A DNA stretch of 64,000 nt from Candidatus Zhuqueibacterota bacterium (lineage in GTDB: Bacteria; Zhuqueibacterota; QNDG01; JABMRT01), in assembly GCA_013202295.1 (NCBI GenBank), contig JABMRT010000038.1:1-64000 (forward strand), in the 5' to 3' direction. The position numbers were made by a program, and so were the translations under genes. Positions 1-64,000 of the stretch are shown here, piece by piece (within the stretch, counting starts at the first letter, position 1; every line of letters starts with the position of its first letter). The notes beneath the pieces are model-generated. The model saw nothing but the letters and a program-made list of their open reading frames with translations, had not been told where the DNA came from and did no database searches.

Positions 1-407
1 AGATGTTCCGCAAGATATTGGATGAAGGACAGGCTGGAGACAATGTGGGCCTGCTTCTCCGCGGAATTGACAAAGAGAAACTGCGCCGCGGTATGGTTGT
101 GGCCAAACCCGGCAGCATCACACCTCACACGAAATTTGAGGGTCAAGTATATGTCCTCAAAAAAGAAGAAGGTGGACGTCACACGCCGTTTTTTGCGGGT
201 TACCGTCCCCAGTTCTACTTCCGAACAACAGATGTGACCGGAGCGATCATCCTTCCCGAAGGCGTAGAAATGATTATGCCTGGCGATAACATCACGATCA
301 AGGTTGAATTGATCGAACCGATCGCGATGGAAGAGGGACTTCGGTTTGCGATCCGTGAAGGTGGCCGGACAGTGGGTGCCGGTGTGGTTGGTAAAATTTT
401 AGAATAG
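1..407 (+). CDS. tuf: Elongation factor Tu, C-terminal part
   Basis: These are the last 134 or so residues of EF-Tu, the GTPase that delivers aminoacyl-tRNA to the ribosome. The GTP-binding domain lies to the left of the window. What remains is the end of domain II ([16 protein letters not shown]) and all of domain III ([35 protein letters not shown]), ending [10 protein letters not shown] as EF-Tu normally does. The reading frame is open at base 1, so the gene is truncated by the window edge and not broken. It sits 19 bases before rpsJ, the usual link between the str and S10 blocks. Confidence 0.97.
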
Positions 408-426
408 TGAAGACAGGAGACTCGCA

Positions 427-735
427 TTGGCAGGACAAACAATCCGAATCAAGCTCAAAGCATATGATCATACACTGATCGATAAGTCGACTGAGCGAAT
501 TGTAAAAACAGCGAAAACGACCGGAGCCGCGATTTCCGGTCCGATCCCCCTGCCGGTCAAACGCTCCGTCTACACGGTGCTACGGTCGCCACATGTGGAT
601 AAAAAATCGAGAGAACAATTTGAAACACGGATCCATAAGCGGTTGATTGATATTCTGAACGCATCCCCGAAAACAGTGGATGCATTGATGAAGCTGGAAT
701 TGCCAGCGGGTGTGGATGTTGAAATCAAAGTATGA
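427..735 (+). CDS. rpsJ: Ribosomal protein S10 (uS10)
   Basis: This is the 102-residue small-subunit protein S10, which in most bacteria also acts as NusE in transcription antitermination. The sequence begins [19 protein letters not shown] and contains [20 protein letters not shown], both standard for S10. The start is a TTG codon at 427, supported by an AGGAGA site about six bases upstream. It is the first gene of the S10 block. Confidence 0.98.
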
Positions 736-756
736 CAGAATTGGCTGGAGAGTTTA

Positions 757-1371
757 ATGCAAGGTTTACTGGGTAAAAAAATAGGGATGACACGCTTTTT
801 CGACAAAAGCGGGAGGCCCGCATCTGCGACGGTGATTGAAGCCGGTCCATGTAAAGTGGTTCAGGTGAAAACCAAAGAAAGAGATGGATACAGCGCTGTT
901 CAATTGGGTTTCCAAGATCAAATTGAAAAACGTATGACCAAGCCGCTTTTGGGCCATTTTAAAAAGGCGGGATTAGGTCCCCAAAAAATATTGAAAGAAT
1001 TTCGTGATTTCGATGGAGAGGTCAAAGAAGGTGATGAGTTGGGTGTTGATCTTTTCTCAGTGGGTGATCGTGTCAATGTCAGTGGAACGAGCAAGGGTAA
1101 AGGTTTTGCCGGTGTTGTAAAACGTTATAATTTTGCCGGCGGTCCCAAATCTCACGGACAGTCTGACCGTCTCCGCGCACCGGGATCCATCGGACAATCC
1201 GCATATCCAAAACGTGTGTTTAAAGGGATGAAAATGGGCGGACGATTCGGAACAGATCGAATCACCCTTCGCCATTTACGTGTATTGAAGGTTATACCTG
1301 AGAAAAATTTATTATTGGTCGAGGGCAGCATACCAGGCGCTCGAAACAGTATTGTCGAGATTCGCTTGTAA
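757..1371 (+). CDS. rplC: Ribosomal protein L3 (uL3)
   Basis: This is the 204-residue large-subunit protein L3, which is needed early in 50S assembly and reaches toward the peptidyl transferase centre. It starts [16 protein letters not shown], a typical bacterial L3 N-terminus. It carries the conserved loop [14 protein letters not shown] and GGPKSHGQS near residues 128-136, whose glutamine is the methylated residue in other bacteria. A GGCTGGAG ribosome site precedes the ATG. Its length is normal. Confidence 0.98.
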
Positions 1372-1382
1372 ATAAAGATGAA

Positions 1383-2024
1383 ATGGGTGTCACTGTGAAG
1401 CTTGATGTATATAAAATTGACGGAACGCCAACAGGCGTAAAAGAGAATCTGCCAGCCGATATTTTCGGTGTGGACCCGAACGATCACGCAATCTGGCAGG
1501 CAGTTACTGCAGAACAAAAAAATAATCGCCAGGGAACCTCAAAAGCGAAAAACCGCTCTGATGTCAGAGGTGGTGGAAGAAAACCATGGCGTCAGAAGGG
1601 TAGAGGCACTGCACGTGCCGGTACAATTCGCTCACCTCTATGGGTTGGCGGCGGGCGTGCTTTTGGTCCTTCTCCGAGAGATTATCATATGGATCTGCCT
1701 AAGAAACTGAAAAAGTTAGCCAGAAAATCTGCTCTCTCCTACAGGGCCAAAGAGAACAACATTCGGCTCGTGGAAGATTTTCAGTTTGAAGCTCCCAAGA
1801 CAAAACAGGTCCATGATATCCTGAGTGCGTTTGAGTTAACCGAAAAGAACGTGTTACTTTTAACCGCAGAAGGCAGCCGGAATCTGTGGCTTTCGGGGCG
1901 TAATATCCCAAAACTGTGTGTCAGAGGGGCAGATTCTTTCTCAACGCAAGATGTAGTAAGGGCAAAAGTATTGCTCATTCAAAAAGGCGCAATCACAAAA
2001 ATACAAGGGGTATTAGGGACGTGA
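1383..2024 (+). CDS. rplD: Ribosomal protein L4 (uL4)
   Basis: This is the 213-residue large-subunit protein L4, which lines the peptide exit tunnel with L22 and in some bacteria represses its own operon. The tunnel loop GGGRKPWRQKGRGTARAG and the following SPLWVGGGRAFGP are clear. The ribosome site is weak. The ATG at 1383 was chosen because it keeps the usual N-terminus length; a nearby GTG is possible. Its stop overlaps the rplW start by four bases. Confidence 0.97.
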   Translation: MGVTVKLDVYKIDGTPTGVKENLPADIFGVDPNDHAIWQAVTAEQKNNRQGTSKAKNRSDVRGGGRKPWRQKGRGTARAGTIRSPLWVGGGRAFGPSPRDYHMDLPKKLKKLARKSALSYRAKENNIRLVEDFQFEAPKTKQVHDILSAFELTEKNVLLLTAEGSRNLWLSGRNIPKLCVRGADSFSTQDVVRAKVLLIQKGAITKIQGVLGT

Positions 2025-2311
2025 AGGGAGACCGACGCATAATCATTGAGCCGCTCATCACCGAGAAGATTTCAAATCTTCAGGATGAAGAAAATAAAGT
2101 GGCATTTGTTGTAGACCGCGCGGCAAATAAAATCGAAATTCAGAAAGCGGTTGAGATCAAATTTGATGTGAAAGTTAAAAAGGTGGCCACTATTCAGATG
2201 AAGGGAAAGCTGAAACGAATGGGAAAGCATGAAGGACGGCGTTCCGATTGGAAAAAGGCCATTGTAACATTGAAAGAAGGATTTAGTATTGACTTCTTTG
2301 AAGGGAAATAG
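2021..2311 (+). CDS. rplW: Ribosomal protein L23 (uL23)
   Basis: This is the 96-residue large-subunit protein L23, which sits at the tunnel exit and docks the signal recognition particle and trigger factor. The frame is open further upstream, but that stretch lies inside rplD and is not L23-like. The GTG at 2021 overlaps the rplD stop and gives a normal N-terminus ([16 protein letters not shown]). An AAGGGG run upstream can serve as ribosome site. Translational coupling to L4 is likely. Confidence 0.95.
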
Positions 2312-2316
2312 TTCGT

Positions 2317-3141
2317 ATGCCGATTAAAAGTTTTAGACCAACTACACCTTCACAGCGATTTAAATCGGTGTTGACGTTTGATGAAATTACAAAAACGACG
2401 CCTGAAAAATCATTGCTGCTGCCGAACCCGAAAAGAGCGGGACGAAACAGCAATGGGCGCATTACAGTTCGCCGTCGTGGTGGTGGGCACAAGCGGCATT
2501 ATCGGATCGTTGATTTCAGACGGGAGAAATTCGGTATACCTGCAAAAGTAGCTGCCATCGAATATGATCCGAACAGGTCAGCCAATATTGCTCTTCTTCA
2601 TTATTTCGATGGTGAGAAGCGTTATATTCTGGCTCCTGAAGGAATTCAGGTGGGTGAGCAACTCATGTCAGGTGAGGGCTCAGAGATTAAAGTAGGGAAC
2701 GTTCTTCCGCTGCAGAATATCCCGCTCGGTACAGCGATTCACAACATTGAATTGAAACCGGGTCATGGCGGTCAGCTGGTTCGTGGAGCAGGGACATCTG
2801 CGCAATTAATGGCAAAAGAGGGAAAACATGCCCAGGTTAAACTGCCATCCAGCGAGGTTCGAATTATCCGAAGTGATTGCATGGCAACTATAGGTCAGGT
2901 AGGAAACTCGGATCATGCCAACGTTACTATCGGAAAGGCCGGACGTTCTCGCTGGCTGGGACGAAGGCCTAAAGTGCGTGGTGTGGTGATGAATCCAGTG
3001 GATCATCCTATGGGTGGTGGCGAGGGCCGTTCTTCGGGTGGTAGACATCCCACGACACCTTGGGGCAAACCGACCAAGGGATACAAAACCCGGAAGAAGA
3101 AAAAACAGTCTGACATGTATATCGTCAAGCGAAGAAAGTAG
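2317..3141 (+). CDS. rplB: Ribosomal protein L2 (uL2)
   Basis: This is the 274-residue large-subunit protein L2, essential for subunit joining and for the peptidyl transferase centre. The conserved C-terminal loop [16 protein letters not shown] lies near residue 230, followed by a basic tail ([18 protein letters not shown]). Length and start ([15 protein letters not shown]) are standard. It begins five bases after the rplW stop. Confidence 0.98.
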
Positions 3142-3152
3142 AGGATTTATAA

Positions 3153-3437
3153 ATGGCGCGTTCAGTAAAAAAAGGCCCATTCATTGATGAGAAACTGTTA
3201 AAAAAAGTCGACACATTAAACAGTTCCAACACAAAAAAAGTGATTAAAACCTGGGCACGAAGATGTACGATACCCCCAGAATTTGTGGGTCATACCATCG
3301 CTGTCCATAACGGAAACAAGTTCATTCCCGTTTTTATTACAGAGAACATGGTTGGCCATAAGCTTGGTGAGTTTTCCATCACCCGGACATTTAGAGGGCA
3401 TGGCGGTAAAAAAGTTGACCGTACGACACGTGCATAG
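3153..3437 (+). CDS. rpsS: Ribosomal protein S19 (uS19)
   Basis: This is the 94-residue small-subunit protein S19, part of the 30S head next to S13 and the decoding site. [16 protein letters not shown] and the motif [23 protein letters not shown] (residues about 50-72) are family hallmarks. It lies between rplB and rplV as expected. Confidence 0.98.
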
Positions 3438-3450
3438 CAAGGAGTAGAAA

Positions 3451-3804
3451 GTGGCAGTCACAGCAAGGGCAATAGCCAAATACATACGAATATCACCTCG
3501 CAAAGTGCGTCAGGTGGCTGATCTGATTCGGGGCAAATCCGTTGAAGACGCTTTGAATAAGCTGCACTTTGTGCCGAATCACAGTTCAGTTCCAGTAGAA
3601 AAAGTACTACGGTCAGCGGTGGCAAATGCGATCAATAAGGATGACACTTCAAAACTGAATCCCGAACATTTGATTGTAAAAGAGATACAGGTGAATGAAG
3701 GGCCCACGATGCGTCGGTATAATCCCGGTCCGATGGGAAGAGCCACAATCATCCGTAAGCGGTCTTGTCATATATTCGTTGTCGTTTCTGACAACGTTGC
3801 GTAA
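3451..3804 (+). CDS. rplV: Ribosomal protein L22 (uL22)
   Basis: This is the 117-residue large-subunit protein L22, whose long hairpin lines the exit tunnel and is a site of macrolide resistance changes in other bacteria. ISPRKVRQVADLIRGKSVEDA is the conserved N-terminal segment, and the hairpin is GPTMRRYNPGPMGRA. The start is GTG with an AAGGAG site just upstream. Confidence 0.97.
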   Translation: MAVTARAIAKYIRISPRKVRQVADLIRGKSVEDALNKLHFVPNHSSVPVEKVLRSAVANAINKDDTSKLNPEHLIVKEIQVNEGPTMRRYNPGPMGRATIIRKRSCHIFVVVSDNVA

Positions 3805-3823
3805 GTGAATCTGGAGGAATATT

Positions 3824-4456
3824 TTGGGACAAAAGACAAACCCGATTGGTTTTAGACTTGGTATCAATCAATCATGGCAATCGCTCTGGTTTGACGAGAA
3901 GACATTTTCGAAAAAATTAAAAGAAGATTTAATGCTTCGTAATTATATCGAGAAACGGCTTCCGAATGCAGGCATTTCAAGGATTGAGATCAAACGTACC
4001 CCGAAGCGAATTACCATGACAATGCATACAGCGCGGCCGGGTATTGTAATCGGGAAAAAGGGTTCAGAAGTTGACAAGCTGAAGGAAGAACTTCAGCGGT
4101 TGACTTCTCAGGAAGTCCAGGTGAATGTGCATGAAATCAAGCGGCCCGAACTGGATGCCGCTCTGGTCGCCGAGAATATCGCAAGACAGCTTGAATCCAA
4201 AGTCTCTTTCAGAAGAGCGATGAAACGCGCAATCACAGCAACAATGCGCATGGGCGCTGAGGGTATTCGAATTGCCTGTGCCGGAAGGCTGGGCGGTGCA
4301 GAGATGGCACGGCGTGAACAATATAAAGAGGGTCGAATCCCGCTTCACACATTGCGCGCGGATATTGACTACGCGGCAAAAACCGCAAGAACGACTTATG
4401 GTGCAATTGGTGTTAAGGTATGGATCTGTAAAGGAGAGGTGATTGGGAGCAATTAA
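3824..4456 (+). CDS. rpsC: Ribosomal protein S3 (uS3)
   Basis: This is the 210-residue small-subunit protein S3, which forms part of the mRNA entry channel. The N-terminus [13 protein letters not shown] is canonical and the KH RNA-binding motif ([14 protein letters not shown]) lies near residues 72-86. The start is TTG at 3824, preceded by a strong GGAGGA site. The C-terminus ends shortly after the conserved core, without the longer tail some bacteria have. Confidence 0.98.
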
Positions 4457-4502
4457 GCATTCTATAACCAATCCCACTGAAATCAGGTAGGAGTTTGTTT
4501 TA

Positions 4503-4928
4503 ATGTTAATGCCGAAAAAGGTTAAATGGAGAAAAGTTCAGCGCGGCCGTATGCGTGGTAACGCTCAACGTGGTTCAAGCCTATCCTTTGGTACTTATGG
4601 ACTGAAAGCGCTCGAACCCAAATGGATTACAAGCCGGCAGATAGAATCTGCACGTGTTGCTATCACACGGCATGTGAAAAGAGGCGGTAAATTGTGGATT
4701 CGCATATTCCCCGACAAACCCATTACCCAAAAAGCTGCTGAAACACGGATGGGAAAGGGTAAAGGAAGTCCTGAATACTGGGTGGCAGTTGTCAAACCAG
4801 GCCGGATCATGTTTGAACTTGAGGGTGTTCCCTTTGATGTTGCCAAAGAGGCCATGCGTTTGGCGTCACACAAACTTCCGATAAAGACCAAATTTGTTTA
4901 TGTTGATGGAGGAGAAGCGACTTCATGA
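4503..4928 (+). CDS. rplP: Ribosomal protein L16 (uL16)
   Basis: This is the 141-residue large-subunit protein L16, which helps position tRNA in the A and P sites. [17 protein letters not shown] and the [15 protein letters not shown] segment identify it. Two in-frame ATGs exist (4503 and 4509). The AGGAG at 4489-4493 is nine bases before the first and too far from the second, so 4503 is preferred. The stop overlaps the rpmC start by four bases. Confidence 0.97.
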
Positions 4929-5146
4929 TAAAGATGGATGAAGTGCGGCAATTACCGCTTGATGAGCTCAAAATCCGTTTGCAGGATTCCGAAGACGAAT
5001 TGACCAATATGCGATTCCAACTGGCATTGCATCAGTTAGACAATCCACTTCAGATCCGTTATTTGCGCAGGGATATCGCTCGACTGAAAACAGTAATTCG
5101 TGAGTATGAACTTGACATTCGACAAGACGCCAAAGTGGCGAAATAA
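4925..5146 (+). CDS. rpmC: Ribosomal protein L29 (uL29)
   Basis: This is the 73-residue large-subunit protein L29, a small helical hairpin at the tunnel exit. The family pattern is seen in [17 protein letters not shown] followed by [13 protein letters not shown]. It starts with an ATG that overlaps the rplP stop (ATGA), so the two are probably translationally coupled. Confidence 0.96.
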
Positions 5147-5158
5147 AAGGAAGATGAA

Positions 5159-5416
5159 ATGGCTGAACGCTTAAATAAAAAGGCATTTATTGGTATAGTG
5201 ACCAGCAATAAAATGGATAAAACCATTTCGGTGTCAATTGAAAGAAGGGTACGTCATCCGCTCTATGGTAAATATGTGAAAAAGACCTCCAAACTCATGG
5301 CACATGATGATCAAAATGAATGTACTGTGGGAGATACCGTGCGTATCATGGAGATACGCCCCATGAGCAGACACAAAAGATGGCGTCTTGTAGAAATTAT
5401 GGAAAAAGCCCGATAA
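5159..5416 (+). CDS. rpsQ: Ribosomal protein S17 (uS17)
   Basis: This is the 85-residue small-subunit protein S17, an OB-fold primary binder of 16S rRNA. The conserved features are [20 protein letters not shown] and the C-terminal ETRPLSK-like stretch, here [17 protein letters not shown]. Length is normal. Confidence 0.97.
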
Positions 5417-5440
5417 CGGCGATATTGGAATGAGGGGATC

Positions 5441-5809
5441 ATGATTCAGCAGCAAACAAGATTGAATGTTGCCGACAACACCGGGGCCAAAAGAGTGATG
5501 TGCATTAAGGTGCTTGGCGGATCAAAAAGAAGGTACGGCAGTGTCGGAGATATTATAGTTGTCTCGGTGAAAAGCGCAGCTCCGGGTGGCAGTGTAAAAA
5601 AGGGTGAAGTGAGCAGAGCCGTTATCGTCCGCACGAGAAAAGAAGTCGGTCGCGTAGATGGATCCTATGTGCGCTTTGATGACAACGCCGTTGTATTGAT
5701 TAATGATCAGGATGAGCCAAAGGGAACCCGTATTTTCGGCCCGGTGGCCAGAGAACTGCGGGAAAAACAGTTTATGAAAATCGCATCTTTGGCTCCAGAA
5801 GTATTATAA
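5441..5809 (+). CDS. rplN: Ribosomal protein L14 (uL14)
   Basis: This is the 122-residue large-subunit protein L14, which contacts the small subunit at an intersubunit bridge. The start [18 protein letters not shown] and the end [11 protein letters not shown] are almost invariant in bacteria. It begins the classical spc block and has a GAGGGG site upstream. Confidence 0.98.
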
Positions 5810-5827
5810 ATCTCGGAGATATTTGTA

Positions 5828-6148
5828 ATGAAGATTGTAAAGAATGACAATGTGCTTGTAATATCAGGGAATTCCAAGGGAACCAAAGGTAAGGTTCTTA
5901 AGGTGTTTCCGAAACAGAATCGCGTTATTGTTGAAGGAGTCAACTTTATCAAGCGGCATACACGGCCCAATTCGAAGAATCAGCAGGGCGGAATCCTTGA
6001 AAAAGAAGCTCCAATCCATGCCTCAAACGCACTGGTTGTCTGTCCCAAATGTGACACTCCTTCCCGGATGGGACACAAAGTTATTGAAGATGGTAAAAAA
6101 ATGCGGATTTGCAAAAATTGCCAGGAGATGCTGGTTAACGCATCCTAA
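5828..6148 (+). CDS. rplX: Ribosomal protein L24 (uL24)
   Basis: This is the 106-residue large-subunit protein L24, an early assembly initiator. The KOW motif (NVLVISGNSKGTKGKVLKVF) is at the N-terminus. The C-terminal part has two CxxC pairs (CPKC and CKNC), so this is the cysteine-bearing form that can bind zinc. A shorter frame overlapping the 3' half is a shadow. Confidence 0.97.
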   Translation: MKIVKNDNVLVISGNSKGTKGKVLKVFPKQNRVIVEGVNFIKRHTRPNSKNQQGGILEKEAPIHASNALVVCPKCDTPSRMGHKVIEDGKKMRICKNCQEMLVNAS

Positions 6149-6175
6149 ATGGAATCAATAGGAGATTGTAGATAA

Positions 6176-6751
6176 ATGAGCAAGACGAAAGAGACACCAA
6201 GGCTGCTTACACAATACAGGAAAGAAATGGTTCCGAAGCTGAAAGAACGCTTCGGATATAAAAATATCATGCAAGTTCCTGCAATTGAAAAGATCTCATT
6301 GAATATTGGCGTGGGCGAAGCCACTCAGGATGCCAAATTTCTTGAAGGGGCTGTTCTGGATCTTACTACAATTACTGGACAAAAAGCTGTTACGACAAAG
6401 GCTAAAAAATCCATTTCTAACTTCAAACTAAGGCAGGGTGTGCCGATCGGTAGCCGTGTGACATTGCGTCGAGAGAGAATGTATGAATTTCTCGACCGTC
6501 TGATTAATATGGCAATTCCGCGTGTCCGCGATTTTCGAGGGGTGAAAGATTCAGGATTTGATGGCCGTGGCAATTTTACGATGGGTATTCGTGAGCAGAT
6601 TATTTTTCCTGAAATCAATTATGATAAAGTCGTTAAAATTCGTGGGATGAATATCACCATCGTCACCACAGCCGATACAGACGAAGAAGCCTACGAATTG
6701 TTAAAATTGTTTGGAATGCCGTTTCAAAAAAGAGAATCAGCCGCAGCGTAA
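6176..6751 (+). CDS. rplE: Ribosomal protein L5 (uL5)
   Basis: This is the 191-residue large-subunit protein L5, which binds 5S rRNA and forms a bridge to the 30S head. [32 protein letters not shown] and [19 protein letters not shown] are conserved blocks. Start and length are normal and an AGGAG site precedes the ATG. Confidence 0.98.
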
Positions 6752-6786
6752 CGCATCCAAAAAGCACCAAAGATTAGGAGAAATCA

Positions 6787-6972
6787 GTGGCAAAGAAGGC
6801 GTTAATCGCAAAATCTCAGAGAAAGCAAAAATTTCAGGTTCGTGAATACAGCCGTTGCGGAAGATGTGGTCGTCCTCGGGCCTATCTCAGAAAGTTTGAC
6901 CTTTGCCGAATCTGTTTTAGAGAGTTGGCACTCGCGGGACAAATTCCCGGTGTAAAGAAATCCAGTTGGTAA
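6787..6972 (+). CDS. rpsN: Ribosomal protein S14, zinc-binding type (uS14)
   Basis: This is the short, 61-residue S14 of the 30S head. Two CxxC pairs ([20 protein letters not shown]) form a zinc ribbon, so this is the C+ type and not the long, cysteine-free form. The start is GTG, with a GGAGAA site upstream. It lies between rplE and rpsH as usual. Confidence 0.97.
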
Positions 6973-7000
6973 TTTATAGATAGTAATTAGGAGTACGTTC

Positions 7001-7399
7001 ATGTCAATGACCGATCCGATTGCGGATTATTTAACGCGAATTCGAAATGCCTGTATGGCAAGACACAGCAAAGTGGATATACCTGCATCCAATCTGCTGA
7101 AAAAAGTTACACAAATCCTTCAGGATGAAGGGTATATTCGAAGTTTTACAACGGTTGAAGATTCAAAACAGGGCACGATTCGAATTTATCTGAAATATGA
7201 TAAAGACAAGAAGCCAATTATTGAGGGCATTTCACGAGCCAGCCGTCCTGGATTAAGGCAATATGTCGGTGTCAAGAAACTGCCGCGTGTTCTTAATGGA
7301 TTGGGTATAGCTGTCATGACCACTCCCAAGGGTGTGATGACTGAGAAGAAAGCCAAGCAAGCCTCGGTTGGCGGCGAAGTGCTTTGTTATATCTGGTAA
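7001..7399 (+). CDS. rpsH: Ribosomal protein S8 (uS8)
   Basis: This is the 132-residue small-subunit protein S8, which organises the central domain of 16S rRNA and represses the spc operon in Escherichia coli. MTDPIADYLTRIRNA and the C-terminal GGEVLCYIW are diagnostic. An AGGAG site precedes the ATG. Confidence 0.98.
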   Translation: MSMTDPIADYLTRIRNACMARHSKVDIPASNLLKKVTQILQDEGYIRSFTTVEDSKQGTIRIYLKYDKDKKPIIEGISRASRPGLRQYVGVKKLPRVLNGLGIAVMTTPKGVMTEKKAKQASVGGEVLCYIW

Positions 7400-7418
7400 G
7401 TCTGAAAAGGAGTTATCA

Positions 7419-7955
7419 TTGTCACGAGTAGGAAAAATGCCGATTACCATTCCCCAGGGAATTTCGGTAGAACATAAAGCAAATACAGTTACAGTAAAAG
7501 GCCCCAAAGGCGAACTGGAACAAATAGTACATCCTGACATGAAGATTAAGATTGGTGAGACTGAAGTTGTGGTTGAGAGACCGTCTGATGGTGGTTTTCA
7601 CAGATCACTGCATGGATTGACTCGAAGTCTTATTCAGAATATGGTTACAGGATTGACTGTCGGGTATGAGAAAAAGCTGGAAATTATAGGTGTCGGATAT
7701 CGTGCTGAAATGAAGGAAAAGACCCTTGCGCTTCTTCTCGGATATTCTCATCCAATCTATTTTAAAGCACCGGATGATATTACTATTGAAGTTCCCGCTC
7801 CGAACTCCATAATTATAAAAGGAGTTGAAAAGCAACTGGTGGGCCAAGTGGCTGCCAAGATCCGTTCTTTCAGACCGCCGGAACCCTATAAGGGCAAAGG
7901 TGTACGATACGATGGCGAGTTTGTGAAAAGAAAAGCGGGCAAGGCGACAGCTTAA
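7419..7955 (+). CDS. rplF: Ribosomal protein L6 (uL6)
   Basis: This is the 178-residue large-subunit protein L6, near the factor-binding site. The frame is open back into rpsH, but the TTG at 7419 has an AAGGAG site six bases upstream and gives the standard N-terminus SRVGKMPITIP. The C-terminal RNA-binding motif RPPEPYKGKGVRYDGE is intact. Confidence 0.95.
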   Translation: MSRVGKMPITIPQGISVEHKANTVTVKGPKGELEQIVHPDMKIKIGETEVVVERPSDGGFHRSLHGLTRSLIQNMVTGLTVGYEKKLEIIGVGYRAEMKEKTLALLLGYSHPIYFKAPDDITIEVPAPNSIIIKGVEKQLVGQVAAKIRSFRPPEPYKGKGVRYDGEFVKRKAGKATA

Positions 7956-8005
7956 AACGAAACATTATTTTCAATAGAGAACTTTAGTCTCAAGGGAAAA
8001 ATGGT

Positions 8006-8380
8006 ATGAATGAGAAATCCTCTGTAAGAACAGAGAGGCGCAAGCGAATTAAGAAGCGAATTCATAAAAAGATCGCGGGTACATCCGAAAGACCCCGACT
8101 TGTGGTTTTTAGAAGTCTTCGCAGTATTTACGCTCAGCTCGTTGATGATTCATCGAGCCGGACACTTTGTTCTGTATCAAGTCAATCGAAAGATCTGAAG
8201 TCAGAAGTTGCCAAAGCAAAAGGCAAAACTGAAGCAGCAAAAATTATTGGCAAGAGTTTGGCAGAAAAGGCCAAGGGTCTGAAGATTGAACAGGTCGTTT
8301 TTGATAGAAATGGTTTTTTATATCACGGTCGCGTTAAAGCTGTTGCTGAAGGCGCCCGTGAAGCTGGATTAAAGTTTTAA
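8006..8380 (+). CDS. rplR: Ribosomal protein L18 (uL18)
   Basis: This is the 124-residue large-subunit protein L18, which binds 5S rRNA together with L5. The basic N-terminus ([22 protein letters not shown]) and [20 protein letters not shown] at the C-terminus are family marks. The 50-base gap before it is the longest within the ribosomal block and shows no terminator. Confidence 0.97.
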
Positions 8381-8406
8381 CCCAATATTTGGAGACGGAG
8401 AACATT

Positions 8407-8907
8407 TTGGAAAAAGTCAATCCCGGTGAATTAGATTTAAAAGAAAAAGTTGTACATATTAACCGCGTTGCCAAAGTAGTAAAAGGTGGACGGAGATTCA
8501 GTTTCAACGCTATCGTTGTGGTTGGTGATGGAAATGGGCATGTGGGCATTGGAATGGGCAAGGCGAACGAATTGACCAGTGCCATCTCAAAAGGCTCCGA
8601 GAATGCCAAGAAAAACCTTGTACACATTCCAATTCTGAATGGAACGATTCCACATGCAATCATTTCAAAATACGGCGCCGGTAAAGTACTGCTGAAACCG
8701 GCATCCCCTGGTACAGGAGTGATCGCGGGCGGTCCGGTACGCGCGGTTGTTGAAGCGGCGGGAATACAGAATATCCTGACAAAATCACAGGGATCAGCCA
8801 ATCCACATAATATGGTCAAGGCCACCATGAAGGGGCTGCTTGATTTAAAAAATGGTGAGATTATATCTCGCAAGCGGGATAAGACTCTGAAAGAAATTTT
8901 TCAATAG
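8407..8907 (+). CDS. rpsE: Ribosomal protein S5 (uS5)
   Basis: This is the small-subunit protein S5, which acts in decoding fidelity and 30S assembly. I place the start at the TTG at 8407, giving 166 residues, because an ACGGAG site lies six bases before it. A TTG at 8389 in the same frame would put that site inside the gene. Conserved blocks are [28 protein letters not shown] and [16 protein letters not shown]. Confidence 0.93.
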
Positions 8908-8934
8908 ACGATATCGAATGAATTGGAGCCATTC

Positions 8935-9117
8935 ATGGGCAAGCTTAAAATAACCCAAATTCGCAGCACGATAAGACGTGTGGAGAGTCAGAAACGAACA
9001 ATTCGGGCTCTAGGATTTCGGAAATTACATCAGACAGTGATTCAACCTGACAACCCGCAGATTCGCGGTATGGTTTTTAAAGTAAAACATTTACTTCAGG
9101 TTGAAGAAGTTAAATAA
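8935..9117 (+). CDS. rpmD: Ribosomal protein L30 (uL30)
   Basis: This is the 60-residue large-subunit protein L30. The ATG at 8935 has a TTGGAG site six bases upstream. An upstream in-frame TTG at 8923 would overlap that site, so the shorter form is preferred. It reads KLKITQIRSTIRRVESQKRT and then LGFRKLHQTV, typical of L30. Confidence 0.95.
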   Translation: MGKLKITQIRSTIRRVESQKRTIRALGFRKLHQTVIQPDNPQIRGMVFKVKHLLQVEEVK

Positions 9118-9140
9118 TTTTATACAGGATTGATACTGAT

Positions 9141-9578
9141 ATGGATTTAGGGAATTTAAAACAGTCAGAAGGCGCGACCAAAAAAACGAAACGGGTTGGA
9201 CGAGGACAGGGATCCGGTCATGGGAAGACATCATGTCGGGGAAGTAACGGCCAGCTCTCGCGCAGTGGTTCTAAAAAGCGTTCCTGGTTTGAAGGGGGAC
9301 AAATGCCTTTACAGCGGCGTGTTCCCAAGCGTGGATTTACGAATATTTTTCGTAAACACTACGAAGTAGTGAATGTCAGCGATCTGAGCCGGATTCCAAA
9401 AACCAAGATCACAATAGAAGATTTGAAGGCTGCGCGTCTGGTACAGAAAAAAGATGGACTGGTTAAGATACTTGGAGAAGGCGAATTGAAAAAAGCCTAT
9501 GAAGTAGAAGCCCATGCTTTTAGCAAGACAGCTCTTGAAAAGATTAATGCAGCTGGCGGAAAGGCTATTTCGATATGA
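9141..9578 (+). CDS. rplO: Ribosomal protein L15 (uL15)
   Basis: This is the 145-residue large-subunit protein L15, a late assembly protein. The glycine-rich RNA-binding N-terminus (KRVGRGQGSGHGKTSCRG) and FEGGQMPLQRRVPKRGF are conserved. The stop overlaps the secY start by four bases, so secY is probably translationally coupled to it. Confidence 0.97.
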   Translation: MDLGNLKQSEGATKKTKRVGRGQGSGHGKTSCRGSNGQLSRSGSKKRSWFEGGQMPLQRRVPKRGFTNIFRKHYEVVNVSDLSRIPKTKITIEDLKAARLVQKKDGLVKILGEGELKKAYEVEAHAFSKTALEKINAAGGKAISI

Positions 9579-10900
9579 TCAAAAGCATTCAGAGCATCTT
9601 TAAAATCCCGGATCTTAAAAATCGTATTCTGTTTACACTCGGGATCCTGATATTATACCGGATCGGTTGTCATATACCGACTCCCGGCATTAATGCGGAT
9701 GCGTTGGCTGAATATTTTGCGCAGAGCAGGAACACACTGTTCGGCCTCTATGATATGTTTGCTGGGGGCGCTTTCAGTAAAGCGGCTATATTTGGCTTGG
9801 GTATTATGCCTTACATTTCAGCTTCGATTATTATCCAGCTTTTGGGTGCAGTGGTTCCCTATTTCCAGCGTCTTCAGAAAGAAGGTGAGGAAGGCCGGAA
9901 GAAGATCAATCAGCTCACACGATATGGTACGGTTTTCATTGCTTCGATGCAGGCTATGGGTGCCAGCCTTTTCCTGGAAAATCTTCCCATCACACGTTCT
10001 GGGATTCAAGCTGTTTCCAATCCAGGTATGGGATTTCGTCTGCTTGTGATGATAACCATGATGGCCGGTACCATGCTGGTTATGTGGCTTGGTGAACAAA
10101 TCACAGAACGTGGACTCGGCAACGGAATTTCCCTCATTATTTTTACAGGGATTATCGTTCGGTTTCCAACCGCAATTCTCGATGAAATTCAGCAACTCAT
10201 TGGCGGTAACAGACATTTGGTCGCTGAGTTGTTTATATTTGGCATACTCTTTTTAATTATCGCCTCTGTAGTCCTGCTTACTGAAGGCACACGAAAGATT
10301 CCCGTACAATATGCCAAACGCGTTGTTGGAAGAAAAATCTATGGTGGTCAAGCCACATTTATCCCAATCCGGGTTTCAGGTTTTGGTGTGATGGCCATTA
10401 TTTTTGCCAACTCACTGATGTTTGTCCCGCAAACCATAGGGCAATTTTTCACGAACAGTGAGATTGTGCAAACCATTGTCGGGTATTTTGACATGTCCTC
10501 ACCTGTATACTGGTTTTTCCTGGGTATACTGATTTTGTTCTTTACTTATTTTTACGCAGCGATCGCCTTTAATCCCGTCGATGTGGCGGACAATATGCAG
10601 AAACAGGGCGGATTTATTCCCGGTGTACGCCCGGGAAAAAAGACGGCTGAGTATATTGATCACGTGCTCTCACGTGTGATGTTTCCGGCAGCAGTCTTTT
10701 TTGCGCTGATTGCCATCTTTCCCTACTTTGTCAGTAAATACCTGAATGTTTCGCCGACCTTTTCTCAATTTTTCGGTGGTACCAGCTTGCTGATCATGGT
10801 TGGTGTTTCGCTTGATACACTTCAGCAGATTGAATCGCATCTGCTCATGCGACATTATGATGGATTTATGAAAACCGGCCGTATTCGTGGTCGGCGATAA
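9575..10900 (+). CDS. secY: Protein translocase channel subunit SecY
   Basis: This is the 441-residue central channel of the Sec translocase in the inner membrane. About ten hydrophobic segments are visible, as expected. Family blocks include LGIMPYISASIIIQLL near residues 80-95, GLGNGISLIIFTGI, and the cytoplasmic loop around RIPVQYAKRVVGRK-like KIPVQYAKRVVGRK. PGKKTAEYIDHVLSR comes before the last segments. It is in its usual place after rplO. Confidence 0.98.
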   Translation: MIKSIQSIFKIPDLKNRILFTLGILILYRIGCHIPTPGINADALAEYFAQSRNTLFGLYDMFAGGAFSKAAIFGLGIMPYISASIIIQLLGAVVPYFQRLQKEGEEGRKKINQLTRYGTVFIASMQAMGASLFLENLPITRSGIQAVSNPGMGFRLLVMITMMAGTMLVMWLGEQITERGLGNGISLIIFTGIIVRFPTAILDEIQQLIGGNRHLVAELFIFGILFLIIASVVLLTEGTRKIPVQYAKRVVGRKIYGGQATFIPIRVSGFGVMAIIFANSLMFVPQTIGQFFTNSEIVQTIVGYFDMSSPVYWFFLGILILFFTYFYAAIAFNPVDVADNMQKQGGFIPGVRPGKKTAEYIDHVLSRVMFPAAVFFALIAIFPYFVSKYLNVSPTFSQFFGGTSLLIMVGVSLDTLQQIESHLLMRHYDGFMKTGRIRGRR

Positions 10901-10922
10901 ACGGAAGTAATGGAGAATAATA

Positions 10923-11588
10923 TTGTCGGGAACTAGACTTATACTTTTAGGCGCACCTGGCGTCGGTAAAGGCACACAGGCCAAGCGTCTTGAAGAGTTC
11001 TTTCATTTGGCCCATATCTCAACAGGAGATATGCTCAGGGATGCTCTCAGAGAGGGAACCCCGCTTGGTCTCGAAGCGAAATCCTTTATGGAAAATGGCG
11101 AACTTGTGCCGGATGATGTGATCATCAATCTGGTGAAAGAACGTCTTCAAAAAGAGGATTGCAAAGAGGGATTCATCCTGGATGGATTTCCAAGAACCGT
11201 AATGCAGGCCGAAAAACTGGATGAGTTACTAGAAGGTATGACCCAGGTAATCGACGCAGTGGTCTCGATCCAGGTCTCAAACGATGAGATTGTTGAACGA
11301 CTATCAAAACGTCTTGTTTGTAATGCATGCGGATATGTGGTTATGCCGGGAGATGGGCTCGAACTCGGAGATGGCTGTAACAAATGTTCGGGTGAAATAA
11401 TTAGAAGAAAAGACGATGAGCCGGACAGCATTCGGCGTCGTCTCGAAGTCTATGAAGAAAAGACAAGTTCTTTGATACGTTATTATGAAGGCCGGGGTTT
11501 GCTTCAAGTGGTTGACGGCGTGGGTTCCATGGATGATATTTTTCAACGCACTGTTGAAACTCTGGGGCTTTCGTTGGAGCCTGTATGA
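10923..11588 (+). CDS. adk: Adenylate kinase, zinc-lid type
   Basis: This is the 221-residue cytoplasmic enzyme that converts ATP and AMP to two ADP. The P-loop is GAPGVGKGTQ near the N-terminus, the AMP-binding segment is ISTGDMLRDA, and FILDGFPRT is present. The lid carries four cysteines (CNACGY and CNKCSG), so it is the long form with a structural zinc. The start is TTG at 10923 with GGAGA seven bases before it. The stop overlaps map. Confidence 0.97.
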   Translation: MSGTRLILLGAPGVGKGTQAKRLEEFFHLAHISTGDMLRDALREGTPLGLEAKSFMENGELVPDDVIINLVKERLQKEDCKEGFILDGFPRTVMQAEKLDELLEGMTQVIDAVVSIQVSNDEIVERLSKRLVCNACGYVVMPGDGLELGDGCNKCSGEIIRRKDDEPDSIRRRLEVYEEKTSSLIRYYEGRGLLQVVDGVGSMDDIFQRTVETLGLSLEPV

Positions 11589-12346
11589 TTTCAATCCGGG
11601 AGGAATGGGAAATCGAGCGGTTGCGAAAAAGTGCAGCGCTTCTCGTCCAAACCTTTCTTGAGATCGAAAAGCTTATCATCCCAGGCGTCTCAACCCGGCA
11701 TCTCGATCAGATTGCGGAAACAGTAATCCGTGATGGAGGTGGCAAGCCCGCATTCAAGGGCTACAAAGGGTATCCGGCTACGATTTGCACCTCTATTGAT
11801 GATGTGGTCGTTCATGGAATCCCGAATGATGAGGTCCTAAAAGAGGGATCAATTCTAAGTATCGATAATGGAGTCTTGTTGGATGGTTACTATTCAGATG
11901 CGGCTAAATCCTTCCCGGTTGGGAAGATCTCAGAAGCCGATCAAAACCTGATGTCTACAACTTTACAAGCATTGCATTGGGGAATTCGTAAATGTCGAAC
12001 AGGTAATCACCTCTCTGATGTTTCACATACCATTCAGTCTACAGTGGAAGCAGAGGGGTATCAAGTCGTAAGAGCGCTGGTTGGACATGGGATCGGAACC
12101 GAGCTCCATGAAGAACCTCAAATTCCGAATTACGGTCAGCCGGGGCGCGGCCCAAAATTACAAGAAGGTATGGTATTCGCCATTGAGCCTATGGTCAATA
12201 CAGGGACTTCTGAAGTTGAGATTCTGGAAGATGGATGGACCGTGCGAACGAAAGACCGAAAAGCTTCTGCTCATTTTGAGCATACAGTTCTGGTCACAAA
12301 AGGGAAACCTGAAATATTAACCATTGGCATTGAAGACAGGAAATAA
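11585..12346 (+). CDS. map: Methionine aminopeptidase, type I
   Basis: This is the 253-residue enzyme that removes the first methionine from new proteins. The metal ligands of the family are visible: two aspartates in DNGVLLDGYYSDAAKS, the histidine in VGHGIGTELHE, and glutamates in AIEPMVN and FEHTVLV. It overlaps adk by four bases (ATGA) and is followed three bases later by infA, so the three genes are tightly linked. Confidence 0.97.
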   Translation: MISIREEWEIERLRKSAALLVQTFLEIEKLIIPGVSTRHLDQIAETVIRDGGGKPAFKGYKGYPATICTSIDDVVVHGIPNDEVLKEGSILSIDNGVLLDGYYSDAAKSFPVGKISEADQNLMSTTLQALHWGIRKCRTGNHLSDVSHTIQSTVEAEGYQVVRALVGHGIGTELHEEPQIPNYGQPGRGPKLQEGMVFAIEPMVNTGTSEVEILEDGWTVRTKDRKASAHFEHTVLVTKGKPEILTIGIEDRK

Positions 12347-12349
12347 AAG

Positions 12350-12568
12350 ATGGCTAAAGAACAACCAATCCGAGTGGATGGTACAATTCTGGAAACTTTG
12401 CCAAACGCAACATTTCGAGTTGAACTTGAAAGCGGACATAAAGTCCTTGCTCATGTTTCGGGTAAAATGAGAATGCACTTTATTAAAATCTTGCCGGGAG
12501 ATAAAGTGACGGTTGAGCTGTCACCTTACGATTTATCCCGTGGTCGAATCGTCTATCGTTATAAATAA
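12350..12568 (+). CDS. infA: Translation initiation factor IF-1
   Basis: This is the 72-residue OB-fold initiation factor IF-1, which blocks the A site during initiation. [37 protein letters not shown] and the end [13 protein letters not shown] are almost universal. The start at 12350 has a GGAAATAAAAG region upstream. Confidence 0.98.
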
Positions 12569-12582
12569 GTGGGTATATCACT

Positions 12583-12696
12583 ATGAAAGTAAGAGCTTCA
12601 GTAAAGAAAATATGTGATAAGTGTAAAGTAATTAAAAGACGCGGTGTTCTCCGTGTTATTTGTGAAAATCCCCGTCACAAACAAAGGCAGGGATAG
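12583..12696 (+). CDS. rpmJ: Ribosomal protein L36 (bL36)
   Basis: This is a 37-residue gene between infA and rpsM. It reads [20 protein letters not shown] and then [17 protein letters not shown]. The zinc ligands C-x2-C, C and H are all present, so this is the C+ form of L36. Its position after infA is the standard one. Confidence 0.97.
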
Positions 12697-12737
12697 TTTT
12701 ATGAAAACTTGTAACTTCAGAATACAAGGGAGGTAAA

Positions 12738-13109
12738 TTGGCTCGTATTGCAGGTGTGGATCTTCCCAGAGAGAAGCGGATCGAGGCCGCATTAACTTAT
12801 ATTTTTGGCATAGGATTTTATTCATCGAGGAAAATTCTTAATGAGGCAGGTGTAAATCCGGATACTCGGGTAAATACACTGACAGATGCTGATGTTGCCA
12901 AGATCCGTTCAGTAATAGATGCTTCCTTCAAAGTTGAAGGTGCCTTGAGAGCGGAAACGAACATGAATATCAAACGACTTATGGATATCGGTTGCTATCG
13001 TGGAATTCGCCACAGAAGAGGATTGCCAGTACATGGTCAGCGTACAAGCACAAATGCCAGAACGCGTAAAGGAAGAAAAAAGACCGTTGCAGGTAAGAGA
13101 AAAGCTTAA
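12738..13109 (+). CDS. rpsM: Ribosomal protein S13 (uS13)
   Basis: This is the 123-residue small-subunit protein S13 of the 30S head, which bridges to the large subunit and touches P-site t[23 protein letters not shown] and the basic C-terminus ([20 protein letters not shown]) are canonical. The start is TTG at 12738, with a strong GGGAGG site five bases upstream. Confidence 0.97.
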
Positions 13110-13143
13110 ATCGTAATATACTATTAGTCAAGGAGAAAGAATT

Positions 13144-13533
13144 TTGGCAGCTCCGAAAAAAGGTCGAAAGAAGAAAAAAGAAAAGGTAGAGGCCGAAGGT
13201 CAGGCCCATATAAAAGCCACGTTTAATAATACTATGGTGACTTTGACAGATAATTATGGCAATGTGATTTCATGGGCCACAGCGGGTCGTGTGGGTTTTA
13301 AAGGCGCACGAAAAAACACTCCTTTTGCTGCGCAGCTTGCCGCTCAGACATGTGCAAAAGAAGCTATGGATCTTGGTCTTAGAAAAGTAAGTATTATGGT
13401 AAAGGGACCCGGTGGAGGCCGAGAGGCTGCCATTCGATCGCTTCAGGCGGCAGGGCTTGAAATCCTGGCAATTAAAGATGTGACACCCATTCCGCATAAT
13501 GGTTGTCGTCCGCCAAAACGTCGTAGAGTATAA
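13144..13533 (+). CDS. rpsK: Ribosomal protein S11 (uS11)
   Basis: This is the 129-residue small-subunit protein S11 of the platform, near the mRNA exit. [40 protein letters not shown] and the end [13 protein letters not shown] are typical. The start is TTG with an AAGGAG site upstream. The N-terminus carries a short lysine-rich extension ([12 protein letters not shown]) before the core. Confidence 0.97.
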
Positions 13534-13555
13534 TCAGAAATAAGAGGTACGCTTC

Positions 13556-14185
13556 ATGGCAAAATATAATGGCCCTGTTTGTAAACTATGCCGGAGAGAA
13601 GGCGAGAAGCTTTTCTTAAAAGGTGAACGCTGTCTTGGATCCACTTGTTCAATTGAAAAACGAGCATATCCACCAGGACAGCACGGTAAAAATCGACGGT
13701 TGAAGTTGTCGGATTATGGCATTCAGCTCAGGGAAAAACAAAAAGTAAAACGCTATTACGGATTGCTCGAGTCTCAGTTCCGTTTGACTTTTGAAAGGGC
13801 GAATCGAAAGAAAGGTGTGACTGGCGAGAATATGTTGAGAATTCTTGAGAGACGACTTGATAATGTCCTGTTTCGTTTGGGATTGGCGAGTTCTCGATCT
13901 CAAGGACGTCAGCTGGTCCGGCATCGTCATATTGAAGTGAATGGTCGGTTGGTTGATGTGCCTTCATATGAAGTTCGTCCGGGCGATATGATTCGTATTC
14001 GCGAGAAGAGTCGAAAATTAAACATTATTCACGATTCCATGCGAAGGGTAAAAGAGGCGCAGCAATTACCCTGGTTACAACTTGACAAGGCCAAGATGGA
14101 AGGCTCCCTTCTTGAGGAACCCAGCAGGGCAGATATTCCAGTGACTTTCAATGAGAACCTTGTTGTTGAACTTTATTCCAAGTAA
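13556..14185 (+). CDS. rpsD: Ribosomal protein S4 (uS4), cysteine-bearing form
   Basis: This is the 209-residue primary 16S rRNA-binding protein S4, important for translational accuracy. Four cysteines in the first 31 residues (CKLC, then ERCLGSTC) indicate the zinc-binding form. The S4 RNA-binding domain is visible as RLDNVLFRLGLASSRSQGRQ followed by LVRHRHIEVNG. Confidence 0.98.
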   Translation: MAKYNGPVCKLCRREGEKLFLKGERCLGSTCSIEKRAYPPGQHGKNRRLKLSDYGIQLREKQKVKRYYGLLESQFRLTFERANRKKGVTGENMLRILERRLDNVLFRLGLASSRSQGRQLVRHRHIEVNGRLVDVPSYEVRPGDMIRIREKSRKLNIIHDSMRRVKEAQQLPWLQLDKAKMEGSLLEEPSRADIPVTFNENLVVELYSK

Positions 14186-14209
14186 TCGTTCATGACATAG
14201 AGGGAATGA

Positions 14210-15196
14210 ATGAATAGACTTATATTACAGATGCCGGAAGGGGTCGAACGCGACGAAGCGACATACACTGAAACATTTGGTCGTTTCATAGTTTCACCTC
14301 TTGAGCGCGGATTTGGACCTACAATTGGCAACGCATTGCGTAGAGTGCTTCTTTCGTCTTTGCAGGGCGCAGCCATTACCCAGATACGCGTCGATAATAT
14401 TCAGCATGAATTCTCAACCATAAAAGGGGTAGTTGAGGATGTTTCAGAGATTATACTAAACCTTAAGCAAGTACGTATTAAGCTAAGCAACAAACGTCCG
14501 GATCGGGTGACCATTTCATTGAAAGGTCCGGGAGATTTCAGGGCAGGTGATATTCAGAAACAATCTGCCGACTTTGAAATCATGAATCCCGATTTGTTGC
14601 TTGCCACATTGAACGAGGACGCCGAATTTAATGTGGAGTTGAAAATAGGACGTGGACGTGGATACGTCCCGGCTGAAGAAAATAAATTACCGGATCAGCC
14701 GATCGGTACCATCTTTATTGATGCGATCTTTAATCCGATTATGAATGTGACCTACCGCGTGGAAAATACGCGTGTTGGACACCGTACGGATTATGAGCGA
14801 TTAATTCTTGAAGTCACGACAAACGGTAGTGTGACACCGGATGACGCTCTGACCTTTGCGGGTCAGATCCTTAAAGATCATATCGATCAATTCATCTCAT
14901 TCGAAGTTGAACCCGAACCTGTTGAAGTATCCGAGATCGATGAGGACGCACTTCGCATCAGAAAACTGTTGAAGATGAGTGTCGATGAGCTGGAACTGTC
15001 GGTGAGGTCACATAACTGTCTGAAAGCCGCCGATATTCAGACTATCTCGGATCTGGTACGACGGGATGAGCAGGAAATGCTTAAATTCCGTAACTTCGGA
15101 CGAAAATCACTTCAAGAACTTTCTAAGATTTTAGAAGAAAAAAATATTCATTTCGGGATGGATGTGGATAAATATCTGAAAGGCGATGTATCATAA
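14210..15196 (+). CDS. rpoA: RNA polymerase alpha subunit
   Basis: This is the 328-residue alpha subunit, the scaffold for RNA polymerase assembly. The N-terminal domain has FGRFIVSPLERGFGPTIGNA and LRRVLLSSLQGAA. The C-terminal domain, which contacts upstream promoter DNA and activators, starts near residue 255 (LELSVRSHNCLKAADIQTIS) and includes RNFGRKSLQELS. It lies between rpsD and rplQ as in most bacteria. Confidence 0.98.
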   Translation: MNRLILQMPEGVERDEATYTETFGRFIVSPLERGFGPTIGNALRRVLLSSLQGAAITQIRVDNIQHEFSTIKGVVEDVSEIILNLKQVRIKLSNKRPDRVTISLKGPGDFRAGDIQKQSADFEIMNPDLLLATLNEDAEFNVELKIGRGRGYVPAEENKLPDQPIGTIFIDAIFNPIMNVTYRVENTRVGHRTDYERLILEVTTNGSVTPDDALTFAGQILKDHIDQFISFEVEPEPVEVSEIDEDALRIRKLLKMSVDELELSVRSHNCLKAADIQTISDLVRRDEQEMLKFRNFGRKSLQELSKILEEKNIHFGMDVDKYLKGDVS

Positions 15197-15226
15197 TCGC
15201 ATCAGTTTACGAGGAGATTTAATTTC

Positions 15227-15715
15227 ATGAGGCACCGCAGAACTGTAGTTAAATTAAATAGAACAGCATCCCATCGGAAGGCTTTGATGGCCAATTTGTC
15301 TTGTGCATTATTCGAGCGCAAACACATTGAAACGACAGAGGCCAAGGCCAAGGCGACACGCCAGTTTGCTGAAAAGTTGATTACCCTTGGCAAAAAGGGG
15401 ACAGTGCACGCACGGCGAATTGCCTATAAGCATATGCGTCAGAAAGAAACGGTTCAAATTCTTTTTGATGATATTGCACCACAATATTCAGAACGCCCAG
15501 GAGGATATACACGTGTTGTTAAACTGGGTCAAAGACAGGGAGATGGTGCTTCGATGGCGATTTTAGAATTAGTCGGTTTTGAAACTGCTACCAAGAAGAA
15601 GAAGCAGAAAGATGATAAAAAAGCAGAAGCAGCGAAGAAGAAATCTGATAAGAAGGCTGAACCAGAGCCAAAAAAGAAAGAGTCTGAAAAGAAATTTGAT
15701 GAGAAGAAAAAATAG
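15227..15715 (+). CDS. rplQ: Ribosomal protein L17 with lysine-rich tail (bL17)
   Basis: This is the large-subunit protein L17 near the tunnel exit. The conserved core (MRHRRTVVKLNRTASHRKAL to LELVGFE, about 120 residues) is complete. It is followed by roughly 40 extra residues made almost only of K, E, D and A, unlike the short end of most L17 proteins. The tail is likely disordered and may bind rRNA. It is the last gene of the block and is followed by a terminator. Confidence 0.96.
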   Translation: MRHRRTVVKLNRTASHRKALMANLSCALFERKHIETTEAKAKATRQFAEKLITLGKKGTVHARRIAYKHMRQKETVQILFDDIAPQYSERPGGYTRVVKLGQRQGDGASMAILELVGFETATKKKKQKDDKKAEAAKKKSDKKAEPEPKKKESEKKFDEKKK

Positions 15716-15740
15716 TGTTATAAATTTATTTGGTACTTAA

Positions 15741-15769
15741 AAAGGCAATCAATTTTGATTGCCTTTTTT
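15741..15769 (+). terminator. Intrinsic terminator after rplQ, probably bidirectional
   Basis: A perfect 12-base inverted repeat (arms 15741-15752 and 15755-15766) is followed by a T run. The A run on the left makes it work on the minus strand too. It closes the ribosomal block, and the stop codon of the converging ATPase gene lies within its left arm. Confidence 0.9.
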
Positions 15770-16888
15770 GCGTTTGAAGAGTTGAGATTTTGGCGTAGTT
15801 GTATTATCAGAAATCGTCCCTTTGGTACTAAAGAAAAAGAGATCGGCTACAGTAAGACCAATTGACTGACGCAAAGGTTTCCAGTTATCACGGTAGGCTT
15901 CACTATCCACTGAAGTTCCATTTTCATCTTTCGAGACCACACGAACCCGCTCCGGGTCATTTCTATTAATCATAAATGGCGAATGGGTTGTATAAACGAC
16001 CTGATTCTTTTGAGCCAGATCATCCAACAGATTTGAAAGATCCTTTTGCCCTGAAGGATGCAAATGTTGGCCGGGTTCGTCTAATAAAAAGAGATATTCA
16101 TTCGCCTTGGCTTCATTGGTTATCGCGAGAAAATTAATATAAAATGACAGGTACCATAAAAAACCGTTTGAACGACTTTTAGGTGTGTCATATACTGTTG
16201 TTTCGTCAGTGAAATCAATATAAAGCAGATTTCGATTGACTCTTAATTTAATTTCAAGACTAGGTTCCTGGGTCCAGACTTCACGGATTCTCTGTGTGAT
16301 GACCCGCCCAGTCTCTTCCGTTGCGCGGCGACCATGGGTTGTATCTTCAAAGATGAGAGCAGGATCATTTACACCGCCAATTTTAAGGAGATTGACTTCG
16401 GTTTGAAAATCCTCATGCTTGTTTATTAGATTGTCGAGACTGACTTGATCCCTAATAATCGGAATAGTGTCAAAATATAACATCTTTGGCAGGAGGGATA
16501 TCAGAGGTTTCACATTTCCAATCGCCAGCAGCTTGTCATCCGTCTTTATTTTATAGTCCGTTAATTCGGGACCCTCCCGTAAAAGCACGAAGGTATCAAT
16601 GCTACGAAATCCTTCATACATTTTAATCAGCTGAGTTTTTTCCTCTCGACTGATATCGGTAAATTCGAGTCCAAGCTGGGGTGGTTTGCCTTCAAGATAG
16701 TTTTCAGAATATTGACAGGTGTGCTCAATCGACAGATTGACATCTGGACGAAATGATTCCATCGCCTTCAGGATGTTTGTTTTTCCAGATTCATTCGGGC
16801 CGATTAGAACGGTGATCTTGCGGTCGAGGGGTAAAATCATATCCTTGATTGACTTAAAAGCAATCATGTGGACGTTGGAAAGGATCAT
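15749..16888 (-). CDS. OLD-like AAA ATPase, apparently lacking its C-terminal nuclease part
   Basis: This is a 379-residue ABC-type AAA ATPase of the AAA_15/AAA_21 kind. The Walker A motif is GPNESGKTN at residues 30-38, a Walker B is LFLLDEPGQHLHPSG, and the switch histidine is in YTTHSPFM. A GGAGG site lies just before the ATG. In OLD-family proteins this region is followed by a TOPRIM nuclease domain. Here the text runs SIGLTVADLFFFSTKG and then a short polar tail, so the protein stops about where TOPRIM would start. Its role is unknown; DNA repair or defence is possible. It stands alone on its strand. Confidence 0.8.
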   Translation of the reverse strand: MILSNVHMIAFKSIKDMILPLDRKITVLIGPNESGKTNILKAMESFRPDVNLSIEHTCQYSENYLEGKPPQLGLEFTDISREEKTQLIKMYEGFRSIDTFVLLREGPELTDYKIKTDDKLLAIGNVKPLISLLPKMLYFDTIPIIRDQVSLDNLINKHEDFQTEVNLLKIGGVNDPALIFEDTTHGRRATEETGRVITQRIREVWTQEPSLEIKLRVNRNLLYIDFTDETTVYDTPKSRSNGFLWYLSFYINFLAITNEAKANEYLFLLDEPGQHLHPSGQKDLSNLLDDLAQKNQVVYTTHSPFMINRNDPERVRVVSKDENGTSVDSEAYRDNWKPLRQSIGLTVADLFFFSTKGTISDNTTTPKSQLFKRKKGNQN

Positions 16889-16981
16889 GAAGCCTCCATG
16901 ACAAATTATTGAAATAAGTTAAGCGATTTCATGAAAAATGCAAGGAAAAACAAAAGAAAAAGAAAGAAGAGAAATTAAGAC

Positions 16982-17026
16982 GCGTATCAGACTTTACAAA
17001 AAGTCCTTGTTGAAATTCTGATACGC
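16982..17026 (-). terminator. Inverted repeat with T-rich tail, likely terminator of the BtuB-like gene
   Basis: Arms at 16982-16990 and 17018-17026 are a perfect 9-base inverted repeat. Inside the loop is a second hairpin, GACTTT/AAAGTC. On the minus strand it lies 28 bases after the receptor stop and is followed by a T/C-rich run. The nested form is unusual for a plain terminator, so the call is moderate. Confidence 0.55.
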
Positions 17027-17054
17027 ACCTTTTTCCGTTAAGAATTAAAAATAT

Positions 17055-19202
17055 TTAATACACCAATCCCAGTGAAAAACGCGTTTCACGTCCGGGTGAA
17101 GGATATCCATCCACAATGACAATAGATTCATCCAGAAGGTTTCGCGCTTGCAAAGCCAATTCAATAGTGTAATGATCAAAACTAATTTCTTTAGTGAGTT
17201 TACTGTGAAGCAGTGAGTATGAATCCAGCTGGATTGTATTCACGGTATCTCCATACCGGCTGTCCACCCACTGATACTCGATCCCAAGAAAAACACCAAA
17301 CCATTTGATCCCAAATGACAAATCGATCTTGTTTTCAGGGCGGTATATGAGTTGTTGTGAAATTGGTCCAGTCTCATCAGTGGCCTCCATCAAGGTATAG
17401 GCAGCAGAAAAAGATATTCTGTTATTGGGAAGGGCAAGTGACACCCGGTTCTCAATGCCTTGAATTCTGGCGCGGCCGATATTTTGTGGAGACCAAATAT
17501 AATATGTATCCGCGGCCCATTGGATCAAGTTTTCGATTCGATTGTTAAAATAGGTGGATTCGAACTGAGTATTTATGGCATCGGATTTACGCAATACAAA
17601 TCCAGCATCATAAGAGTACCCCGTCTCCGGCTCAAGATCGGGATTCCCTTTGGAAAAAAAGTCAGCTGGCCAGTAAAGATCATTGAATGAAGGTGCGCGG
17701 TAAGACCGGCCCCAATTGGCTCTAAGTGCCAGAGACTGATTCGATCCAAATCCGATCAGCGTACCCACCTTGGGGCTGACTTGATCTCCTATGTGTTCAT
17801 AAACATCGTATCGAACTGCGGGAACAAGTTTCACCATCGCTGGCAGTCCAATAAGAGACGTTTGTTTGGTCCATTCGGCCTGAAGGTAAAGACTGATTTC
17901 TTTTCGTTGTTTTTTCGAAAACAGTGTACTCACCAATTCGTCATACTGAAATTCAGCGCCAGTCACCCATTGCAGTGATGTGTGTGTATGAATTTGCGCT
18001 TGCAATTGATATCCTGAAGAGCGGGTAATGTGTCGATCGTCTGCTGGAATCCAACCACCGGGTTCTTTGTATTTATTTTCATAATTCTGATTGAAAATCA
18101 GATGCCGCAGTCGGATTTTGTTTGAGAGTTGATTCTCGAGTTGGAATGATGTCATCCTTCGCTTCTCATTTCTGCGCGCGGTGGGAGAGGGATAAAATAG
18201 TGATCCAGATACACCGCGTTCTGAATCCAACATTTGAAAGAGAAATTGTAATTTGTTCTGTGCATTTAACTTATATTGGGCCTTTGCGAAAAGGTGATTG
18301 CCCAAGAAATCGTTGTTCTCCCGATTTAATTTTTCAGATAATCTGGAGGGGGTATAGGTGTAATCGCCTTGGGACTGATTGTGACTGAAGTTAATGAGAT
18401 AATTCAATTCGCCCACAGCATCCGAATATAGTATATCTGCAGTCTGCAATCCAAAGGAGCCGATGGACGAACGCACACCAAATTTTTTTTTATTGTCAGA
18501 AAATGGTGTCTTTGTAATGAGATGAATCAATCCTCCCACAGCGCCGCTGCCGTAAATGGCAGAATGACCACCGCGGACGATTTCAATTTGCTCGAGTGTG
18601 GAGACGGGGATGTTGTTGAGATCAACACCACCACCCTGAATGCCATTGAGTGGCATGTCATCCAAAAGCACGAGTACTTGTTCTGGATTGGATCCGCGGA
18701 TAGAAGGAATCTGAATTCCGGCCAGATGGTCATAACTTTTAAAATAAAGTCCGCCAGTATTTTCAAGTACTTCGCCGGCGGTGATGCCGGTGCTCTCGCG
18801 GATTTGTCTTTCTGTCAGAATTTCAGTAGAAACAGTGACTTGAGATTGCCGATGATCCGTGCGGGTGGCGGAGACCAGAACCGGATCAAACTGAATCGGT
18901 TCGGCTTCAAGGCGAAAATCAATGGTCGTGTCGGTTTTTGCATAGACGGTTGATTCAATGGATTTGTATCCGATCATATGGACAGAGAGTGTATACTTCC
19001 CGCGAGGCAGCTTGTCAAACACATAAAAACCGCCGTCCCGGGAGGCCGTACCGTAATTTGCATCGTTGATAAGTAAGTTGGCATCCGGAAGGGATTTACT
19101 GGTTTTGGCATCCAACACAGTGCCGGATATTGTTGCTGACCATAAAGATGAAAAAAAGTAAATCGTAATTGCAGAACAGATGATAATGATGCGGATAAAC
19201 AT
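17055..19202 (-). CDS. btuB: TonB-dependent receptor, BtuB-like, under a cobalamin riboswitch
   Basis: This is a 715-residue outer-membrane receptor. It has a signal peptide (MFIRIIIICSAITIYFFSSLWS), a carboxypeptidase-regulatory-like beta domain (ISGTVLDAKTSKSLPDANLL on), a TonB-box-like FDPVLVSATRT that resembles the BtuB box, a plug domain with IPSIRGSNPEQVLVLLDD and GSGAVGGLIHL, and a long barrel ending RFSLGLVY. The frame extends upstream, but that ATG lies inside the riboswitch B12 box. The ATG at 19202 has a GGGAGG site and heads a proper signal peptide. Vitamin B12 or another corrinoid is the inferred substrate, because of the riboswitch. Confidence 0.88.
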   Translation of the reverse strand: MFIRIIIICSAITIYFFSSLWSATISGTVLDAKTSKSLPDANLLINDANYGTASRDGGFYVFDKLPRGKYTLSVHMIGYKSIESTVYAKTDTTIDFRLEAEPIQFDPVLVSATRTDHRQSQVTVSTEILTERQIRESTGITAGEVLENTGGLYFKSYDHLAGIQIPSIRGSNPEQVLVLLDDMPLNGIQGGGVDLNNIPVSTLEQIEIVRGGHSAIYGSGAVGGLIHLITKTPFSDNKKKFGVRSSIGSFGLQTADILYSDAVGELNYLINFSHNQSQGDYTYTPSRLSEKLNRENNDFLGNHLFAKAQYKLNAQNKLQFLFQMLDSERGVSGSLFYPSPTARRNEKRRMTSFQLENQLSNKIRLRHLIFNQNYENKYKEPGGWIPADDRHITRSSGYQLQAQIHTHTSLQWVTGAEFQYDELVSTLFSKKQRKEISLYLQAEWTKQTSLIGLPAMVKLVPAVRYDVYEHIGDQVSPKVGTLIGFGSNQSLALRANWGRSYRAPSFNDLYWPADFFSKGNPDLEPETGYSYDAGFVLRKSDAINTQFESTYFNNRIENLIQWAADTYYIWSPQNIGRARIQGIENRVSLALPNNRISFSAAYTLMEATDETGPISQQLIYRPENKIDLSFGIKWFGVFLGIEYQWVDSRYGDTVNTIQLDSYSLLHSKLTKEISFDHYTIELALQARNLLDESIVIVDGYPSPGRETRFSLGLVY

Positions 19203-19250
19203 TTTGCCTCCCTTGCTTTCCCTCGAAAGCGATTTGGATTTCGGGAATTT

Positions 19251-19432
19251 CATCGGTCTCCTGACTTACGGCTCGAGCCTACTCTCCGGACCTTCCCATC
19301 CCTTTTCATAGAAAGAAACAGTGGCATGCAGCCGGATTTCGTTACCGATTACAGTAGCGGGGCTGTGGCGGATTCGCACCGCCTTCCCAATTGAAGATTC
19401 CCACAATTTGAGTTCGATATTCCTAAAGTGTT
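19251..19432 (-). promoter_or_regulatory. Cobalamin riboswitch 1 (before the BtuB-like receptor)
   Basis: On the minus strand the classical core is clear: GCGAATCCGCCACAGCCCCG then CTACTGTAATCGG, ending in the B12 box GTCAGGAGACCGAT at 19251-19268. No T run follows. A hairpin GCTTTC/GAAAGC (19215-19230) lies just before the GGGAGG ribosome site, so control at translation is more likely than termination. No clear promoter is seen right upstream, so it may be read from the preceding operon. Confidence 0.92.
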
Positions 19433-19477
19433 TTCTTGCGCCTCCTTTCCGGATAAAAAAATCAATTTTGAATAATA

Positions 19478-21307
19478 TTAATCAAATACCTTCCATTTAA
19501 TTCCATAGCGATAAGATCTGTTCGCGATTGGATATCCATACACTCTGAACAGATTGGCATCCAGCAAATTGTCCATGCTGAAAAAGACATCGGCGACCTG
19601 TAAAAAGGTCAGGACGGTTTTAAACTCCAGCACAGAACCGGACAATCCGGCCAGCGCCAGTTCGTCCCCAGCGAGACACCAGAATTCGCTCCTGAATTTG
19701 GTACCCAATCTGAAGTGAACCCTGAGGTCATCCTCAAAGAATGATCGATTCCATGAGAGCGTACCGGAGCCCCAAAGGTTGGGTCTTTCCAAAAGAACAT
19801 TTTCACTTTCATCCTCAGATTGAATGAAATTTAGCATCATCTGAAGACCAAAACCACAGAATGGTCCGATATTACCGGATGACTCAATTCCATAAAAATT
19901 GTGTTTCCCAGTGTTAATAAAAAGCGGTGTGATCAGATCTCCATTAAATCGGATGAGATTGGAGGTCCGACGATAAAACATTCGGGTGTAGAGAGCCAGC
20001 CATGAATCCTTTTTATATTGAATCGTGGTGTCAAAAATATGACTTCTTTCCGCACTCAGCTGAGGGGTGGTGTAATTGCTGGTGGCCTTTCGCAACAGTT
20101 CATACTCAAGGAGTGTCTCCTCCGGACCGTGTAAAATGGGCACGCTGAACAGTTCGCCAAGATGCGGATAGCGCGCTTCAATCGCACCGCCGATGCTAAG
20201 AGACCAATAGTTTTCGTGCGACCAGAGCAGATGCGCGTCACCGTTCCAAGTAGAGGGAACCTGATCCATCTTTGAAAGCCCAGCTGAACCTTGAAAAAGA
20301 ATCGGGCCATAAAGCGGTATTTCAATGTTTGAATAAATTCGATAGCTTGATGATGCGATCCTATCGGAATCCGGCATGGCTAAAGATTTATTGCTCCACC
20401 ATAATCCCATTTGCAAAGGAATACCGATATTTGAATAATCCTGATTAAAATGCAGTAAAGTGGATGACACAGGATATGTGGCTGCATTTGAGTGGTCTCT
20501 CTGCCGGTATTCAAATTCATTGTCAGAGAGATGCATTTGAATCTGGTTCTGTATATTTAGCATGTCACTTTGAATGTGAAAGAAATGATCTGTACGATCC
20601 GTTTTACGGAAGGGACTGGTCAGGGCAAGCTGGCCCGCAGGGAAATAGAATAGATCGGGAATATTTGTCTCGAGCTTGTTCATGAGGAGCCGATATTTCA
20701 GATCAATGTGATCCATCAAACGGATTGAGATAATCCCGCGGAGATTTTGCTTTTTAAAGGTTCGCGAGGGAATTTCCTCTGCATACTTTTCAAGAAGCGC
20801 GCCGAATCCATACGAAACATCGGAGGTGATGCTCTGGAAAAAATCAATATCGAGATCATTGAAACCCAGATTGCCTGTGCGGTAGTTGAATACAGACTCC
20901 GGTTGTGAAACCGTTTCATCCACGATGACAAGATTGATTACACCGCTGGGAGCAGAAAGACCGAAAGGATTTCCAGAAGTATAAACTTCAATCCGATCGA
21001 TGAGATCCACAGGAATCAAATTCAAATCGGTTTCCATGGTCCAGCTGTCTTGGATCGGAATGCCGTTTAAACAGATTACAGTTTCCTTGCTTGAAGCGCC
21101 GGACATCCTTAATGTGGACCATTGTCCCACGCTGCCGAGATCACGAATCCATACACCAGGGATGTGGTCCAATAAATCGCCAAGATATCGATAGTTGGAC
21201 CGTGTCAACTCATCCATTGAATAGACCAGTCCGGCAGAGCGGGAGTCGGCTTTCAATCCGGAGACAAGAAGAAGTCCGATCAATAATATGTGTTTTATGT
21301 GATTCAT
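19478..21307 (-). CDS. TonB-dependent receptor-like plug and barrel protein, B12 locus
   Basis: This is a 609-residue outer-membrane protein with a signal peptide (MNHIKHILLIGLLLVSGLKA) and a plug domain right after it (YLGDLLDHIPGVWIRDLGSV, LNGIPIQDSW, PSGVINLVI). A beta barrel follows, ending with aromatic strand residues. Unlike its neighbour it has no regulatory beta domain, and I see no TonB box between signal and plug. It follows the ECF S component by about 50 bases, so riboswitch 2 should control it. It may be a second corrinoid receptor or may act with the other one. Confidence 0.8.
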   Translation of the reverse strand: MNHIKHILLIGLLLVSGLKADSRSAGLVYSMDELTRSNYRYLGDLLDHIPGVWIRDLGSVGQWSTLRMSGASSKETVICLNGIPIQDSWTMETDLNLIPVDLIDRIEVYTSGNPFGLSAPSGVINLVIVDETVSQPESVFNYRTGNLGFNDLDIDFFQSITSDVSYGFGALLEKYAEEIPSRTFKKQNLRGIISIRLMDHIDLKYRLLMNKLETNIPDLFYFPAGQLALTSPFRKTDRTDHFFHIQSDMLNIQNQIQMHLSDNEFEYRQRDHSNAATYPVSSTLLHFNQDYSNIGIPLQMGLWWSNKSLAMPDSDRIASSSYRIYSNIEIPLYGPILFQGSAGLSKMDQVPSTWNGDAHLLWSHENYWSLSIGGAIEARYPHLGELFSVPILHGPEETLLEYELLRKATSNYTTPQLSAERSHIFDTTIQYKKDSWLALYTRMFYRRTSNLIRFNGDLITPLFINTGKHNFYGIESSGNIGPFCGFGLQMMLNFIQSEDESENVLLERPNLWGSGTLSWNRSFFEDDLRVHFRLGTKFRSEFWCLAGDELALAGLSGSVLEFKTVLTFLQVADVFFSMDNLLDANLFRVYGYPIANRSYRYGIKWKVFD

Positions 21308-21357
21308 ATAAATGTTATTCCAAGATGTGAATTCATTGTTAGAAAACCCACATGTTT

Positions 21358-21909
21358 CTATCCTAAAATGACTTTATGCAATCGCCTGATCAGAATGGGC
21401 AGCAATGTTGCGAATATCATCGTATTGGTAAAGATATGAACCGTGTAAAATCCGATGCCTTGAATTAATCCGGAAACAAGGATTGCCATAGTTTGGCCGG
21501 CCATGAAAAAATAAGCCAGCGAAGTGGTCAGTGCATAGAAAAAGGTGCAAAAGAAACCTGAAAATCCAAGGATAAGAGAAAAATGAATTCGATTCCGAAT
21601 ATGAAGTTTTCCAATAAAACCACCGAGCGTTCCGATCACTGCGAATGAGATGACCTGTGCTGCCCAGAGATGAAGGGGGGCCGCACCATAAGGATTGAAT
21701 GAAGAATAAATGGCTTCCGTCAGCGCACCCGCGAGCGCACCATATAAGGGGCCGAACAAGTAGCCGGATAGAAAAACAGTGGAAGTTACAAGTTCGACAT
21801 TGGGTACAACAGAGAAAATATATCCCAATGCCACCCCCAGTGCGATAAAAACTGCAAGAATGGTGATTTTCCGTATTCGGTTGTCTGAATGGATCACGAT
21901 GGTTTCCAT
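21358..21909 (-). CDS. ECF transporter S component, probably for cobalamin
   Basis: This is a 183-residue inner-membrane protein with about six hydrophobic segments. ITILAVFIALGVALGYIFSV and the segment PLYGALAGALTEAIYSSFNP resemble the substrate-binding subunits of energy-coupling factor importers. It is the first gene after cobalamin riboswitch 2, so B12 or a corrinoid precursor is the inferred substrate, as for CbrT-type proteins. The EcfA and EcfT parts are not in the window. A 183-residue frame on the same strand overlapping it is a shadow. Confidence 0.8.
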   Translation of the reverse strand: METIVIHSDNRIRKITILAVFIALGVALGYIFSVVPNVELVTSTVFLSGYLFGPLYGALAGALTEAIYSSFNPYGAAPLHLWAAQVISFAVIGTLGGFIGKLHIRNRIHFSLILGFSGFFCTFFYALTTSLAYFFMAGQTMAILVSGLIQGIGFYTVHIFTNTMIFATLLPILIRRLHKVILG

Positions 21910-22001
21910 TGTCCCGATTCATCAAAGAATTACTTGTAAGATGAGTGTTGTTCCGAAGGGTTACGGATAGATAATTAATTCTCAGACAAGAGGAGATACC
22001 C

Positions 22002-22032
22002 GGAAAAAGAAAACCGGCCTTGAAGGCCGGTT
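22002..22032 (-). terminator. Terminator of cobalamin riboswitch 2
   Basis: A perfect 9-base inverted repeat (AACCGGCCT at 22012-22020 and AGGCCGGTT at 22024-22032) is followed on the minus strand by a T-rich run. It lies between riboswitch 2 and the ECF gene. This is the expected layout for transcription stopping when B12 is bound. Confidence 0.88.
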
Positions 22033-22067
22033 AAAAACCAGATTCATTGCCTTCCCTCGGAGGACTC

Positions 22068-22245
22068 TTTGCATCAGATCGGTCTCCTGACTTCTCCGCT
22101 CTCGGGCCGCCTTCCCATCCCGCATTTGCGGGAAAGTGGCGAGATAGCCGTTGATTTGACCCATTAATGGGGCGAAGTTACAGTTGCGGGGCAGTTCCCG
22201 ATTTTCACGGGATTCCTCACATTTAACAATACAAATGTGATTGAC
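22068..22245 (-). promoter_or_regulatory. Cobalamin riboswitch 2 (before the ECF S component)
   Basis: Read on the minus strand, GGAATCCCGTGAAAATCGGG then AACTGCCCCGCAACTGTAAC form the standard core, and the B12 box GTCAGGAGACCGATC lies at 22077-22091. A terminator follows 40 bases later. The regulated genes are the ECF S component and the plug-barrel protein. An open frame of 137 codons that covers it is not a gene. Confidence 0.94.
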
Positions 22246-22258
22246 CTGCTGCGAAAAC

Positions 22259-22287
22259 AATATAGGGATTCCAGTTCGAGGTGTCAA
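22259..22287 (-). promoter_or_regulatory. Promoter of the B12 uptake operon
   Basis: On the minus strand TTGACA (22282-22287) and TATATT (22259-22264) are 17 bases apart, a near-ideal sigma-70-type promoter. Transcription would start about ten bases before the riboswitch. Confidence 0.85.
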
Positions 22288-22357
22288 GTAGAAATTAGTA
22301 AATGTTGGATTATCCTGGCAACTTTTTACAATATATAGTTTAATTTTACAATTATCA

Positions 22358-24754
22358 TCAATCAAGTTTTTGTATCGTCCGGCCGTTTGATTCAAACATC
22401 AAAGCGCCCTCTTTATCCGTCCGATGCACAATGGAATCAAACTGTTTATACCGATCCAGGATGATGGAATCTGGCAGGCCGTAACGGTTTTTCTCTGCTA
22501 CGGTTATCAGAGCATGTTCAGGTGTTACGGCTTTGATCCACTCCATAGAGGATGCAGTTTTACTGCCGTGATGACCGGTCTTGATGAGATCGCAGTCCAG
22601 ATTTCGCCAGTGCTGCAACATGGATTGTTCGGCTTCGATTTCCGCATCGCCTGCGAGAAGAAACGAAGTCTTTCCGTATGTCAGCAGGGTGACAATGGAT
22701 TGATTGTTCAGACTGTTCTGTTTCTTATTGCCAGAGGTTATATGTGATGAATCGGGTGAGAGAAAAAGAAGGTGAAGTCCCGGAAAACACACCACGCTGT
22801 CCGGAGCAGTGATGATACGTGAATAAATGCCTCTATCCTTTACACGTTTTAGAAATGTCGCAGCTTCCGCGGATTCGAAGGGAGATGGACCGAACAGCAC
22901 GGATTTGACTTTGAAATTGTCGAGGATATAATTCAATCCGCCGACATGGTCATTGTGAGGATGGGTACAAATCATGAGGTCAATGGTTCGAATCCCCTCC
23001 CGGATCAGATAGGGCGCTATGATGCGTTCGCCCGCATCGAATGTCATGTAGGCCGGTCCACCATCCACGAGAATGGTTTTATGTTTCGGGCATCGGATCA
23101 AGGCTGCGTCCCCCTGACCGACATCCAACTGAAAATAGGTTAGTTTGCTGTCCGGATTAATGAAGACGTTCGTCCAGATTTGTCCGTTTAAAAGAATTAT
23201 GCAGGCAATAATTAATATCTTGCGTAATTGTAACTGTTTCCACAGAATGAATAAAAACAGGATGAGGATGTAAAGGCACAACATCCAAATGTCAGGTGTG
23301 GGTAGAGTCACCGAAGCAAAGGGAAGTGCGGCTGTTCGCTGTACCAATCCGTTCAAGAGTCGAATAGCGAGATGTGCAATCATTGCGAAGGATCCGGCAA
23401 TCCACAGGCTGAATTGAGCGAATAAGAGGAAGATGAATCCGAGCCCTACAATCAGCCCTGCAAGCGGGATGGCAATGGTATTGAATAGAAGAGAAAGAAG
23501 GGGCAAGCGGTTAAAATAAGAAAGTGTCAAAGGCAAGGTGCAAATCTGGGCAGAGAGGGTCAGGATAATCAGCGAGGAGATTGCCCGGAGCGGCTGGTTG
23601 ATCCAATGTGTTTGAATTTGAATTCGCGGCAGAATCCATGCTGATATTTTTGGGTAAAAGACGAGAATCGATATAACCGCTGTGAATGAAAGTTGAAATC
23701 CCAGATCAAATAATTGGGCGGGATTGATTAAAAGGAGGACTAGGCCTGCGGCTCCGATCGCGTTTAATGGAGAGTTCCTGCGGTCGAGGATCTGTCCGAA
23801 CAGATAAATCGAGGCCATGAGTGCAGCTCGAAAAACAGGCGGTTTGCCCTCTGTGAGCAGCACGTAGAAAAAGAGTCCAAAAATGACACATACGGTTCTG
23901 ATTTTCCAGGGAAGGCGGATGAGCCCAAGAACAAATGAGAGAATGAGTGCGATGAATCCAACATGCAGACCACTTACGGCGAGGATGTGCACAATGCCCG
24001 CGCGGGCGTAGGCTTCGCGCATGGAGTCTTCCAACTCGGTGCGGTCGCCGAGCAGTAGGGTTTTGAGGAGGGGCCGGGTGGATTCGGGCAGTAGGTCATC
24101 GATGTTTCTGAGCAATCTCCTCCGAACTGGGTAAATAAGAGACCGAAGCATGGGATTGCCTTTTTGTCCAACAAATATTTTTAACTGATCATTCTGGTTT
24201 ACATAGAGAATCGCGTGAATGGACTGTCTGGCCAGATAGGCGCGATAGTCAAATCCGCCGGGATTGCGTCTTTCACGCGGGCGAACCAGTTCGCCTTCCA
24301 GTTCCACAATATTTCCGTATTTCATATTTGGTAATTTCTGATCCCTGACTTGGACGAGAATTTTTCCATCAGATGTATACGAGCTGTCCATGAGATGAAC
24401 GGACGTCACTTGTAATTGCAGGCCTGTCCGATTTTCTTTCGGGATCGGATCGCGGATCAGGAATCCAGTGATCTTGAGATCCGAATAATTCAGAAAATGG
24501 GAGATGTGATTTGTGGGTAGAATTTGATTCCGGAAGTTGGAATAAAAGGCGCCGAATCCAATTAGCGCAATGAGGATGAAGATGGAGCAGAAAGATCCGG
24601 CGCTCTTCATTCTGTGACATACAATCCAAAACAATAAAGAAGTTCCGCAAACAATTAGACTGGCTTGAAAATCTATTCCGAGATATTGATTCAGAAATAT
24701 CCCAAGAGCCAGCAGAAGCATAGTTTTTAAAGCGGGATGGTTTTGCATCCTCAA
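22358..24754 (-). CDS. comEC: ComEC/Rec2 family DNA uptake channel protein
   Basis: This 798-residue inner-membrane protein belongs to the family that carries single-stranded DNA into the cell during natural transformation. It has an N-terminal membrane/OB region, a competence domain with many membrane segments (SGLHVGFIALILSFVLGL near residue 260), and a C-terminal metallo-beta-lactamase-like domain with LDVGQGDAALI, LVDGG and HPHNDHVGG near residue 597. The start is uncertain: the frame opens with TTG at 24754, and an ATG two codons later sits directly against a GAGG. It follows the antiporter by 15 bases, so the two may be co-transcribed. Confidence 0.93.
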   Translation of the reverse strand: MRMQNHPALKTMLLLALGIFLNQYLGIDFQASLIVCGTSLLFWIVCHRMKSAGSFCSIFILIALIGFGAFYSNFRNQILPTNHISHFLNYSDLKITGFLIRDPIPKENRTGLQLQVTSVHLMDSSYTSDGKILVQVRDQKLPNMKYGNIVELEGELVRPRERRNPGGFDYRAYLARQSIHAILYVNQNDQLKIFVGQKGNPMLRSLIYPVRRRLLRNIDDLLPESTRPLLKTLLLGDRTELEDSMREAYARAGIVHILAVSGLHVGFIALILSFVLGLIRLPWKIRTVCVIFGLFFYVLLTEGKPPVFRAALMASIYLFGQILDRRNSPLNAIGAAGLVLLLINPAQLFDLGFQLSFTAVISILVFYPKISAWILPRIQIQTHWINQPLRAISSLIILTLSAQICTLPLTLSYFNRLPLLSLLFNTIAIPLAGLIVGLGFIFLLFAQFSLWIAGSFAMIAHLAIRLLNGLVQRTAALPFASVTLPTPDIWMLCLYILILFLFILWKQLQLRKILIIACIILLNGQIWTNVFINPDSKLTYFQLDVGQGDAALIRCPKHKTILVDGGPAYMTFDAGERIIAPYLIREGIRTIDLMICTHPHNDHVGGLNYILDNFKVKSVLFGPSPFESAEAATFLKRVKDRGIYSRIITAPDSVVCFPGLHLLFLSPDSSHITSGNKKQNSLNNQSIVTLLTYGKTSFLLAGDAEIEAEQSMLQHWRNLDCDLIKTGHHGSKTASSMEWIKAVTPEHALITVAEKNRYGLPDSIILDRYKQFDSIVHRTDKEGALMFESNGRTIQKLD

Positions 24755-24769
24755 ATCATGTTTGTTCGA

Positions 24770-26668
24770 TCAGTGAACCGGACGACTGATGCGATAAAAC
24801 AAGATGCCAAGCAGTAAAAGCCCAACCGGGATTAAAATGAACGGCGAAATGCCAAAGCCTGCCGGAATGTATCCGAATGCCAATGCAAGCGCGGCCGTGA
24901 GCAGTGCGTATGGAATCTGTGTCCGCACGTGTTCGATGTGACCCACACCGGAGGCCATGGATGAGAGAATCGTGGTGTCAGAAATCGGGCTGCAGTGGTC
25001 TCCAAACACAGATCCTGAAAGCACTGAAGCGATGGTGCTGACGAGCAGGCCGTGCTGCTGCGCGATGGGATATTCTGCATCCAAGGTGAGACGCCAGGCC
25101 ACGGGAATGATGATTGGAATTAAAATGGAAAGGGTGCCCCACGAAGTACCAGTCGCGAAGCTGATCATTGCAGCGATTAGAAAGACCACAGCGGGCAGCA
25201 GCGCGGGATGGAGCAGTCCACGGGTCATATGCAAAATGAATTCAGCTGTATGCAGATCCGCACAAATTTGGCCGATGCTCCATGCGCCAACGAGGATAAC
25301 CACAGCAGTCAACATATCCTTGAGGCCATCGAGAAACGCGTCCATGGTTTCGTTGATTGACAAGGCTTTTTTAAACACAGCCAGAAGGCCGGCCAGTAAA
25401 GAGCCTCCAAAAGAAGACCACATGAGTACTGAAAATGGATCGGATGCACCAAGGATCTCTCTCAGACCGTATGAGACGTTTCCCTGTTCCTGTAATGAGT
25501 GGGCTCCGCTTTGCCAAAGCCCGATAAAGGTCATGACAATGACGGCAATCACGGGCAAGAGTGCGTTAAGGATTGGCATTTTCTGTCCGTCAGATGAGGT
25601 AGAAACAGAATCCTCTTCGATCGGAGCGGTATGCAATGCCCGCAACTCCGCCTTTCGCATGGGGCCAAAATCTCGTCCAGTGATTGCGATAAAGACCACC
25701 AGGGCGAGCATCCACAAGCTGTAAAAACGAAAGGGGATGGTTTCAAGATAGGTCCAATACACGTTCCAGTCCAGACCCAGTGATTTGAAAGTGTCTTGAA
25801 TAAGGCCGAGTTCGAAACCGATCCACGTCGAAAAAACCGCGAGTGAAGTCACGGGGGCGGCTGTGGCATCCACAATGAAGCTAAGTTTTTCGCGCGAGAT
25901 GCGGTAACGATCCATGACCGGGCGCATGGTTGTGCCGACAATGAGTGTGTTGGCATAATCGTCGAAGAAGATCACAAGACCCATAAGCCAGGTGGCTATT
26001 TGGCACCGTCTGCGATTCATCACGCCCTTGGAGATAAAGTGTACAATGGCTTCGGTACCGCCGGAATGGGAGATGATACCGACCATGCCGCCGAGCATGA
26101 GCGTGAAAAGGATGACTGCGATGTGTTCGGGTGAATTCATGGCTTGAATGAAATAATGATCCAATGTTCGAAGTAAACCGGCTCCGGGATTCCATGAATG
26201 AATGCAGGACGCACCCAGCCAAACACCAGCAAAAAGGGAAATCAGAACCTGACGAAACAGGATGGCAGAAAGGATCGCGATAAGTGGGGGCAGCACACTG
26301 ATCCAGGCGGGAATGGTATGAATGTGGAAGTGTGTCCACTCGTCGTTCACCCAGACTTCGAAGGATCCCTTTTGATTTTCCCATATAACCGGGGGAGATT
26401 CGGCTTTGCCATCCTGAAAATGAAGGTGGGCAAGAGAAGTGTCCGATCCACTGATCTTTAATCCGCGAACCCGAATAATTCCGGAAAATCCATCATCCAA
26501 ATCGCCGGATTTGTTTTTTATCTCCATCAAAATTTGAAACGGCATATGGGATAAGGTGTATATTGGGGACTGAACTGTAATAGCCGGTTCGGATCCATGC
26601 ACACGAATTGTGACGGATAGAATTAACCAGCACACCATAGAAAATGTAAAACAGTTTTGTTTCATCAA
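24770..26668 (-). CDS. NhaC-type Na+/H+ antiporter family protein with extra N-terminal domain
   Basis: This 632-residue protein has a signal-like hydrophobic start, then about 100 residues of predicted beta-rich, soluble sequence, and then a multi-span NhaC-like transporter. Typical segments are FDDYANTLIVGTTMRPVMDR, DATAAPVTSLAVFSTWIGFE and FATGTSWGTLSILIPIIIPV, and VFGDHCSPISDTTILSS. Sodium/proton exchange is inferred from the family; some members exchange organic acids or amino acids instead. The N-terminal domain would sit outside the inner membrane. It lies just upstream of comEC. Confidence 0.85.
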   Translation of the reverse strand: MMKQNCFTFSMVCWLILSVTIRVHGSEPAITVQSPIYTLSHMPFQILMEIKNKSGDLDDGFSGIIRVRGLKISGSDTSLAHLHFQDGKAESPPVIWENQKGSFEVWVNDEWTHFHIHTIPAWISVLPPLIAILSAILFRQVLISLFAGVWLGASCIHSWNPGAGLLRTLDHYFIQAMNSPEHIAVILFTLMLGGMVGIISHSGGTEAIVHFISKGVMNRRRCQIATWLMGLVIFFDDYANTLIVGTTMRPVMDRYRISREKLSFIVDATAAPVTSLAVFSTWIGFELGLIQDTFKSLGLDWNVYWTYLETIPFRFYSLWMLALVVFIAITGRDFGPMRKAELRALHTAPIEEDSVSTSSDGQKMPILNALLPVIAVIVMTFIGLWQSGAHSLQEQGNVSYGLREILGASDPFSVLMWSSFGGSLLAGLLAVFKKALSINETMDAFLDGLKDMLTAVVILVGAWSIGQICADLHTAEFILHMTRGLLHPALLPAVVFLIAAMISFATGTSWGTLSILIPIIIPVAWRLTLDAEYPIAQQHGLLVSTIASVLSGSVFGDHCSPISDTTILSSMASGVGHIEHVRTQIPYALLTAALALAFGYIPAGFGISPFILIPVGLLLLGILFYRISRPVH

Positions 26669-26873
26669 TAATAATTCGAAATTTAATTAACCTTGAAATC
26701 CAGTATAGTAAAATATGAGAACAAATGAAATGGATTTTATTATATCAGAGAAAAATAAAACCTTTGGTTGTGATTTAGTAAATTTGTTCCACAGTTAGAG
26801 TAATTGTTAGAAGGCTTTTGAAATATTGTCTCTTGCCTTTGATGAATGATAGTATTAGTTCAAATAAAATAAT

Positions 26874-27052
26874 GTTCTTTTGTCTTGATACAAAAGAACC
26901 AAAAAATCAAGACTATTTGAAAATTTATTAAAATCCATCATGTTTTGCCTAAAATGAAAAAACTCGTCTCGATCTGGATATCCAAAAGTTTTTAATCGTT
27001 GAGATCGGGACTCAAACAGTTTTCATTTTTAAACGGCAAAACACCTGGATTT
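26874..27052. repeat. Palindromic intergenic element
   Basis: The left part has two competing stems that share bases: GTTCTTTTGT/ACAAAAGAAC (26874-26899) and GTCTTGAT/ATCAAGAC (26882-26913). The right part (26931-27052) is a long imperfect palindrome: ATCCATCATGTTTTGCC pairs with GGCAAAACACCTGGAT, AATGAAAAAACT with AGTTTTCATT, and GTCTCGATCT with AGATCGGGAC. The layout is like a REP or MITE element. From memory, similar sequences are common between genes in Bacteroidota and relatives. Confidence 0.65.
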
Positions 27053-27287
27053 CTTAACGTAATTTTCAAAATGTCACATTAGAACAACTATAAATTTATG
27101 ATTCTGTTAGAACCATGCGTGGTGAAAAAAAATAGAAATTATTGTGATCCATAAAATGGTCTGAATAAGTAACAATGCATCTTCTAGGGTAGTTTTTACA
27201 GCCATCGTTTTTGTCAGTGGTAGTTGACAAAAATCCAATTTCTTGAAAATTAAGTTCAAAATCATCTTAAATCCCCTCAGATTCGAC

Positions 27288-27316
27288 TTGACAAGATGGC
27301 GTATAAATGGTATATT
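27288..27316 (+). promoter_or_regulatory. Strong promoter upstream of smc
   Basis: TTGACA (27288-27293) and TATATT (27311-27316) are exactly 17 bases apart. Transcription would start near 27323 and would meet a terminator about 60 bases later, before smc begins at 27405. Confidence 0.85.
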
Positions 27317-27351
27317 AATTCGGCTTTAAGCCACAATCCCAATGCTGGATT

Positions 27352-27386
27352 TCCCCTATTCCCGACGGGTTTGAGGGGATTTTTTT
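27352..27386 (+). terminator. Terminator between the promoter and smc (attenuator or end of a small RNA)
   Basis: TCCCCT (27352-27357) pairs with AGGGGA (27374-27379), with an inner CCC/GGG stem, followed by seven T. It lies 18 bases before the smc start. TGAGGGGATTT of its right side is also the exact complement of AAATCCCCTCA at 27269-27279, upstream of the promoter. Confidence 0.8.
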
Positions 27387-27404
27387 ACTCATGGAATTCT
27401 CTGG

Positions 27405-30400
27405 ATGATTCTTTCTAAAGTATCTATTCACGGTTTTAAATCGTTTGCAAAAAAGACCGAACTGAAGTTCGACGGCGGCATTACCGCAGTGGTCGGTCCG
27501 AACGGCTGCGGCAAGACCAATATTGTGGATGCCATCCGATGGGGCCTTGGCGAGCAGCGGCCTTCGGTGCTTCGTGCGGATCGGATGGAGAACATCATTT
27601 TCGGCGGCGCCAAATCCGCACGCCCTCTCGGTCTGGCAGAAGTTTCGATCACCTTTGACAATTCAGCACATATTCTTCCCATAGATTACAATGAAGTAGT
27701 GATCACGCGCCGGTTGTACCGATCCGGCGAGAGTGAATACATCATGAACAAGACGCCGGTCCGGCTTAAAGATATTCAGGATCTGCTGATGGATACGGGC
27801 ATTGGCGCGGACATGTATTCGGTCATCGAACTGAAGATGATTGAGGATATCCTTAGTGACAAGGCCGAGGATCGCCGCAAGCTGCTTGAAGAGGCGGCGG
27901 GCGTGACCAAATACAAGCATCGGCTCAAGGCGGCCATCCGCAAGCTGGACGCGACTCAGAATGATTTACTTCGCGTGAACGATATCGTACAGGAAATCGA
28001 ACGCAACGTGCGTTCGCTGAAACGTCAAGTGCAGAAGGCGAAGCGTTACCACGAGTTGAAAGAGGAAATTCAACATCTGGATACTCAGCGAAGCCGGACC
28101 CTATATCAGCAGCTTATTGAACAGATCAAACCGCTTAAGGAAGAGGCTGGCGCACTGAAACAGCAAAAAGAGGGACGCACGACCGAGATTTCGAAAGAAG
28201 AAGCGGATCTGGAAACCATCCGTCTGAAATTGACTGAACGGGAAAAGGCGCTGATCGCATCGCAGGAGAAGCTCACGGAGATTACGGAGCGAACACACCG
28301 GCGCGAGGGCGACATCCGTGTGGGGCGTGAACGCCTCTCCTCCTTACAAAATCGGATTGAGCGTTACACAACTGAAGTCGATGAGCTGGGGAAACGACTT
28401 GAAGATCAGAAGAATCATCGGGAAGTCACTCAGCGGGATCGAGAGACTTTGCAGGTCAAGATTACAAGTACGAACCGACTTTTCCAGAATAAAAAGAAAG
28501 AGCTGGATATCTTTCAGCAGGGATTAAATTTCAAGCGTCTTGAACTGAATGAGAAGAAAAAAGAGATTATCGGATGCCTTGAAGAGATCAACCGGCTGAG
28601 CGCTGAAGAGACCCAGTACCGCACAAAAATAGACAACAGCCGTGGCCGGCTCGAACGGTTGGAGGAAGAGGACAAGGGATCTCAGGATAGTGTGAGGCAG
28701 CTGGAAGCCGATTTTAAAGCAGCGGAAGCGGCTTTCCAATCACTGAAATCCGAACAAAACGAACTGACTGTTCAGAAGCAGAAATCGGAATCCGAACTGG
28801 AGCGTGAGCGCCAGTCCATCAATTCGATCAAAGAACAGATCATCCGCGATCAGAGTGATATTGAGCTTCTTCAGGGACGTATTCAGTTTATTCAGAGCGT
28901 GCTTGAAAGCTTTGAAGGCATGAGCGACGGGGCAAAAATTCTTGTTCGGGATAAAGTGAGTGGCTTGATGGGTGTGCTCGCCGACATGCTTCAAACCGAT
29001 AAAAAATATCGATCCGCGATAGAGACAGGTCTGGGCGAAGCTGCGCAATATCTCCTTTTCAAGGATGCATCCTCCGCTAAACAAGCTTTAGTCCATCTGA
29101 AAAACAAGGGTGGCGGCCGGGCCATGCTCGTGGCTGTGGATCGCACGCAAACCGCGGTGATACCTGTCCGTCCGGATCTACCCAAAGATGCGGTTTATGA
29201 AGGATGGGCCGATGAATTTGTCCAATGCGACAAGGTGCTGAAACCGGCCGCATCATATCTACTGGGCGATCTGCTCGTTGTAAAGGATATGGAAAGCGCG
29301 GAAAACATCCTTTCCGCTACACCAAAAATCGCCCTGCGAATTGTGACACTGGATGGCGAACTGATCACGGCCTGGGGCGCGATCCAGACCCGGGAAGCCA
29401 AAGAGCAAGACAGCGGACTGATCGGCCGGAAACAGCGGCTCGAAGAGCTGGAGAGACAGATCCAGAGTCGCAGCGCCACATCGACAAAGAACGAATCCAT
29501 CCTAAAATCCCTGCAGGAAAAAGAGCAAATACTCCTCCAGAAGACAGCATCATCGACCCAGTCACTTGCAGCACTCGATTCCAAACTTCTGGAAACCGAA
29601 AAGAGCCGCGCATCCCTGCAATATGGTCTCAATCGAAATGAAGAGGGCCTGAAGAAAAACAGTGATGAACGGAGCCGTTTGCTCACGGAAATTGAAAGCG
29701 GCCGTGAAGGACTTGAGAATTTGCGTCCGAAAATGGAGGCCCTGACCGACAATCGCGAGAGCATGGAAGAGGCCACGATCCTCATACAAAATGAAGTGGA
29801 ACGGCTTGAAGATGAAGAGCGCATCATGGAGGAGGAGGTTCACAAGCATAACCTGGCAGTCGTGCGGCTGACCGGTGATGCCAAGAATCTGGATTATGAT
29901 CTGGAGAGATCCAGCCGTTTGATCGAGGAAACTGAAAAGACAATTGAACAGCGCGGTCTGGAGATCAAAGAGGCGGATGAATCCATTACGAAACAGACTT
30001 TGGAAACAGAGGAGAATGAGAAACTACTTCTTCAGGAAATTTCCGAAAAGGAGAAGCAGGAAGAGCTACGCACTGAAAAGGACAGAGCATATCAGACTCT
30101 GAAAGAAGAATTCCAGATAAAAGAAAAAGAGATTCGCGGTGTGCGTAAGGTGCGGGAAGAGGCCGCAGACCGTATTCATAATATGGAGATGCAGCTATCG
30201 GATCTCGAACATCAGGCGCGGTCCTTGATCGAACGTGTTCAAGACAGCTATCAAATTGATCTGAAGGCGATTGAGTCTGATCCGGAGTTTGATCAGAATA
30301 CAGCAGATTCCTCCCTCGAGGAATTGAAGTTTAAGATCCGACAAATCGGACCGGTGAACCTCGTGGCTTTGAAGGAATATGAGGTTGAGAGTGAACGTTT

Positions 30401-30941
30401 TGAATTTCTGAATCAGCAGCGGGATGATCTTCTGAATGCCGAAGCCACGTTAAATGAAACCATAAAAAAGATCAATCTGACGGCGCGCAGTCGCTTTATT
30501 GAGATCTATTCGCAGGTGCGTCAGAATTTCCAGATCATGTTCAGCCGGTTTTTTCAGGGCGGCGAGGCTGATCTGAGACTTCCTGAGGATGAAGACCCAC
30601 TCGAAGCAAAGGTGGAAATCATGGCGAGGCCCGCGGGCAAACAGCTTCGTGATATTGACTTACTGTCAGGAGGGGAGAAAGCGCTGACCGCGATTTCACT
30701 GCTTTTCGCGCTCTATATGGTCAAACCGAGTCCTTTCTGTATCTTGGATGAAGTCGACGCGCCACTGGATGATGCCAATGTGGAACGGTTTGCGCGTGTT
30801 CTCGCTGAATATGCTCAGAAAACCCAGTTTGTGATTGTGAGCCATAACAAGATGACCATGAAGGCAGCGCAAGCGCTTTATGGGGTGACCATGGAGGAGG
30901 AAGGTGTCTCCAAACTGGTTTCAGTGAAGTTTGATGACTAA
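27405..30941 (+). CDS. smc: Chromosome partition protein SMC
   Basis: This is the 1178-residue SMC ATPase that organises and helps segregate the chromosome with ScpA and ScpB. The Walker A motif is GPNGCGKTN (residues 31-39). Long coiled coils flank a hinge near residues 515-650 (SGLMGVLADMLQTDKKYRSA). The signature LLSGGEKALTAISLLFALY is near 1087 and the Walker B CILDEVDAPLDD near 1112. Length is normal. The ribosome site is weak, and a promoter plus terminator lie directly upstream. Confidence 0.97.
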   Translation: MILSKVSIHGFKSFAKKTELKFDGGITAVVGPNGCGKTNIVDAIRWGLGEQRPSVLRADRMENIIFGGAKSARPLGLAEVSITFDNSAHILPIDYNEVVITRRLYRSGESEYIMNKTPVRLKDIQDLLMDTGIGADMYSVIELKMIEDILSDKAEDRRKLLEEAAGVTKYKHRLKAAIRKLDATQNDLLRVNDIVQEIERNVRSLKRQVQKAKRYHELKEEIQHLDTQRSRTLYQQLIEQIKPLKEEAGALKQQKEGRTTEISKEEADLETIRLKLTEREKALIASQEKLTEITERTHRREGDIRVGRERLSSLQNRIERYTTEVDELGKRLEDQKNHREVTQRDRETLQVKITSTNRLFQNKKKELDIFQQGLNFKRLELNEKKKEIIGCLEEINRLSAEETQYRTKIDNSRGRLERLEEEDKGSQDSVRQLEADFKAAEAAFQSLKSEQNELTVQKQKSESELERERQSINSIKEQIIRDQSDIELLQGRIQFIQSVLESFEGMSDGAKILVRDKVSGLMGVLADMLQTDKKYRSAIETGLGEAAQYLLFKDASSAKQALVHLKNKGGGRAMLVAVDRTQTAVIPVRPDLPKDAVYEGWADEFVQCDKVLKPAASYLLGDLLVVKDMESAENILSATPKIALRIVTLDGELITAWGAIQTREAKEQDSGLIGRKQRLEELERQIQSRSATSTKNESILKSLQEKEQILLQKTASSTQSLAALDSKLLETEKSRASLQYGLNRNEEGLKKNSDERSRLLTEIESGREGLENLRPKMEALTDNRESMEEATILIQNEVERLEDEERIMEEEVHKHNLAVVRLTGDAKNLDYDLERSSRLIEETEKTIEQRGLEIKEADESITKQTLETEENEKLLLQEISEKEKQEELRTEKDRAYQTLKEEFQIKEKEIRGVRKVREEAADRIHNMEMQLSDLEHQARSLIERVQDSYQIDLKAIESDPEFDQNTADSSLEELKFKIRQIGPVNLVALKEYEVESERFEFLNQQRDDLLNAEATLNETIKKINLTARSRFIEIYSQVRQNFQIMFSRFFQGGEADLRLPEDEDPLEAKVEIMARPAGKQLRDIDLLSGGEKALTAISLLFALYMVKPSPFCILDEVDAPLDDANVERFARVLAEYAQKTQFVIVSHNKMTMKAAQALYGVTMEEEGVSKLVSVKFDD

Positions 30942-31026
30942 ATATCCGAATTAAAGTGTTTCATATTTAAAATCAAGTAAAAACTTCCATTATTTACAAA
31001 CATGGGCCAAACCATCTGAAAAGGCC

Positions 31027-31054
31027 TTGACATTTATTGTATTTGTGTTATCTT
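31027..31054 (+). promoter_or_regulatory. Promoter of the initiator tRNA gene
   Basis: TTGACA at 31027-31032 and TATCTT at 31049-31054 are separated by 16 bases. The predicted start is about 15 bases before the mature tRNA. Confidence 0.75.
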
Positions 31055-31074
31055 AGTATTGCTTAAAAAGACAC

Positions 31075-31147
<73 letters not shown>

Positions 31148-31155
31148 CTAAAAGA

Positions 31156-31188
31156 AAAAGGGATTACCCAACAGGTGATCCCTTTTTT
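31156..31188 (+). terminator. Terminator after the initiator tRNA
   Basis: AAAAGGGATTACC (31156-31168) pairs with GGTGATCCCTTTT (31174-31186) with one G-T pair, and a T run follows. It lies nine bases after the tRNA. Confidence 0.9.
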
Positions 31189-31265
31189 GTTTAATACTAC
31201 AAGAAGGATTCAAACAAAGGTTCGCCAGTTCCGTCATCCCATTTTAATTTTCTGCTTATAAATAC

Positions 31266-31294
31266 TTGACATTCCATTTTCTTCTTTGTAAAGT
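31266..31294 (+). promoter_or_regulatory. Promoter of the secreted esterase gene
   Basis: TTGACA (31266-31271) and TAAAGT (31289-31294) are 17 bases apart, about 70 bases before the gene. Confidence 0.7.
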
Positions 31295-31361
31295 AGATAA
31301 GTTAGCGAATGAATCCAGTCACACTGGTAAAATGGTTATAATTTAAATAAAGGAAAGAGCA

Positions 31362-33002
31362 ATGAAAAAATTGTTGTTGGTTCTATCAGTAGTTTTTATT
31401 ACGGGGGTTGTGTTGGGTCAAGACGGCGAAAACATTGTCCGTAATGGAGAGTTTGACGATGGTCGGTCAGGCTGGTCAATCAGAGATTTCAATGACGCCG
31501 ATCAGGATTATGAGGTACTTGAGGATGGTTTGATGTCTGGAGATAATTACCTGTCAGTTCAAATAATCCTTGGGGGAGACACAATAACGGATGTGATGGT
31601 TTACCAATCACAAACGCTTGAAACCGGACGAATTTACCAGATAAGCTTTATGGCTCAAGCGAGTGCGGCGCACACAATCCAGGCTGTTTTAGATAAGGGG
31701 ACAACAACAAATGTGGTTCGACATTGGACCAGTCCGGATCTTGTTTTAGACGGAACACTTCAGCATTTCGGCCCCTATGAATTCAATTGCCGGCTGGAGG
31801 ATGGATCCTATTCTTTCAAGTTTCTGCTTGGCACCTTGGATAACGTGGTTGTTAATCTGGATTCAGTTGTGATTGCCATGTATGATGATCCCGATCATAT
31901 CAGGGAAGATGAGAAATTCGAATACCGATCTCACACTTCGGATACGACGACAATTCCATATCGTCTTTGCCAGCCCCAGGATTATGATCCGGGTCAAAGT
32001 TATCCCCTGGTATTGGCTCTGCATGGTGCCGGGGAACGCGGCGATGACAACGTATTGCCGATTTCTTTTCACCAATTGGCCTTTTCCTGGTCAGATTCGG
32101 CCAATCAGGCTCAATGGCCCTGCTTTGTAGTTGCGCCGCAGTGTCCGGTGAATGAACGATGGGCAGATCAAGACTGGTCCACTGGATCGTATTCGGTAGA
32201 AACCACACCAATTAGCAATGAAGCTGTAACTGTGATGGATTTACTTGACTCGCTCATTGTTGAGTTCTCTGTTGATACAAACCGTATCTATATTACCGGG
32301 CTGTCGATGGGTGGCTACGGTACATGGGACCTCATCTCCCGATTTCCACATTTTTTCGCTGCGGCCATTCCCATGAGTGGTGGTGGAGATTCCACGGTTG
32401 TAGACAGATTTGCCCATCTCCCAATCTGGGATTTTCATGGAGAGAATGATTCAACCGTTCCTGTTTCGGGGTCGCGTGATATGGTTACCGCACTCGAGCG
32501 GATCGGTCGGCGTTGTGTTTACACACACTGCCACGAAGGTGACTGTACCGGGATGACGGAAGAACAGGTGGGTATTGAGGTGCAAAACGGTGCTGGACTT
32601 TTATATACAGAATGGGAGAACAAGGGGCATGTAATGTGGGCCGAATCCTACGACTATCCTCATCTGTTTCCCTGGGTTTTTGCGCAGGACAAACAGTATC
32701 CGGTAGGTGTTGATCCCGTTTCCTTGCTCAATGCCCCTGAGGGATTTGCTTTGTATCCGAGTTATCCCAATCCATTCAATCCCGTGACCACGATTTCGTA
32801 TCAATTACAAAGAGATAGCAGGATTTTGCTTGAGGTCTTTGATACACTTGGTCGGCGCGTTAAAGTACTTATCGATCAGGATCAATCCGCTGGTCTCCAC
32901 AGGATGCAATTCGCCGGGACACAATTGGCATCCGGTTCCTATTTTATCTGCCTAACTGTACAAGGCCGGACGCAGATTCAGAAGATGATGCTGGTGAAAT
33001 GA
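31362..33002 (+). CDS. Secreted esterase (PHB depolymerase/CE1-like) with type IX sorting domain
   Basis: This 546-residue secreted protein has four parts. A signal peptide covers residues 1-19. A carbohydrate-binding-like beta domain follows at about 22-180 (NGEFDDGRSGWSI). An alpha/beta-hydrolase of the PHB depolymerase/feruloyl esterase type spans about 195-450, with the oxyanion region LALHGAGERGDD and the triad Ser315 (GLSMGG), Asp363 (HGENDSTVP) and His423 (NKGHVMW). A C-terminal sorting module (YPSYPNPFNPVTTISYQ to QKMMLVK) starts near 465. The substrate is unknown; an ester on a plant or microbial polysaccharide is plausible. A GGAAAG site precedes the ATG. Confidence 0.88.
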   Translation: MKKLLLVLSVVFITGVVLGQDGENIVRNGEFDDGRSGWSIRDFNDADQDYEVLEDGLMSGDNYLSVQIILGGDTITDVMVYQSQTLETGRIYQISFMAQASAAHTIQAVLDKGTTTNVVRHWTSPDLVLDGTLQHFGPYEFNCRLEDGSYSFKFLLGTLDNVVVNLDSVVIAMYDDPDHIREDEKFEYRSHTSDTTTIPYRLCQPQDYDPGQSYPLVLALHGAGERGDDNVLPISFHQLAFSWSDSANQAQWPCFVVAPQCPVNERWADQDWSTGSYSVETTPISNEAVTVMDLLDSLIVEFSVDTNRIYITGLSMGGYGTWDLISRFPHFFAAAIPMSGGGDSTVVDRFAHLPIWDFHGENDSTVPVSGSRDMVTALERIGRRCVYTHCHEGDCTGMTEEQVGIEVQNGAGLLYTEWENKGHVMWAESYDYPHLFPWVFAQDKQYPVGVDPVSLLNAPEGFALYPSYPNPFNPVTTISYQLQRDSRILLEVFDTLGRRVKVLIDQDQSAGLHRMQFAGTQLASGSYFICLTVQGRTQIQKMMLVK

Positions 33003-33041
33003 TTTGGACTTTAGAAATTGATTAAATGGTTTGTATATCCT

Positions 33042-33069
33042 AAAAAGGGATCAGTAATGATCCCTTTTT
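33042..33069 (+). terminator. Terminator between the esterase and the transporter gene, bidirectional
   Basis: A perfect 12-base inverted repeat (33042-33053 and 33058-33069) has a GTAA loop, an A run on one side and a T run on the other. It can end both converging genes, and the transporter stop codon overlaps it. Confidence 0.9.
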
Positions 33070-33550
33070 AATTGGAATTCATTTCTTTTTTAGATTTCCG
33101 ACTCCAGATACTTGCCAGAATGGCGCCTGAAATGTTATGCCAGATTGAGAAGATCGCGCTTGGTAAAGCCGTAACGGGCGAGAAATGGGTGTGGGCGAGT
33201 ACCGCACCCAATCCTGAATTCTGCATACCCACTTCAATAGATATCGCACGGCAGCTTTTTATATCCTGCCTGGTCAATTTCGCAATGGCGTATCCCAATG
33301 TCAATCCCAATAGATTATGCAGGATCACGGCAATTAAGATGACGATCCCCATGGTGAGTATGCTGTCCACATTCAAAGCCACCACACAGGCAATGATCGC
33401 CATGATCGCGAGTATCGAAATGGACGGTGTGAATTGTTGTGCCCTGTCAGCAAATCGGGGAAGGAACTTTTTAACAATTAAACCGAGGATGACTGGGACC
33501 AACACAATTTTGAGTATGGACAAGAACAGTCCCGCCGGATCAATTGGCAA
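33068..33550 (-). CDS. BASS-family sodium symporter, C-terminal half (after an in-frame amber stop)
   Basis: This is the second half (about 160 residues) of a bile acid:sodium symporter-like membrane protein. It holds the later membrane segments and the motif SIEVGMQNSGLGAVLAHTHF, which matches the conserved part near the sodium sites of this family. It is in the same frame as the first half and separated from it only by a TAG at 33557-33559. On its own it would have to start at a TTG at 33550 with no ribosome site, so independent translation is doubtful. Confidence 0.75.
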   Translation of the reverse strand: MPIDPAGLFLSILKIVLVPVILGLIVKKFLPRFADRAQQFTPSISILAIMAIIACVVALNVDSILTMGIVILIAVILHNLLGLTLGYAIAKLTRQDIKSCRAISIEVGMQNSGLGAVLAHTHFSPVTALPSAIFSIWHNISGAILASIWSRKSKKEMNSN

Positions 33551-33556
33551 CCAACG

Positions 33557-34012
33557 CTACGCATAAAAAAGGATCAGGTAGGGAGTTAAAATAGGGGTCA
33601 ACAGCGTTGAAATCGTGGTCATGGCAATGGAAAGCGCGACATTGCCGTGTGACAGGTAAACCATCACATTCGATGCGGTTCCGCCGGGGCAGGCGCCGAC
33701 CAGTACGATCCCCGCAGCAATCTCCGGTGAAAGTTTTAATAAAACTCCCAGAGTATAACCCAGCGCAGGCATTATGAGGAATTGAAGAAGAACTCCAATA
33801 ATAATGGGAACAGGTTTCAGGAAAGCAATCTTGAAATCCTGAGTTTGCAATGTCATGCCCAGGCCGAACATGATGATCCCAAGAAGTATGGCGATATAGG
33901 GCTTGATGGGTAAAAAGATTGTGGGTGCGAAATTGGCTGCGATTGAGATGAGTATGACCCAAACCGCGAACCAGGAGGTGAGGAGTTTGTTGAGCTTTTG
34001 AAGGAAGTACAT
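33557..34012 (-). CDS. BASS-family sodium symporter, N-terminal half (ends at an amber stop)
   Basis: These 151 residues form the first half of a bile acid:sodium symporter-like protein, with about five hydrophobic segments and the family motif VGACPGGTASNVMVYLSHGN. The frame stops at TAG (33557-33559) after LILFYA, and the protein text continues in frame as RWLPIDPAGLF. The whole, about 310 residues, has normal family length. It could be a recent pseudogene, a sequencing error or a read-through site. It is the last gene of the threonine operon, 38 bases after the ABC gene. Confidence 0.8.
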   Translation of the reverse strand: MYFLQKLNKLLTSWFAVWVILISIAANFAPTIFLPIKPYIAILLGIIMFGLGMTLQTQDFKIAFLKPVPIIIGVLLQFLIMPALGYTLGVLLKLSPEIAAGIVLVGACPGGTASNVMVYLSHGNVALSIAMTTISTLLTPILTPYLILFYA

Positions 34013-34050
34013 AAAACGCCAATGATGAAATAAAGAACTAATTAAATTTT

Positions 34051-34713
34051 TTATTTACTATTTAAATAACCTTCGTTTATAAGGCTATTAATAGCACCTT
34101 GTTCTAAATTCATTTTTTTACAATAACCATCATGTAAATAATAACCATCATCTATGAATCCTGAAACGTAACGATAATAATGATCTGTAATTAATATTCC
34201 GGTTCCTTTAATTTTACGTTCTCTGATTCTCTCAATCATCGTATCAATAAATTTTGGTTCAATGCCAGTAAATGGTTCATCAAGTAATATATATTTTTTA
34301 TCAAGACTTAATAATAAACTTAATTCCAAGTACTTTAATTCGCCTCCTGAAAGATTGAAGACTTTTTTGTTGAGTTGATCGACTATATGACTATCCTCTA
34401 TTAATTCTTTTGAGTTTCCAAACCAATTAAGAACAGTTTTTACTTTAACATCCTTTGGAAGAAAGGTGTTTTGTGGTAGATATGATATGAAGGAATACCT
34501 TTCATCATGATTTTTATATGAATAATTGATATTATCAATAAAAATGGAACCAGAGGTTGGGGATAAATAATCAGCAGCAATTTTCAATAATGTTGATTTT
34601 CCACTCCCATTTAAACCGAATAATCCAATAATTCTCTCTTTCTCCAGTTTGAGATATATACCTCTTAGTATATGTTTGTCATTTATACTATATGAAATAG
34701 AATCAAATATCAA
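34051..34713 (-). CDS. ABC transporter ATP-binding protein
   Basis: This is a 220-residue cytoplasmic ABC ATPase. It has Walker A GLNGSGKST near residue 33, a Q-loop region (SYLPQNTFLP), the signature LSGGE, Walker B ILLDEP and the switch histidine in ILITDHYYRY. The start is a TTG one base after the preceding stop, with AGGA nine bases before it. The coding sequence is strikingly AT-rich compared with its neighbours, which suggests transfer. The general form recalls small stand-alone LptB-like ATPases seen in Bacteroidota. What it transports is unknown; its likely partner is the preceding small membrane protein. Confidence 0.85.
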   Translation of the reverse strand: MIFDSISYSINDKHILRGIYLKLEKERIIGLFGLNGSGKSTLLKIAADYLSPTSGSIFIDNINYSYKNHDERYSFISYLPQNTFLPKDVKVKTVLNWFGNSKELIEDSHIVDQLNKKVFNLSGGELKYLELSLLLSLDKKYILLDEPFTGIEPKFIDTMIERIRERKIKGTGILITDHYYRYVSGFIDDGYYLHDGYCKKMNLEQGAINSLINEGYLNSK

Positions 34714-34714
34714 A

Positions 34715-35011
34715 TTATATGATCCTTGAAATCAAATTAATCAATATTGTTCCTGAAATATAAATTATATAATTAAGTGATAAATACTTAAACTTTGATT
34801 TCTGTAAATTAGAATAAAGTACCCATAGATTGCCGCGGTTAAATATAAAACTAATTGCCAAGATTCCAATAATCCCACCACCAAATCCAGATATTGTAAT
34901 CACTGCATTATTTGGGATCATATCGGCAGGATCAATGACTGCCACTATAAAGATCATTCCTGAAAAGATAATGGAGATGAGTAAATATCTGATAAAAAGA
35001 TAACTAAACAT
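34715..35011 (-). CDS. Small membrane protein, probable partner of the ABC ATPase
   Basis: I do not recognise this 98-residue protein. It has three hydrophobic segments (YLLISIIFSGMIFIVAVI, VITISGFGGGIIGILAISF, YLSLNYIIYISGTILINLI) and a short polar loop. The frame extends nine codons upstream into the aminotransferase gene, but the ATG at 35011 is two bases after that gene's stop and heads a natural membrane segment. The DNA is AT-rich like the ABC gene that follows one base later, so the two probably arrived and work together. Confidence 0.7.
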   Translation of the reverse strand: MFSYLFIRYLLISIIFSGMIFIVAVIDPADMIPNNAVITISGFGGGIIGILAISFIFNRGNLWVLYSNLQKSKFKYLSLNYIIYISGTILINLISRII

Positions 35012-35013
35012 GA

Positions 35014-36312
35014 TTATTGGTTGCTTGCCTTCACACAAGCCTGATAAATATTTTCCAACAGTTCTGACAATTGATCGGTGGGTACGGCAGAGAACGCAAT
35101 GCGCACTAAATTACCAATTGCAATTGTGCCGGTGCTGTATTCGGTCAGCAGAATCTGACGAATGGTTTCGGCTTGCATGCCCTGTTGTAGTTCGAGACAC
35201 ATGAAGTACCCAGAATTGACAGGCAAAGGTTTGAAATAGGGTGCATACTTCTCCTGATTTTGGTCCAGGATGGCCTTCACGGTTTCGTACCGTTTTCTGA
35301 GCAGCGCGTATTTTTCCTTCTTTTCTTCCGCATATCCCGGACTATTAAGTGCATGCAGAATCAGGCTTTGCGAGAGATGAGAATCGTTTGAGATTGTGCC
35401 TCGTACAATGCCGCCTGTTTTTTCTTCTAAGGCAGTGCAAACTTCGGGAGTGATGCCCTTCATAGAGTAAGTGAGGAATCCCACACGAAGGCCCCATACA
35501 TAATCTTCTTTGGTTGCGCCATCAGCTTTAATTGCAAATACGTTTTCATGCAAATCAGCCAGTTTTCCAAATAGAGATTCTTTGTACACGCCCGGCTCAT
35601 ATACCAATCCGAAATAGGCGTCATCCAGAACCACGGCGATTTTATTTCCCGCTTCTGCACTTTTCCGGATCGTGTCCACAATGGCATCCGCGGCTTCGAT
35701 GGTCGGGGAGTATCCGGTCGGATTGTTCGGAAAATTAAGAAGCACAATCTGTTTTCCCCGGTTAGACTTCAGTGTCTGATCCAGCGCTTCAACATCAAAT
35801 CCGTCCTCCGAAAATGTATTGAAGGGGACCAACTCTCCGCCATAAGCTTCCTCGAAGATCAACCTATAGTTGCCCCAAAACTTGTCGGGCAGAAAGATTT
35901 TATCCCCAGGATTCACGAACATCATTCCTGTCACACTGAGTCCGTGTGTGAGGGCGTTGGTTACGACAGGAAGGCTGAGAGTGTTCTGAATCGATGGATT
36001 TTTTTTGAGAATCTGCTCCTGCCAGGTCTTACGCAAATCGGGCTTGCCGTAACTGGGCGCATAGGTAAAGACCTCATTGGGATTGAGCTGAATTTTATCC
36101 GCGATCTGTTTCAGGCGTACAGGTGAGCCGTCATCTTCGAGCGCAATGCCGATGGTGGCGTTGATCTTCTTGCCTTTAGCGTCTCCAGCCTGCTTGACAA
36201 TACCGAGTTTGGGGAAGAAGAATCGTCGTCCCTTCTCCGATAGCAGGTCATATATAACGGGGCAGGCAGATTGAATGATTTCATTGAGTTCTTTTGCCTG
36301 AGGATTGCTCAT
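35014..36312 (-). CDS. PLP-dependent aminotransferase, class I/II
   Basis: This is a 432-residue fold-type I aminotransferase. Visible family features are the PLP-contact segments NFPNNPTGYSP and VLDDAYFGLVY, the likely Schiff-base lysine in ADGATKEDY, and the arginine in WGLRVGF. The substrate is not clear. Its place in an operon for aspartate-derived amino acids suggests aspartate or a related amino acid. It starts 35 bases after the ApgM-like gene. Confidence 0.87.
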   Translation of the reverse strand: MSNPQAKELNEIIQSACPVIYDLLSEKGRRFFFPKLGIVKQAGDAKGKKINATIGIALEDDGSPVRLKQIADKIQLNPNEVFTYAPSYGKPDLRKTWQEQILKKNPSIQNTLSLPVVTNALTHGLSVTGMMFVNPGDKIFLPDKFWGNYRLIFEEAYGGELVPFNTFSEDGFDVEALDQTLKSNRGKQIVLLNFPNNPTGYSPTIEAADAIVDTIRKSAEAGNKIAVVLDDAYFGLVYEPGVYKESLFGKLADLHENVFAIKADGATKEDYVWGLRVGFLTYSMKGITPEVCTALEEKTGGIVRGTISNDSHLSQSLILHALNSPGYAEEKKEKYALLRKRYETVKAILDQNQEKYAPYFKPLPVNSGYFMCLELQQGMQAETIRQILLTEYSTGTIAIGNLVRIAFSAVPTDQLSELLENIYQACVKASNQ

Positions 36313-36347
36313 TGGATTCTCCTCGTGTTTAATTTTGTGTCGTTCTA

Positions 36348-37559
36348 TTAATCTGTGATGCCGAGTGCGAGATGGATGAACATGTCGCCTTTCAACATTC
36401 CCAGTGCACCGTTTTTCACGGAGACTTCATCATACGTCATAACTGAATCCGGCGTCTGTCCTGGATGTCGAATGGCAACCGGTATCGGATCACGTGTGTG
36501 GGTTCCGCTTGATACGGGTGTCGGATGATCCGGCAATACTGAGATAATGGTCTCATCAAGTTGATTGCCCAGTCCATTCAGAATACGCTGAATCAGCCGT
36601 TTGTCAAGATCTTCAATGCAGCGGATCTTTAACCGTAAATCCTTTTCATGGCCGGCTTCATCCGGTGCTTCAACATGTACATACACAAAGTCGTGATCTT
36701 TCAGCGCTTTAAGCGCGGCATCCGCTTTGCCTTCATAGTTCGTGTCATAAAGTCCGGTCGCGCCGTCCACATGGATAACATCCATACCGGCGTATGAAGC
36801 CAGGCCTTTGATCAGATCGACCGCGGAAATCGCCGCGCCACGAATACCATACAGTTCCTGAAATGTTCGCATTACTGGTTTGCGGCCTGGTGACCAGGGC
36901 CATAGACAGTTGGCCGGAAGCTTGCTCGCGTCCATCCGTTTATGATTGATCGGATGGTTCTTGAGCAGTTCCATGGATTCCGCAATCATGCGATTTAAAA
37001 GATCGGCTGTAGGATTCGCGCTCTCACTCTCTGCCTGGATCAATCGATCCACAACCTTTTCGCCCACATAGTCATGAGGCGGTGTACAGATCAGTGCAGG
37101 ATTTCCCTTTGGCAAAATCAACACGTGCCTATAACTCAGTCCCTGATGGATTTGAATGTCCCATTTCTTAAAATGCACCGCAGCTGCATGGATCAAAGGC
37201 TTCGCTTCCTCATCCGAGATGTGACCGGCTGAGTGGCTGGTGATCCGACCATCCGTTACATTAATAAGATTCACTCGCATGGCCAGATCGTCCTCAGCGA
37301 GTACAATACCAAGACTGGCCGCTTCAAGCACTCCGCGTCCGTTAAAGTTGGTACGCGGATCATATCCCAACACACTGAGGTTGGCCACTGCGGAACCGGT
37401 GGGCACATCCGCAGCAATGGTTTCAAACAAACCGGTTCGGCCCTCACGGGCGATCCAATTCATGGCCGGAGTGTCAGCGACTTGCAGCGGTGTTTTTCCA
37501 TCCAATTCGGGAACAGGCTCGTCCGCCATGCCGTCTCCAAGGATAATCAGAGATTTCAT
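36348..37559 (-). CDS. apgM: ApgM-family phosphotransferase, probable alternative homoserine kinase
   Basis: This 403-residue protein belongs to the archaeal-type, cofactor-independent phosphoglycerate mutase family of the alkaline phosphatase superfamily. LGDGMADEPV near residue 8 holds a metal-binding aspartate, GSAVANLSVLGYDP near 56 the likely nucleophile region, and HVEAPDEAGHEKDL and LPDHPTPVSSGTHTRDP further metal ligands. One branch of this family is annotated as a proposed homoserine kinase. The operon has the other threonine genes but no GHMP-type thrB, and this gene overlaps thrC by four bases, so that role is favoured by inference. Confidence 0.85.
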   Translation of the reverse strand: MKSLIILGDGMADEPVPELDGKTPLQVADTPAMNWIAREGRTGLFETIAADVPTGSAVANLSVLGYDPRTNFNGRGVLEAASLGIVLAEDDLAMRVNLINVTDGRITSHSAGHISDEEAKPLIHAAAVHFKKWDIQIHQGLSYRHVLILPKGNPALICTPPHDYVGEKVVDRLIQAESESANPTADLLNRMIAESMELLKNHPINHKRMDASKLPANCLWPWSPGRKPVMRTFQELYGIRGAAISAVDLIKGLASYAGMDVIHVDGATGLYDTNYEGKADAALKALKDHDFVYVHVEAPDEAGHEKDLRLKIRCIEDLDKRLIQRILNGLGNQLDETIISVLPDHPTPVSSGTHTRDPIPVAIRHPGQTPDSVMTYDEVSVKNGALGMLKGDMFIHLALGITD

Positions 37560-38908
37560 GCGCCGTAGGTTTCCTTCAGTAAGTCGCGAAATGCCGGATA
37601 GTCATTGTCCAGTTCGATGTGAAACTCCGGTTTGTCCTCCAACCCCTGAAGACTCGGCGGTGTATCGGGTATGATGCCGAGTAATTGTTCAATCTCTTCC
37701 GGGAATTTTGCGGGATGCGCGGTTTCCACACAAACTGTGAGGGCGTCCGGATTGTCTTCTGTATCCTGATACTTCTTCAATCCGGCCCAGCCGACCGCAC
37801 CGTGGGGTTCGAGAAGCAGGTTGTGATTCTGCCACGCGCTGCGAATCGAAGTCCGGGTTTCCTCATCCGTTACGGAAACCGTCCATAAATCCTCATGTAG
37901 ACGTTTAAGATCCGGCATGCGATGAATAAGGCCGGTCTGGTCGATCCATCCTCTGTACAGGTCAATCACCCGCGCGAAATTGCTGGGATGGCCGACATTC
38001 ATGGCATTCGAAATGCAGACGCGGGAAGGCTCGATTTTATGATATTCCTCAGTCCGAAAAAAGACAGGGACCTCATCGTTCGCATTGGTCGCGATAATGA
38101 GCCGTTCAATGGGCAGACCCATCCGTTTTGCGAGAAGTGCGCCCATCATATTCCCGAAATTTCCGGACGGCACGCAGATTTGAATCGGCTCCCCGATCTC
38201 GGCCAACCGGACGTATGCATAAATATAATAGACAATCTGGGGCAACAAGCGACCGATGTTGATTGAATTCGCGGACGAAAGGCGAATCTCCTCCAAATTT
38301 GGATCGGCGAAAGCTTGTTTAACCAGGGCCTGGCAATTGTCAAATTTACCATCCAACGCCACAGTTCGGATGTTGCCACTCAACGTGGTCATCTGTTTGC
38401 GTTGACGTTCGCTGACCTCATCCGGTGGAAAGAGCACCATGACCTTGACATTTGGGACTCCAAGAAATGCGTTGGCCACCGCACTGCCAGTGTCACCACT
38501 TGTGGCAGTGAGGATCACCAGTTCCTGATCTGACCCCTTTAGCAATTCACCAAACATGCGGGCCATCATGCGGGCTGCGAAATCCTTGAACGAAGCGGTG
38601 GGTCCGCCATCCAATCTAAGAATGTGAGTGCGATTCGTGATGTGTTCCAAAGGCACATCATAATTATAGGCATCCTTACACAGGGTTTTCAGAACCACAT
38701 CCGAAAACACACCTCCTGTATATTTCGAAAGTACAGCAAAGGCGATTTCCGCATATGATTTATCCTTTAAGGTTCGCAATTCCTCCGAGTCCAATTGAGG
38801 AATAGACTCGGGCAGATATAGGCCCAGATCGGGTGCCTGTCCTGTAAGCAGAGCATCCGCAAGATTGACGTTCGGCGCTTTGTGATTGGTCGAATAGAAT
38901 TGAATCAT
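37556..38908 (-). CDS. thrC: Threonine synthase
   Basis: This is a 450-residue PLP enzyme that turns O-phosphohomoserine into threonine. The PLP lysine is in GGPTASFKDFAARMMARMF, and the phosphate-binding loop is TATSGDTGSAVANAF. The sequence is colinear with bacterial ThrC of the longer class (about 450 residues). It starts three bases after asd and its stop overlaps the ApgM-like gene (ATGA). Confidence 0.96.
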   Translation of the reverse strand: MIQFYSTNHKAPNVNLADALLTGQAPDLGLYLPESIPQLDSEELRTLKDKSYAEIAFAVLSKYTGGVFSDVVLKTLCKDAYNYDVPLEHITNRTHILRLDGGPTASFKDFAARMMARMFGELLKGSDQELVILTATSGDTGSAVANAFLGVPNVKVMVLFPPDEVSERQRKQMTTLSGNIRTVALDGKFDNCQALVKQAFADPNLEEIRLSSANSINIGRLLPQIVYYIYAYVRLAEIGEPIQICVPSGNFGNMMGALLAKRMGLPIERLIIATNANDEVPVFFRTEEYHKIEPSRVCISNAMNVGHPSNFARVIDLYRGWIDQTGLIHRMPDLKRLHEDLWTVSVTDEETRTSIRSAWQNHNLLLEPHGAVGWAGLKKYQDTEDNPDALTVCVETAHPAKFPEEIEQLLGIIPDTPPSLQGLEDKPEFHIELDNDYPAFRDLLKETYGA

Positions 38909-38911
38909 GAA

Positions 38912-39994
38912 TTATCCCAAAAACCCTTTTTTCGCCATGAGCTCCGCAGTTAGCACGGCACCACCCGCAGCGCCTCGGACCGTGTTATGCGAAAGGGCCA
39001 CAAATTTCCAATCCAATATCGTATCTTCGCGAAGACGTCCCACAGTGACTGCCATGCCATTGCCCGCGTCCCGATCCAAACCGGTTTGCGGCCGGTCATC
39101 CTCTTCGAAATAAATCAGAAAGGGCTCCGGCGCTGAAGGCAATTCCAACCCCGCAAGTGGATTCTCAAATTTCTCCAAAGCTTCCAGAAGATCTGCTTTT
39201 GTCGGATCCTTCTCAAAATCCACATGCACCACTGCCATATGTCCGTCCACTACGGGCACACGAATACAAGATGCAGAAATTACAGGTTTCTCAGCAGCAT
39301 GGATGACACCATCTTCGACAGTCCCCCAGATTTTCATGGGCTCCTGCTCAGATTTGCCTTCTTCGCCGCCGATATAGGGGATCACATTGTCTACTATCTC
39401 CGGCCATGTTTCAAAGGTTTTACCGGCTCCTGAAATAGCCTGATAGGTGGCCACAATCACCTGCTCGGGTTGAAAGGATTTCCATGCTTCCAGCACAGGC
39501 ACGTACGATTGGATGGAGCAATTGGGTTTGACCACGATACATCCACGACGCCAATCGTTCTTTTCACGCTGTGCTTCGATCACATCCAGATGATGTGGAT
39601 TGACCTCAGGCAGGATCATGGGCACATCGGGTGTCCATCGATGGGCCGAATTGTTAGACACCACAGGCAGTTCCAATCCGGCATAACTGTTTTCAAGCTC
39701 ACGTGTTTTTGCTTTATCCATGCTCAACGCACAAAATACAAAATCGCATTCATCGGCAATGGTCTTCAGGTCCTTTTCTACTTCATAGACATGCAGTTTT
39801 TTGATAGCTTCGGGTATCGGATCTTTCTGAGCCCATCGATCCTGAACCGCTTCTTCATAGGGTTTTCCGGCCGACCGGCTGGATGCTGCGACCGCTGTAA
39901 TTTCAAACCAGGGATGATCCTCCAGCAATGTGATAAAGCGCTGACCGACTGTACCCGTGGCACCCAGGATTCCCACTGAATATTGTTTCATCAT
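38912..39994 (-). CDS. asd: Aspartate-semialdehyde dehydrogenase
   Basis: This is a 360-residue NADP-dependent enzyme of the aspartate pathway. The nucleotide-binding motif is GILGATGTVGQRF, the catalytic cysteine is in KPNCSIQ, and a histidine follows in CIRVPVVDGHMAVVH. The NCS context and the length fit the archaeal/fungal-type branch better than the classical Escherichia coli type. It begins 17 bases after thrA. Confidence 0.95.
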   Translation of the reverse strand: MMKQYSVGILGATGTVGQRFITLLEDHPWFEITAVAASSRSAGKPYEEAVQDRWAQKDPIPEAIKKLHVYEVEKDLKTIADECDFVFCALSMDKAKTRELENSYAGLELPVVSNNSAHRWTPDVPMILPEVNPHHLDVIEAQREKNDWRRGCIVVKPNCSIQSYVPVLEAWKSFQPEQVIVATYQAISGAGKTFETWPEIVDNVIPYIGGEEGKSEQEPMKIWGTVEDGVIHAAEKPVISASCIRVPVVDGHMAVVHVDFEKDPTKADLLEALEKFENPLAGLELPSAPEPFLIYFEEDDRPQTGLDRDAGNGMAVTVGRLREDTILDWKFVALSHNTVRGAAGGAVLTAELMAKKGFLG

Positions 39995-40011
39995 GATTGA
40001 CTGTTCCTCAT

Positions 40012-42465
40012 CTATGATAAATAATTGGCGATTCGAATGATGTCTGCGAAGACGCCCGCAGCTGTGACTTCGGCGCCCGCGCCAGGTCCCTTGATCACAA
40101 GGGGGCGTTCCTTATACCGATCGGTCGTAAACACGATCATGTTGTCACTGCCAGACAAGCCGTAAAATGGATGAGACCCATTCACTTCCTGCAGCTTGAC
40201 AGATGCCTTACCATTTTCAAGACAGGCAATGTAGCGCAGCACGGCATTGTTTTTCTCAGCAGCCTTTCGCCTTTCTTCAATCTCCGGATCGGATTTTTCT
40301 AGTGCCCGGAGAAAGGCGTCCACGGTTGGAGCCTTTCGGCATTCCGCGTTTAGAATATTCTCGACTTCCACATCCTTCGGTTCAAGAGGGATGCCACTGT
40401 CGCGTGCGAGAATCAAGATTTTACGAGCAACATCCAGCCCGTTTAAATCGTCTCTCGGATCGGGTTCTGACAATCCCTTGTCTCTTGCTTCACGAACGAT
40501 TTCACTGAATTGGCGATCTCCGTTAAAGGAGTTGAAAATATAACTCAATGTTCCAGAGAGAACTGCTTCGATTTTTAAAATCTGATCGCCGCTGCTCATC
40601 AGATCATTGAGTGTGCTTAATACAGGCAATCCCGCACCTACATTGGTTTCATAAAGAAATTTTACCCCATGTGCTGAAACGCACTCCTTCAATTTATTAT
40701 ATCGACTGAGAGGTCCTGAATTGGCAATTTTATTAGGTGTAACAATCGAAATCGCCGAGCCCAGGATTTGCTCATAATAATCGACAATGGTTTCAATGCC
40801 AGTGGCATCTACAAAAACTGAATTGGGCAGATTGAGATCCAACATGGTGTTGATATATCGATCAAGATTTATTTTCTGTCCGGATTTTTCCATAAGTATT
40901 TGCCATTTGGAAATATTCAAACCGTTCACATTGAACACCATGCCATCGATATTGCCGATTCCGACCACACGAATTTCAAGAGAGGATTGCTTTTGAAGAT
41001 GAGGTGTATGATCCTGTATCTGTTTAAGCAGCGTACCGCCGATGAGTCCTGTTCCGAGAATAAAAAGATGAATGGATTTGGTGCCAGATAGAAAAAAAGC
41101 ATCGTGTAATGTATTAAGCGCTTTAGATTCATCGGTGCGGTCAATGACCACCGAAATATTTCGTTCAGATGATCCCTGCGCGATGGCGATCACATTAATG
41201 CCGTTCTTTCCCAATGCTTCGAACAGACGGGCTGAAATACCGGGCGTGGATCGCATGTTCTCACCCACGATGGCCACGATGGATCGATCCCTTTCGACAA
41301 TAATCGGTTCCATGGCTCCAGCCGAAATTTCAAGGTCAAATTCCTCTCCAATTGCATCTTTTGCCAAATCGGCAGATTCAGGGCAGACCGCGATACAAAT
41401 TGAATGTTCTGACGAAGCTTGTGTGATGAGAATGACATTGATTTCTTGTTTTGCCAGCGCGCCAAAAAGACGGTTTGATATGCCCACGACTCCCATCAGG
41501 CCGCTGCCCTGGATGCGAAGTAGCGCGATCTCGTCAATCGATGAGATACCCTTCACGAGAAAGGCGGATTCAACCTCGCTATCAATGCAGGTGCCCTCAT
41601 AATCCAGTTGATGAATATTTCGAATGCGCACCGGTATACCCGCCTGAATCGCGGGATGCATAGCCTGTGGCCGGATAATGCGCGCACCAAAATGTGAAAG
41701 TTCCAACGCCTCTACAAAGCTGAGACTGTCGATAGAAATGGCTTTGGGAACTTTTTGCGGATCAGCGGTCATGATGCCGTTGACATCGGTCCAGATTTCG
41801 ATTTCATCAGCTTTCAACGCGGCACCAACCAGTGTGGCTGTTAAATCCGAAGCGCCGCGCCCAAGGGTTGTGGTCTCACCATCCGCAGTTGCACCGATAA
41901 ATCCCGGGATTACAGAAATCCCTTTTTTATCCTTTAATGCTTCGATCGTTTTCTTTTCGGATTCCTTAAAATTTACATGTGCGAAGCCGAATCTATTGTC
42001 TGTGACAATGAATGTGCGGGGATCAATGAGTGTGGTCTCAGATCCCTTTTCTTGTAATGCTGCTGTCAGAATGGTAGCGGCCAGTGTTTCACCAAAACTG
42101 AGTACAAAATCCAGTGTTTTAAAACTCAGTTCCCTAACAAGAAAAACACCATGTAATGTATCCATCATTTCGGCGAACATGGTTTGAATCTGCCCCATAA
42201 TGGCAGACTGATTCGCTTCAGGAATCAGCTCGGCGGCCATGGTGGTATGTGTGTCCTGAATTTGTTTCAGCAGGATTTTGTAATTCTGACCGTGGTTTGC
42301 GGCACAATGACTCAGTTCGATTATTAGATCGGTAATCCCTGAAAAAGCAGAGACAACCACTGGAAATGATTGCTCTTGTTTCGATTCTTTTTGGATGATC
42401 TGGATAACCTTTTGAGTCGAATCCGCATCAAATAATGTGGAACCGCCAAATTTGAGTATTTTCAT
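40012..42465 (-). CDS. thrA: Bifunctional aspartokinase/homoserine dehydrogenase
   Basis: This 817-residue fusion enzyme catalyses the first and third steps toward threonine. The aspartokinase part starts with MKILKFGGST. Two ACT-type regulatory repeats follow (about 300-460, with MGVVGISNRLFGAL and STPGISARLFEALG). The homoserine dehydrogenase starts near 465 with FILGTGLIGGTLL and includes NVGAGLPVLSTLND and DPRDDLNGLDVARK. The frame extends 25 codons upstream, but those lie before the predicted transcription start, so the ATG at 42465 is preferred. Feedback control by threonine through the ACT domains is typical for the family. Confidence 0.96.
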   Translation of the reverse strand: MKILKFGGSTLFDADSTQKVIQIIQKESKQEQSFPVVVSAFSGITDLIIELSHCAANHGQNYKILLKQIQDTHTTMAAELIPEANQSAIMGQIQTMFAEMMDTLHGVFLVRELSFKTLDFVLSFGETLAATILTAALQEKGSETTLIDPRTFIVTDNRFGFAHVNFKESEKKTIEALKDKKGISVIPGFIGATADGETTTLGRGASDLTATLVGAALKADEIEIWTDVNGIMTADPQKVPKAISIDSLSFVEALELSHFGARIIRPQAMHPAIQAGIPVRIRNIHQLDYEGTCIDSEVESAFLVKGISSIDEIALLRIQGSGLMGVVGISNRLFGALAKQEINVILITQASSEHSICIAVCPESADLAKDAIGEEFDLEISAGAMEPIIVERDRSIVAIVGENMRSTPGISARLFEALGKNGINVIAIAQGSSERNISVVIDRTDESKALNTLHDAFFLSGTKSIHLFILGTGLIGGTLLKQIQDHTPHLQKQSSLEIRVVGIGNIDGMVFNVNGLNISKWQILMEKSGQKINLDRYINTMLDLNLPNSVFVDATGIETIVDYYEQILGSAISIVTPNKIANSGPLSRYNKLKECVSAHGVKFLYETNVGAGLPVLSTLNDLMSSGDQILKIEAVLSGTLSYIFNSFNGDRQFSEIVREARDKGLSEPDPRDDLNGLDVARKILILARDSGIPLEPKDVEVENILNAECRKAPTVDAFLRALEKSDPEIEERRKAAEKNNAVLRYIACLENGKASVKLQEVNGSHPFYGLSGSDNMIVFTTDRYKERPLVIKGPGAGAEVTAAGVFADIIRIANYLS

Positions 42466-42518
42466 AGTGGTTCTATCCGTTTCCTCACTTACTTTAACAT
42501 TTATATGAAGTGATCTAA

Positions 42519-42547
42519 AATATAAGAAAAAACTGGTCACATCACAA
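42519..42547 (-). promoter_or_regulatory. Promoter of the threonine operon
   Basis: On the minus strand TTGTGA (42542-42547) and TATATT (42519-42524) are 17 bases apart. The start of transcription would be near 42512, giving a leader of about 47 bases. I see no leader peptide or attenuator. Confidence 0.75.
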
Positions 42548-43046
42548 TCATTTTTAGTTCATTTGACGCGGATAAACTTTCGAAACTAATTCATAATTCA
42601 GTCGGTTATATTCCATGTAAATGGTATTTGGCCGAAGACGTTCGATAGAATGATCAAAGTAAATAGTTGTTGAGTTTTTTTAAAAAATGCAAAAAAACCT
42701 TGCACTTCATGGATAAGAATATTATTTTATTACACTTGTAACTGTCCTATCAGAATGCAGTATAATATTCTGATATGTTACAAGGCAATATTAATTGAGT
42801 ATAAATTCATGAATGCCAGGGGGAAACTGTCCGCATGAATCTATCCACATTTTCTACATGAGTTAAAATCTGTAAACAGGGTATTATTCGTATCATTTAC
42901 GAAGATATCCCGCAGTCTAAAAAGCACATCCAATTAAGCCTTGGTGTCTTTTATTATTACAATTGTTGCTTGGTTTATTGGTGGCATTTTATTTGCTTGA
43001 TTGATGAAGTATGAGGTTCCAATATTTGCCTTAGGAGGGAAAACCC
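42548..43046 (+). other. Gene-free stretch between the divergent threonine and SGNH genes
   Basis: About 500 bases without a credible gene. It holds the plus-strand promoter and dyad described separately, a stem ATTCATG/CATGAAT at 42805-42840 in what would be the long leader of the SGNH gene, and an AGGAGGG ribosome site just before 43047. I recognise no known riboswitch here. Confidence 0.6.
42736..42775 (+). promoter_or_regulatory. Likely promoter of the giant SGNH gene with operator-like dyad
   Basis: A perfect -10 box TATAAT lies at 42761-42766, with a weaker TTGTAA at 42736-42741. TATCAGAAT (42748-42756) and ATTCTGATA (42767-42775) form a perfect 9-base dyad around the -10 box, which looks like a repressor site. 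The leader would be about 270 bases long. Confidence 0.6.
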
Positions 43047-46000
43047 ATGAAAATCAGGAAGATGCACCGTGCCCGATTTCTTCCGGCACTGATCTGTTTT
43101 TACATTATATTGGCCGGTTTTAAGCCGCTTCTGGCGCAAACGCGTATCATGCCGATAGGTAACTCCATTACCTGGGGCAAGGAAAACGGTGGTCCGCCTA
43201 TCGGTACGAATGAGGGCTATCGGAAGATATTGAATCAATACCTTCAGGCAGAATATGCAGCCACGTTGGATCCCAATTTTAATGCGACTTTTGTCGGGGA
43301 TTATGGCAGCACGGCCCCCGGCTATTTTATGGATGGCGCCAAGGTCAGCTGGTTTGTCGATCCGGATAGTTCAACTACGTATGGCCTGCCGTTAATTTCC
43401 GGAGAGCTCACCCAGCACAATCCGGACATCGTGATCCTGCATATCGGCACCAATGACATTAATGCCAGTGCGCCGTTAGGTGATGCGGGTGCCGATGGCA
43501 CGGTGATTTATTATCTAAACCAGTTGGTGACAGCCATTGTTGATCATCCCGGCGTGGACAAACTGCTCCTCTGTCAAATTATTCCTAAACTAGACACACC
43601 TGCAAATCAAAACGGGAGTCTCGTATATAACAATGCAATTAAGGCATTGGTTGAAGATATGCCCACGGCAGATCAGGAAAAAATCGAACTGGTAAATTTA
43701 TATCCCGCTTTTCTGGCAAATCAAAGTACCTATTTTAATTTATCGATCGATCCCGTTCATCCAAATATGAACGGTTATACGACTATGGCCGATTTTTTCT
43801 ATACCTATATTAAATTGCATTTTATTGAAGAAATTACGGACGAATTTAATCGGGCTGCGGGTCCCACAGTCGGCAATAACTGGACCAGTGACGTGGGCAT
43901 GCAAATTAATGATGTGGGTGAGACTGGCGGTGGCGCACTCACATTTAGAACTGCTGGGGATCTTAACTGGGATAACCTGGCTGTGTGGGAGACTTCACGC
44001 AATTTAACCACAGTTCTGGCCAAGTTTCATGTCAATTCCACAGCGGGCGGAATAGAGAATGTCGGTTTGGCCGTTGGATTAAACAGTACGAATATCACAC
44101 AGGCTGATGGGTATCTGGTTGTCGCACGTGGCGGTACGGTGAATGTGAAAGAAATTATAAATGGGAATGCCAATGCCGGCGCTGATATCTCATGGGGGCA
44201 AATCGGATTTACCGCACCCCAGCCGGGCGATATATTACAAGTGGGATACCAGGATGGTACAACCCAGAATACATTCAGTATTACACTTCTGCGTAATGGC
44301 GCAGAAATTGATCAGGTAAACATTTCAGACAACTCACAGTATCAGGGCAATGCGGATACACTTTACTCTGGTTTATTGTTCCACGGATATCAAACAACAC
44401 CTTGGGAATATTATATTGATTCATACACTGTTCAGGTGCAAAAGGACGATGCCACACCTCCTGATCCGGTTGTGATCTCATCCGGATTGGTGAGTAAAAC
44501 CTCAGTTCAAATCAATTGGATCGCCTCTGGAGATGATGGCAATGTCGGAACCGCGTCACAGTATGATCTACGGTATTCCACCTCACATATAACTACTGAA
44601 GCACAATTTGCGGGCGCGATTGTTGTGCCGGGTCTGCCCAGACCAAAGGCATATGGTTCCGCTGAAAGCCATTCTGTGACGGGCCTCTTTCCGGGAACCA
44701 CGTACTTTATGGCAATGAAAGTGATTGATGAGTGGGGCAATGTAAGCATACTCTCCAATGAGGTTGGTGTGACAACCAATGCGGCCGGATTCGTTCATGA
44801 TAAATTTGATCGCGATCCTGAACCCAGTGGATCAATCGGACCGAACTGGAACATTGATGTAAATGAATACAGTATTGATTATAACGCAGGTCCGCTTGAC
44901 GGTGAGTTCTACAATACGCAGGGCAGCTTTGCATGGGGCCGCGTTTCCGTGTACACCGGGCTGCGCAATCCCTCAGTTGTTCGATTTGTTTATGGTGAGA
45001 ATACCACAGAGGCAGGTGTGGGCGGCACAGCCATGGCAGTCATGCTGAAGGGTGATGATATCAACACAACCGACGGATACATGATGTTCATTCAGAATAC
45101 TACATGGGCAGGTCCGTTGCTCAGTCTGTATGAGGTTCGAAATGGTATGGTTGTTGGACCGCCGGACGGCCGTATCGCGGAGGTTCCCTATACTTATAGT
45201 GTGGGCAGTAATATTCATTTCCCGCAGGACGGAGACACATTAACGGTGTTTATGGATTGGTATGATGCAAATGGCGTCAAATTTAACATACAGATTAACG
45301 GCCATCCCTGTACGGATGGGCCGATTTATGATGACAATCGACTCTCATTTGGTATCAATGAAACCACATATGCCGGATTGATGCTCAAGCGTCTGTTCGG
45401 GACGGGTAATGAAAATGCGGTGGATGATTTTTACGCGGCTGCTGAGTTGAGCGGTGTAGGAGGTATTGAGATTGTTGAGGGGGATGGAGAATCCGCTACT
45501 GTGAGTACGGATATGGGTGCGTCCGGTGATTCGCTTCGTATCCTTGTTCGCGATGTCAATGGTGCACCTTTACCGGATTGGCCGGTTTGGTTCTGGGTTG
45601 ATTCCCCGGCAGACGCGACGATTGATGCGCCGGATCCGATGTTCGATCCAATTCAAATTGAAGCAGAGTGGGATCCCGAACCCGAAGGCAGTTATTATAC
45701 GGTAGATAATGTGCCAAGCGCTTCGGGCAGTGCCTATATGGTGACAAATACAGGAAGCTCGGGCCTAGACGGCAGCACATTGGATTATGATTTTTATGTC
45801 CAAACTGCGGGCAGTTATTGGTTCTGGGGGCGTGTGATTACAAAATCAAATGCATATGCATTATATATCACTGTGGATGAAGGCACAGCCAACGAGAAGG
45901 TTTTTCAATGGAATACAACCTATTACAGTGGATCATTCTCCAGTCCATTATTTACATGGAGTCCGGTGAAACATTTGGGCAGTCAATTCCAGCCAATTAC

Positions 46001-49000
46001 ATTCAGCAAGGGATTGCATTCCATTAAAGTGCAAAAAGCCCATGATGGTTTGCCGATCGATAAATTTTATCTCACCACCTCAAGCAGTACGCCAAGTGAT
46101 ATCATGCCTTATGATGTATTGATGACTTTTGGCGAAGAAAAGGGTGAAAATGCCGGTACGCGCGCGACAGCTTTAACTCTGGGCGAACTGGCCGGACCCA
46201 ATGTGGTGAAGGCACGCCCGTTTGGTATGGCCGAAACAGCGACTATCACTGTGACAGGCCTGGCGGATGAACCTGTTACCGTAGAAGTGGAGAATCAAGT
46301 TCAGTCAGGTCCTGCGAGAACCATTCTCTCAAATCCGTTTAAGCTGACACTGAGTGATCAATTTGACAATCTGTCTCCCGGCTGGATTGTAAACTTTAAC
46401 ATTATTAGCGGTCCAGGATCTTTGACCGCGGACAGCGATACCACAGATATCAATGGTGTGGCTCTTACTTATCTCACATTGGGATATGGTGATACCACAC
46501 AAGTTCAGGCTACCGTGTCAGGCACAAGTCTTGATCCGATCATTTTTACCGGTATTCCGACGTCCGGGAATCCCGCACAGATTGTTTCACTCGTAAACAC
46601 AGGTGGTGTGAAACATTATATCAATGATGAATTCCCCGATCTGCTTAAGGTGAAAATTCTCGATGATCTTGGTCTGGCTATGGCAGATGTGCCGGTAGAA
46701 TATGTGATAACCACTGGAAACGCGACCGTTGGTACAAAGCAGCCCAATCTTTCTAATGCCCTTGGCATTTTCGCGGACACGCTGAAGCTGGGCAGTCAGG
46801 CGGGTGTTGTTACGGTTGAAGCGTATGCGGGAGGCCTTGAAGAGACCATTCTATTGGATTCGGTTTACAATCATGCAACTACGATTGTACGGGCCGGCCC
46901 GGATACGATTATGGCTGATATTGAAGAAGGTCTTTCACGCACAAAGATCCAGGTTCGCGCCTGGAACACATACCCCGTCACACCGGCAGCTAATTTGGCC
47001 ATCCAGTTTGTAGTGGATGAAACCAAGGGTGAGGGATTTCATTTCCCAAGTGCTGGTGACAGCATCACAATCAATACCAATGCCAACGGTTATGCTGAAA
47101 CTCACATTGTGCCTGGACCGGTTCATGGCAAGTTTACGGATATCGTTCAGGTTAGGGCCTCAGACGGATTTAATTCCATTCAGGGATCCCCCGTCAAATT
47201 TTCGATCACCAGTGAATCTGACGCTTCAGATCTCCTTTATATTAGCGGCAATTATCAGGAAGGTGTGATTGAAGAAGAGTTGCCACTCGGTTTGAAGGTG
47301 CGTATGGTGGATATCAGTCTGTCAGATACGACACCAATTCCCAATCAGCCGGTCATATTCAAGATTGAATCCGGAGATGGTGTTTTCTCTGAAACCGACT
47401 TCCCTGAGGTGCGAATTCTGACGGATGAGCAAGGGTATGCGGAAGTGGATTTCACATTGGGAGCCACCGCAGGCACGCCCGGCAATCCCTATAATAATGT
47501 GATTGCAGCTCGTGCAACAAATGGCTGGGCTTCACTCGGCGGATCTCCAGTCAGATTCTATCTTTCCGCGCGTTCCTCAGATGCGGCATTGATTACTGCG
47601 GTGCCTGTTAATGATACACTCAAGGTTGGTACTGTGGGTAAATTATTATCCCAGAACGTAAAAGTCAAACTTTGGGATTCAGCAGGCAATCCAGCGATTG
47701 ATGAAGAGGTTTTCTTCTCTATCATCGGAGGAAGTGGCACTCTGGGTGGCACGAGTGACACGACGCGTTCTGTAATCGTCGATAATGCGGGAGGCTACGC
47801 TGAAATGGCTTGGACTCTGGGTCCGCATGCGGGTACCAACATAAATATACTTGAAGTTCGCTCCTCGAACGGCACCGCTGAACTGACTGGTTCTCCGCTT
47901 CATTTCTACGCGACCAGTCTGCCGGACTCAGTGAGTCCGATCAAATCCATTGTGGCCGCAGACGGGCCGACACAGGCCGACGGCCTCGATACGTGCTGGA
48001 TTGAAGTGACCTTAAAAGACCGCTGGGAGAATCCTGTTCCGGGGAAGCGCATTCGCCTCAATGTAGTTGGAGGCGATGATAATCACCCGTATAATCCATT
48101 CGATTTGACCGACGCGAACGGAACCGCTATCGGGTATATGGTCTCCTATACTGCAGGCTGGAAGCAAATTTACGCCCGTGTGGACGAAACGGTGGATCCG
48201 GATATTCAGATCTCACAACCTGCCGAGGTGCTCTTTACAGCGACGGACGCTGCTGAAATGAGAAAATATACTCTCGGATCTCTCAGCGGCAATGCGGGTA
48301 CGGTACTGAACGATTCTCTGGCCGTTATCATTACTGACGGTAATGGGAATCCGGTACCCTACGGGCCTGTTCGCTTCAGAGTTGTAAGTGGAGGCGGCCA
48401 GATTATCGGTGACGAGACGGTGCATAGTGACAGTAGCGGTATTGCTGCCACATATGTCATTCTTGGGCCGACACCGGGTGAGAATATCTATGATGCCAGC
48501 GCGAATGCCCAGGATGCAACGGCTTTGTTCGGGAGTCCCGTGACCTTTTCGGTTGTTGGTGAAGAGGGTGTGCCTGTTTCGATGTATGCGGCATCTGCTC
48601 AGGTGTTAAATGGAGTCGCAGGCCAGGTACTCGATATGCCATTTAAAATTGGTGTCATGGATGATGATGGCGATCCGGTGGCCGGTGTCCAAATTCGTTA
48701 TGAAATACAGCAGGGAGGCGGCAGTCTTGAAACGGGCCAACCTGTTCAGACCAATGCCTATGGCGAGGCTGTGACCTATTATCGAGCCGATACTCAGGCT
48801 GGACGTGAAAATCAGATCCTTGCAGAAAATGATGGTTTGGCCGGTGGACCGATCCTTTTCACTGTGACCAGTCAGGCAGGTCTGGCCAGTCAATTGGTCC
48901 TGAATAGCGGAAATGAACAAGCTGCAGGTGTGGGTCACAATGTGTCAAATCCATTAAAAGTCGAAGTCACTGATTGGTATGATAATCCGGTTGGCGGAAT

Positions 49001-50648
49001 CAATATTCAATATTCGGTTGCCTCTGGTGATGCGCACTTTTCCAATGGAGAGACAACGTTCAACGACCTAACAGCCGGTAACGGCCTCGCTGAAGCAAGT
49101 GTACAGTTTGGTGAATCTTCAGGCATTGTCAAAATCCATGCAACACGTAAATTACTGGATGGTTCTCCAGTTATTTTCACACTCTATTCTTTATCTGATG
49201 AACCGGCCACGTTGAAACGGTACCCTGAAAGTACTGACGATATTGTTGCCACCAAAGGATCAATTCTGCCTGAGCCACTTCATGTGCGTGTTGAAGATGG
49301 ATATGGCAATCCTGTACCCGGTCGTGATGTGGTTTGGGCTGTATCAACAGGTGATGCTGTATTTTTAAATTCCGCGCCGACACGCAGTAATGAACATGGA
49401 GTGGCGTCAGCGAACCTTACAGCCGGACAGGGGAACTCATCGACCGTAAAAGCCCTGCTGCTTGACAAGGAAGTACTGTTCACCATTCAGCAGGTGAACA
49501 ATCCAAATTTCCCGCAGCTTGGAACAATTACACCCGATGACACGAGCTGCTTTGAACTTGACGAATTGCGCATCCCCATACATGCATTGCCCGATGGCGA
49601 TGGAGATCTGATCACCTTCGAATTGGGTGATCTGTTTCCGCCTGAGGGTATTGAAGTAAAAAAACACTCTTCAATCACTGCCACAATACAGTGGACACCC
49701 AATCAGAATCAACAGGGCGTCTACATGCTGCATTATCAAGTGATTGACGGTCGTGGAGGATTTGATGCGGACAGTATCCAGGTGACAGTGTTTGACACCA
49801 ATCGGAAACCTGTGATTCAGGAAACCTATCCTGAAAGTGATACGCTGATTGTTTCGGGTCAAATCATGCCTTTCTGGGTGGATGTATATGATGCGGACAA
49901 CGATCCTATCGATTACACATGGCGGGTTGATGGTCAGATTGTGGGCGAGAATAAAAGCCTTTTCCATCTGGATATCGATAAATACTTCACTGGCGATCAG
50001 ATTATCGATGTGGCTGTCAGCGATGGTAAGGAGATTGTGCGTCATCGCTGGAACATGAGTGTTTTCTCTTCTGTCGAACTCACTGAGATGATTGCCCAAT
50101 TCGATCAATGGAACAACGCGGTAACCCTTTTCTGGGCGACCTCACGCGAAACCGATAACCTGGGTTTCGAGGTGTTTCGTGCGACATCCAAGGATGGGTC
50201 GTTCGAGCCAATCACTCAAAAACTTATTCCAAGTGATGCCGGTGGTGAATACAACTTTACGGATGAAAACGTACAGGTTGGAGTTGTTTACTATTATAAA
50301 ATCATTGATGTGGATGTGCGGGAAAATTACAACGAGAACGGTCCGATTGTAATTCAAATTCCCAAACCGGATAAGTTTGTTCTAACCCAGAACTATCCGA
50401 ATCCATTCAATCCAGTCACCAAGATTAGGTATCATGTACCGCGCATGGAACGTGTATCCATTGTGATTTACAATATGCTCGGACAAAAAGTAGCGACGTT
50501 ATTTGATAAAGAACATGAACCAGGTTATTTTGTTCTCGAATGGAACGGACGGAACAGTTGGGGCAATGAAGTCTCCACCGGATTGTACCTGTACCAGCTC
50601 CGAAGTGAGACTAAAACATTAACTAAACGGATGATCAAACTGAAATAA
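43047..50648 (+). CDS. Giant secreted SGNH hydrolase with Ig-like repeats and type IX sorting domain
   Basis: This is a 2533-residue secreted protein. A signal peptide is followed by an SGNH/GDSL hydrolase (about 32-260) with Ser40 in IGNSITWG, the block HIGTNDIN near 132, and Asp235/His238 in DPVHPN. Then come a concanavalin-like region (265-470), an FN3 domain (471-577), a second concanavalin-like region (582-800), a CBM-like domain (868-1020), about ten Big_1-type Ig-like repeats of about 100 residues (1075-2150), a cadherin-like part, an FN3-like part, and the sorting module with NYPNPFNP near 2450. The substrate is unknown; ester groups on polysaccharides are plausible. It has a strong ribosome site. 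Confidence 0.88.
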   Translation: MKIRKMHRARFLPALICFYIILAGFKPLLAQTRIMPIGNSITWGKENGGPPIGTNEGYRKILNQYLQAEYAATLDPNFNATFVGDYGSTAPGYFMDGAKVSWFVDPDSSTTYGLPLISGELTQHNPDIVILHIGTNDINASAPLGDAGADGTVIYYLNQLVTAIVDHPGVDKLLLCQIIPKLDTPANQNGSLVYNNAIKALVEDMPTADQEKIELVNLYPAFLANQSTYFNLSIDPVHPNMNGYTTMADFFYTYIKLHFIEEITDEFNRAAGPTVGNNWTSDVGMQINDVGETGGGALTFRTAGDLNWDNLAVWETSRNLTTVLAKFHVNSTAGGIENVGLAVGLNSTNITQADGYLVVARGGTVNVKEIINGNANAGADISWGQIGFTAPQPGDILQVGYQDGTTQNTFSITLLRNGAEIDQVNISDNSQYQGNADTLYSGLLFHGYQTTPWEYYIDSYTVQVQKDDATPPDPVVISSGLVSKTSVQINWIASGDDGNVGTASQYDLRYSTSHITTEAQFAGAIVVPGLPRPKAYGSAESHSVTGLFPGTTYFMAMKVIDEWGNVSILSNEVGVTTNAAGFVHDKFDRDPEPSGSIGPNWNIDVNEYSIDYNAGPLDGEFYNTQGSFAWGRVSVYTGLRNPSVVRFVYGENTTEAGVGGTAMAVMLKGDDINTTDGYMMFIQNTTWAGPLLSLYEVRNGMVVGPPDGRIAEVPYTYSVGSNIHFPQDGDTLTVFMDWYDANGVKFNIQINGHPCTDGPIYDDNRLSFGINETTYAGLMLKRLFGTGNENAVDDFYAAAELSGVGGIEIVEGDGESATVSTDMGASGDSLRILVRDVNGAPLPDWPVWFWVDSPADATIDAPDPMFDPIQIEAEWDPEPEGSYYTVDNVPSASGSAYMVTNTGSSGLDGSTLDYDFYVQTAGSYWFWGRVITKSNAYALYITVDEGTANEKVFQWNTTYYSGSFSSPLFTWSPVKHLGSQFQPITFSKGLHSIKVQKAHDGLPIDKFYLTTSSSTPSDIMPYDVLMTFGEEKGENAGTRATALTLGELAGPNVVKARPFGMAETATITVTGLADEPVTVEVENQVQSGPARTILSNPFKLTLSDQFDNLSPGWIVNFNIISGPGSLTADSDTTDINGVALTYLTLGYGDTTQVQATVSGTSLDPIIFTGIPTSGNPAQIVSLVNTGGVKHYINDEFPDLLKVKILDDLGLAMADVPVEYVITTGNATVGTKQPNLSNALGIFADTLKLGSQAGVVTVEAYAGGLEETILLDSVYNHATTIVRAGPDTIMADIEEGLSRTKIQVRAWNTYPVTPAANLAIQFVVDETKGEGFHFPSAGDSITINTNANGYAETHIVPGPVHGKFTDIVQVRASDGFNSIQGSPVKFSITSESDASDLLYISGNYQEGVIEEELPLGLKVRMVDISLSDTTPIPNQPVIFKIESGDGVFSETDFPEVRILTDEQGYAEVDFTLGATAGTPGNPYNNVIAARATNGWASLGGSPVRFYLSARSSDAALITAVPVNDTLKVGTVGKLLSQNVKVKLWDSAGNPAIDEEVFFSIIGGSGTLGGTSDTTRSVIVDNAGGYAEMAWTLGPHAGTNINILEVRSSNGTAELTGSPLHFYATSLPDSVSPIKSIVAADGPTQADGLDTCWIEVTLKDRWENPVPGKRIRLNVVGGDDNHPYNPFDLTDANGTAIGYMVSYTAGWKQIYARVDETVDPDIQISQPAEVLFTATDAAEMRKYTLGSLSGNAGTVLNDSLAVIITDGNGNPVPYGPVRFRVVSGGGQIIGDETVHSDSSGIAATYVILGPTPGENIYDASANAQDATALFGSPVTFSVVGEEGVPVSMYAASAQVLNGVAGQVLDMPFKIGVMDDDGDPVAGVQIRYEIQQGGGSLETGQPVQTNAYGEAVTYYRADTQAGRENQILAENDGLAGGPILFTVTSQAGLASQLVLNSGNEQAAGVGHNVSNPLKVEVTDWYDNPVGGINIQYSVASGDAHFSNGETTFNDLTAGNGLAEASVQFGESSGIVKIHATRKLLDGSPVIFTLYSLSDEPATLKRYPESTDDIVATKGSILPEPLHVRVEDGYGNPVPGRDVVWAVSTGDAVFLNSAPTRSNEHGVASANLTAGQGNSSTVKALLLDKEVLFTIQQVNNPNFPQLGTITPDDTSCFELDELRIPIHALPDGDGDLITFELGDLFPPEGIEVKKHSSITATIQWTPNQNQQGVYMLHYQVIDGRGGFDADSIQVTVFDTNRKPVIQETYPESDTLIVSGQIMPFWVDVYDADNDPIDYTWRVDGQIVGENKSLFHLDIDKYFTGDQIIDVAVSDGKEIVRHRWNMSVFSSVELTEMIAQFDQWNNAVTLFWATSRETDNLGFEVFRATSKDGSFEPITQKLIPSDAGGEYNFTDENVQVGVVYYYKIIDVDVRENYNENGPIVIQIPKPDKFVLTQNYPNPFNPVTKIRYHVPRMERVSIVIYNMLGQKVATLFDKEHEPGYFVLEWNGRNSWGNEVSTGLYLYQLRSETKTLTKRMIKLK

Positions 50649-50675
50649 TATCCAAACGCCTTGTGCTGATATTAA

Positions 50676-50715
50676 ACGGCTTCCGCGAATCCGCAACCAG
50701 CGGAAGTCGTTTTTC
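50676..50715 (+). terminator. Terminator after the giant SGNH gene
   Basis: ACGGCTTCCGC (50676-50686) pairs with GCGGAAGTCGT (50700-50710) with one G-T pair, followed by five T. It separates the giant gene from the next one. Confidence 0.85.
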
Positions 50716-50774
50716 ATTCGTTTCAATGTAAATATCACCTGATTTTTAACTCGGAATCTTGTATATTAATTTTC

Positions 50775-52979
50775 ATGAAATATGTACGACTGATCGGACT
50801 TCTTTTGTTAATAACGATGGGCACACTTTTAGCCCAGTCTCGCATTCTTATGCTGGGCAATTCAATCACAGCGGGTGTAGGCAGCACAAGTGGTACCGGA
50901 TTCCGTCAGATGTTATACGATCAGCTAGAAAGTTATAATTATGATTTTGAATTTGTGGGTCCAAGCGGTAGCGAGGATCACCTTAAGGGTTATTTTATCC
51001 CCGGTGTCCAAATTGGCCAATTCTATTATGGGCCCGGCGGGACCGCGCAGTTCAATGTATCGAATGTACTCAATGCGTACCGGCCCAATATCGTGATGAT
51101 TCACTTAGGTACAAATGATCTCTATACCGACGACTCGATTGGTCCCTATTCTGTGGATAGCGGAACTACATTTGAGGACACGACCATTTGCGGCCGCCTC
51201 GCTTATTTGTGCGCAAAAATTCTTGAATGGCACAATGGGATTCAGGATACCTGTGTGCAAATGCTCTTTGTCTCGGCGATTGTACCCCGGCTTGGTGAAG
51301 AGCGCCGCTGTCTGGGCTTTTATAATACGGTTTATTATAATATTGACAGTGACTCCCGGATGGGTCGGATTCCTTCAATTTCCCCCAATACGTTTCGAAC
51401 CATAGACCAATTCAACTCCTTTGATATATCTACAATGATATCACCAGACAGCATTCATCCCAATGATACAGGCTATGAAAACATGGCCAATGTCTATGGA
51501 AATTATTGGCGGAATTTTCCTCTACAATATTTTTCACTCAGCAATCTTGAATATACAGGCAAGAAAACGGGCGATCAGATTCAAATCGGTGTGCGTATAT
51601 TAAAGGGTACAGGCGCGGCTTTCAATGGTATGGAAGTCCGATTCAAGGTTGAAGAGGGGCCAGTCACATTCACAACTCCAAGCCAGTTCGAATACACCAC
51701 TGCGGAAGGAATTGCAGAGAAGACGATACTTGTCACCGGAGAAGGAGTTGCCCGGATCACCGCTACAGTCAAATCCACCATCAATAAATCCATTACTTTT
51801 ACTGTGTGGTCTCAGGATCATGTTTTTGTACAGGGAGAAGTGGCTTATGTGGCCGAGAATCAGGCCGTGCCCAATACGGTGATTGAGTGGGTTGAGGGTG
51901 CCGAATCCGTAGACACAACTGATGCTTCGGGATTGTTCGGCGCTTCACGCATTCCTCTAAATGAGGATTTTACAATTCGCCCCTGGAAAGAGCAGTGGTC
52001 AGACGTCACACCGTCCTCAATCCTCTCTTATGATGCCTCTCTTGTTGCGCGACATTCCGTGGGCCTTGAGATATTGTCCAGCAATGCACAACAGGCCGGA
52101 GATGTAAATACGGACGGTTTTGTGGATATGATGGATGCGCTTTACATCGGCCGGTATGCGGTAGGTATGACTTCTCCCGGATCTGTGCATATCGGTGAGT
52201 GGACTTTTTCACCGGAGACTCAAGCTCATGGGGCAGCCATCGACACGGTTACATTTCCTGTATTTACAGCCATGTTAACCGGTGATGTCAAGGGGGGCTG
52301 GCAGTCTTCGGCTCCCAAAATCAATCCTGGACTTTGGGAAATCACACCTGTCCCGGAACAATATGGGGATACCTTATCCGTGCAATTGCTAATCACGGAA
52401 GCCGATTGGTTGTCTACTGATTTTTCATATCACTATGATCCGACCTCGCTCAAATTTCTATCTATTGATAAGTCGGCCGGTTTGGATGGATTTCAGCTTT
52501 TGCACAAATCTTCCATTTCAGGTGAAGGCCGGGTCGCATTGTTCGGTATCAATCCAGCACGGGGCAATATGGTTGATTTGCGCTTTCTGGTGCTGAATCC
52601 AGATGAGCCTGCTCAGATTCTCTTTGATCCTTTATATATTGAAACGACACGGATGAATCCAACTCAGGTTGTGGTCAATCCGGAATCGTCTGCCCATCCC
52701 GTACAGCTTGTGCTTCATCCTAATTATCCAAATCCATTCAATGCCAGTACTGTTTTGAGTTACTCTCTTGAAAAAAGCGGCAAAGTCCGGCTGGATGTTC
52801 AGAATACATTGGGACAGCAGGTTGCCTGCCTGATTGAGGGCCATCTTGAGGCGGGTTCACATTCGATTCACTGGAATGGCACCGATGATCATGGGCAGGC
52901 TGTGCCCAGCGGTGTTTATATACTTACTCTCCAGACACAAGCTCAACGTCTGGTTCGAAAAATAAATTTAATTCGATAG
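50775..52979 (+). CDS. Secreted SGNH hydrolase with dockerin-like and cohesin-like regions and type IX sorting domain
   Basis: This is a 734-residue secreted protein with a signal peptide and an SGNH hydrolase (about 22-240): Ser30 in MLGNSITAG, HLGTNDLY near 115 and Asp225/His228 in SPDSIHPND. After it come an Ig-like region (255-350), a carboxypeptidase-regulatory-like stretch, a dockerin-like calcium motif AGDVNTDGFVDMMDALYIGR near 441, a cohesin-like beta domain (530-615), and the sorting module with YPNPFNAST near 651. It is a shorter relative of the previous gene's hydrolase. No ribosome site is seen, and a TATATT ends seven bases before the ATG, so a leaderless mRNA is possible. Confidence 0.87.
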   Translation: MKYVRLIGLLLLITMGTLLAQSRILMLGNSITAGVGSTSGTGFRQMLYDQLESYNYDFEFVGPSGSEDHLKGYFIPGVQIGQFYYGPGGTAQFNVSNVLNAYRPNIVMIHLGTNDLYTDDSIGPYSVDSGTTFEDTTICGRLAYLCAKILEWHNGIQDTCVQMLFVSAIVPRLGEERRCLGFYNTVYYNIDSDSRMGRIPSISPNTFRTIDQFNSFDISTMISPDSIHPNDTGYENMANVYGNYWRNFPLQYFSLSNLEYTGKKTGDQIQIGVRILKGTGAAFNGMEVRFKVEEGPVTFTTPSQFEYTTAEGIAEKTILVTGEGVARITATVKSTINKSITFTVWSQDHVFVQGEVAYVAENQAVPNTVIEWVEGAESVDTTDASGLFGASRIPLNEDFTIRPWKEQWSDVTPSSILSYDASLVARHSVGLEILSSNAQQAGDVNTDGFVDMMDALYIGRYAVGMTSPGSVHIGEWTFSPETQAHGAAIDTVTFPVFTAMLTGDVKGGWQSSAPKINPGLWEITPVPEQYGDTLSVQLLITEADWLSTDFSYHYDPTSLKFLSIDKSAGLDGFQLLHKSSISGEGRVALFGINPARGNMVDLRFLVLNPDEPAQILFDPLYIETTRMNPTQVVVNPESSAHPVQLVLHPNYPNPFNASTVLSYSLEKSGKVRLDVQNTLGQQVACLIEGHLEAGSHSIHWNGTDDHGQAVPSGVYILTLQTQAQRLVRKINLIR

Positions 52980-53043
52980 AATGCATTCGGAGAGTTTTTG
53001 TGAACATGAAATATTTTAGCGATTTAAGCAATTGCGAGGCAGT

Positions 53044-55077
53044 ATGAGAGCAGTGAATTCTCACAATATGTGGCACGGTCTATTGATCCTCATGATTTTT
53101 GTCTATCCGATACTCCATGCGAACACGCCCCATATGGCCTATGGCACATTGCAATATCAGGATGGATCCACACCCGCCTCTACGACTTTTCAAGCTTTTA
53201 TCACTGATCGGTCAAGCGAGGTGCTAACTCATACCTCATTCGGTTGCGATTATAGCGGCGGTGTCTGGTCGGTTCAGGTTGGAAATTACCCTTCTCCATG
53301 GTCGGCAGGCGAATTACTTCATGTTAATTTTAATGATGGCGCAGGCAAGACAGGATCCATTGAATTATCCATGACCAATGATCCGGGTGACAATGCCTGG
53401 GTCACCACACTTTCTGTTCAGGACGGAACGGTAAAACTCTTACTGCCGGATACCACGGTGGATCGCGGTGCAACCGTTCAGATTCCTGTTTACCTTGAAG
53501 GATTGGGCGTTTCCGATTCTGTTGTTGCTTATCAGATGACAGTCGGCTTTGATTCGGATGTGCTCATTGCAACAGGTGCATTGAGTGGCGGCACCATGAC
53601 TGAGCCGTGGGGCAATCCATTTGCCGCACCTCAAGAATCTTCCATGACCCTGGCCGGATTCACCACGAATCAGCCCTCCACTCGCCTCGTACCGGATGGT
53701 GGACGATTGGTTTACCTTGAGTTTCTCGTGCACGGAATTCCAGACGATCCCATTTCCAGTAGTACAGAAGTTTACATAGAACAGGCAATACTTTATACCA
53801 TTGAATCCAACACGGCTGAATCCCAGGTTGTCTCTAATACAAAAGTCGGTATCATTACAGTACAGTCCGGCTCGAATCCAGCTACTCGAAATATATCGAT
53901 TTATCCGAACTGGAATTTAATCTCATTCGGTATCGTACCTGATCCTCACACCGTTCCTGAAGTGTTTGGCAGTTTGTCAATTTCCTACGCGTTTGGGTTT
54001 CGCGCGGTTGAAGGACCAATGAGCTGGGATGTCGCTCGTCCCTCCTTCCTGAATGATTTGAAGATTATGGACGGACTTCACGGATACTGGGTGAAATCAA
54101 GTGCGAGCATACAGCAAACCTGGAACGTGTCAGGCGATGAAATCAGTATAAACACACCCATTCCCATGTATGCAGGCTGGAACCTGATTGGATATCTTCC
54201 CACATCTGAGGATCAGATTCTTCATTCGTTCGGAAGTATTGACCCGTTGTTTTCTTACGTGAGTGGATTTGAATCCGGAACTCCGAAGGTCTGGGACCGT
54301 CAAAGACCGGAATTTCTGAACGACTTGCAGACACTGCATCCGCACAGCGGCTATTGGGTTAAGATGGATAGTGCCCGGCAATTGATCTATCCCTCCGGTG
54401 GATATTCCGCGGCCAAACAAACCACAATGCCTTACACTTCAGTTGCTTTTCTGCAAGACAGTATCATTGTCACCCCATTCTGGTGTGACTTCTGGGGAGT
54501 TCAACCGGATCTGATCGCAGAGGGTGATACAATTCAAGTGTTTGATCCAGATAGCGTTTTATGTGGTGAGGGTCATGGTACTATTGAAGGTGGATATCTC
54601 ATCCATGTGTTTGGAGACGATCCGAATACCACGGATCTGGACGAAGGGGCCATTGAAGATGACACCTTGCGGTTTGTGATAAACGGGACTGAAACGAAAG
54701 TGATTGATGGATCTCCTGTCTGGGAATATGGCGGATCAAAACAGGTCAGTTTGGAATTGGTCTCATCCGGGATTGGCCAGCAGAATAACATCCTGCCTGA
54801 ATCCGCAGTTCTTGTTGGGAATTATCCCAATCCTTTTAATCCATCCACAACGGTTCATTATATGCTTGATAAACCGCAATGGGTGCAACTCAGTGTATTC
54901 GATGTGTCAGGAAAAGAAGTTTGTGTATTACTGCAGGATGTTCAGTACGCCGGATCACATTTCATTCAGTGGAATGGCCATGATGATCGTGGTCAACTGT
55001 CGGCGAGCGGTGTATATATCATTCAACTTCAAACATTGAACCTGAATTTGACGCATAAATGTTTGCTGATAAAATAG
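53044..55077 (+). CDS. Secreted modular protein with cohesin-like domain, duplicated WNLISFG repeat and type IX sorting domain
   Basis: This is a 677-residue secreted protein of unknown role. The ATG at 53044 is chosen because a GAGG lies just upstream; the frame is open four codons further to a TTG. After a signal segment (LLILMIFVYPILHA) there is a beta domain, a cohesin-like domain (about 129-240: DTTVDRGATVQIPVYLEG), two repeats that run from WNLISFG or WNLIGYL to GYWVK (about 290-352 and 379-441), a module starting WCDFWG (about 478-570), and the sorting module with YPNPFNPSTT near 594. No enzyme motif is seen, so binding or surface structure is more likely. Confidence 0.85.
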   Translation: MRAVNSHNMWHGLLILMIFVYPILHANTPHMAYGTLQYQDGSTPASTTFQAFITDRSSEVLTHTSFGCDYSGGVWSVQVGNYPSPWSAGELLHVNFNDGAGKTGSIELSMTNDPGDNAWVTTLSVQDGTVKLLLPDTTVDRGATVQIPVYLEGLGVSDSVVAYQMTVGFDSDVLIATGALSGGTMTEPWGNPFAAPQESSMTLAGFTTNQPSTRLVPDGGRLVYLEFLVHGIPDDPISSSTEVYIEQAILYTIESNTAESQVVSNTKVGIITVQSGSNPATRNISIYPNWNLISFGIVPDPHTVPEVFGSLSISYAFGFRAVEGPMSWDVARPSFLNDLKIMDGLHGYWVKSSASIQQTWNVSGDEISINTPIPMYAGWNLIGYLPTSEDQILHSFGSIDPLFSYVSGFESGTPKVWDRQRPEFLNDLQTLHPHSGYWVKMDSARQLIYPSGGYSAAKQTTMPYTSVAFLQDSIIVTPFWCDFWGVQPDLIAEGDTIQVFDPDSVLCGEGHGTIEGGYLIHVFGDDPNTTDLDEGAIEDDTLRFVINGTETKVIDGSPVWEYGGSKQVSLELVSSGIGQQNNILPESAVLVGNYPNPFNPSTTVHYMLDKPQWVQLSVFDVSGKEVCVLLQDVQYAGSHFIQWNGHDDRGQLSASGVYIIQLQTLNLNLTHKCLLIK

Positions 55078-55111
55078 ACTTGGACTTTTTAGCTAAGAAA
55101 CGAGCGGGATT

Positions 55112-58100
55112 ATGATTCAATCACGCATTCAAAATACCATTCGACTGATCGGTATTCCACTATTGTTTTTCCTGATGGTCTCTTCAGCGTGGGCCCAGGC
55201 ACCCCAATGGTGTGATTTCTGGGGACAGGGCGAGTTTGAGGGGACGCCAGTAGGTGCCGGCCATACGATTGGCGCGTATAACAGCTCGGGTCAATTGTGC
55301 GGTGAGGCAACCGGTACTGCTGGATGGTTCAACCTTCGCGTACATGGTGTTTATTCTGGTTCACCCTATTATCCAAACGGCGCATCAGAGGGTGATACTC
55401 TAACGTTCAAGATCAACGGATCGAACGCGAACTGGTCTCCCGGCACTCAGAGTGTACCGAAGAAGGACAATGTCTGGCAAGCCAATGGCAGTTCCAATAT
55501 CGATCTGGATGTACCCGATGAAATCATCGTGGTTGCCAATCCGGGTGGGCCGTATAGCGGGCAGGAGGGGAGCGTCATTCAGTTTAACGGTTCCGGCTCT
55601 CAGGATGCGATCACTTATAGTTGGAATTTTGGGGATGGAAACACAGGCTCCGGCGTCTCTCCCACCCATACCTATCTGGATAACAATACTTATACGGTCA
55701 CATTGACCTGTACCAACGGGGCGTTGAGTGACGATGGAGCAACTACAGCAACAATCAGTAATGTCGCTCCCACAGCCAGTGCGGGCAATGACAAGTCGGG
55801 CAATGAGGGGCAAGTCCTCAGTTTTGCGGGCGGCGCCACGGATCCCGGAACGAATGATGTGTTGACCTACAGCTGGAATTTTGGTGATGGGCAGACTGCC
55901 AGCGGTCAGAACGTGACCCATGCTTACGCGGATAACTTTATATATACGGTCACATTGACCGTCAACGATGATGACGGGGGATCAGATACGGATCAATTGA
56001 CGGCCACGATCGCGAACCTTTCACCTACAGCCGAGGCGGGCGGGCCATACAGCGGCATTTTAAACCAGGCAGTACAACTTTATGGCAGCGCTTCTGATCC
56101 GGGATCTGCCGATGTTTCGTCATTGGCCTATGCATGGGATTTGGATAATGATGGCGTGTACGACGATGCGACGGGTGCCAATCCAGCACCAACGTTTTCA
56201 TCCGAGGGTACATATCCTATTTCGCTCCGAGTTACGGATAAAGATGGTGCTTCAGATACAGACGGTTCATCAATAGCAGTTGCGAATGGTGTGCAGATTG
56301 TAGTAACTACGTCCCCTTCGGGAAGGTTGCTGATCATTGATGGAACGACTCATGCGACACCTGCTTCTTTTTACTGGGTGCCTGGAAGTCATCATACTGT
56401 CGAGGCCATTTCTCCCCAGAGCGCGGGTACTGGTGTCCGCTTTGTGTATAGCACATGGAGTGACGGCGGTCAGCGAGTTCATACCTATATCACTCCTTCA
56501 AGCAATGCCTCAATTACTGCTAATTTTGATTTGCAATATGCCTTAACTGTTGAGTCTGATCATGGAGATTCCTATGGCGGCGGTTGGTTTTTTCAGGGCA
56601 CCACTGCGACATTTGGTGTCACAACCCCGGATGAAGATCCGGGCGGGACTCGTTATACCCTTATTGAGTGGACAGGTTCCGGAACCGGTTCGTATAGCGG
56701 GACCAATCCGGAAAATTCGGTGGCGATGAACAACGCCATTACAGAAACAGCAGATTGGAATGTCGAATATTTTCTCGCCACAGCAGTGGATCCCATAGGC
56801 GCTGGTACAGTCTCTCCAGCTCCGCCAGGAGCCTGGTATGCGGCATCAGCCACAGCAAATGTAAGCGCCGATCCAGTGGGTGATTTTGAATGGATTGGAT
56901 GGGGCGGTGACTTAACTGGCACAACTACGCCGACAACCCTTCTGATGAATGAGCCGAAAAGTGTGGTTGCCAATTTCCAGGGGCAGGTGACCATCACCCT
57001 TTCAACCGATCCTGCCGGATTGTCTTATTTTGTGGATGGTACGGAATATACGGAGACAGAGTCCTTTGTCTGGTTGCAAGGCAGTACCCATACGTTCTCT
57101 ACGACCTCACCTCAACCTGGCGCTGCAGGTGTGCAGTATCTTTACAGTCAGTGGAGTGACGGCGGTGCGCAGGAGCACACATACACTGTGCCTGTGCTTG
57201 ACGAGGAGGTCACAGCCGAATTTACGCTCCAGTACTATCTCACTGTGGATTCGGATCGGGGCAATCCCACAGGAGAAGGATGGTATAACGCGAACAGTAT
57301 GGCCTCGTTTTCTGTGGATTCACTGGATCAGATCAGTGCGGATGAGCGATATCAATTTAATCACTGGGAGGGCGATGGTCCGAACAGCTACAATGGTGAC
57401 GAACTGTCTCCCAGTATTCTAATGGTTGGACCCGTTACTCAGGAGGCGTTCTGGAGCCATCAATACTATGTCTCTCTTGCAGTGGAACCGGATACTGCCG
57501 GGACGATTCAACCCTTGTCAGTTCCCGGTGGTTGGGCCATTGTGAATCAGCAATTGACTCTGACCGCGATTGGCAATATTGATGCAGGATATGGATTTTC
57601 ACATTGGGAAGGGGATGATGCCAGTACAGATAATCCACTTCATATTGTGATAGATAATCCGGTATCTTTAACTGCCCATTTTATAATGGGCGCTGTTCGA
57701 ATCAGCAGTGATCCCCTAGGTCTACTGGTTGTTGTGGATGGGGAGGAAATTACAACTCCGCGTGTCTATAGCTGGCTTCCGGGAGAAATCCATGAACTGG
57801 GTGTGGTCACGCCTCAGGGCGACAGTGCCTCTGCCGTCTATTCTTTTTCAAACTGGAGCGATGAGGGCGCACCAGAACACACGATTACAATTGAAGAAAA
57901 TCTGGAAATATATAAAGCCTTTTATGATGCAGCCTATATGGTTCGTGTAGAGACCGATTACGGTACACCCATTCTGAACGGCGAGATGGTCGATCAGGGA
58001 TTGTTTGATGAAGGAAGCCGGATCACGGTTTCCATAGACAGCTTGGTATCCATCACGGATGAGATTCGCCGTCGGTTTAACAGTTGGACCGGTACGGGAT

Positions 58101-59332
58101 CGGGCTCCGTCTCTTCCAGCAATCGGGAAATTGAGATTGAAGTGAATGCTCCGATCACAGAACGTACCAACTGGATCACGCAGTATAAATTGAAAGCACG
58201 GAAAAATCCTTCTCATGCTCCGGGCTCGAGTATTGTACTCAATCCCACCGGTCCCTGGTTTGACCAGAATCAGGTAGTAACTGCCATTGCTGTGATTATT
58301 GATACCTCCTATACCTTTCTGGGGTGGAGTGGCGCAGTGAGCAGTTCCAATGATACCCTATCATTCACAATGATTGGGCCAATGGAGATCATCGCTTCGT
58401 TTGATACACCGAATCAACCCCCTGCGATTGATGGCGTACCGCTGCTTGATCTTGTAGAGGATGAGACAGGAGTGTTGTCACTTGAATGGTTGATGTCCTT
58501 CATTTCTGATCCAAATGATCCGATTGATTCACTGGATATTGAATTCAAACAGGGTAATCATGTGGTTGTTCAAATTGACACTCCCAATCAGATGATCTAT
58601 CTATTTCCGGAGGCGGAATGGAGCGGTATGGATGGTATAGAGATCACGGCGACCGATCCTTTTGGCGAGTCAGATACAGAAACAGTGATCGTGCGGATCC
58701 TGTCCAGTCCGGATCGGCCACTGCCGTTTGAAGCGCTGTATCCTGCAAATGATACTGTGTTCACCGAGTGGTCGCTCCCCGTCGAATTTCTCTGGCAGTC
58801 TTCCTTAAATGTGGATGAGGGCGACTCAATCCAGTATACCTTTTACATGGGACCGTCTGAAAATTTGATGAGTGCGGGCACATTTCGCATTGTCGGTATT
58901 GAGGACACGACAATCCTTCTTCCGCCTCAGGCATCCAACACGTATTATTGGGGTGTGCGGGCGAATGACACTCAAGAAAATTATACGTGGTGCACGGAAG
59001 TCTTTCAGATTCATGTGATGACCAGTGTAATGCAAACACCATCAGAGAATCCGAAATCGTATCGACTTGCTCAGAATTATCCCAATCCCTTCAATCCGGA
59101 GACGGTCATTCCTTATGATCTGCCGAAGGAATCCAATGTAGCAATCCGAATTTTCGACACGACAGGCCGGTTGGTCCGCACCCTGATGCACAAAACGCAA
59201 GAAGCGGGATATCACCAGATCATTTGGGATGGGATGAACACTCAGGCACAACAAGTCGCCTCAGGTGTGTATGTCATCCATATGCAAGCCGGGGATTTTG
59301 TTCATCAGAGAAAGATTGTTCTGATCCGATAA
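55112..59332 (+). CDS. Secreted 1406-residue protein with PKD and InlB-like repeats and type IX sorting domain
   Basis: A signal peptide (to WAQA) is followed by a WCDFWG module (about 30-133) like that in the preceding protein, three PKD domains (about 143-392; YSWNFGDG appears twice), and three tandem super-repeats of about 235 residues (393-624, 625-859, 860-1100). Each super-repeat is made of InlB-type divergent repeats with W-[TS]-G or W-E-G-D motifs. Then come a cadherin-like and an FN3-like domain, and the sorting module with NYPNPFNPET near 1322. No catalytic motif is seen. It is probably a cell-surface or secreted adhesin or binding protein. Confidence 0.86.
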   Translation: MIQSRIQNTIRLIGIPLLFFLMVSSAWAQAPQWCDFWGQGEFEGTPVGAGHTIGAYNSSGQLCGEATGTAGWFNLRVHGVYSGSPYYPNGASEGDTLTFKINGSNANWSPGTQSVPKKDNVWQANGSSNIDLDVPDEIIVVANPGGPYSGQEGSVIQFNGSGSQDAITYSWNFGDGNTGSGVSPTHTYLDNNTYTVTLTCTNGALSDDGATTATISNVAPTASAGNDKSGNEGQVLSFAGGATDPGTNDVLTYSWNFGDGQTASGQNVTHAYADNFIYTVTLTVNDDDGGSDTDQLTATIANLSPTAEAGGPYSGILNQAVQLYGSASDPGSADVSSLAYAWDLDNDGVYDDATGANPAPTFSSEGTYPISLRVTDKDGASDTDGSSIAVANGVQIVVTTSPSGRLLIIDGTTHATPASFYWVPGSHHTVEAISPQSAGTGVRFVYSTWSDGGQRVHTYITPSSNASITANFDLQYALTVESDHGDSYGGGWFFQGTTATFGVTTPDEDPGGTRYTLIEWTGSGTGSYSGTNPENSVAMNNAITETADWNVEYFLATAVDPIGAGTVSPAPPGAWYAASATANVSADPVGDFEWIGWGGDLTGTTTPTTLLMNEPKSVVANFQGQVTITLSTDPAGLSYFVDGTEYTETESFVWLQGSTHTFSTTSPQPGAAGVQYLYSQWSDGGAQEHTYTVPVLDEEVTAEFTLQYYLTVDSDRGNPTGEGWYNANSMASFSVDSLDQISADERYQFNHWEGDGPNSYNGDELSPSILMVGPVTQEAFWSHQYYVSLAVEPDTAGTIQPLSVPGGWAIVNQQLTLTAIGNIDAGYGFSHWEGDDASTDNPLHIVIDNPVSLTAHFIMGAVRISSDPLGLLVVVDGEEITTPRVYSWLPGEIHELGVVTPQGDSASAVYSFSNWSDEGAPEHTITIEENLEIYKAFYDAAYMVRVETDYGTPILNGEMVDQGLFDEGSRITVSIDSLVSITDEIRRRFNSWTGTGSGSVSSSNREIEIEVNAPITERTNWITQYKLKARKNPSHAPGSSIVLNPTGPWFDQNQVVTAIAVIIDTSYTFLGWSGAVSSSNDTLSFTMIGPMEIIASFDTPNQPPAIDGVPLLDLVEDETGVLSLEWLMSFISDPNDPIDSLDIEFKQGNHVVVQIDTPNQMIYLFPEAEWSGMDGIEITATDPFGESDTETVIVRILSSPDRPLPFEALYPANDTVFTEWSLPVEFLWQSSLNVDEGDSIQYTFYMGPSENLMSAGTFRIVGIEDTTILLPPQASNTYYWGVRANDTQENYTWCTEVFQIHVMTSVMQTPSENPKSYRLAQNYPNPFNPETVIPYDLPKESNVAIRIFDTTGRLVRTLMHKTQEAGYHQIIWDGMNTQAQQVASGVYVIHMQAGDFVHQRKIVLIR

Positions 59333-59447
59333 GAATGGTCGTTGAAAGCGGTGTGTGTCCAGCACCTGCTGGAAAAAGTGTTACAGTTGAATAGTAAATA
59401 GTGGGTGGTCAGAAGCAAGCGGTTTATCCATTGATTTCTAAGTTTAT

Positions 59448-59480
59448 AAGTCCCCGGCACTTTTAAAGTGCCGGGGACTT
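59448..59480. repeat. Perfect 16-base palindrome, terminator-like
   Basis: AAGTCCCCGGCACTTT (59448-59463) and AAAGTGCCGGGGACTT (59465-59480) are exact inverted copies with a single base between them. It lies 115 bases after the last secreted-protein gene and has no long T run, so it may be a mobile palindromic repeat rather than, or as well as, a terminator. Confidence 0.75.
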
Positions 59481-59708
59481 TGTTGATTTTAGTCTTTCCT
59501 CTATTTTGGGAAAAACTTTTTTTGACGCTATATTGAATCGAGTGGGTATTTTAAATACAATGTGCCACAGATAAACAAGGACGAAGCACGGATAGAATGA
59601 AAAATTATTAGATAAAAAATGCCGTTATGATCTGATTCGTTTTTCAAGTATATATTATTGAACTGGAAGTGTTTATAAAGCACAATTTAAAAAATGAACG
59701 CCAAAAAT

Positions 59709-59740
59709 AAAAAAGGCCGAGACAATGTCCCGACCTTTTT
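59709..59740 (-). terminator. Terminator of the OmpP1/FadL-like gene
   Basis: AAAAAGG (59710-59716) pairs with CCTTTTT (59734-59740), continued by CG/CG and GAC/GTC around an AAT loop with two mismatches. It lies about 20 bases after the porin stop and is followed by a T run on the minus strand. Confidence 0.8.
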
Positions 59741-59759
59741 ATTTTACGATAGTTATTAT

Positions 59760-61337
59760 TTAGCGAGTAAAGGTCAAACCAAACGTGATGACATCGGCGC
59801 TCATGCTATAAACACCCGCATAGTTTTCATTCCATGAATCAACGCCGTTTGCTCCCCACTCATAATCTGTCACATCTCGATCAGCCATCATGACTTTTTC
59901 ATACGCAACATTGAGTTGAATCTTACCTAATTCTAATCCCAATCCGGCAGTGATCACGTTGCGGTCATTCGGATCAAGCAGTGTAGGTGTTATGGTCTCA
60001 TCTGGTACCGGAGAGGCAACCATGTAAAAGCCACCACGGAGATCCAATTTAACTTTTTCAGCATCAATGACACGATATTCTGCTCCGACTGCGGTTTCCC
60101 ATGTGTCTTCCCAGCTGAGTGTCATTGCGGTTGAGGTTGTAGTGGATTGAATTTGTAGGTTTACATCAACTTCATTCCAGGATGCCCAGTTGGTAAAGGT
60201 TTCGGAAACCGTTAGGGTTAAACGATCAATTGGTTTAAGGGCCACGCCAAAACTCAAACTGGTTGGCAGAGGCAGATCGGCTTCTGCATAGAGTTTCGTG
60301 CTCTGAGAAACACCGGGGAAAATTTGGTAAAGCATCTGCTTGTAGAGCATTTCGGTGGCAAGGCTGTCAGCTCCCATATTTAGCGTGTCGTAGACCGTTG
60401 CGACATAGGTTTCTATCACTCCCTCGTATCCTGCTCGAGATTCTTCTGTCAGACCGGGCAGATGCACTGTCTGGGTCATGGTACCCTTCAGTTTCAGATC
60501 CTGGTAGATCCGTGCAGACACACCCACACTGAGCCAATCAGTTGCATCCACATGGAGCCCCATGTTGAGGTTCCATGATGAGCCTTTTCCGGTCAGGTTG
60601 GTTTCTACCATCAGTCGCTCGTGGTCAGGGTTCATGACACCATACGCTTCAAAAAGGTTAAACAGCGCTGCAGCTTGGGCAAATTGTGGATCCGCATCCA
60701 CGAGAAGTGGAACGCCCACTTCATTCAGTTCCAGTTTGCCTCTTTGTGTATATCCCACTCCCAAACCAAGAGACACGCCTTCAAATATTTCATAGGCAAC
60801 TGTGGGCTGAAAGAAAACCACTTCATGGTCGCTGCCGGTTTCGTATCCCTCTTCGCCACTTAAATCCCAGTTTGCTCTACCTGTCGGATCGTCTGTACGA
60901 AATCCAGGTGGAACATCATAAAGATCAAACTCGGCACCCAGACCAAAGGGAGCGTACAAGCCGAATCCCAATGTCAGTTTTTCGACTGGCTGAAAAAACA
61001 GACCGATTGCCGGAACATGAAATGTTTGCTCCCTAAGTTCATTCGCACTTGTTGAGAGTCCTGAAAATTGCGGACTTGGATACGCATGCGGTTGATAGGT
61101 TCCTGTGGGGGTAATGAGAGCGTAGGAGATGCCGATGGTTGTGCCTTTCAATTGCGTCAGACCTGCCGGATTAAAAAAGAGCGCGCTCCAATCGTCAGCC
61201 AGTCCTGTAAACGAGCTTCCCATTGCGGTAGAGCGTGCACCCACTGTTCCAATCTGACTTCCATTACTTGCCCAGAGTGAAACACTCCCGAGCATAATTA
61301 AACAACCAAGCAAAATTACCGTTCCTCTTCGAATCAT
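59760..61337 (-). CDS. OmpP1/FadL-family outer-membrane protein
   Basis: This is a 525-residue outer-membrane beta barrel of the FadL/TodX family, which lets hydrophobic compounds such as fatty acids across the outer membrane. The family N-terminus is clear: after the signal peptide comes GARSTAMGSSFTGLADDWSA and LFFNPAGLTQL. The C-terminus ends in an aromatic strand (FGLTF). The frame extends ten codons upstream, but the ATG at 61337 has a GGGAGGAA site and heads the signal peptide. The substrate cannot be told. Confidence 0.9.
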   Translation of the reverse strand: MIRRGTVILLGCLIMLGSVSLWASNGSQIGTVGARSTAMGSSFTGLADDWSALFFNPAGLTQLKGTTIGISYALITPTGTYQPHAYPSPQFSGLSTSANELREQTFHVPAIGLFFQPVEKLTLGFGLYAPFGLGAEFDLYDVPPGFRTDDPTGRANWDLSGEEGYETGSDHEVVFFQPTVAYEIFEGVSLGLGVGYTQRGKLELNEVGVPLLVDADPQFAQAAALFNLFEAYGVMNPDHERLMVETNLTGKGSSWNLNMGLHVDATDWLSVGVSARIYQDLKLKGTMTQTVHLPGLTEESRAGYEGVIETYVATVYDTLNMGADSLATEMLYKQMLYQIFPGVSQSTKLYAEADLPLPTSLSFGVALKPIDRLTLTVSETFTNWASWNEVDVNLQIQSTTTSTAMTLSWEDTWETAVGAEYRVIDAEKVKLDLRGGFYMVASPVPDETITPTLLDPNDRNVITAGLGLELGKIQLNVAYEKVMMADRDVTDYEWGANGVDSWNENYAGVYSMSADVITFGLTFTR

Positions 61338-61442
61338 TGATTCCTCCCCATCTTTATTAAATGTCATGAATGAATTCTAGGACTCGCGATGAAGGAAACT
61401 GCTGTTTTCCTCCAAAGTTAATCAGAATACAACATTTAGATT

Positions 61443-61470
61443 AATATACAAGAAAATGTGAATTTGTCAA
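61443..61470 (-). promoter_or_regulatory. Promoter of the OmpP1/FadL-like gene
   Basis: On the minus strand TTGACA (61465-61470) and TATATT (61443-61448) are 16 bases apart, about 105 bases before the start codon. It faces away from the SPOR gene promoter. Confidence 0.75.
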
Positions 61471-61518
61471 CTCATTTTTGTTTTGTATGATATAAGAGAA
61501 GGGTTCTGTAAAAACAAC

Positions 61519-61547
61519 TTGTTCAAAAATGAAAAAATTTGTAAATT
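61519..61547 (+). promoter_or_regulatory. Possible promoter of the SPOR lipoprotein gene
   Basis: TTGTTC (61519-61524) and TAAATT (61542-61547) are 17 bases apart, 35 bases before the gene. Both boxes are imperfect in an AT-rich stretch. Confidence 0.4.
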
Positions 61548-61582
61548 TCCACAGTTTGTTAAGCCAATTTAAGGATTGATTT

Positions 61583-62113
61583 ATGTCTCGATATTTATTG
61601 ATTTTATGCCTTTTCATGGTTTTAATGATTTCGTGTTCCCTTTCCCAATTTGGGTGGCAGGTCGAGCCTGATACCGAAGCCAAGCCGGACGAAAAAGAAT
61701 TGGTTGAGGATTTTGATCCATTGACAATGAACGATGAAGAGATCATAGTTGAACCTTTACCTGAACAAACCTCCGTTGCATCTGATGAACCCGTACTTGC
61801 TTCCAGCACAATTTCAAATGTGTCCACAAATCAGGTGGATAATGGTGAAGAGGTGTTGGGTTGGCGGGTTCAGTTGTTATCTGTAAGCGATGAGCAAAGC
61901 GCCCGAGAGGCGAAGGGGCGTGCTATGAAGCGATTCAATGAAGGTGTATATATGATTTTAGATGGATCGTCCTATAAAATTCGAGTGGGGGATTGTATCT
62001 CAGAGGATGACGCCAAAAATTTGGTTACAAAAGCGATTCAAAAAGGTTATCCTGATGCCTGGAAAGTGGTTTCCAGGGTGAGCGGGAATTCAAATCCCTC
62101 AGAAAATCCGTAG
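61583..62113 (+). CDS. SPOR-domain lipoprotein
   Basis: This 176-residue protein has a lipoprotein signal with a likely lipidated Cys18 (LMISC), an acidic linker (about 28-85), and a C-terminal SPOR domain (about 92-165, GWRVQLLSVSDEQSAREAKG and YKIRVGDC). SPOR domains bind denuded peptidoglycan, often at division sites. The protein is thus probably membrane-anchored in the periplasm, with a role in the cell wall. It precedes yebC, but a separate promoter suggests yebC is not dependent on it. Confidence 0.85.
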   Translation: MSRYLLILCLFMVLMISCSLSQFGWQVEPDTEAKPDEKELVEDFDPLTMNDEEIIVEPLPEQTSVASDEPVLASSTISNVSTNQVDNGEEVLGWRVQLLSVSDEQSAREAKGRAMKRFNEGVYMILDGSSYKIRVGDCISEDDAKNLVTKAIQKGYPDAWKVVSRVSGNSNPSENP

Positions 62114-62209
62114 CCTTTTATCATCAAACTATCTGGCCATTCGGCGTACCTGATGCGCGCGTGATGTTTTTTCTTTTTTGCTTCGTGGAAAGGCTTTTCG
62201 TTTTAAATC

Positions 62210-62238
62210 TTGAAATAAGCCAAAAAAATCACTAAATT
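62210..62238 (+). promoter_or_regulatory. Promoter of the yebC-ruvCA genes
   Basis: TTGAAA (62210-62215) and TAAATT (62233-62238) are 17 bases apart, 30 bases before yebC. The AGGAGG ribosome site follows at 62258-62263. Confidence 0.6.
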
Positions 62239-62268
62239 TAAAGAAGTTTGAATAATTAGGAGGTTGCG

Positions 62269-62988
62269 ATGTCTGGTCACTCCAAGTGGAGTACGATCAA
62301 ACGGAAAAAAGCATCGAAGGATGCTGAGCGCGGTAAGATGTTTACTAAACTCATAAAGGAGATTACAACCGCAGCGCGCCAGGGTGGAGGAGACGAGTCT
62401 TCCAATACGCGTCTCAGGTCTGCGATTCTCTCCGCAAAAAGTTCGAATATGCCCCAACAAAATATTGATCGGGCCGTAAAAAAAGGTACAGGTGAGCTGC
62501 CTGGTGTGATTTATGAAGAGAAGATTTATGAAGGATATGGTCCGGGTGGTGTGGCGATTTTGATCGATGTGCTTACTGATAATATCAATCGAACTGCATC
62601 GGATGTGCGTCATGTGTTAAGTAAGCACAATGGCAATCTCGGAGAATCAGGCTGTGTGGCCTGGATGTTCGAGAAAAAAGGATTGATCGCCGTAAATCTG
62701 GATGACTGCGATGAAGATCGTCTCATGGAAATCGCTATTGATGCGGGCGTGGAAGATGTGACCACAGAAGAGGATGTGTATGAAATCACCACAGCACCGA
62801 ATGATTTTGACCGTGTGGTCCAGTCACTTGAGGATGCAAAAATTCCGACAGCTTCGGCCGAAGTTACAATGGTGCCGCAATCCACAGTTGCTGTGAATGA
62901 GAAACATGCAGAACAGGTACTTAAGCTGATGGATGCGCTCGAGGATAATGATGATATCCAGCAAGTTTACTCAAATTTTGATTTATAA
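62269..62988 (+). CDS. yebC: YebC/PmpR family protein
   Basis: This is a 239-residue cytoplasmic protein of the YebC family, known as a DNA-binding regulator in some bacteria and, in recent work, as a factor that helps ribosomes through proline stretches. [25 protein letters not shown] is the standard start, and [19 protein letters not shown] is the family core. It comes just before ruvC, as in many bacteria. Confidence 0.97.
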
Positions 62989-63010
62989 ACAGATCGGAGA
63001 GTTATAAATC

Positions 63011-63514
63011 ATGCGTGTGCTGGGTATTGATCCCGGAACCCGAATTATGGGATTTGGCCTGCTCGACTTTGAAGGCGGCTCCCAGACGCTTCGTGATTTT
63101 GGCAGTGTTTCGATCAATCCTAAAAACGCATTTGAGAAACGTTTGCTGCGCATTCATGAGGAAGTCGGTCAGATTATACTTCGATCGAAACCCGACGTGA
63201 TGGCGGTTGAAGAAGTGTTTGTCTGCAAGAATGCCAAGACGACTTTAAAGCTGGGACACGCCCGGGGTGTGGTGCTCCTTGCAGCGGCACAGCATGATGT
63301 TCCGGTTTTTGAATACGCGCCGCGAGAGATTAAACAAGCGGTTGTGGGACAGGGTGGCGCTTCCAAAGATCAAGTACGGTGGATGATGTCACAAATGCTC
63401 CGCATCCCGATTGATACACTTGATGAAGATGCCGCAGACGGTTTGGCTGTGGCCCTGTGTCATGGCCTTCGACAGAGCCGCGAGGCGATTCTGTCTTCCG
63501 GGGGCAAACGGTGA
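63011..63514 (+). CDS. ruvC: Holliday junction resolvase RuvC
   Basis: This is a 167-residue endonuclease that cuts Holliday junctions in recombination repair. The acidic catalytic residues of the family are present: Asp7 in GIDPGTRIMGFG, the glutamate in MAVEEVFVCKN, and the aspartates in DEDAADGLAVALCH. It starts 22 bases after yebC and its stop overlaps ruvA by four bases. Confidence 0.97.
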   Translation: MRVLGIDPGTRIMGFGLLDFEGGSQTLRDFGSVSINPKNAFEKRLLRIHEEVGQIILRSKPDVMAVEEVFVCKNAKTTLKLGHARGVVLLAAAQHDVPVFEYAPREIKQAVVGQGGASKDQVRWMMSQMLRIPIDTLDEDAADGLAVALCHGLRQSREAILSSGGKR

Positions 63515-64000
63515 TTGCGCAGCTCCGAGGATTGCTTATTGAAAAAAGCCCGACTTCGGTTGTATTGGAAACCGGTGGTGTCGGTTTTCAAGTGGGGATT
63601 CCACTATCCAGTCTGAACGCACTCGGGGAGCTGGGTGAAGAAATTCAGCTCTACACCTATTTGCATGTCAGAGAGGATACGCTTCAGCTCTATGGATTTG
63701 CCACAAAGCGGGAAAGAAGACTTTTCCTGCTTCTGATTTCCGTGAGCGGCGTAGGCCCTAAATTAGCCCAATCCATTTTATCGGGTATCACTGTGGATGA
63801 GTTCGAACATGCGGTTCATGGCAATCAACCCGCTGTTTTAAACCGTGTTCCGGGCGTGGGGAAGAAAACGGCCGAGCGTCTCATCCTTGAATTGCAGGAT
63901 AAAATTAAAATTGACAGCATGTCCAAATCCCGCATGTCTGCAAATCCTGCACTGACGCAGGAAGGTGAGGAGGCCATTCTGGCTCTGGTCTCTTTGGGGT
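63511..64000 (+). CDS. ruvA: Holliday junction branch migration protein RuvA, 5' part
   Basis: The gene starts with a GTG that overlaps the ruvC stop and is still open at the window edge after 163 codons. The protein reads IAQLRGLLIEKSPTSVVLE, typical of RuvA domain I. It has two helix-hairpin-helix motifs (VSGVGPKLAQSIL and VPGVGKKTAERLILEL). RuvA binds four-way junctions and guides the RuvB motor. Only the C-terminal domain is missing here. Confidence 0.96.
   Translation, partial: MIAQLRGLLIEKSPTSVVLETGGVGFQVGIPLSSLNALGELGEEIQLYTYLHVREDTLQLYGFATKRERRLFLLLISVSGVGPKLAQSILSGITVDEFEHAVHGNQPAVLNRVPGVGKKTAERLILELQDKIKIDSMSKSRMSANPALTQEGEEAILALVSLG

Follow-up and report, generated by a model that had tools for sequence, protein, structure and literature searches.

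A conserved gene cluster combining SGNH esterases, cohesin and dockerin modules and type IX sorting ends in Candidatus Zhuqueibacterota

Most of what is known of cellulosome-type assembly comes from Clostridia, and its occurrence together with type IX secretion is, to our knowledge, thinly documented. For Ca. Stygibacter (Cloacimonadota), a system that resembles a cellulosome and bears a type IX-type C-terminal domain has been inferred (PMC8542988). The gene cluster of Candidatus Zhuqueibacterota described here, which encodes four proteins (P1-P4), resembles that system in combining a dockerin-bearing enzyme with a cohesin protein that ends in a type IX C-terminal domain, again in an uncultured phylum (PMC8542988). 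Because a type IX-linked system of the cellulosome-like sort has already been inferred there (PMC8542988), P1-P4 do not represent a new kind of system. The two nevertheless differ in content: Ca. Stygibacter has GH18, GH57, peptidases and a scaffoldin of 3,755 aa with repeated cohesins and CBMs (PMC8542988), whereas the P1-P4 cluster has esterases only, lies in one apparent operon, and encodes proteins with no more than one cohesin apiece, all of which carry a sorting end.

Other described systems resemble the cluster in part. Among solved structures, the SGNH domain of P2 is most like CtCes3 of Clostridium thermocellum (CE3, 2VPT), which contains tandem esterase domains, while P1 and P2 are products of neighbouring esterase genes. 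Unlike CtCes3, P1 and P2 are without the CE3 calcium loop and the GxSG motif, and instead have long arms of Ig domains and a type IX sorting end each. The cohesin modules of glycoside hydrolases of Clostridium perfringens (2JH2, 2VO8) sit on the enzyme rather than on a scaffold, as in P2, whose cohesin-like domain matches their folds; unlike P2, the enzymes that bear them are glycoside hydrolases of a Gram-positive host without a type IX system. Bacteroidota polysaccharide utilization loci are likewise clusters of secreted polymer-active proteins, but the SusC/SusD pair and glycoside hydrolase of those loci were not found in the window, the whole stretch of 64,000 nt that was analysed. None of the window ORFs scanned has a glycoside hydrolase or SusD domain, and two TonB receptors at 17-21 kb of the window, 22-26 kb upstream of gene 1, are B12/siderophore-like. 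A usual polysaccharide utilization locus was rejected on these grounds, in line with the first-pass annotation, which had seen neither class of gene. A conserved apparent operon joining cohesin-dockerin modules to type IX ends, with esterases as its sole enzymes, offers a testable route to the way in which an uncultured order handles acylated polymers.

Layout of the locus and export of its products

ORF calls and translations place four intact ORFs, all on the + strand, at 43047-59332 of the window. The features referred to below are as follows.

42541..43046, + strand: gap upstream of gene 1, 506 bases, presumed promoter region
43047..50648, + strand: gene 1 (P1), 2533 aa; signal peptide, SGNH hydrolase, Ig arms, type IX sorting domain
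50775..52979, + strand: gene 2 (P2), 734 aa; CE3-like SGNH hydrolase, Ig, dockerin, cohesin-like fold, sorting domain
53032..55077, + strand: gene 3 (P3), 681 aa; N-terminal beta domain, cohesin, WNLIS-type beta repeats, sorting domain
55112..59332, + strand: gene 4 (P4), 1406 aa; beta domain, PKD, InlB-type B repeats, Big_9-like Ig, sorting domain
59448..59480, + strand: intrinsic-terminator-like hairpin, 15 bp stem, 3 nt loop
59760-61367, strand opposite to the cluster: FadL/TodX-type outer membrane protein gene, 144 bits

The genes are separated by gaps of 126 (P1-P2), 52 (P2-P3) and 34 bp (P3-P4), and gene 1 is divergent from an aspartokinase/homoserine dehydrogenase gene upstream. The hairpin lies 115 bases past the gene 4 stop, folds as RNA at -28.9 kcal/mol (z = -6.25) and is the sole one of such strength on the + strand of the cluster. 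The short gaps, the 506-base gap in front and the single strong terminator-like hairpin together suggest that P1-P4 form one operon and would share a transcript. Promoter-like matches within the 506-base gap are just modestly above shuffles, so that no single site there can be named. All four proteins had initially been described as giant, which suits P1 and P4 (2,533 and 1,406 aa) and overstates the smaller P2 and P3 (734 and 681 aa). Tandem DNA repeats were considered as the source of the giant gene and rejected, as a search of that gene found none. At 10 kb upstream of the cluster there is a gene for a secreted esterase that resembles PHB depolymerases.

Every protein of the cluster ends in a type A sorting domain, with TIGR04183 scores of 39.7 (P1, aa 2450-2531), 29.8 (P2), 33.8 (P3) and 35.0 bits (P4) that all exceed the curated NCBI cut-off of 23 bits, which bears out the original description of four consecutive genes with such ends. 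The N-termini of P1-P4, read by eye from the translations, are hydrophobic and signal-peptide-like, giving each protein both the N-terminal signal peptide and the C-terminal domain of a type IX cargo. The secretion genes themselves were located in the genome (5.15 Mb, 303 contigs), with PorU at 915 bits (cut-off 420), SprA at 844 bits with its pieces (cut-off 200) and 23 PorV-family proteins over the cut-off, at up to 322 bits. Export of P1-P4 via the type IX system is thus well supported by sequence. Here, the proteins would be exported by the Sec pathway and then cross the outer membrane via the type IX system, and the PorU sortase would leave them on or near the cell surface. The idea that four sorting ends in a row are remarkable was discarded, since at least 150 ends in this genome pass the TIGR04183 cut-off and cargo genes also stand side by side in further runs of 3, 5 and 6; for the same reason, the sorting ends alone say little about the cluster.

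Esterase domains and accessory modules

Two SGNH hydrolases had been recognised at the outset, and both hold up: the SGNH/GDSL domains of P1 and P2 pass their Pfam cut-offs in a whole-protein scan. The P1 domain spans aa ~34-250, with catalytic residues S40, N136, D235 and H238 that are invariant in the order-wide orthologues, and the P2 domain spans aa 22-247, with S30, N114, D225 and H228. Blocks I (GxSxT), III (GxN) and V (DxxH; DxxHP) are intact in the aligned orthologues of both proteins, which argues for live enzymes, and catalysis by P1 and P2 is well supported on these grounds. The best PDB relative of P2 in a profile search is 2VPT (E 8e-18), the CtCes3-1 domain, a CE3 acetyl-xylan esterase; the same entry is the top PDB match in Foldseek (TM of target 0.76) of an AlphaFold model of P2 residues 1-639 with a mean pLDDT of 90. 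For P1, 2VPT ranks second in the profile search against the PDB, behind 9HI6, which is listed as a designed protein.

Characterised GDSL-2/CE3 enzymes generally share the calcium loop DFVGXnDXD, according to a review in which the canonical block II motif is given as GXSG (PMC9487903). Between FVG and block II, the loop of P1, P2 and 25 of 26 relatives contains no DXD, the remaining relative (L153) having DPD at this place. GxSG is missing from block II in P1, P2 and nearly all relatives, where G-[YHFW]-[FY] stands instead. Membership of CE3 was rejected on these two motifs. The P1 and P2 enzymes are CE3-like rather than CE3, probably working as members of that family do in fold and chemistry, and with the CE3-specific motifs missing, the family gives no guide to the substrate. 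The two esterases would most likely cleave acetyl or other small acyl groups off a polysaccharide or glycan outside the cell. The polymer de-esterifying system proposed in the first-pass annotation is therefore plausible, the closest solved structure being an acetyl-xylan esterase, but that proposal missed the dockerin of P2 and the cohesin of P3.

SGNH/GDSL enzymes also include lipases, and the P1 and P2 domains might instead act on lipids, polyesters or hydrophobic esters, with the neighbouring FadL-type protein importing the products. The FadL/TodX-type gene adjoins the cluster here and in three relatives from the same order (G001, G005 and G007), and the PHB-depolymerase-like esterase upstream would fit the same chemistry. 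However, the FadL-type gene is on the opposite strand, and none was found next to the clusters of G008 and G002. In G005 it is accompanied by YebC, so that its position may reflect old chromosome order, and the nearest solved relatives are carbohydrate acetyl-esterases; we regard action on hydrophobic esters as unlikely. De-acylation of a polysaccharide or glycan is the reading that we carry forward.

After its SGNH domain, P1 has an FN3 and two 'DxFDR' domains that look jelly-roll-like when read by eye, and it carries a long series of Big_1/invasin-type Ig domains; a PDB search with its middle part (aa 260-1091) returned no match. P4 comprises three PKD domains, InlB-type B repeats and a Big_9-like Ig, with no enzyme domain found in it. 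Neither a carbohydrate-binding module over the cut-off nor a glycoside hydrolase was identified in the cluster. The Ig, PKD and InlB-type domains of P1 and P4 would serve as stalks and binding arms. Such long Ig-repeat architecture, with no glycoside hydrolase or SusD in the cluster, would also suit work on the cell's own envelope or biofilm matrix, where the SGNH domains would de-acylate a self-made exopolysaccharide and the Ig/PKD arms would hold the matrix. In keeping with this, other families of the phylum retain a giant SGNH-Ig gene related to P1 beside different neighbours. Yet no exopolysaccharide synthesis genes were seen nearby, and the cellulosome-type modules favour work on an external polymer, which makes a role in the cell's own matrix very improbable beside de-acylation of an external polysaccharide or glycan.

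Conservation across the order

The comparison set comprised 11 other genomes of the order (G001-G011) from six families. P1 is present in 10 of them, usually with the same neighbours, so that the gene group, whose recurrence in related genomes had been the natural check on the first description, is conserved. The sole exception is G004 (76% complete), in which nothing matched the N-terminal third of P1. Full-length relatives of P2 occur in eight of the 11 genomes, and relatives of P4 adjoin many of them. The order P1-P2-P3-P4 is found in G005 and also in G008, where an additional gene (1278 aa) separates P3 from P4, while in G001 and G002 P1-P2-P3 run to the contig end and P4 is on another contig. 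G003, G006 and G007 have P1-P2-P4, and in G010 a fused P3/P4 comes after P1-P2. In G009, P1 is followed by a beta-helix protein, P3 and P4, with a cohesin present and no P2. G011 is fragmented, with P2 and P4 pieces sharing one contig. Because the gene group is kept across the order, the cluster is more than a chance arrangement.

A cohesin-like module is present in every cluster examined: some have it in P3, others in a short additional gene that follows P4 or as a fusion with P4. The short gene after P4 occurs in G003, G006, G007 and G011 and scores 15 to 39 bits; the cohesin is weak in G003 and G007 and also in G010, where it is fused to P4 (16 bits).

Dockerin and cohesin modules

The middle of P2 consists of a Big_1 Ig and a carboxypeptidase-regulatory-like Ig, ahead of the dockerin. 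This module scores 26.2 bits against Pfam Dockerin_1 in the genome search and 22.0 in the whole-protein scan (cut-off 22.9), and several P2 orthologues also pass the cut-off. It has one canonical Ca loop, D443-D454, whose Asp residues are invariant in nine orthologues; this is its second loop, and the first F-hand repeat is without a Ca loop. A cohesin-like fold follows at aa ~520-635, which Foldseek matches to the C. perfringens cohesins 2JH2/2VO8. In the whole-protein scan, both modules of P2 have scores that are borderline against the Pfam cut-offs.

P3, whose 681 aa are counted from a TTG and whose likely start is the in-frame ATG at 53044, has a cohesin module at aa ~135-260. It scores 27.3 bits against Pfam Cohesin in the genome search, above the cut-off of 24.1, and 23.7 in the whole-protein scan; its orthologues reach 35.9 bits and related cluster proteins 39.1. 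In Foldseek, the top matches of its AlphaFold model are cohesins whose structures were solved in complex with dockerins (TM of target up to 0.79), so that P3 has both a score over the cut-off in the genome search and a predicted cohesin fold. The genome has just about five cohesins and seven dockerins in total, which argues that the adjoining P2 dockerin and P3 cohesin are not background; its other cohesins are few and scattered. A scaffoldin with repeated cohesins, as in a cellulosome, was not found, each cohesin protein of the cluster having one.

With the dockerin in P2 and the cohesin in P3, a docked complex becomes a likelier mechanism than loose co-secretion. In the arrangement that we propose, which resembles a small cellulosome, the P2 dockerin would plug into a cohesin belonging either to P3 or to another protein. 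The adjoining dockerin enzyme and cohesin protein across the order are the best evidence for such a complex. Our tentative and leading reading, held at a little below even weight, is that one apparent operon encodes an esterase complex of cellulosome-like build, exported by the type IX system and lacking glycoside hydrolases, in which docking of P2 to P3, the acylated substrate and retention at the surface are inferred.

The same modules allow a reading in which four type IX-secreted esterases and adhesins cooperate on a polymer without cohesin-dockerin assembly between proteins, and the dockerin and cohesin of P2 form a fixed structural module within the chain. P2 has both partners, each at the edge of its cut-off in the whole-protein scan, and its C-terminal half (Ig, dockerin and cohesin) is seen again in many of the phylum's other secreted proteins, which suggests that this half may be a general structural module. 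Against this, P3 next door brings a separate, better-scoring cohesin, found order-wide or replaced by another cohesin gene in the cluster, and the Ca loop of the P2 dockerin is strictly conserved. We consider an intrachain pairing possible, at well short of an even chance, and retain the docked complex as the preferred reading.

Several observations on P2 and its relatives run counter to the docked complex. The cohesin-like fold of P2 itself could satisfy its dockerin within the same chain, and the dockerin has a single canonical Ca loop. The cluster of G009 retains a cohesin without P2. Other proteins secreted by members of the phylum commonly have the same Ig-dockerin-cohesin block, so the pairing in P2 may be intrachain. 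That neither a carbohydrate-binding module over the cut-off nor a glycoside hydrolase was identified, and that the CE3-specific motifs are missing, weighs on the same side.

A bolder extension of the docked complex, which we put forward as doubtful, would be a stand-alone type IX-built 'esterosome', a cohesin-dockerin surface complex whose sole enzymes are esterases of an SGNH subfamily that lacks the CE3 calcium loop. Such a complex would make polymers ready for attack by enzymes whose genes lie elsewhere, or for use by other cells, and would be a core trait of the order. Among the remaining modules, the N-terminal beta domain of P4 resembles the C-terminal one of P3.

Cargo and dockerin genes beyond the four cluster genes

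Window 31362-33002, + strand: type IX cargo enzyme, a PHB-depolymerase-like/S9-type esterase, sorting end present
G000:C1:5632-6210 and G000:C26:25504-26559: two further dockerin-bearing genes of the source genome (G000)
L173:1320-5156 (G008:C106): additional cargo gene (1278 aa) within the cluster of G008, a relative of the same order, in the P3-P4 interval

The esterase, which carries a CBM_4_9-like N-terminus, is located 10 kb upstream of the cluster. Elsewhere in the source genome, the dockerin gene on contig C26 (862 aa) is similar to the C-terminal half of the SGNH hydrolase P2. The gene on contig C1, read as a 743 aa frame, seems to combine a dockerin and a cohesin within one open frame. 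By eye, the additional G008 cargo protein contains FG-GAP/VCBS-like repeats together with dockerin-like EF-hand stretches.

The downstream border of the cluster

Window 59448-59480: inverted repeat with perfectly matched 15 bp arms, AAGTCCCCGGCACTT/AAGTGCCGGGGACTT
Window 59760-61367, - strand: FadL/TodX-type outer membrane protein gene

The arms of the inverted repeat recur at one other site in the genome, C40:45337, where they enclose a different loop, and the element may be a small repeated palindrome serving as a terminator. The FadL/TodX-type gene adjoins the cluster here and likewise in the relatives G001, G005, and G007, with its protein matching the PorV/PorQ family model weakly (54 bits, against a cut-off of 90).

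Other genes of the window

Window 9575-10900, + strand: SecY
Window 11585-12346, + strand: M24 peptidase, methionine-aminopeptidase-type
Window 33068-34022, - strand: two overlapping ORFs, one with a partial sodium/bile-acid symporter domain

Both SecY and the M24 peptidase are encoded in a region closely packed with short + strand ORFs (window 1-15715), which looks like a ribosomal protein gene cluster. The overlapping ORF pair is possibly a frameshifted or broken transporter.
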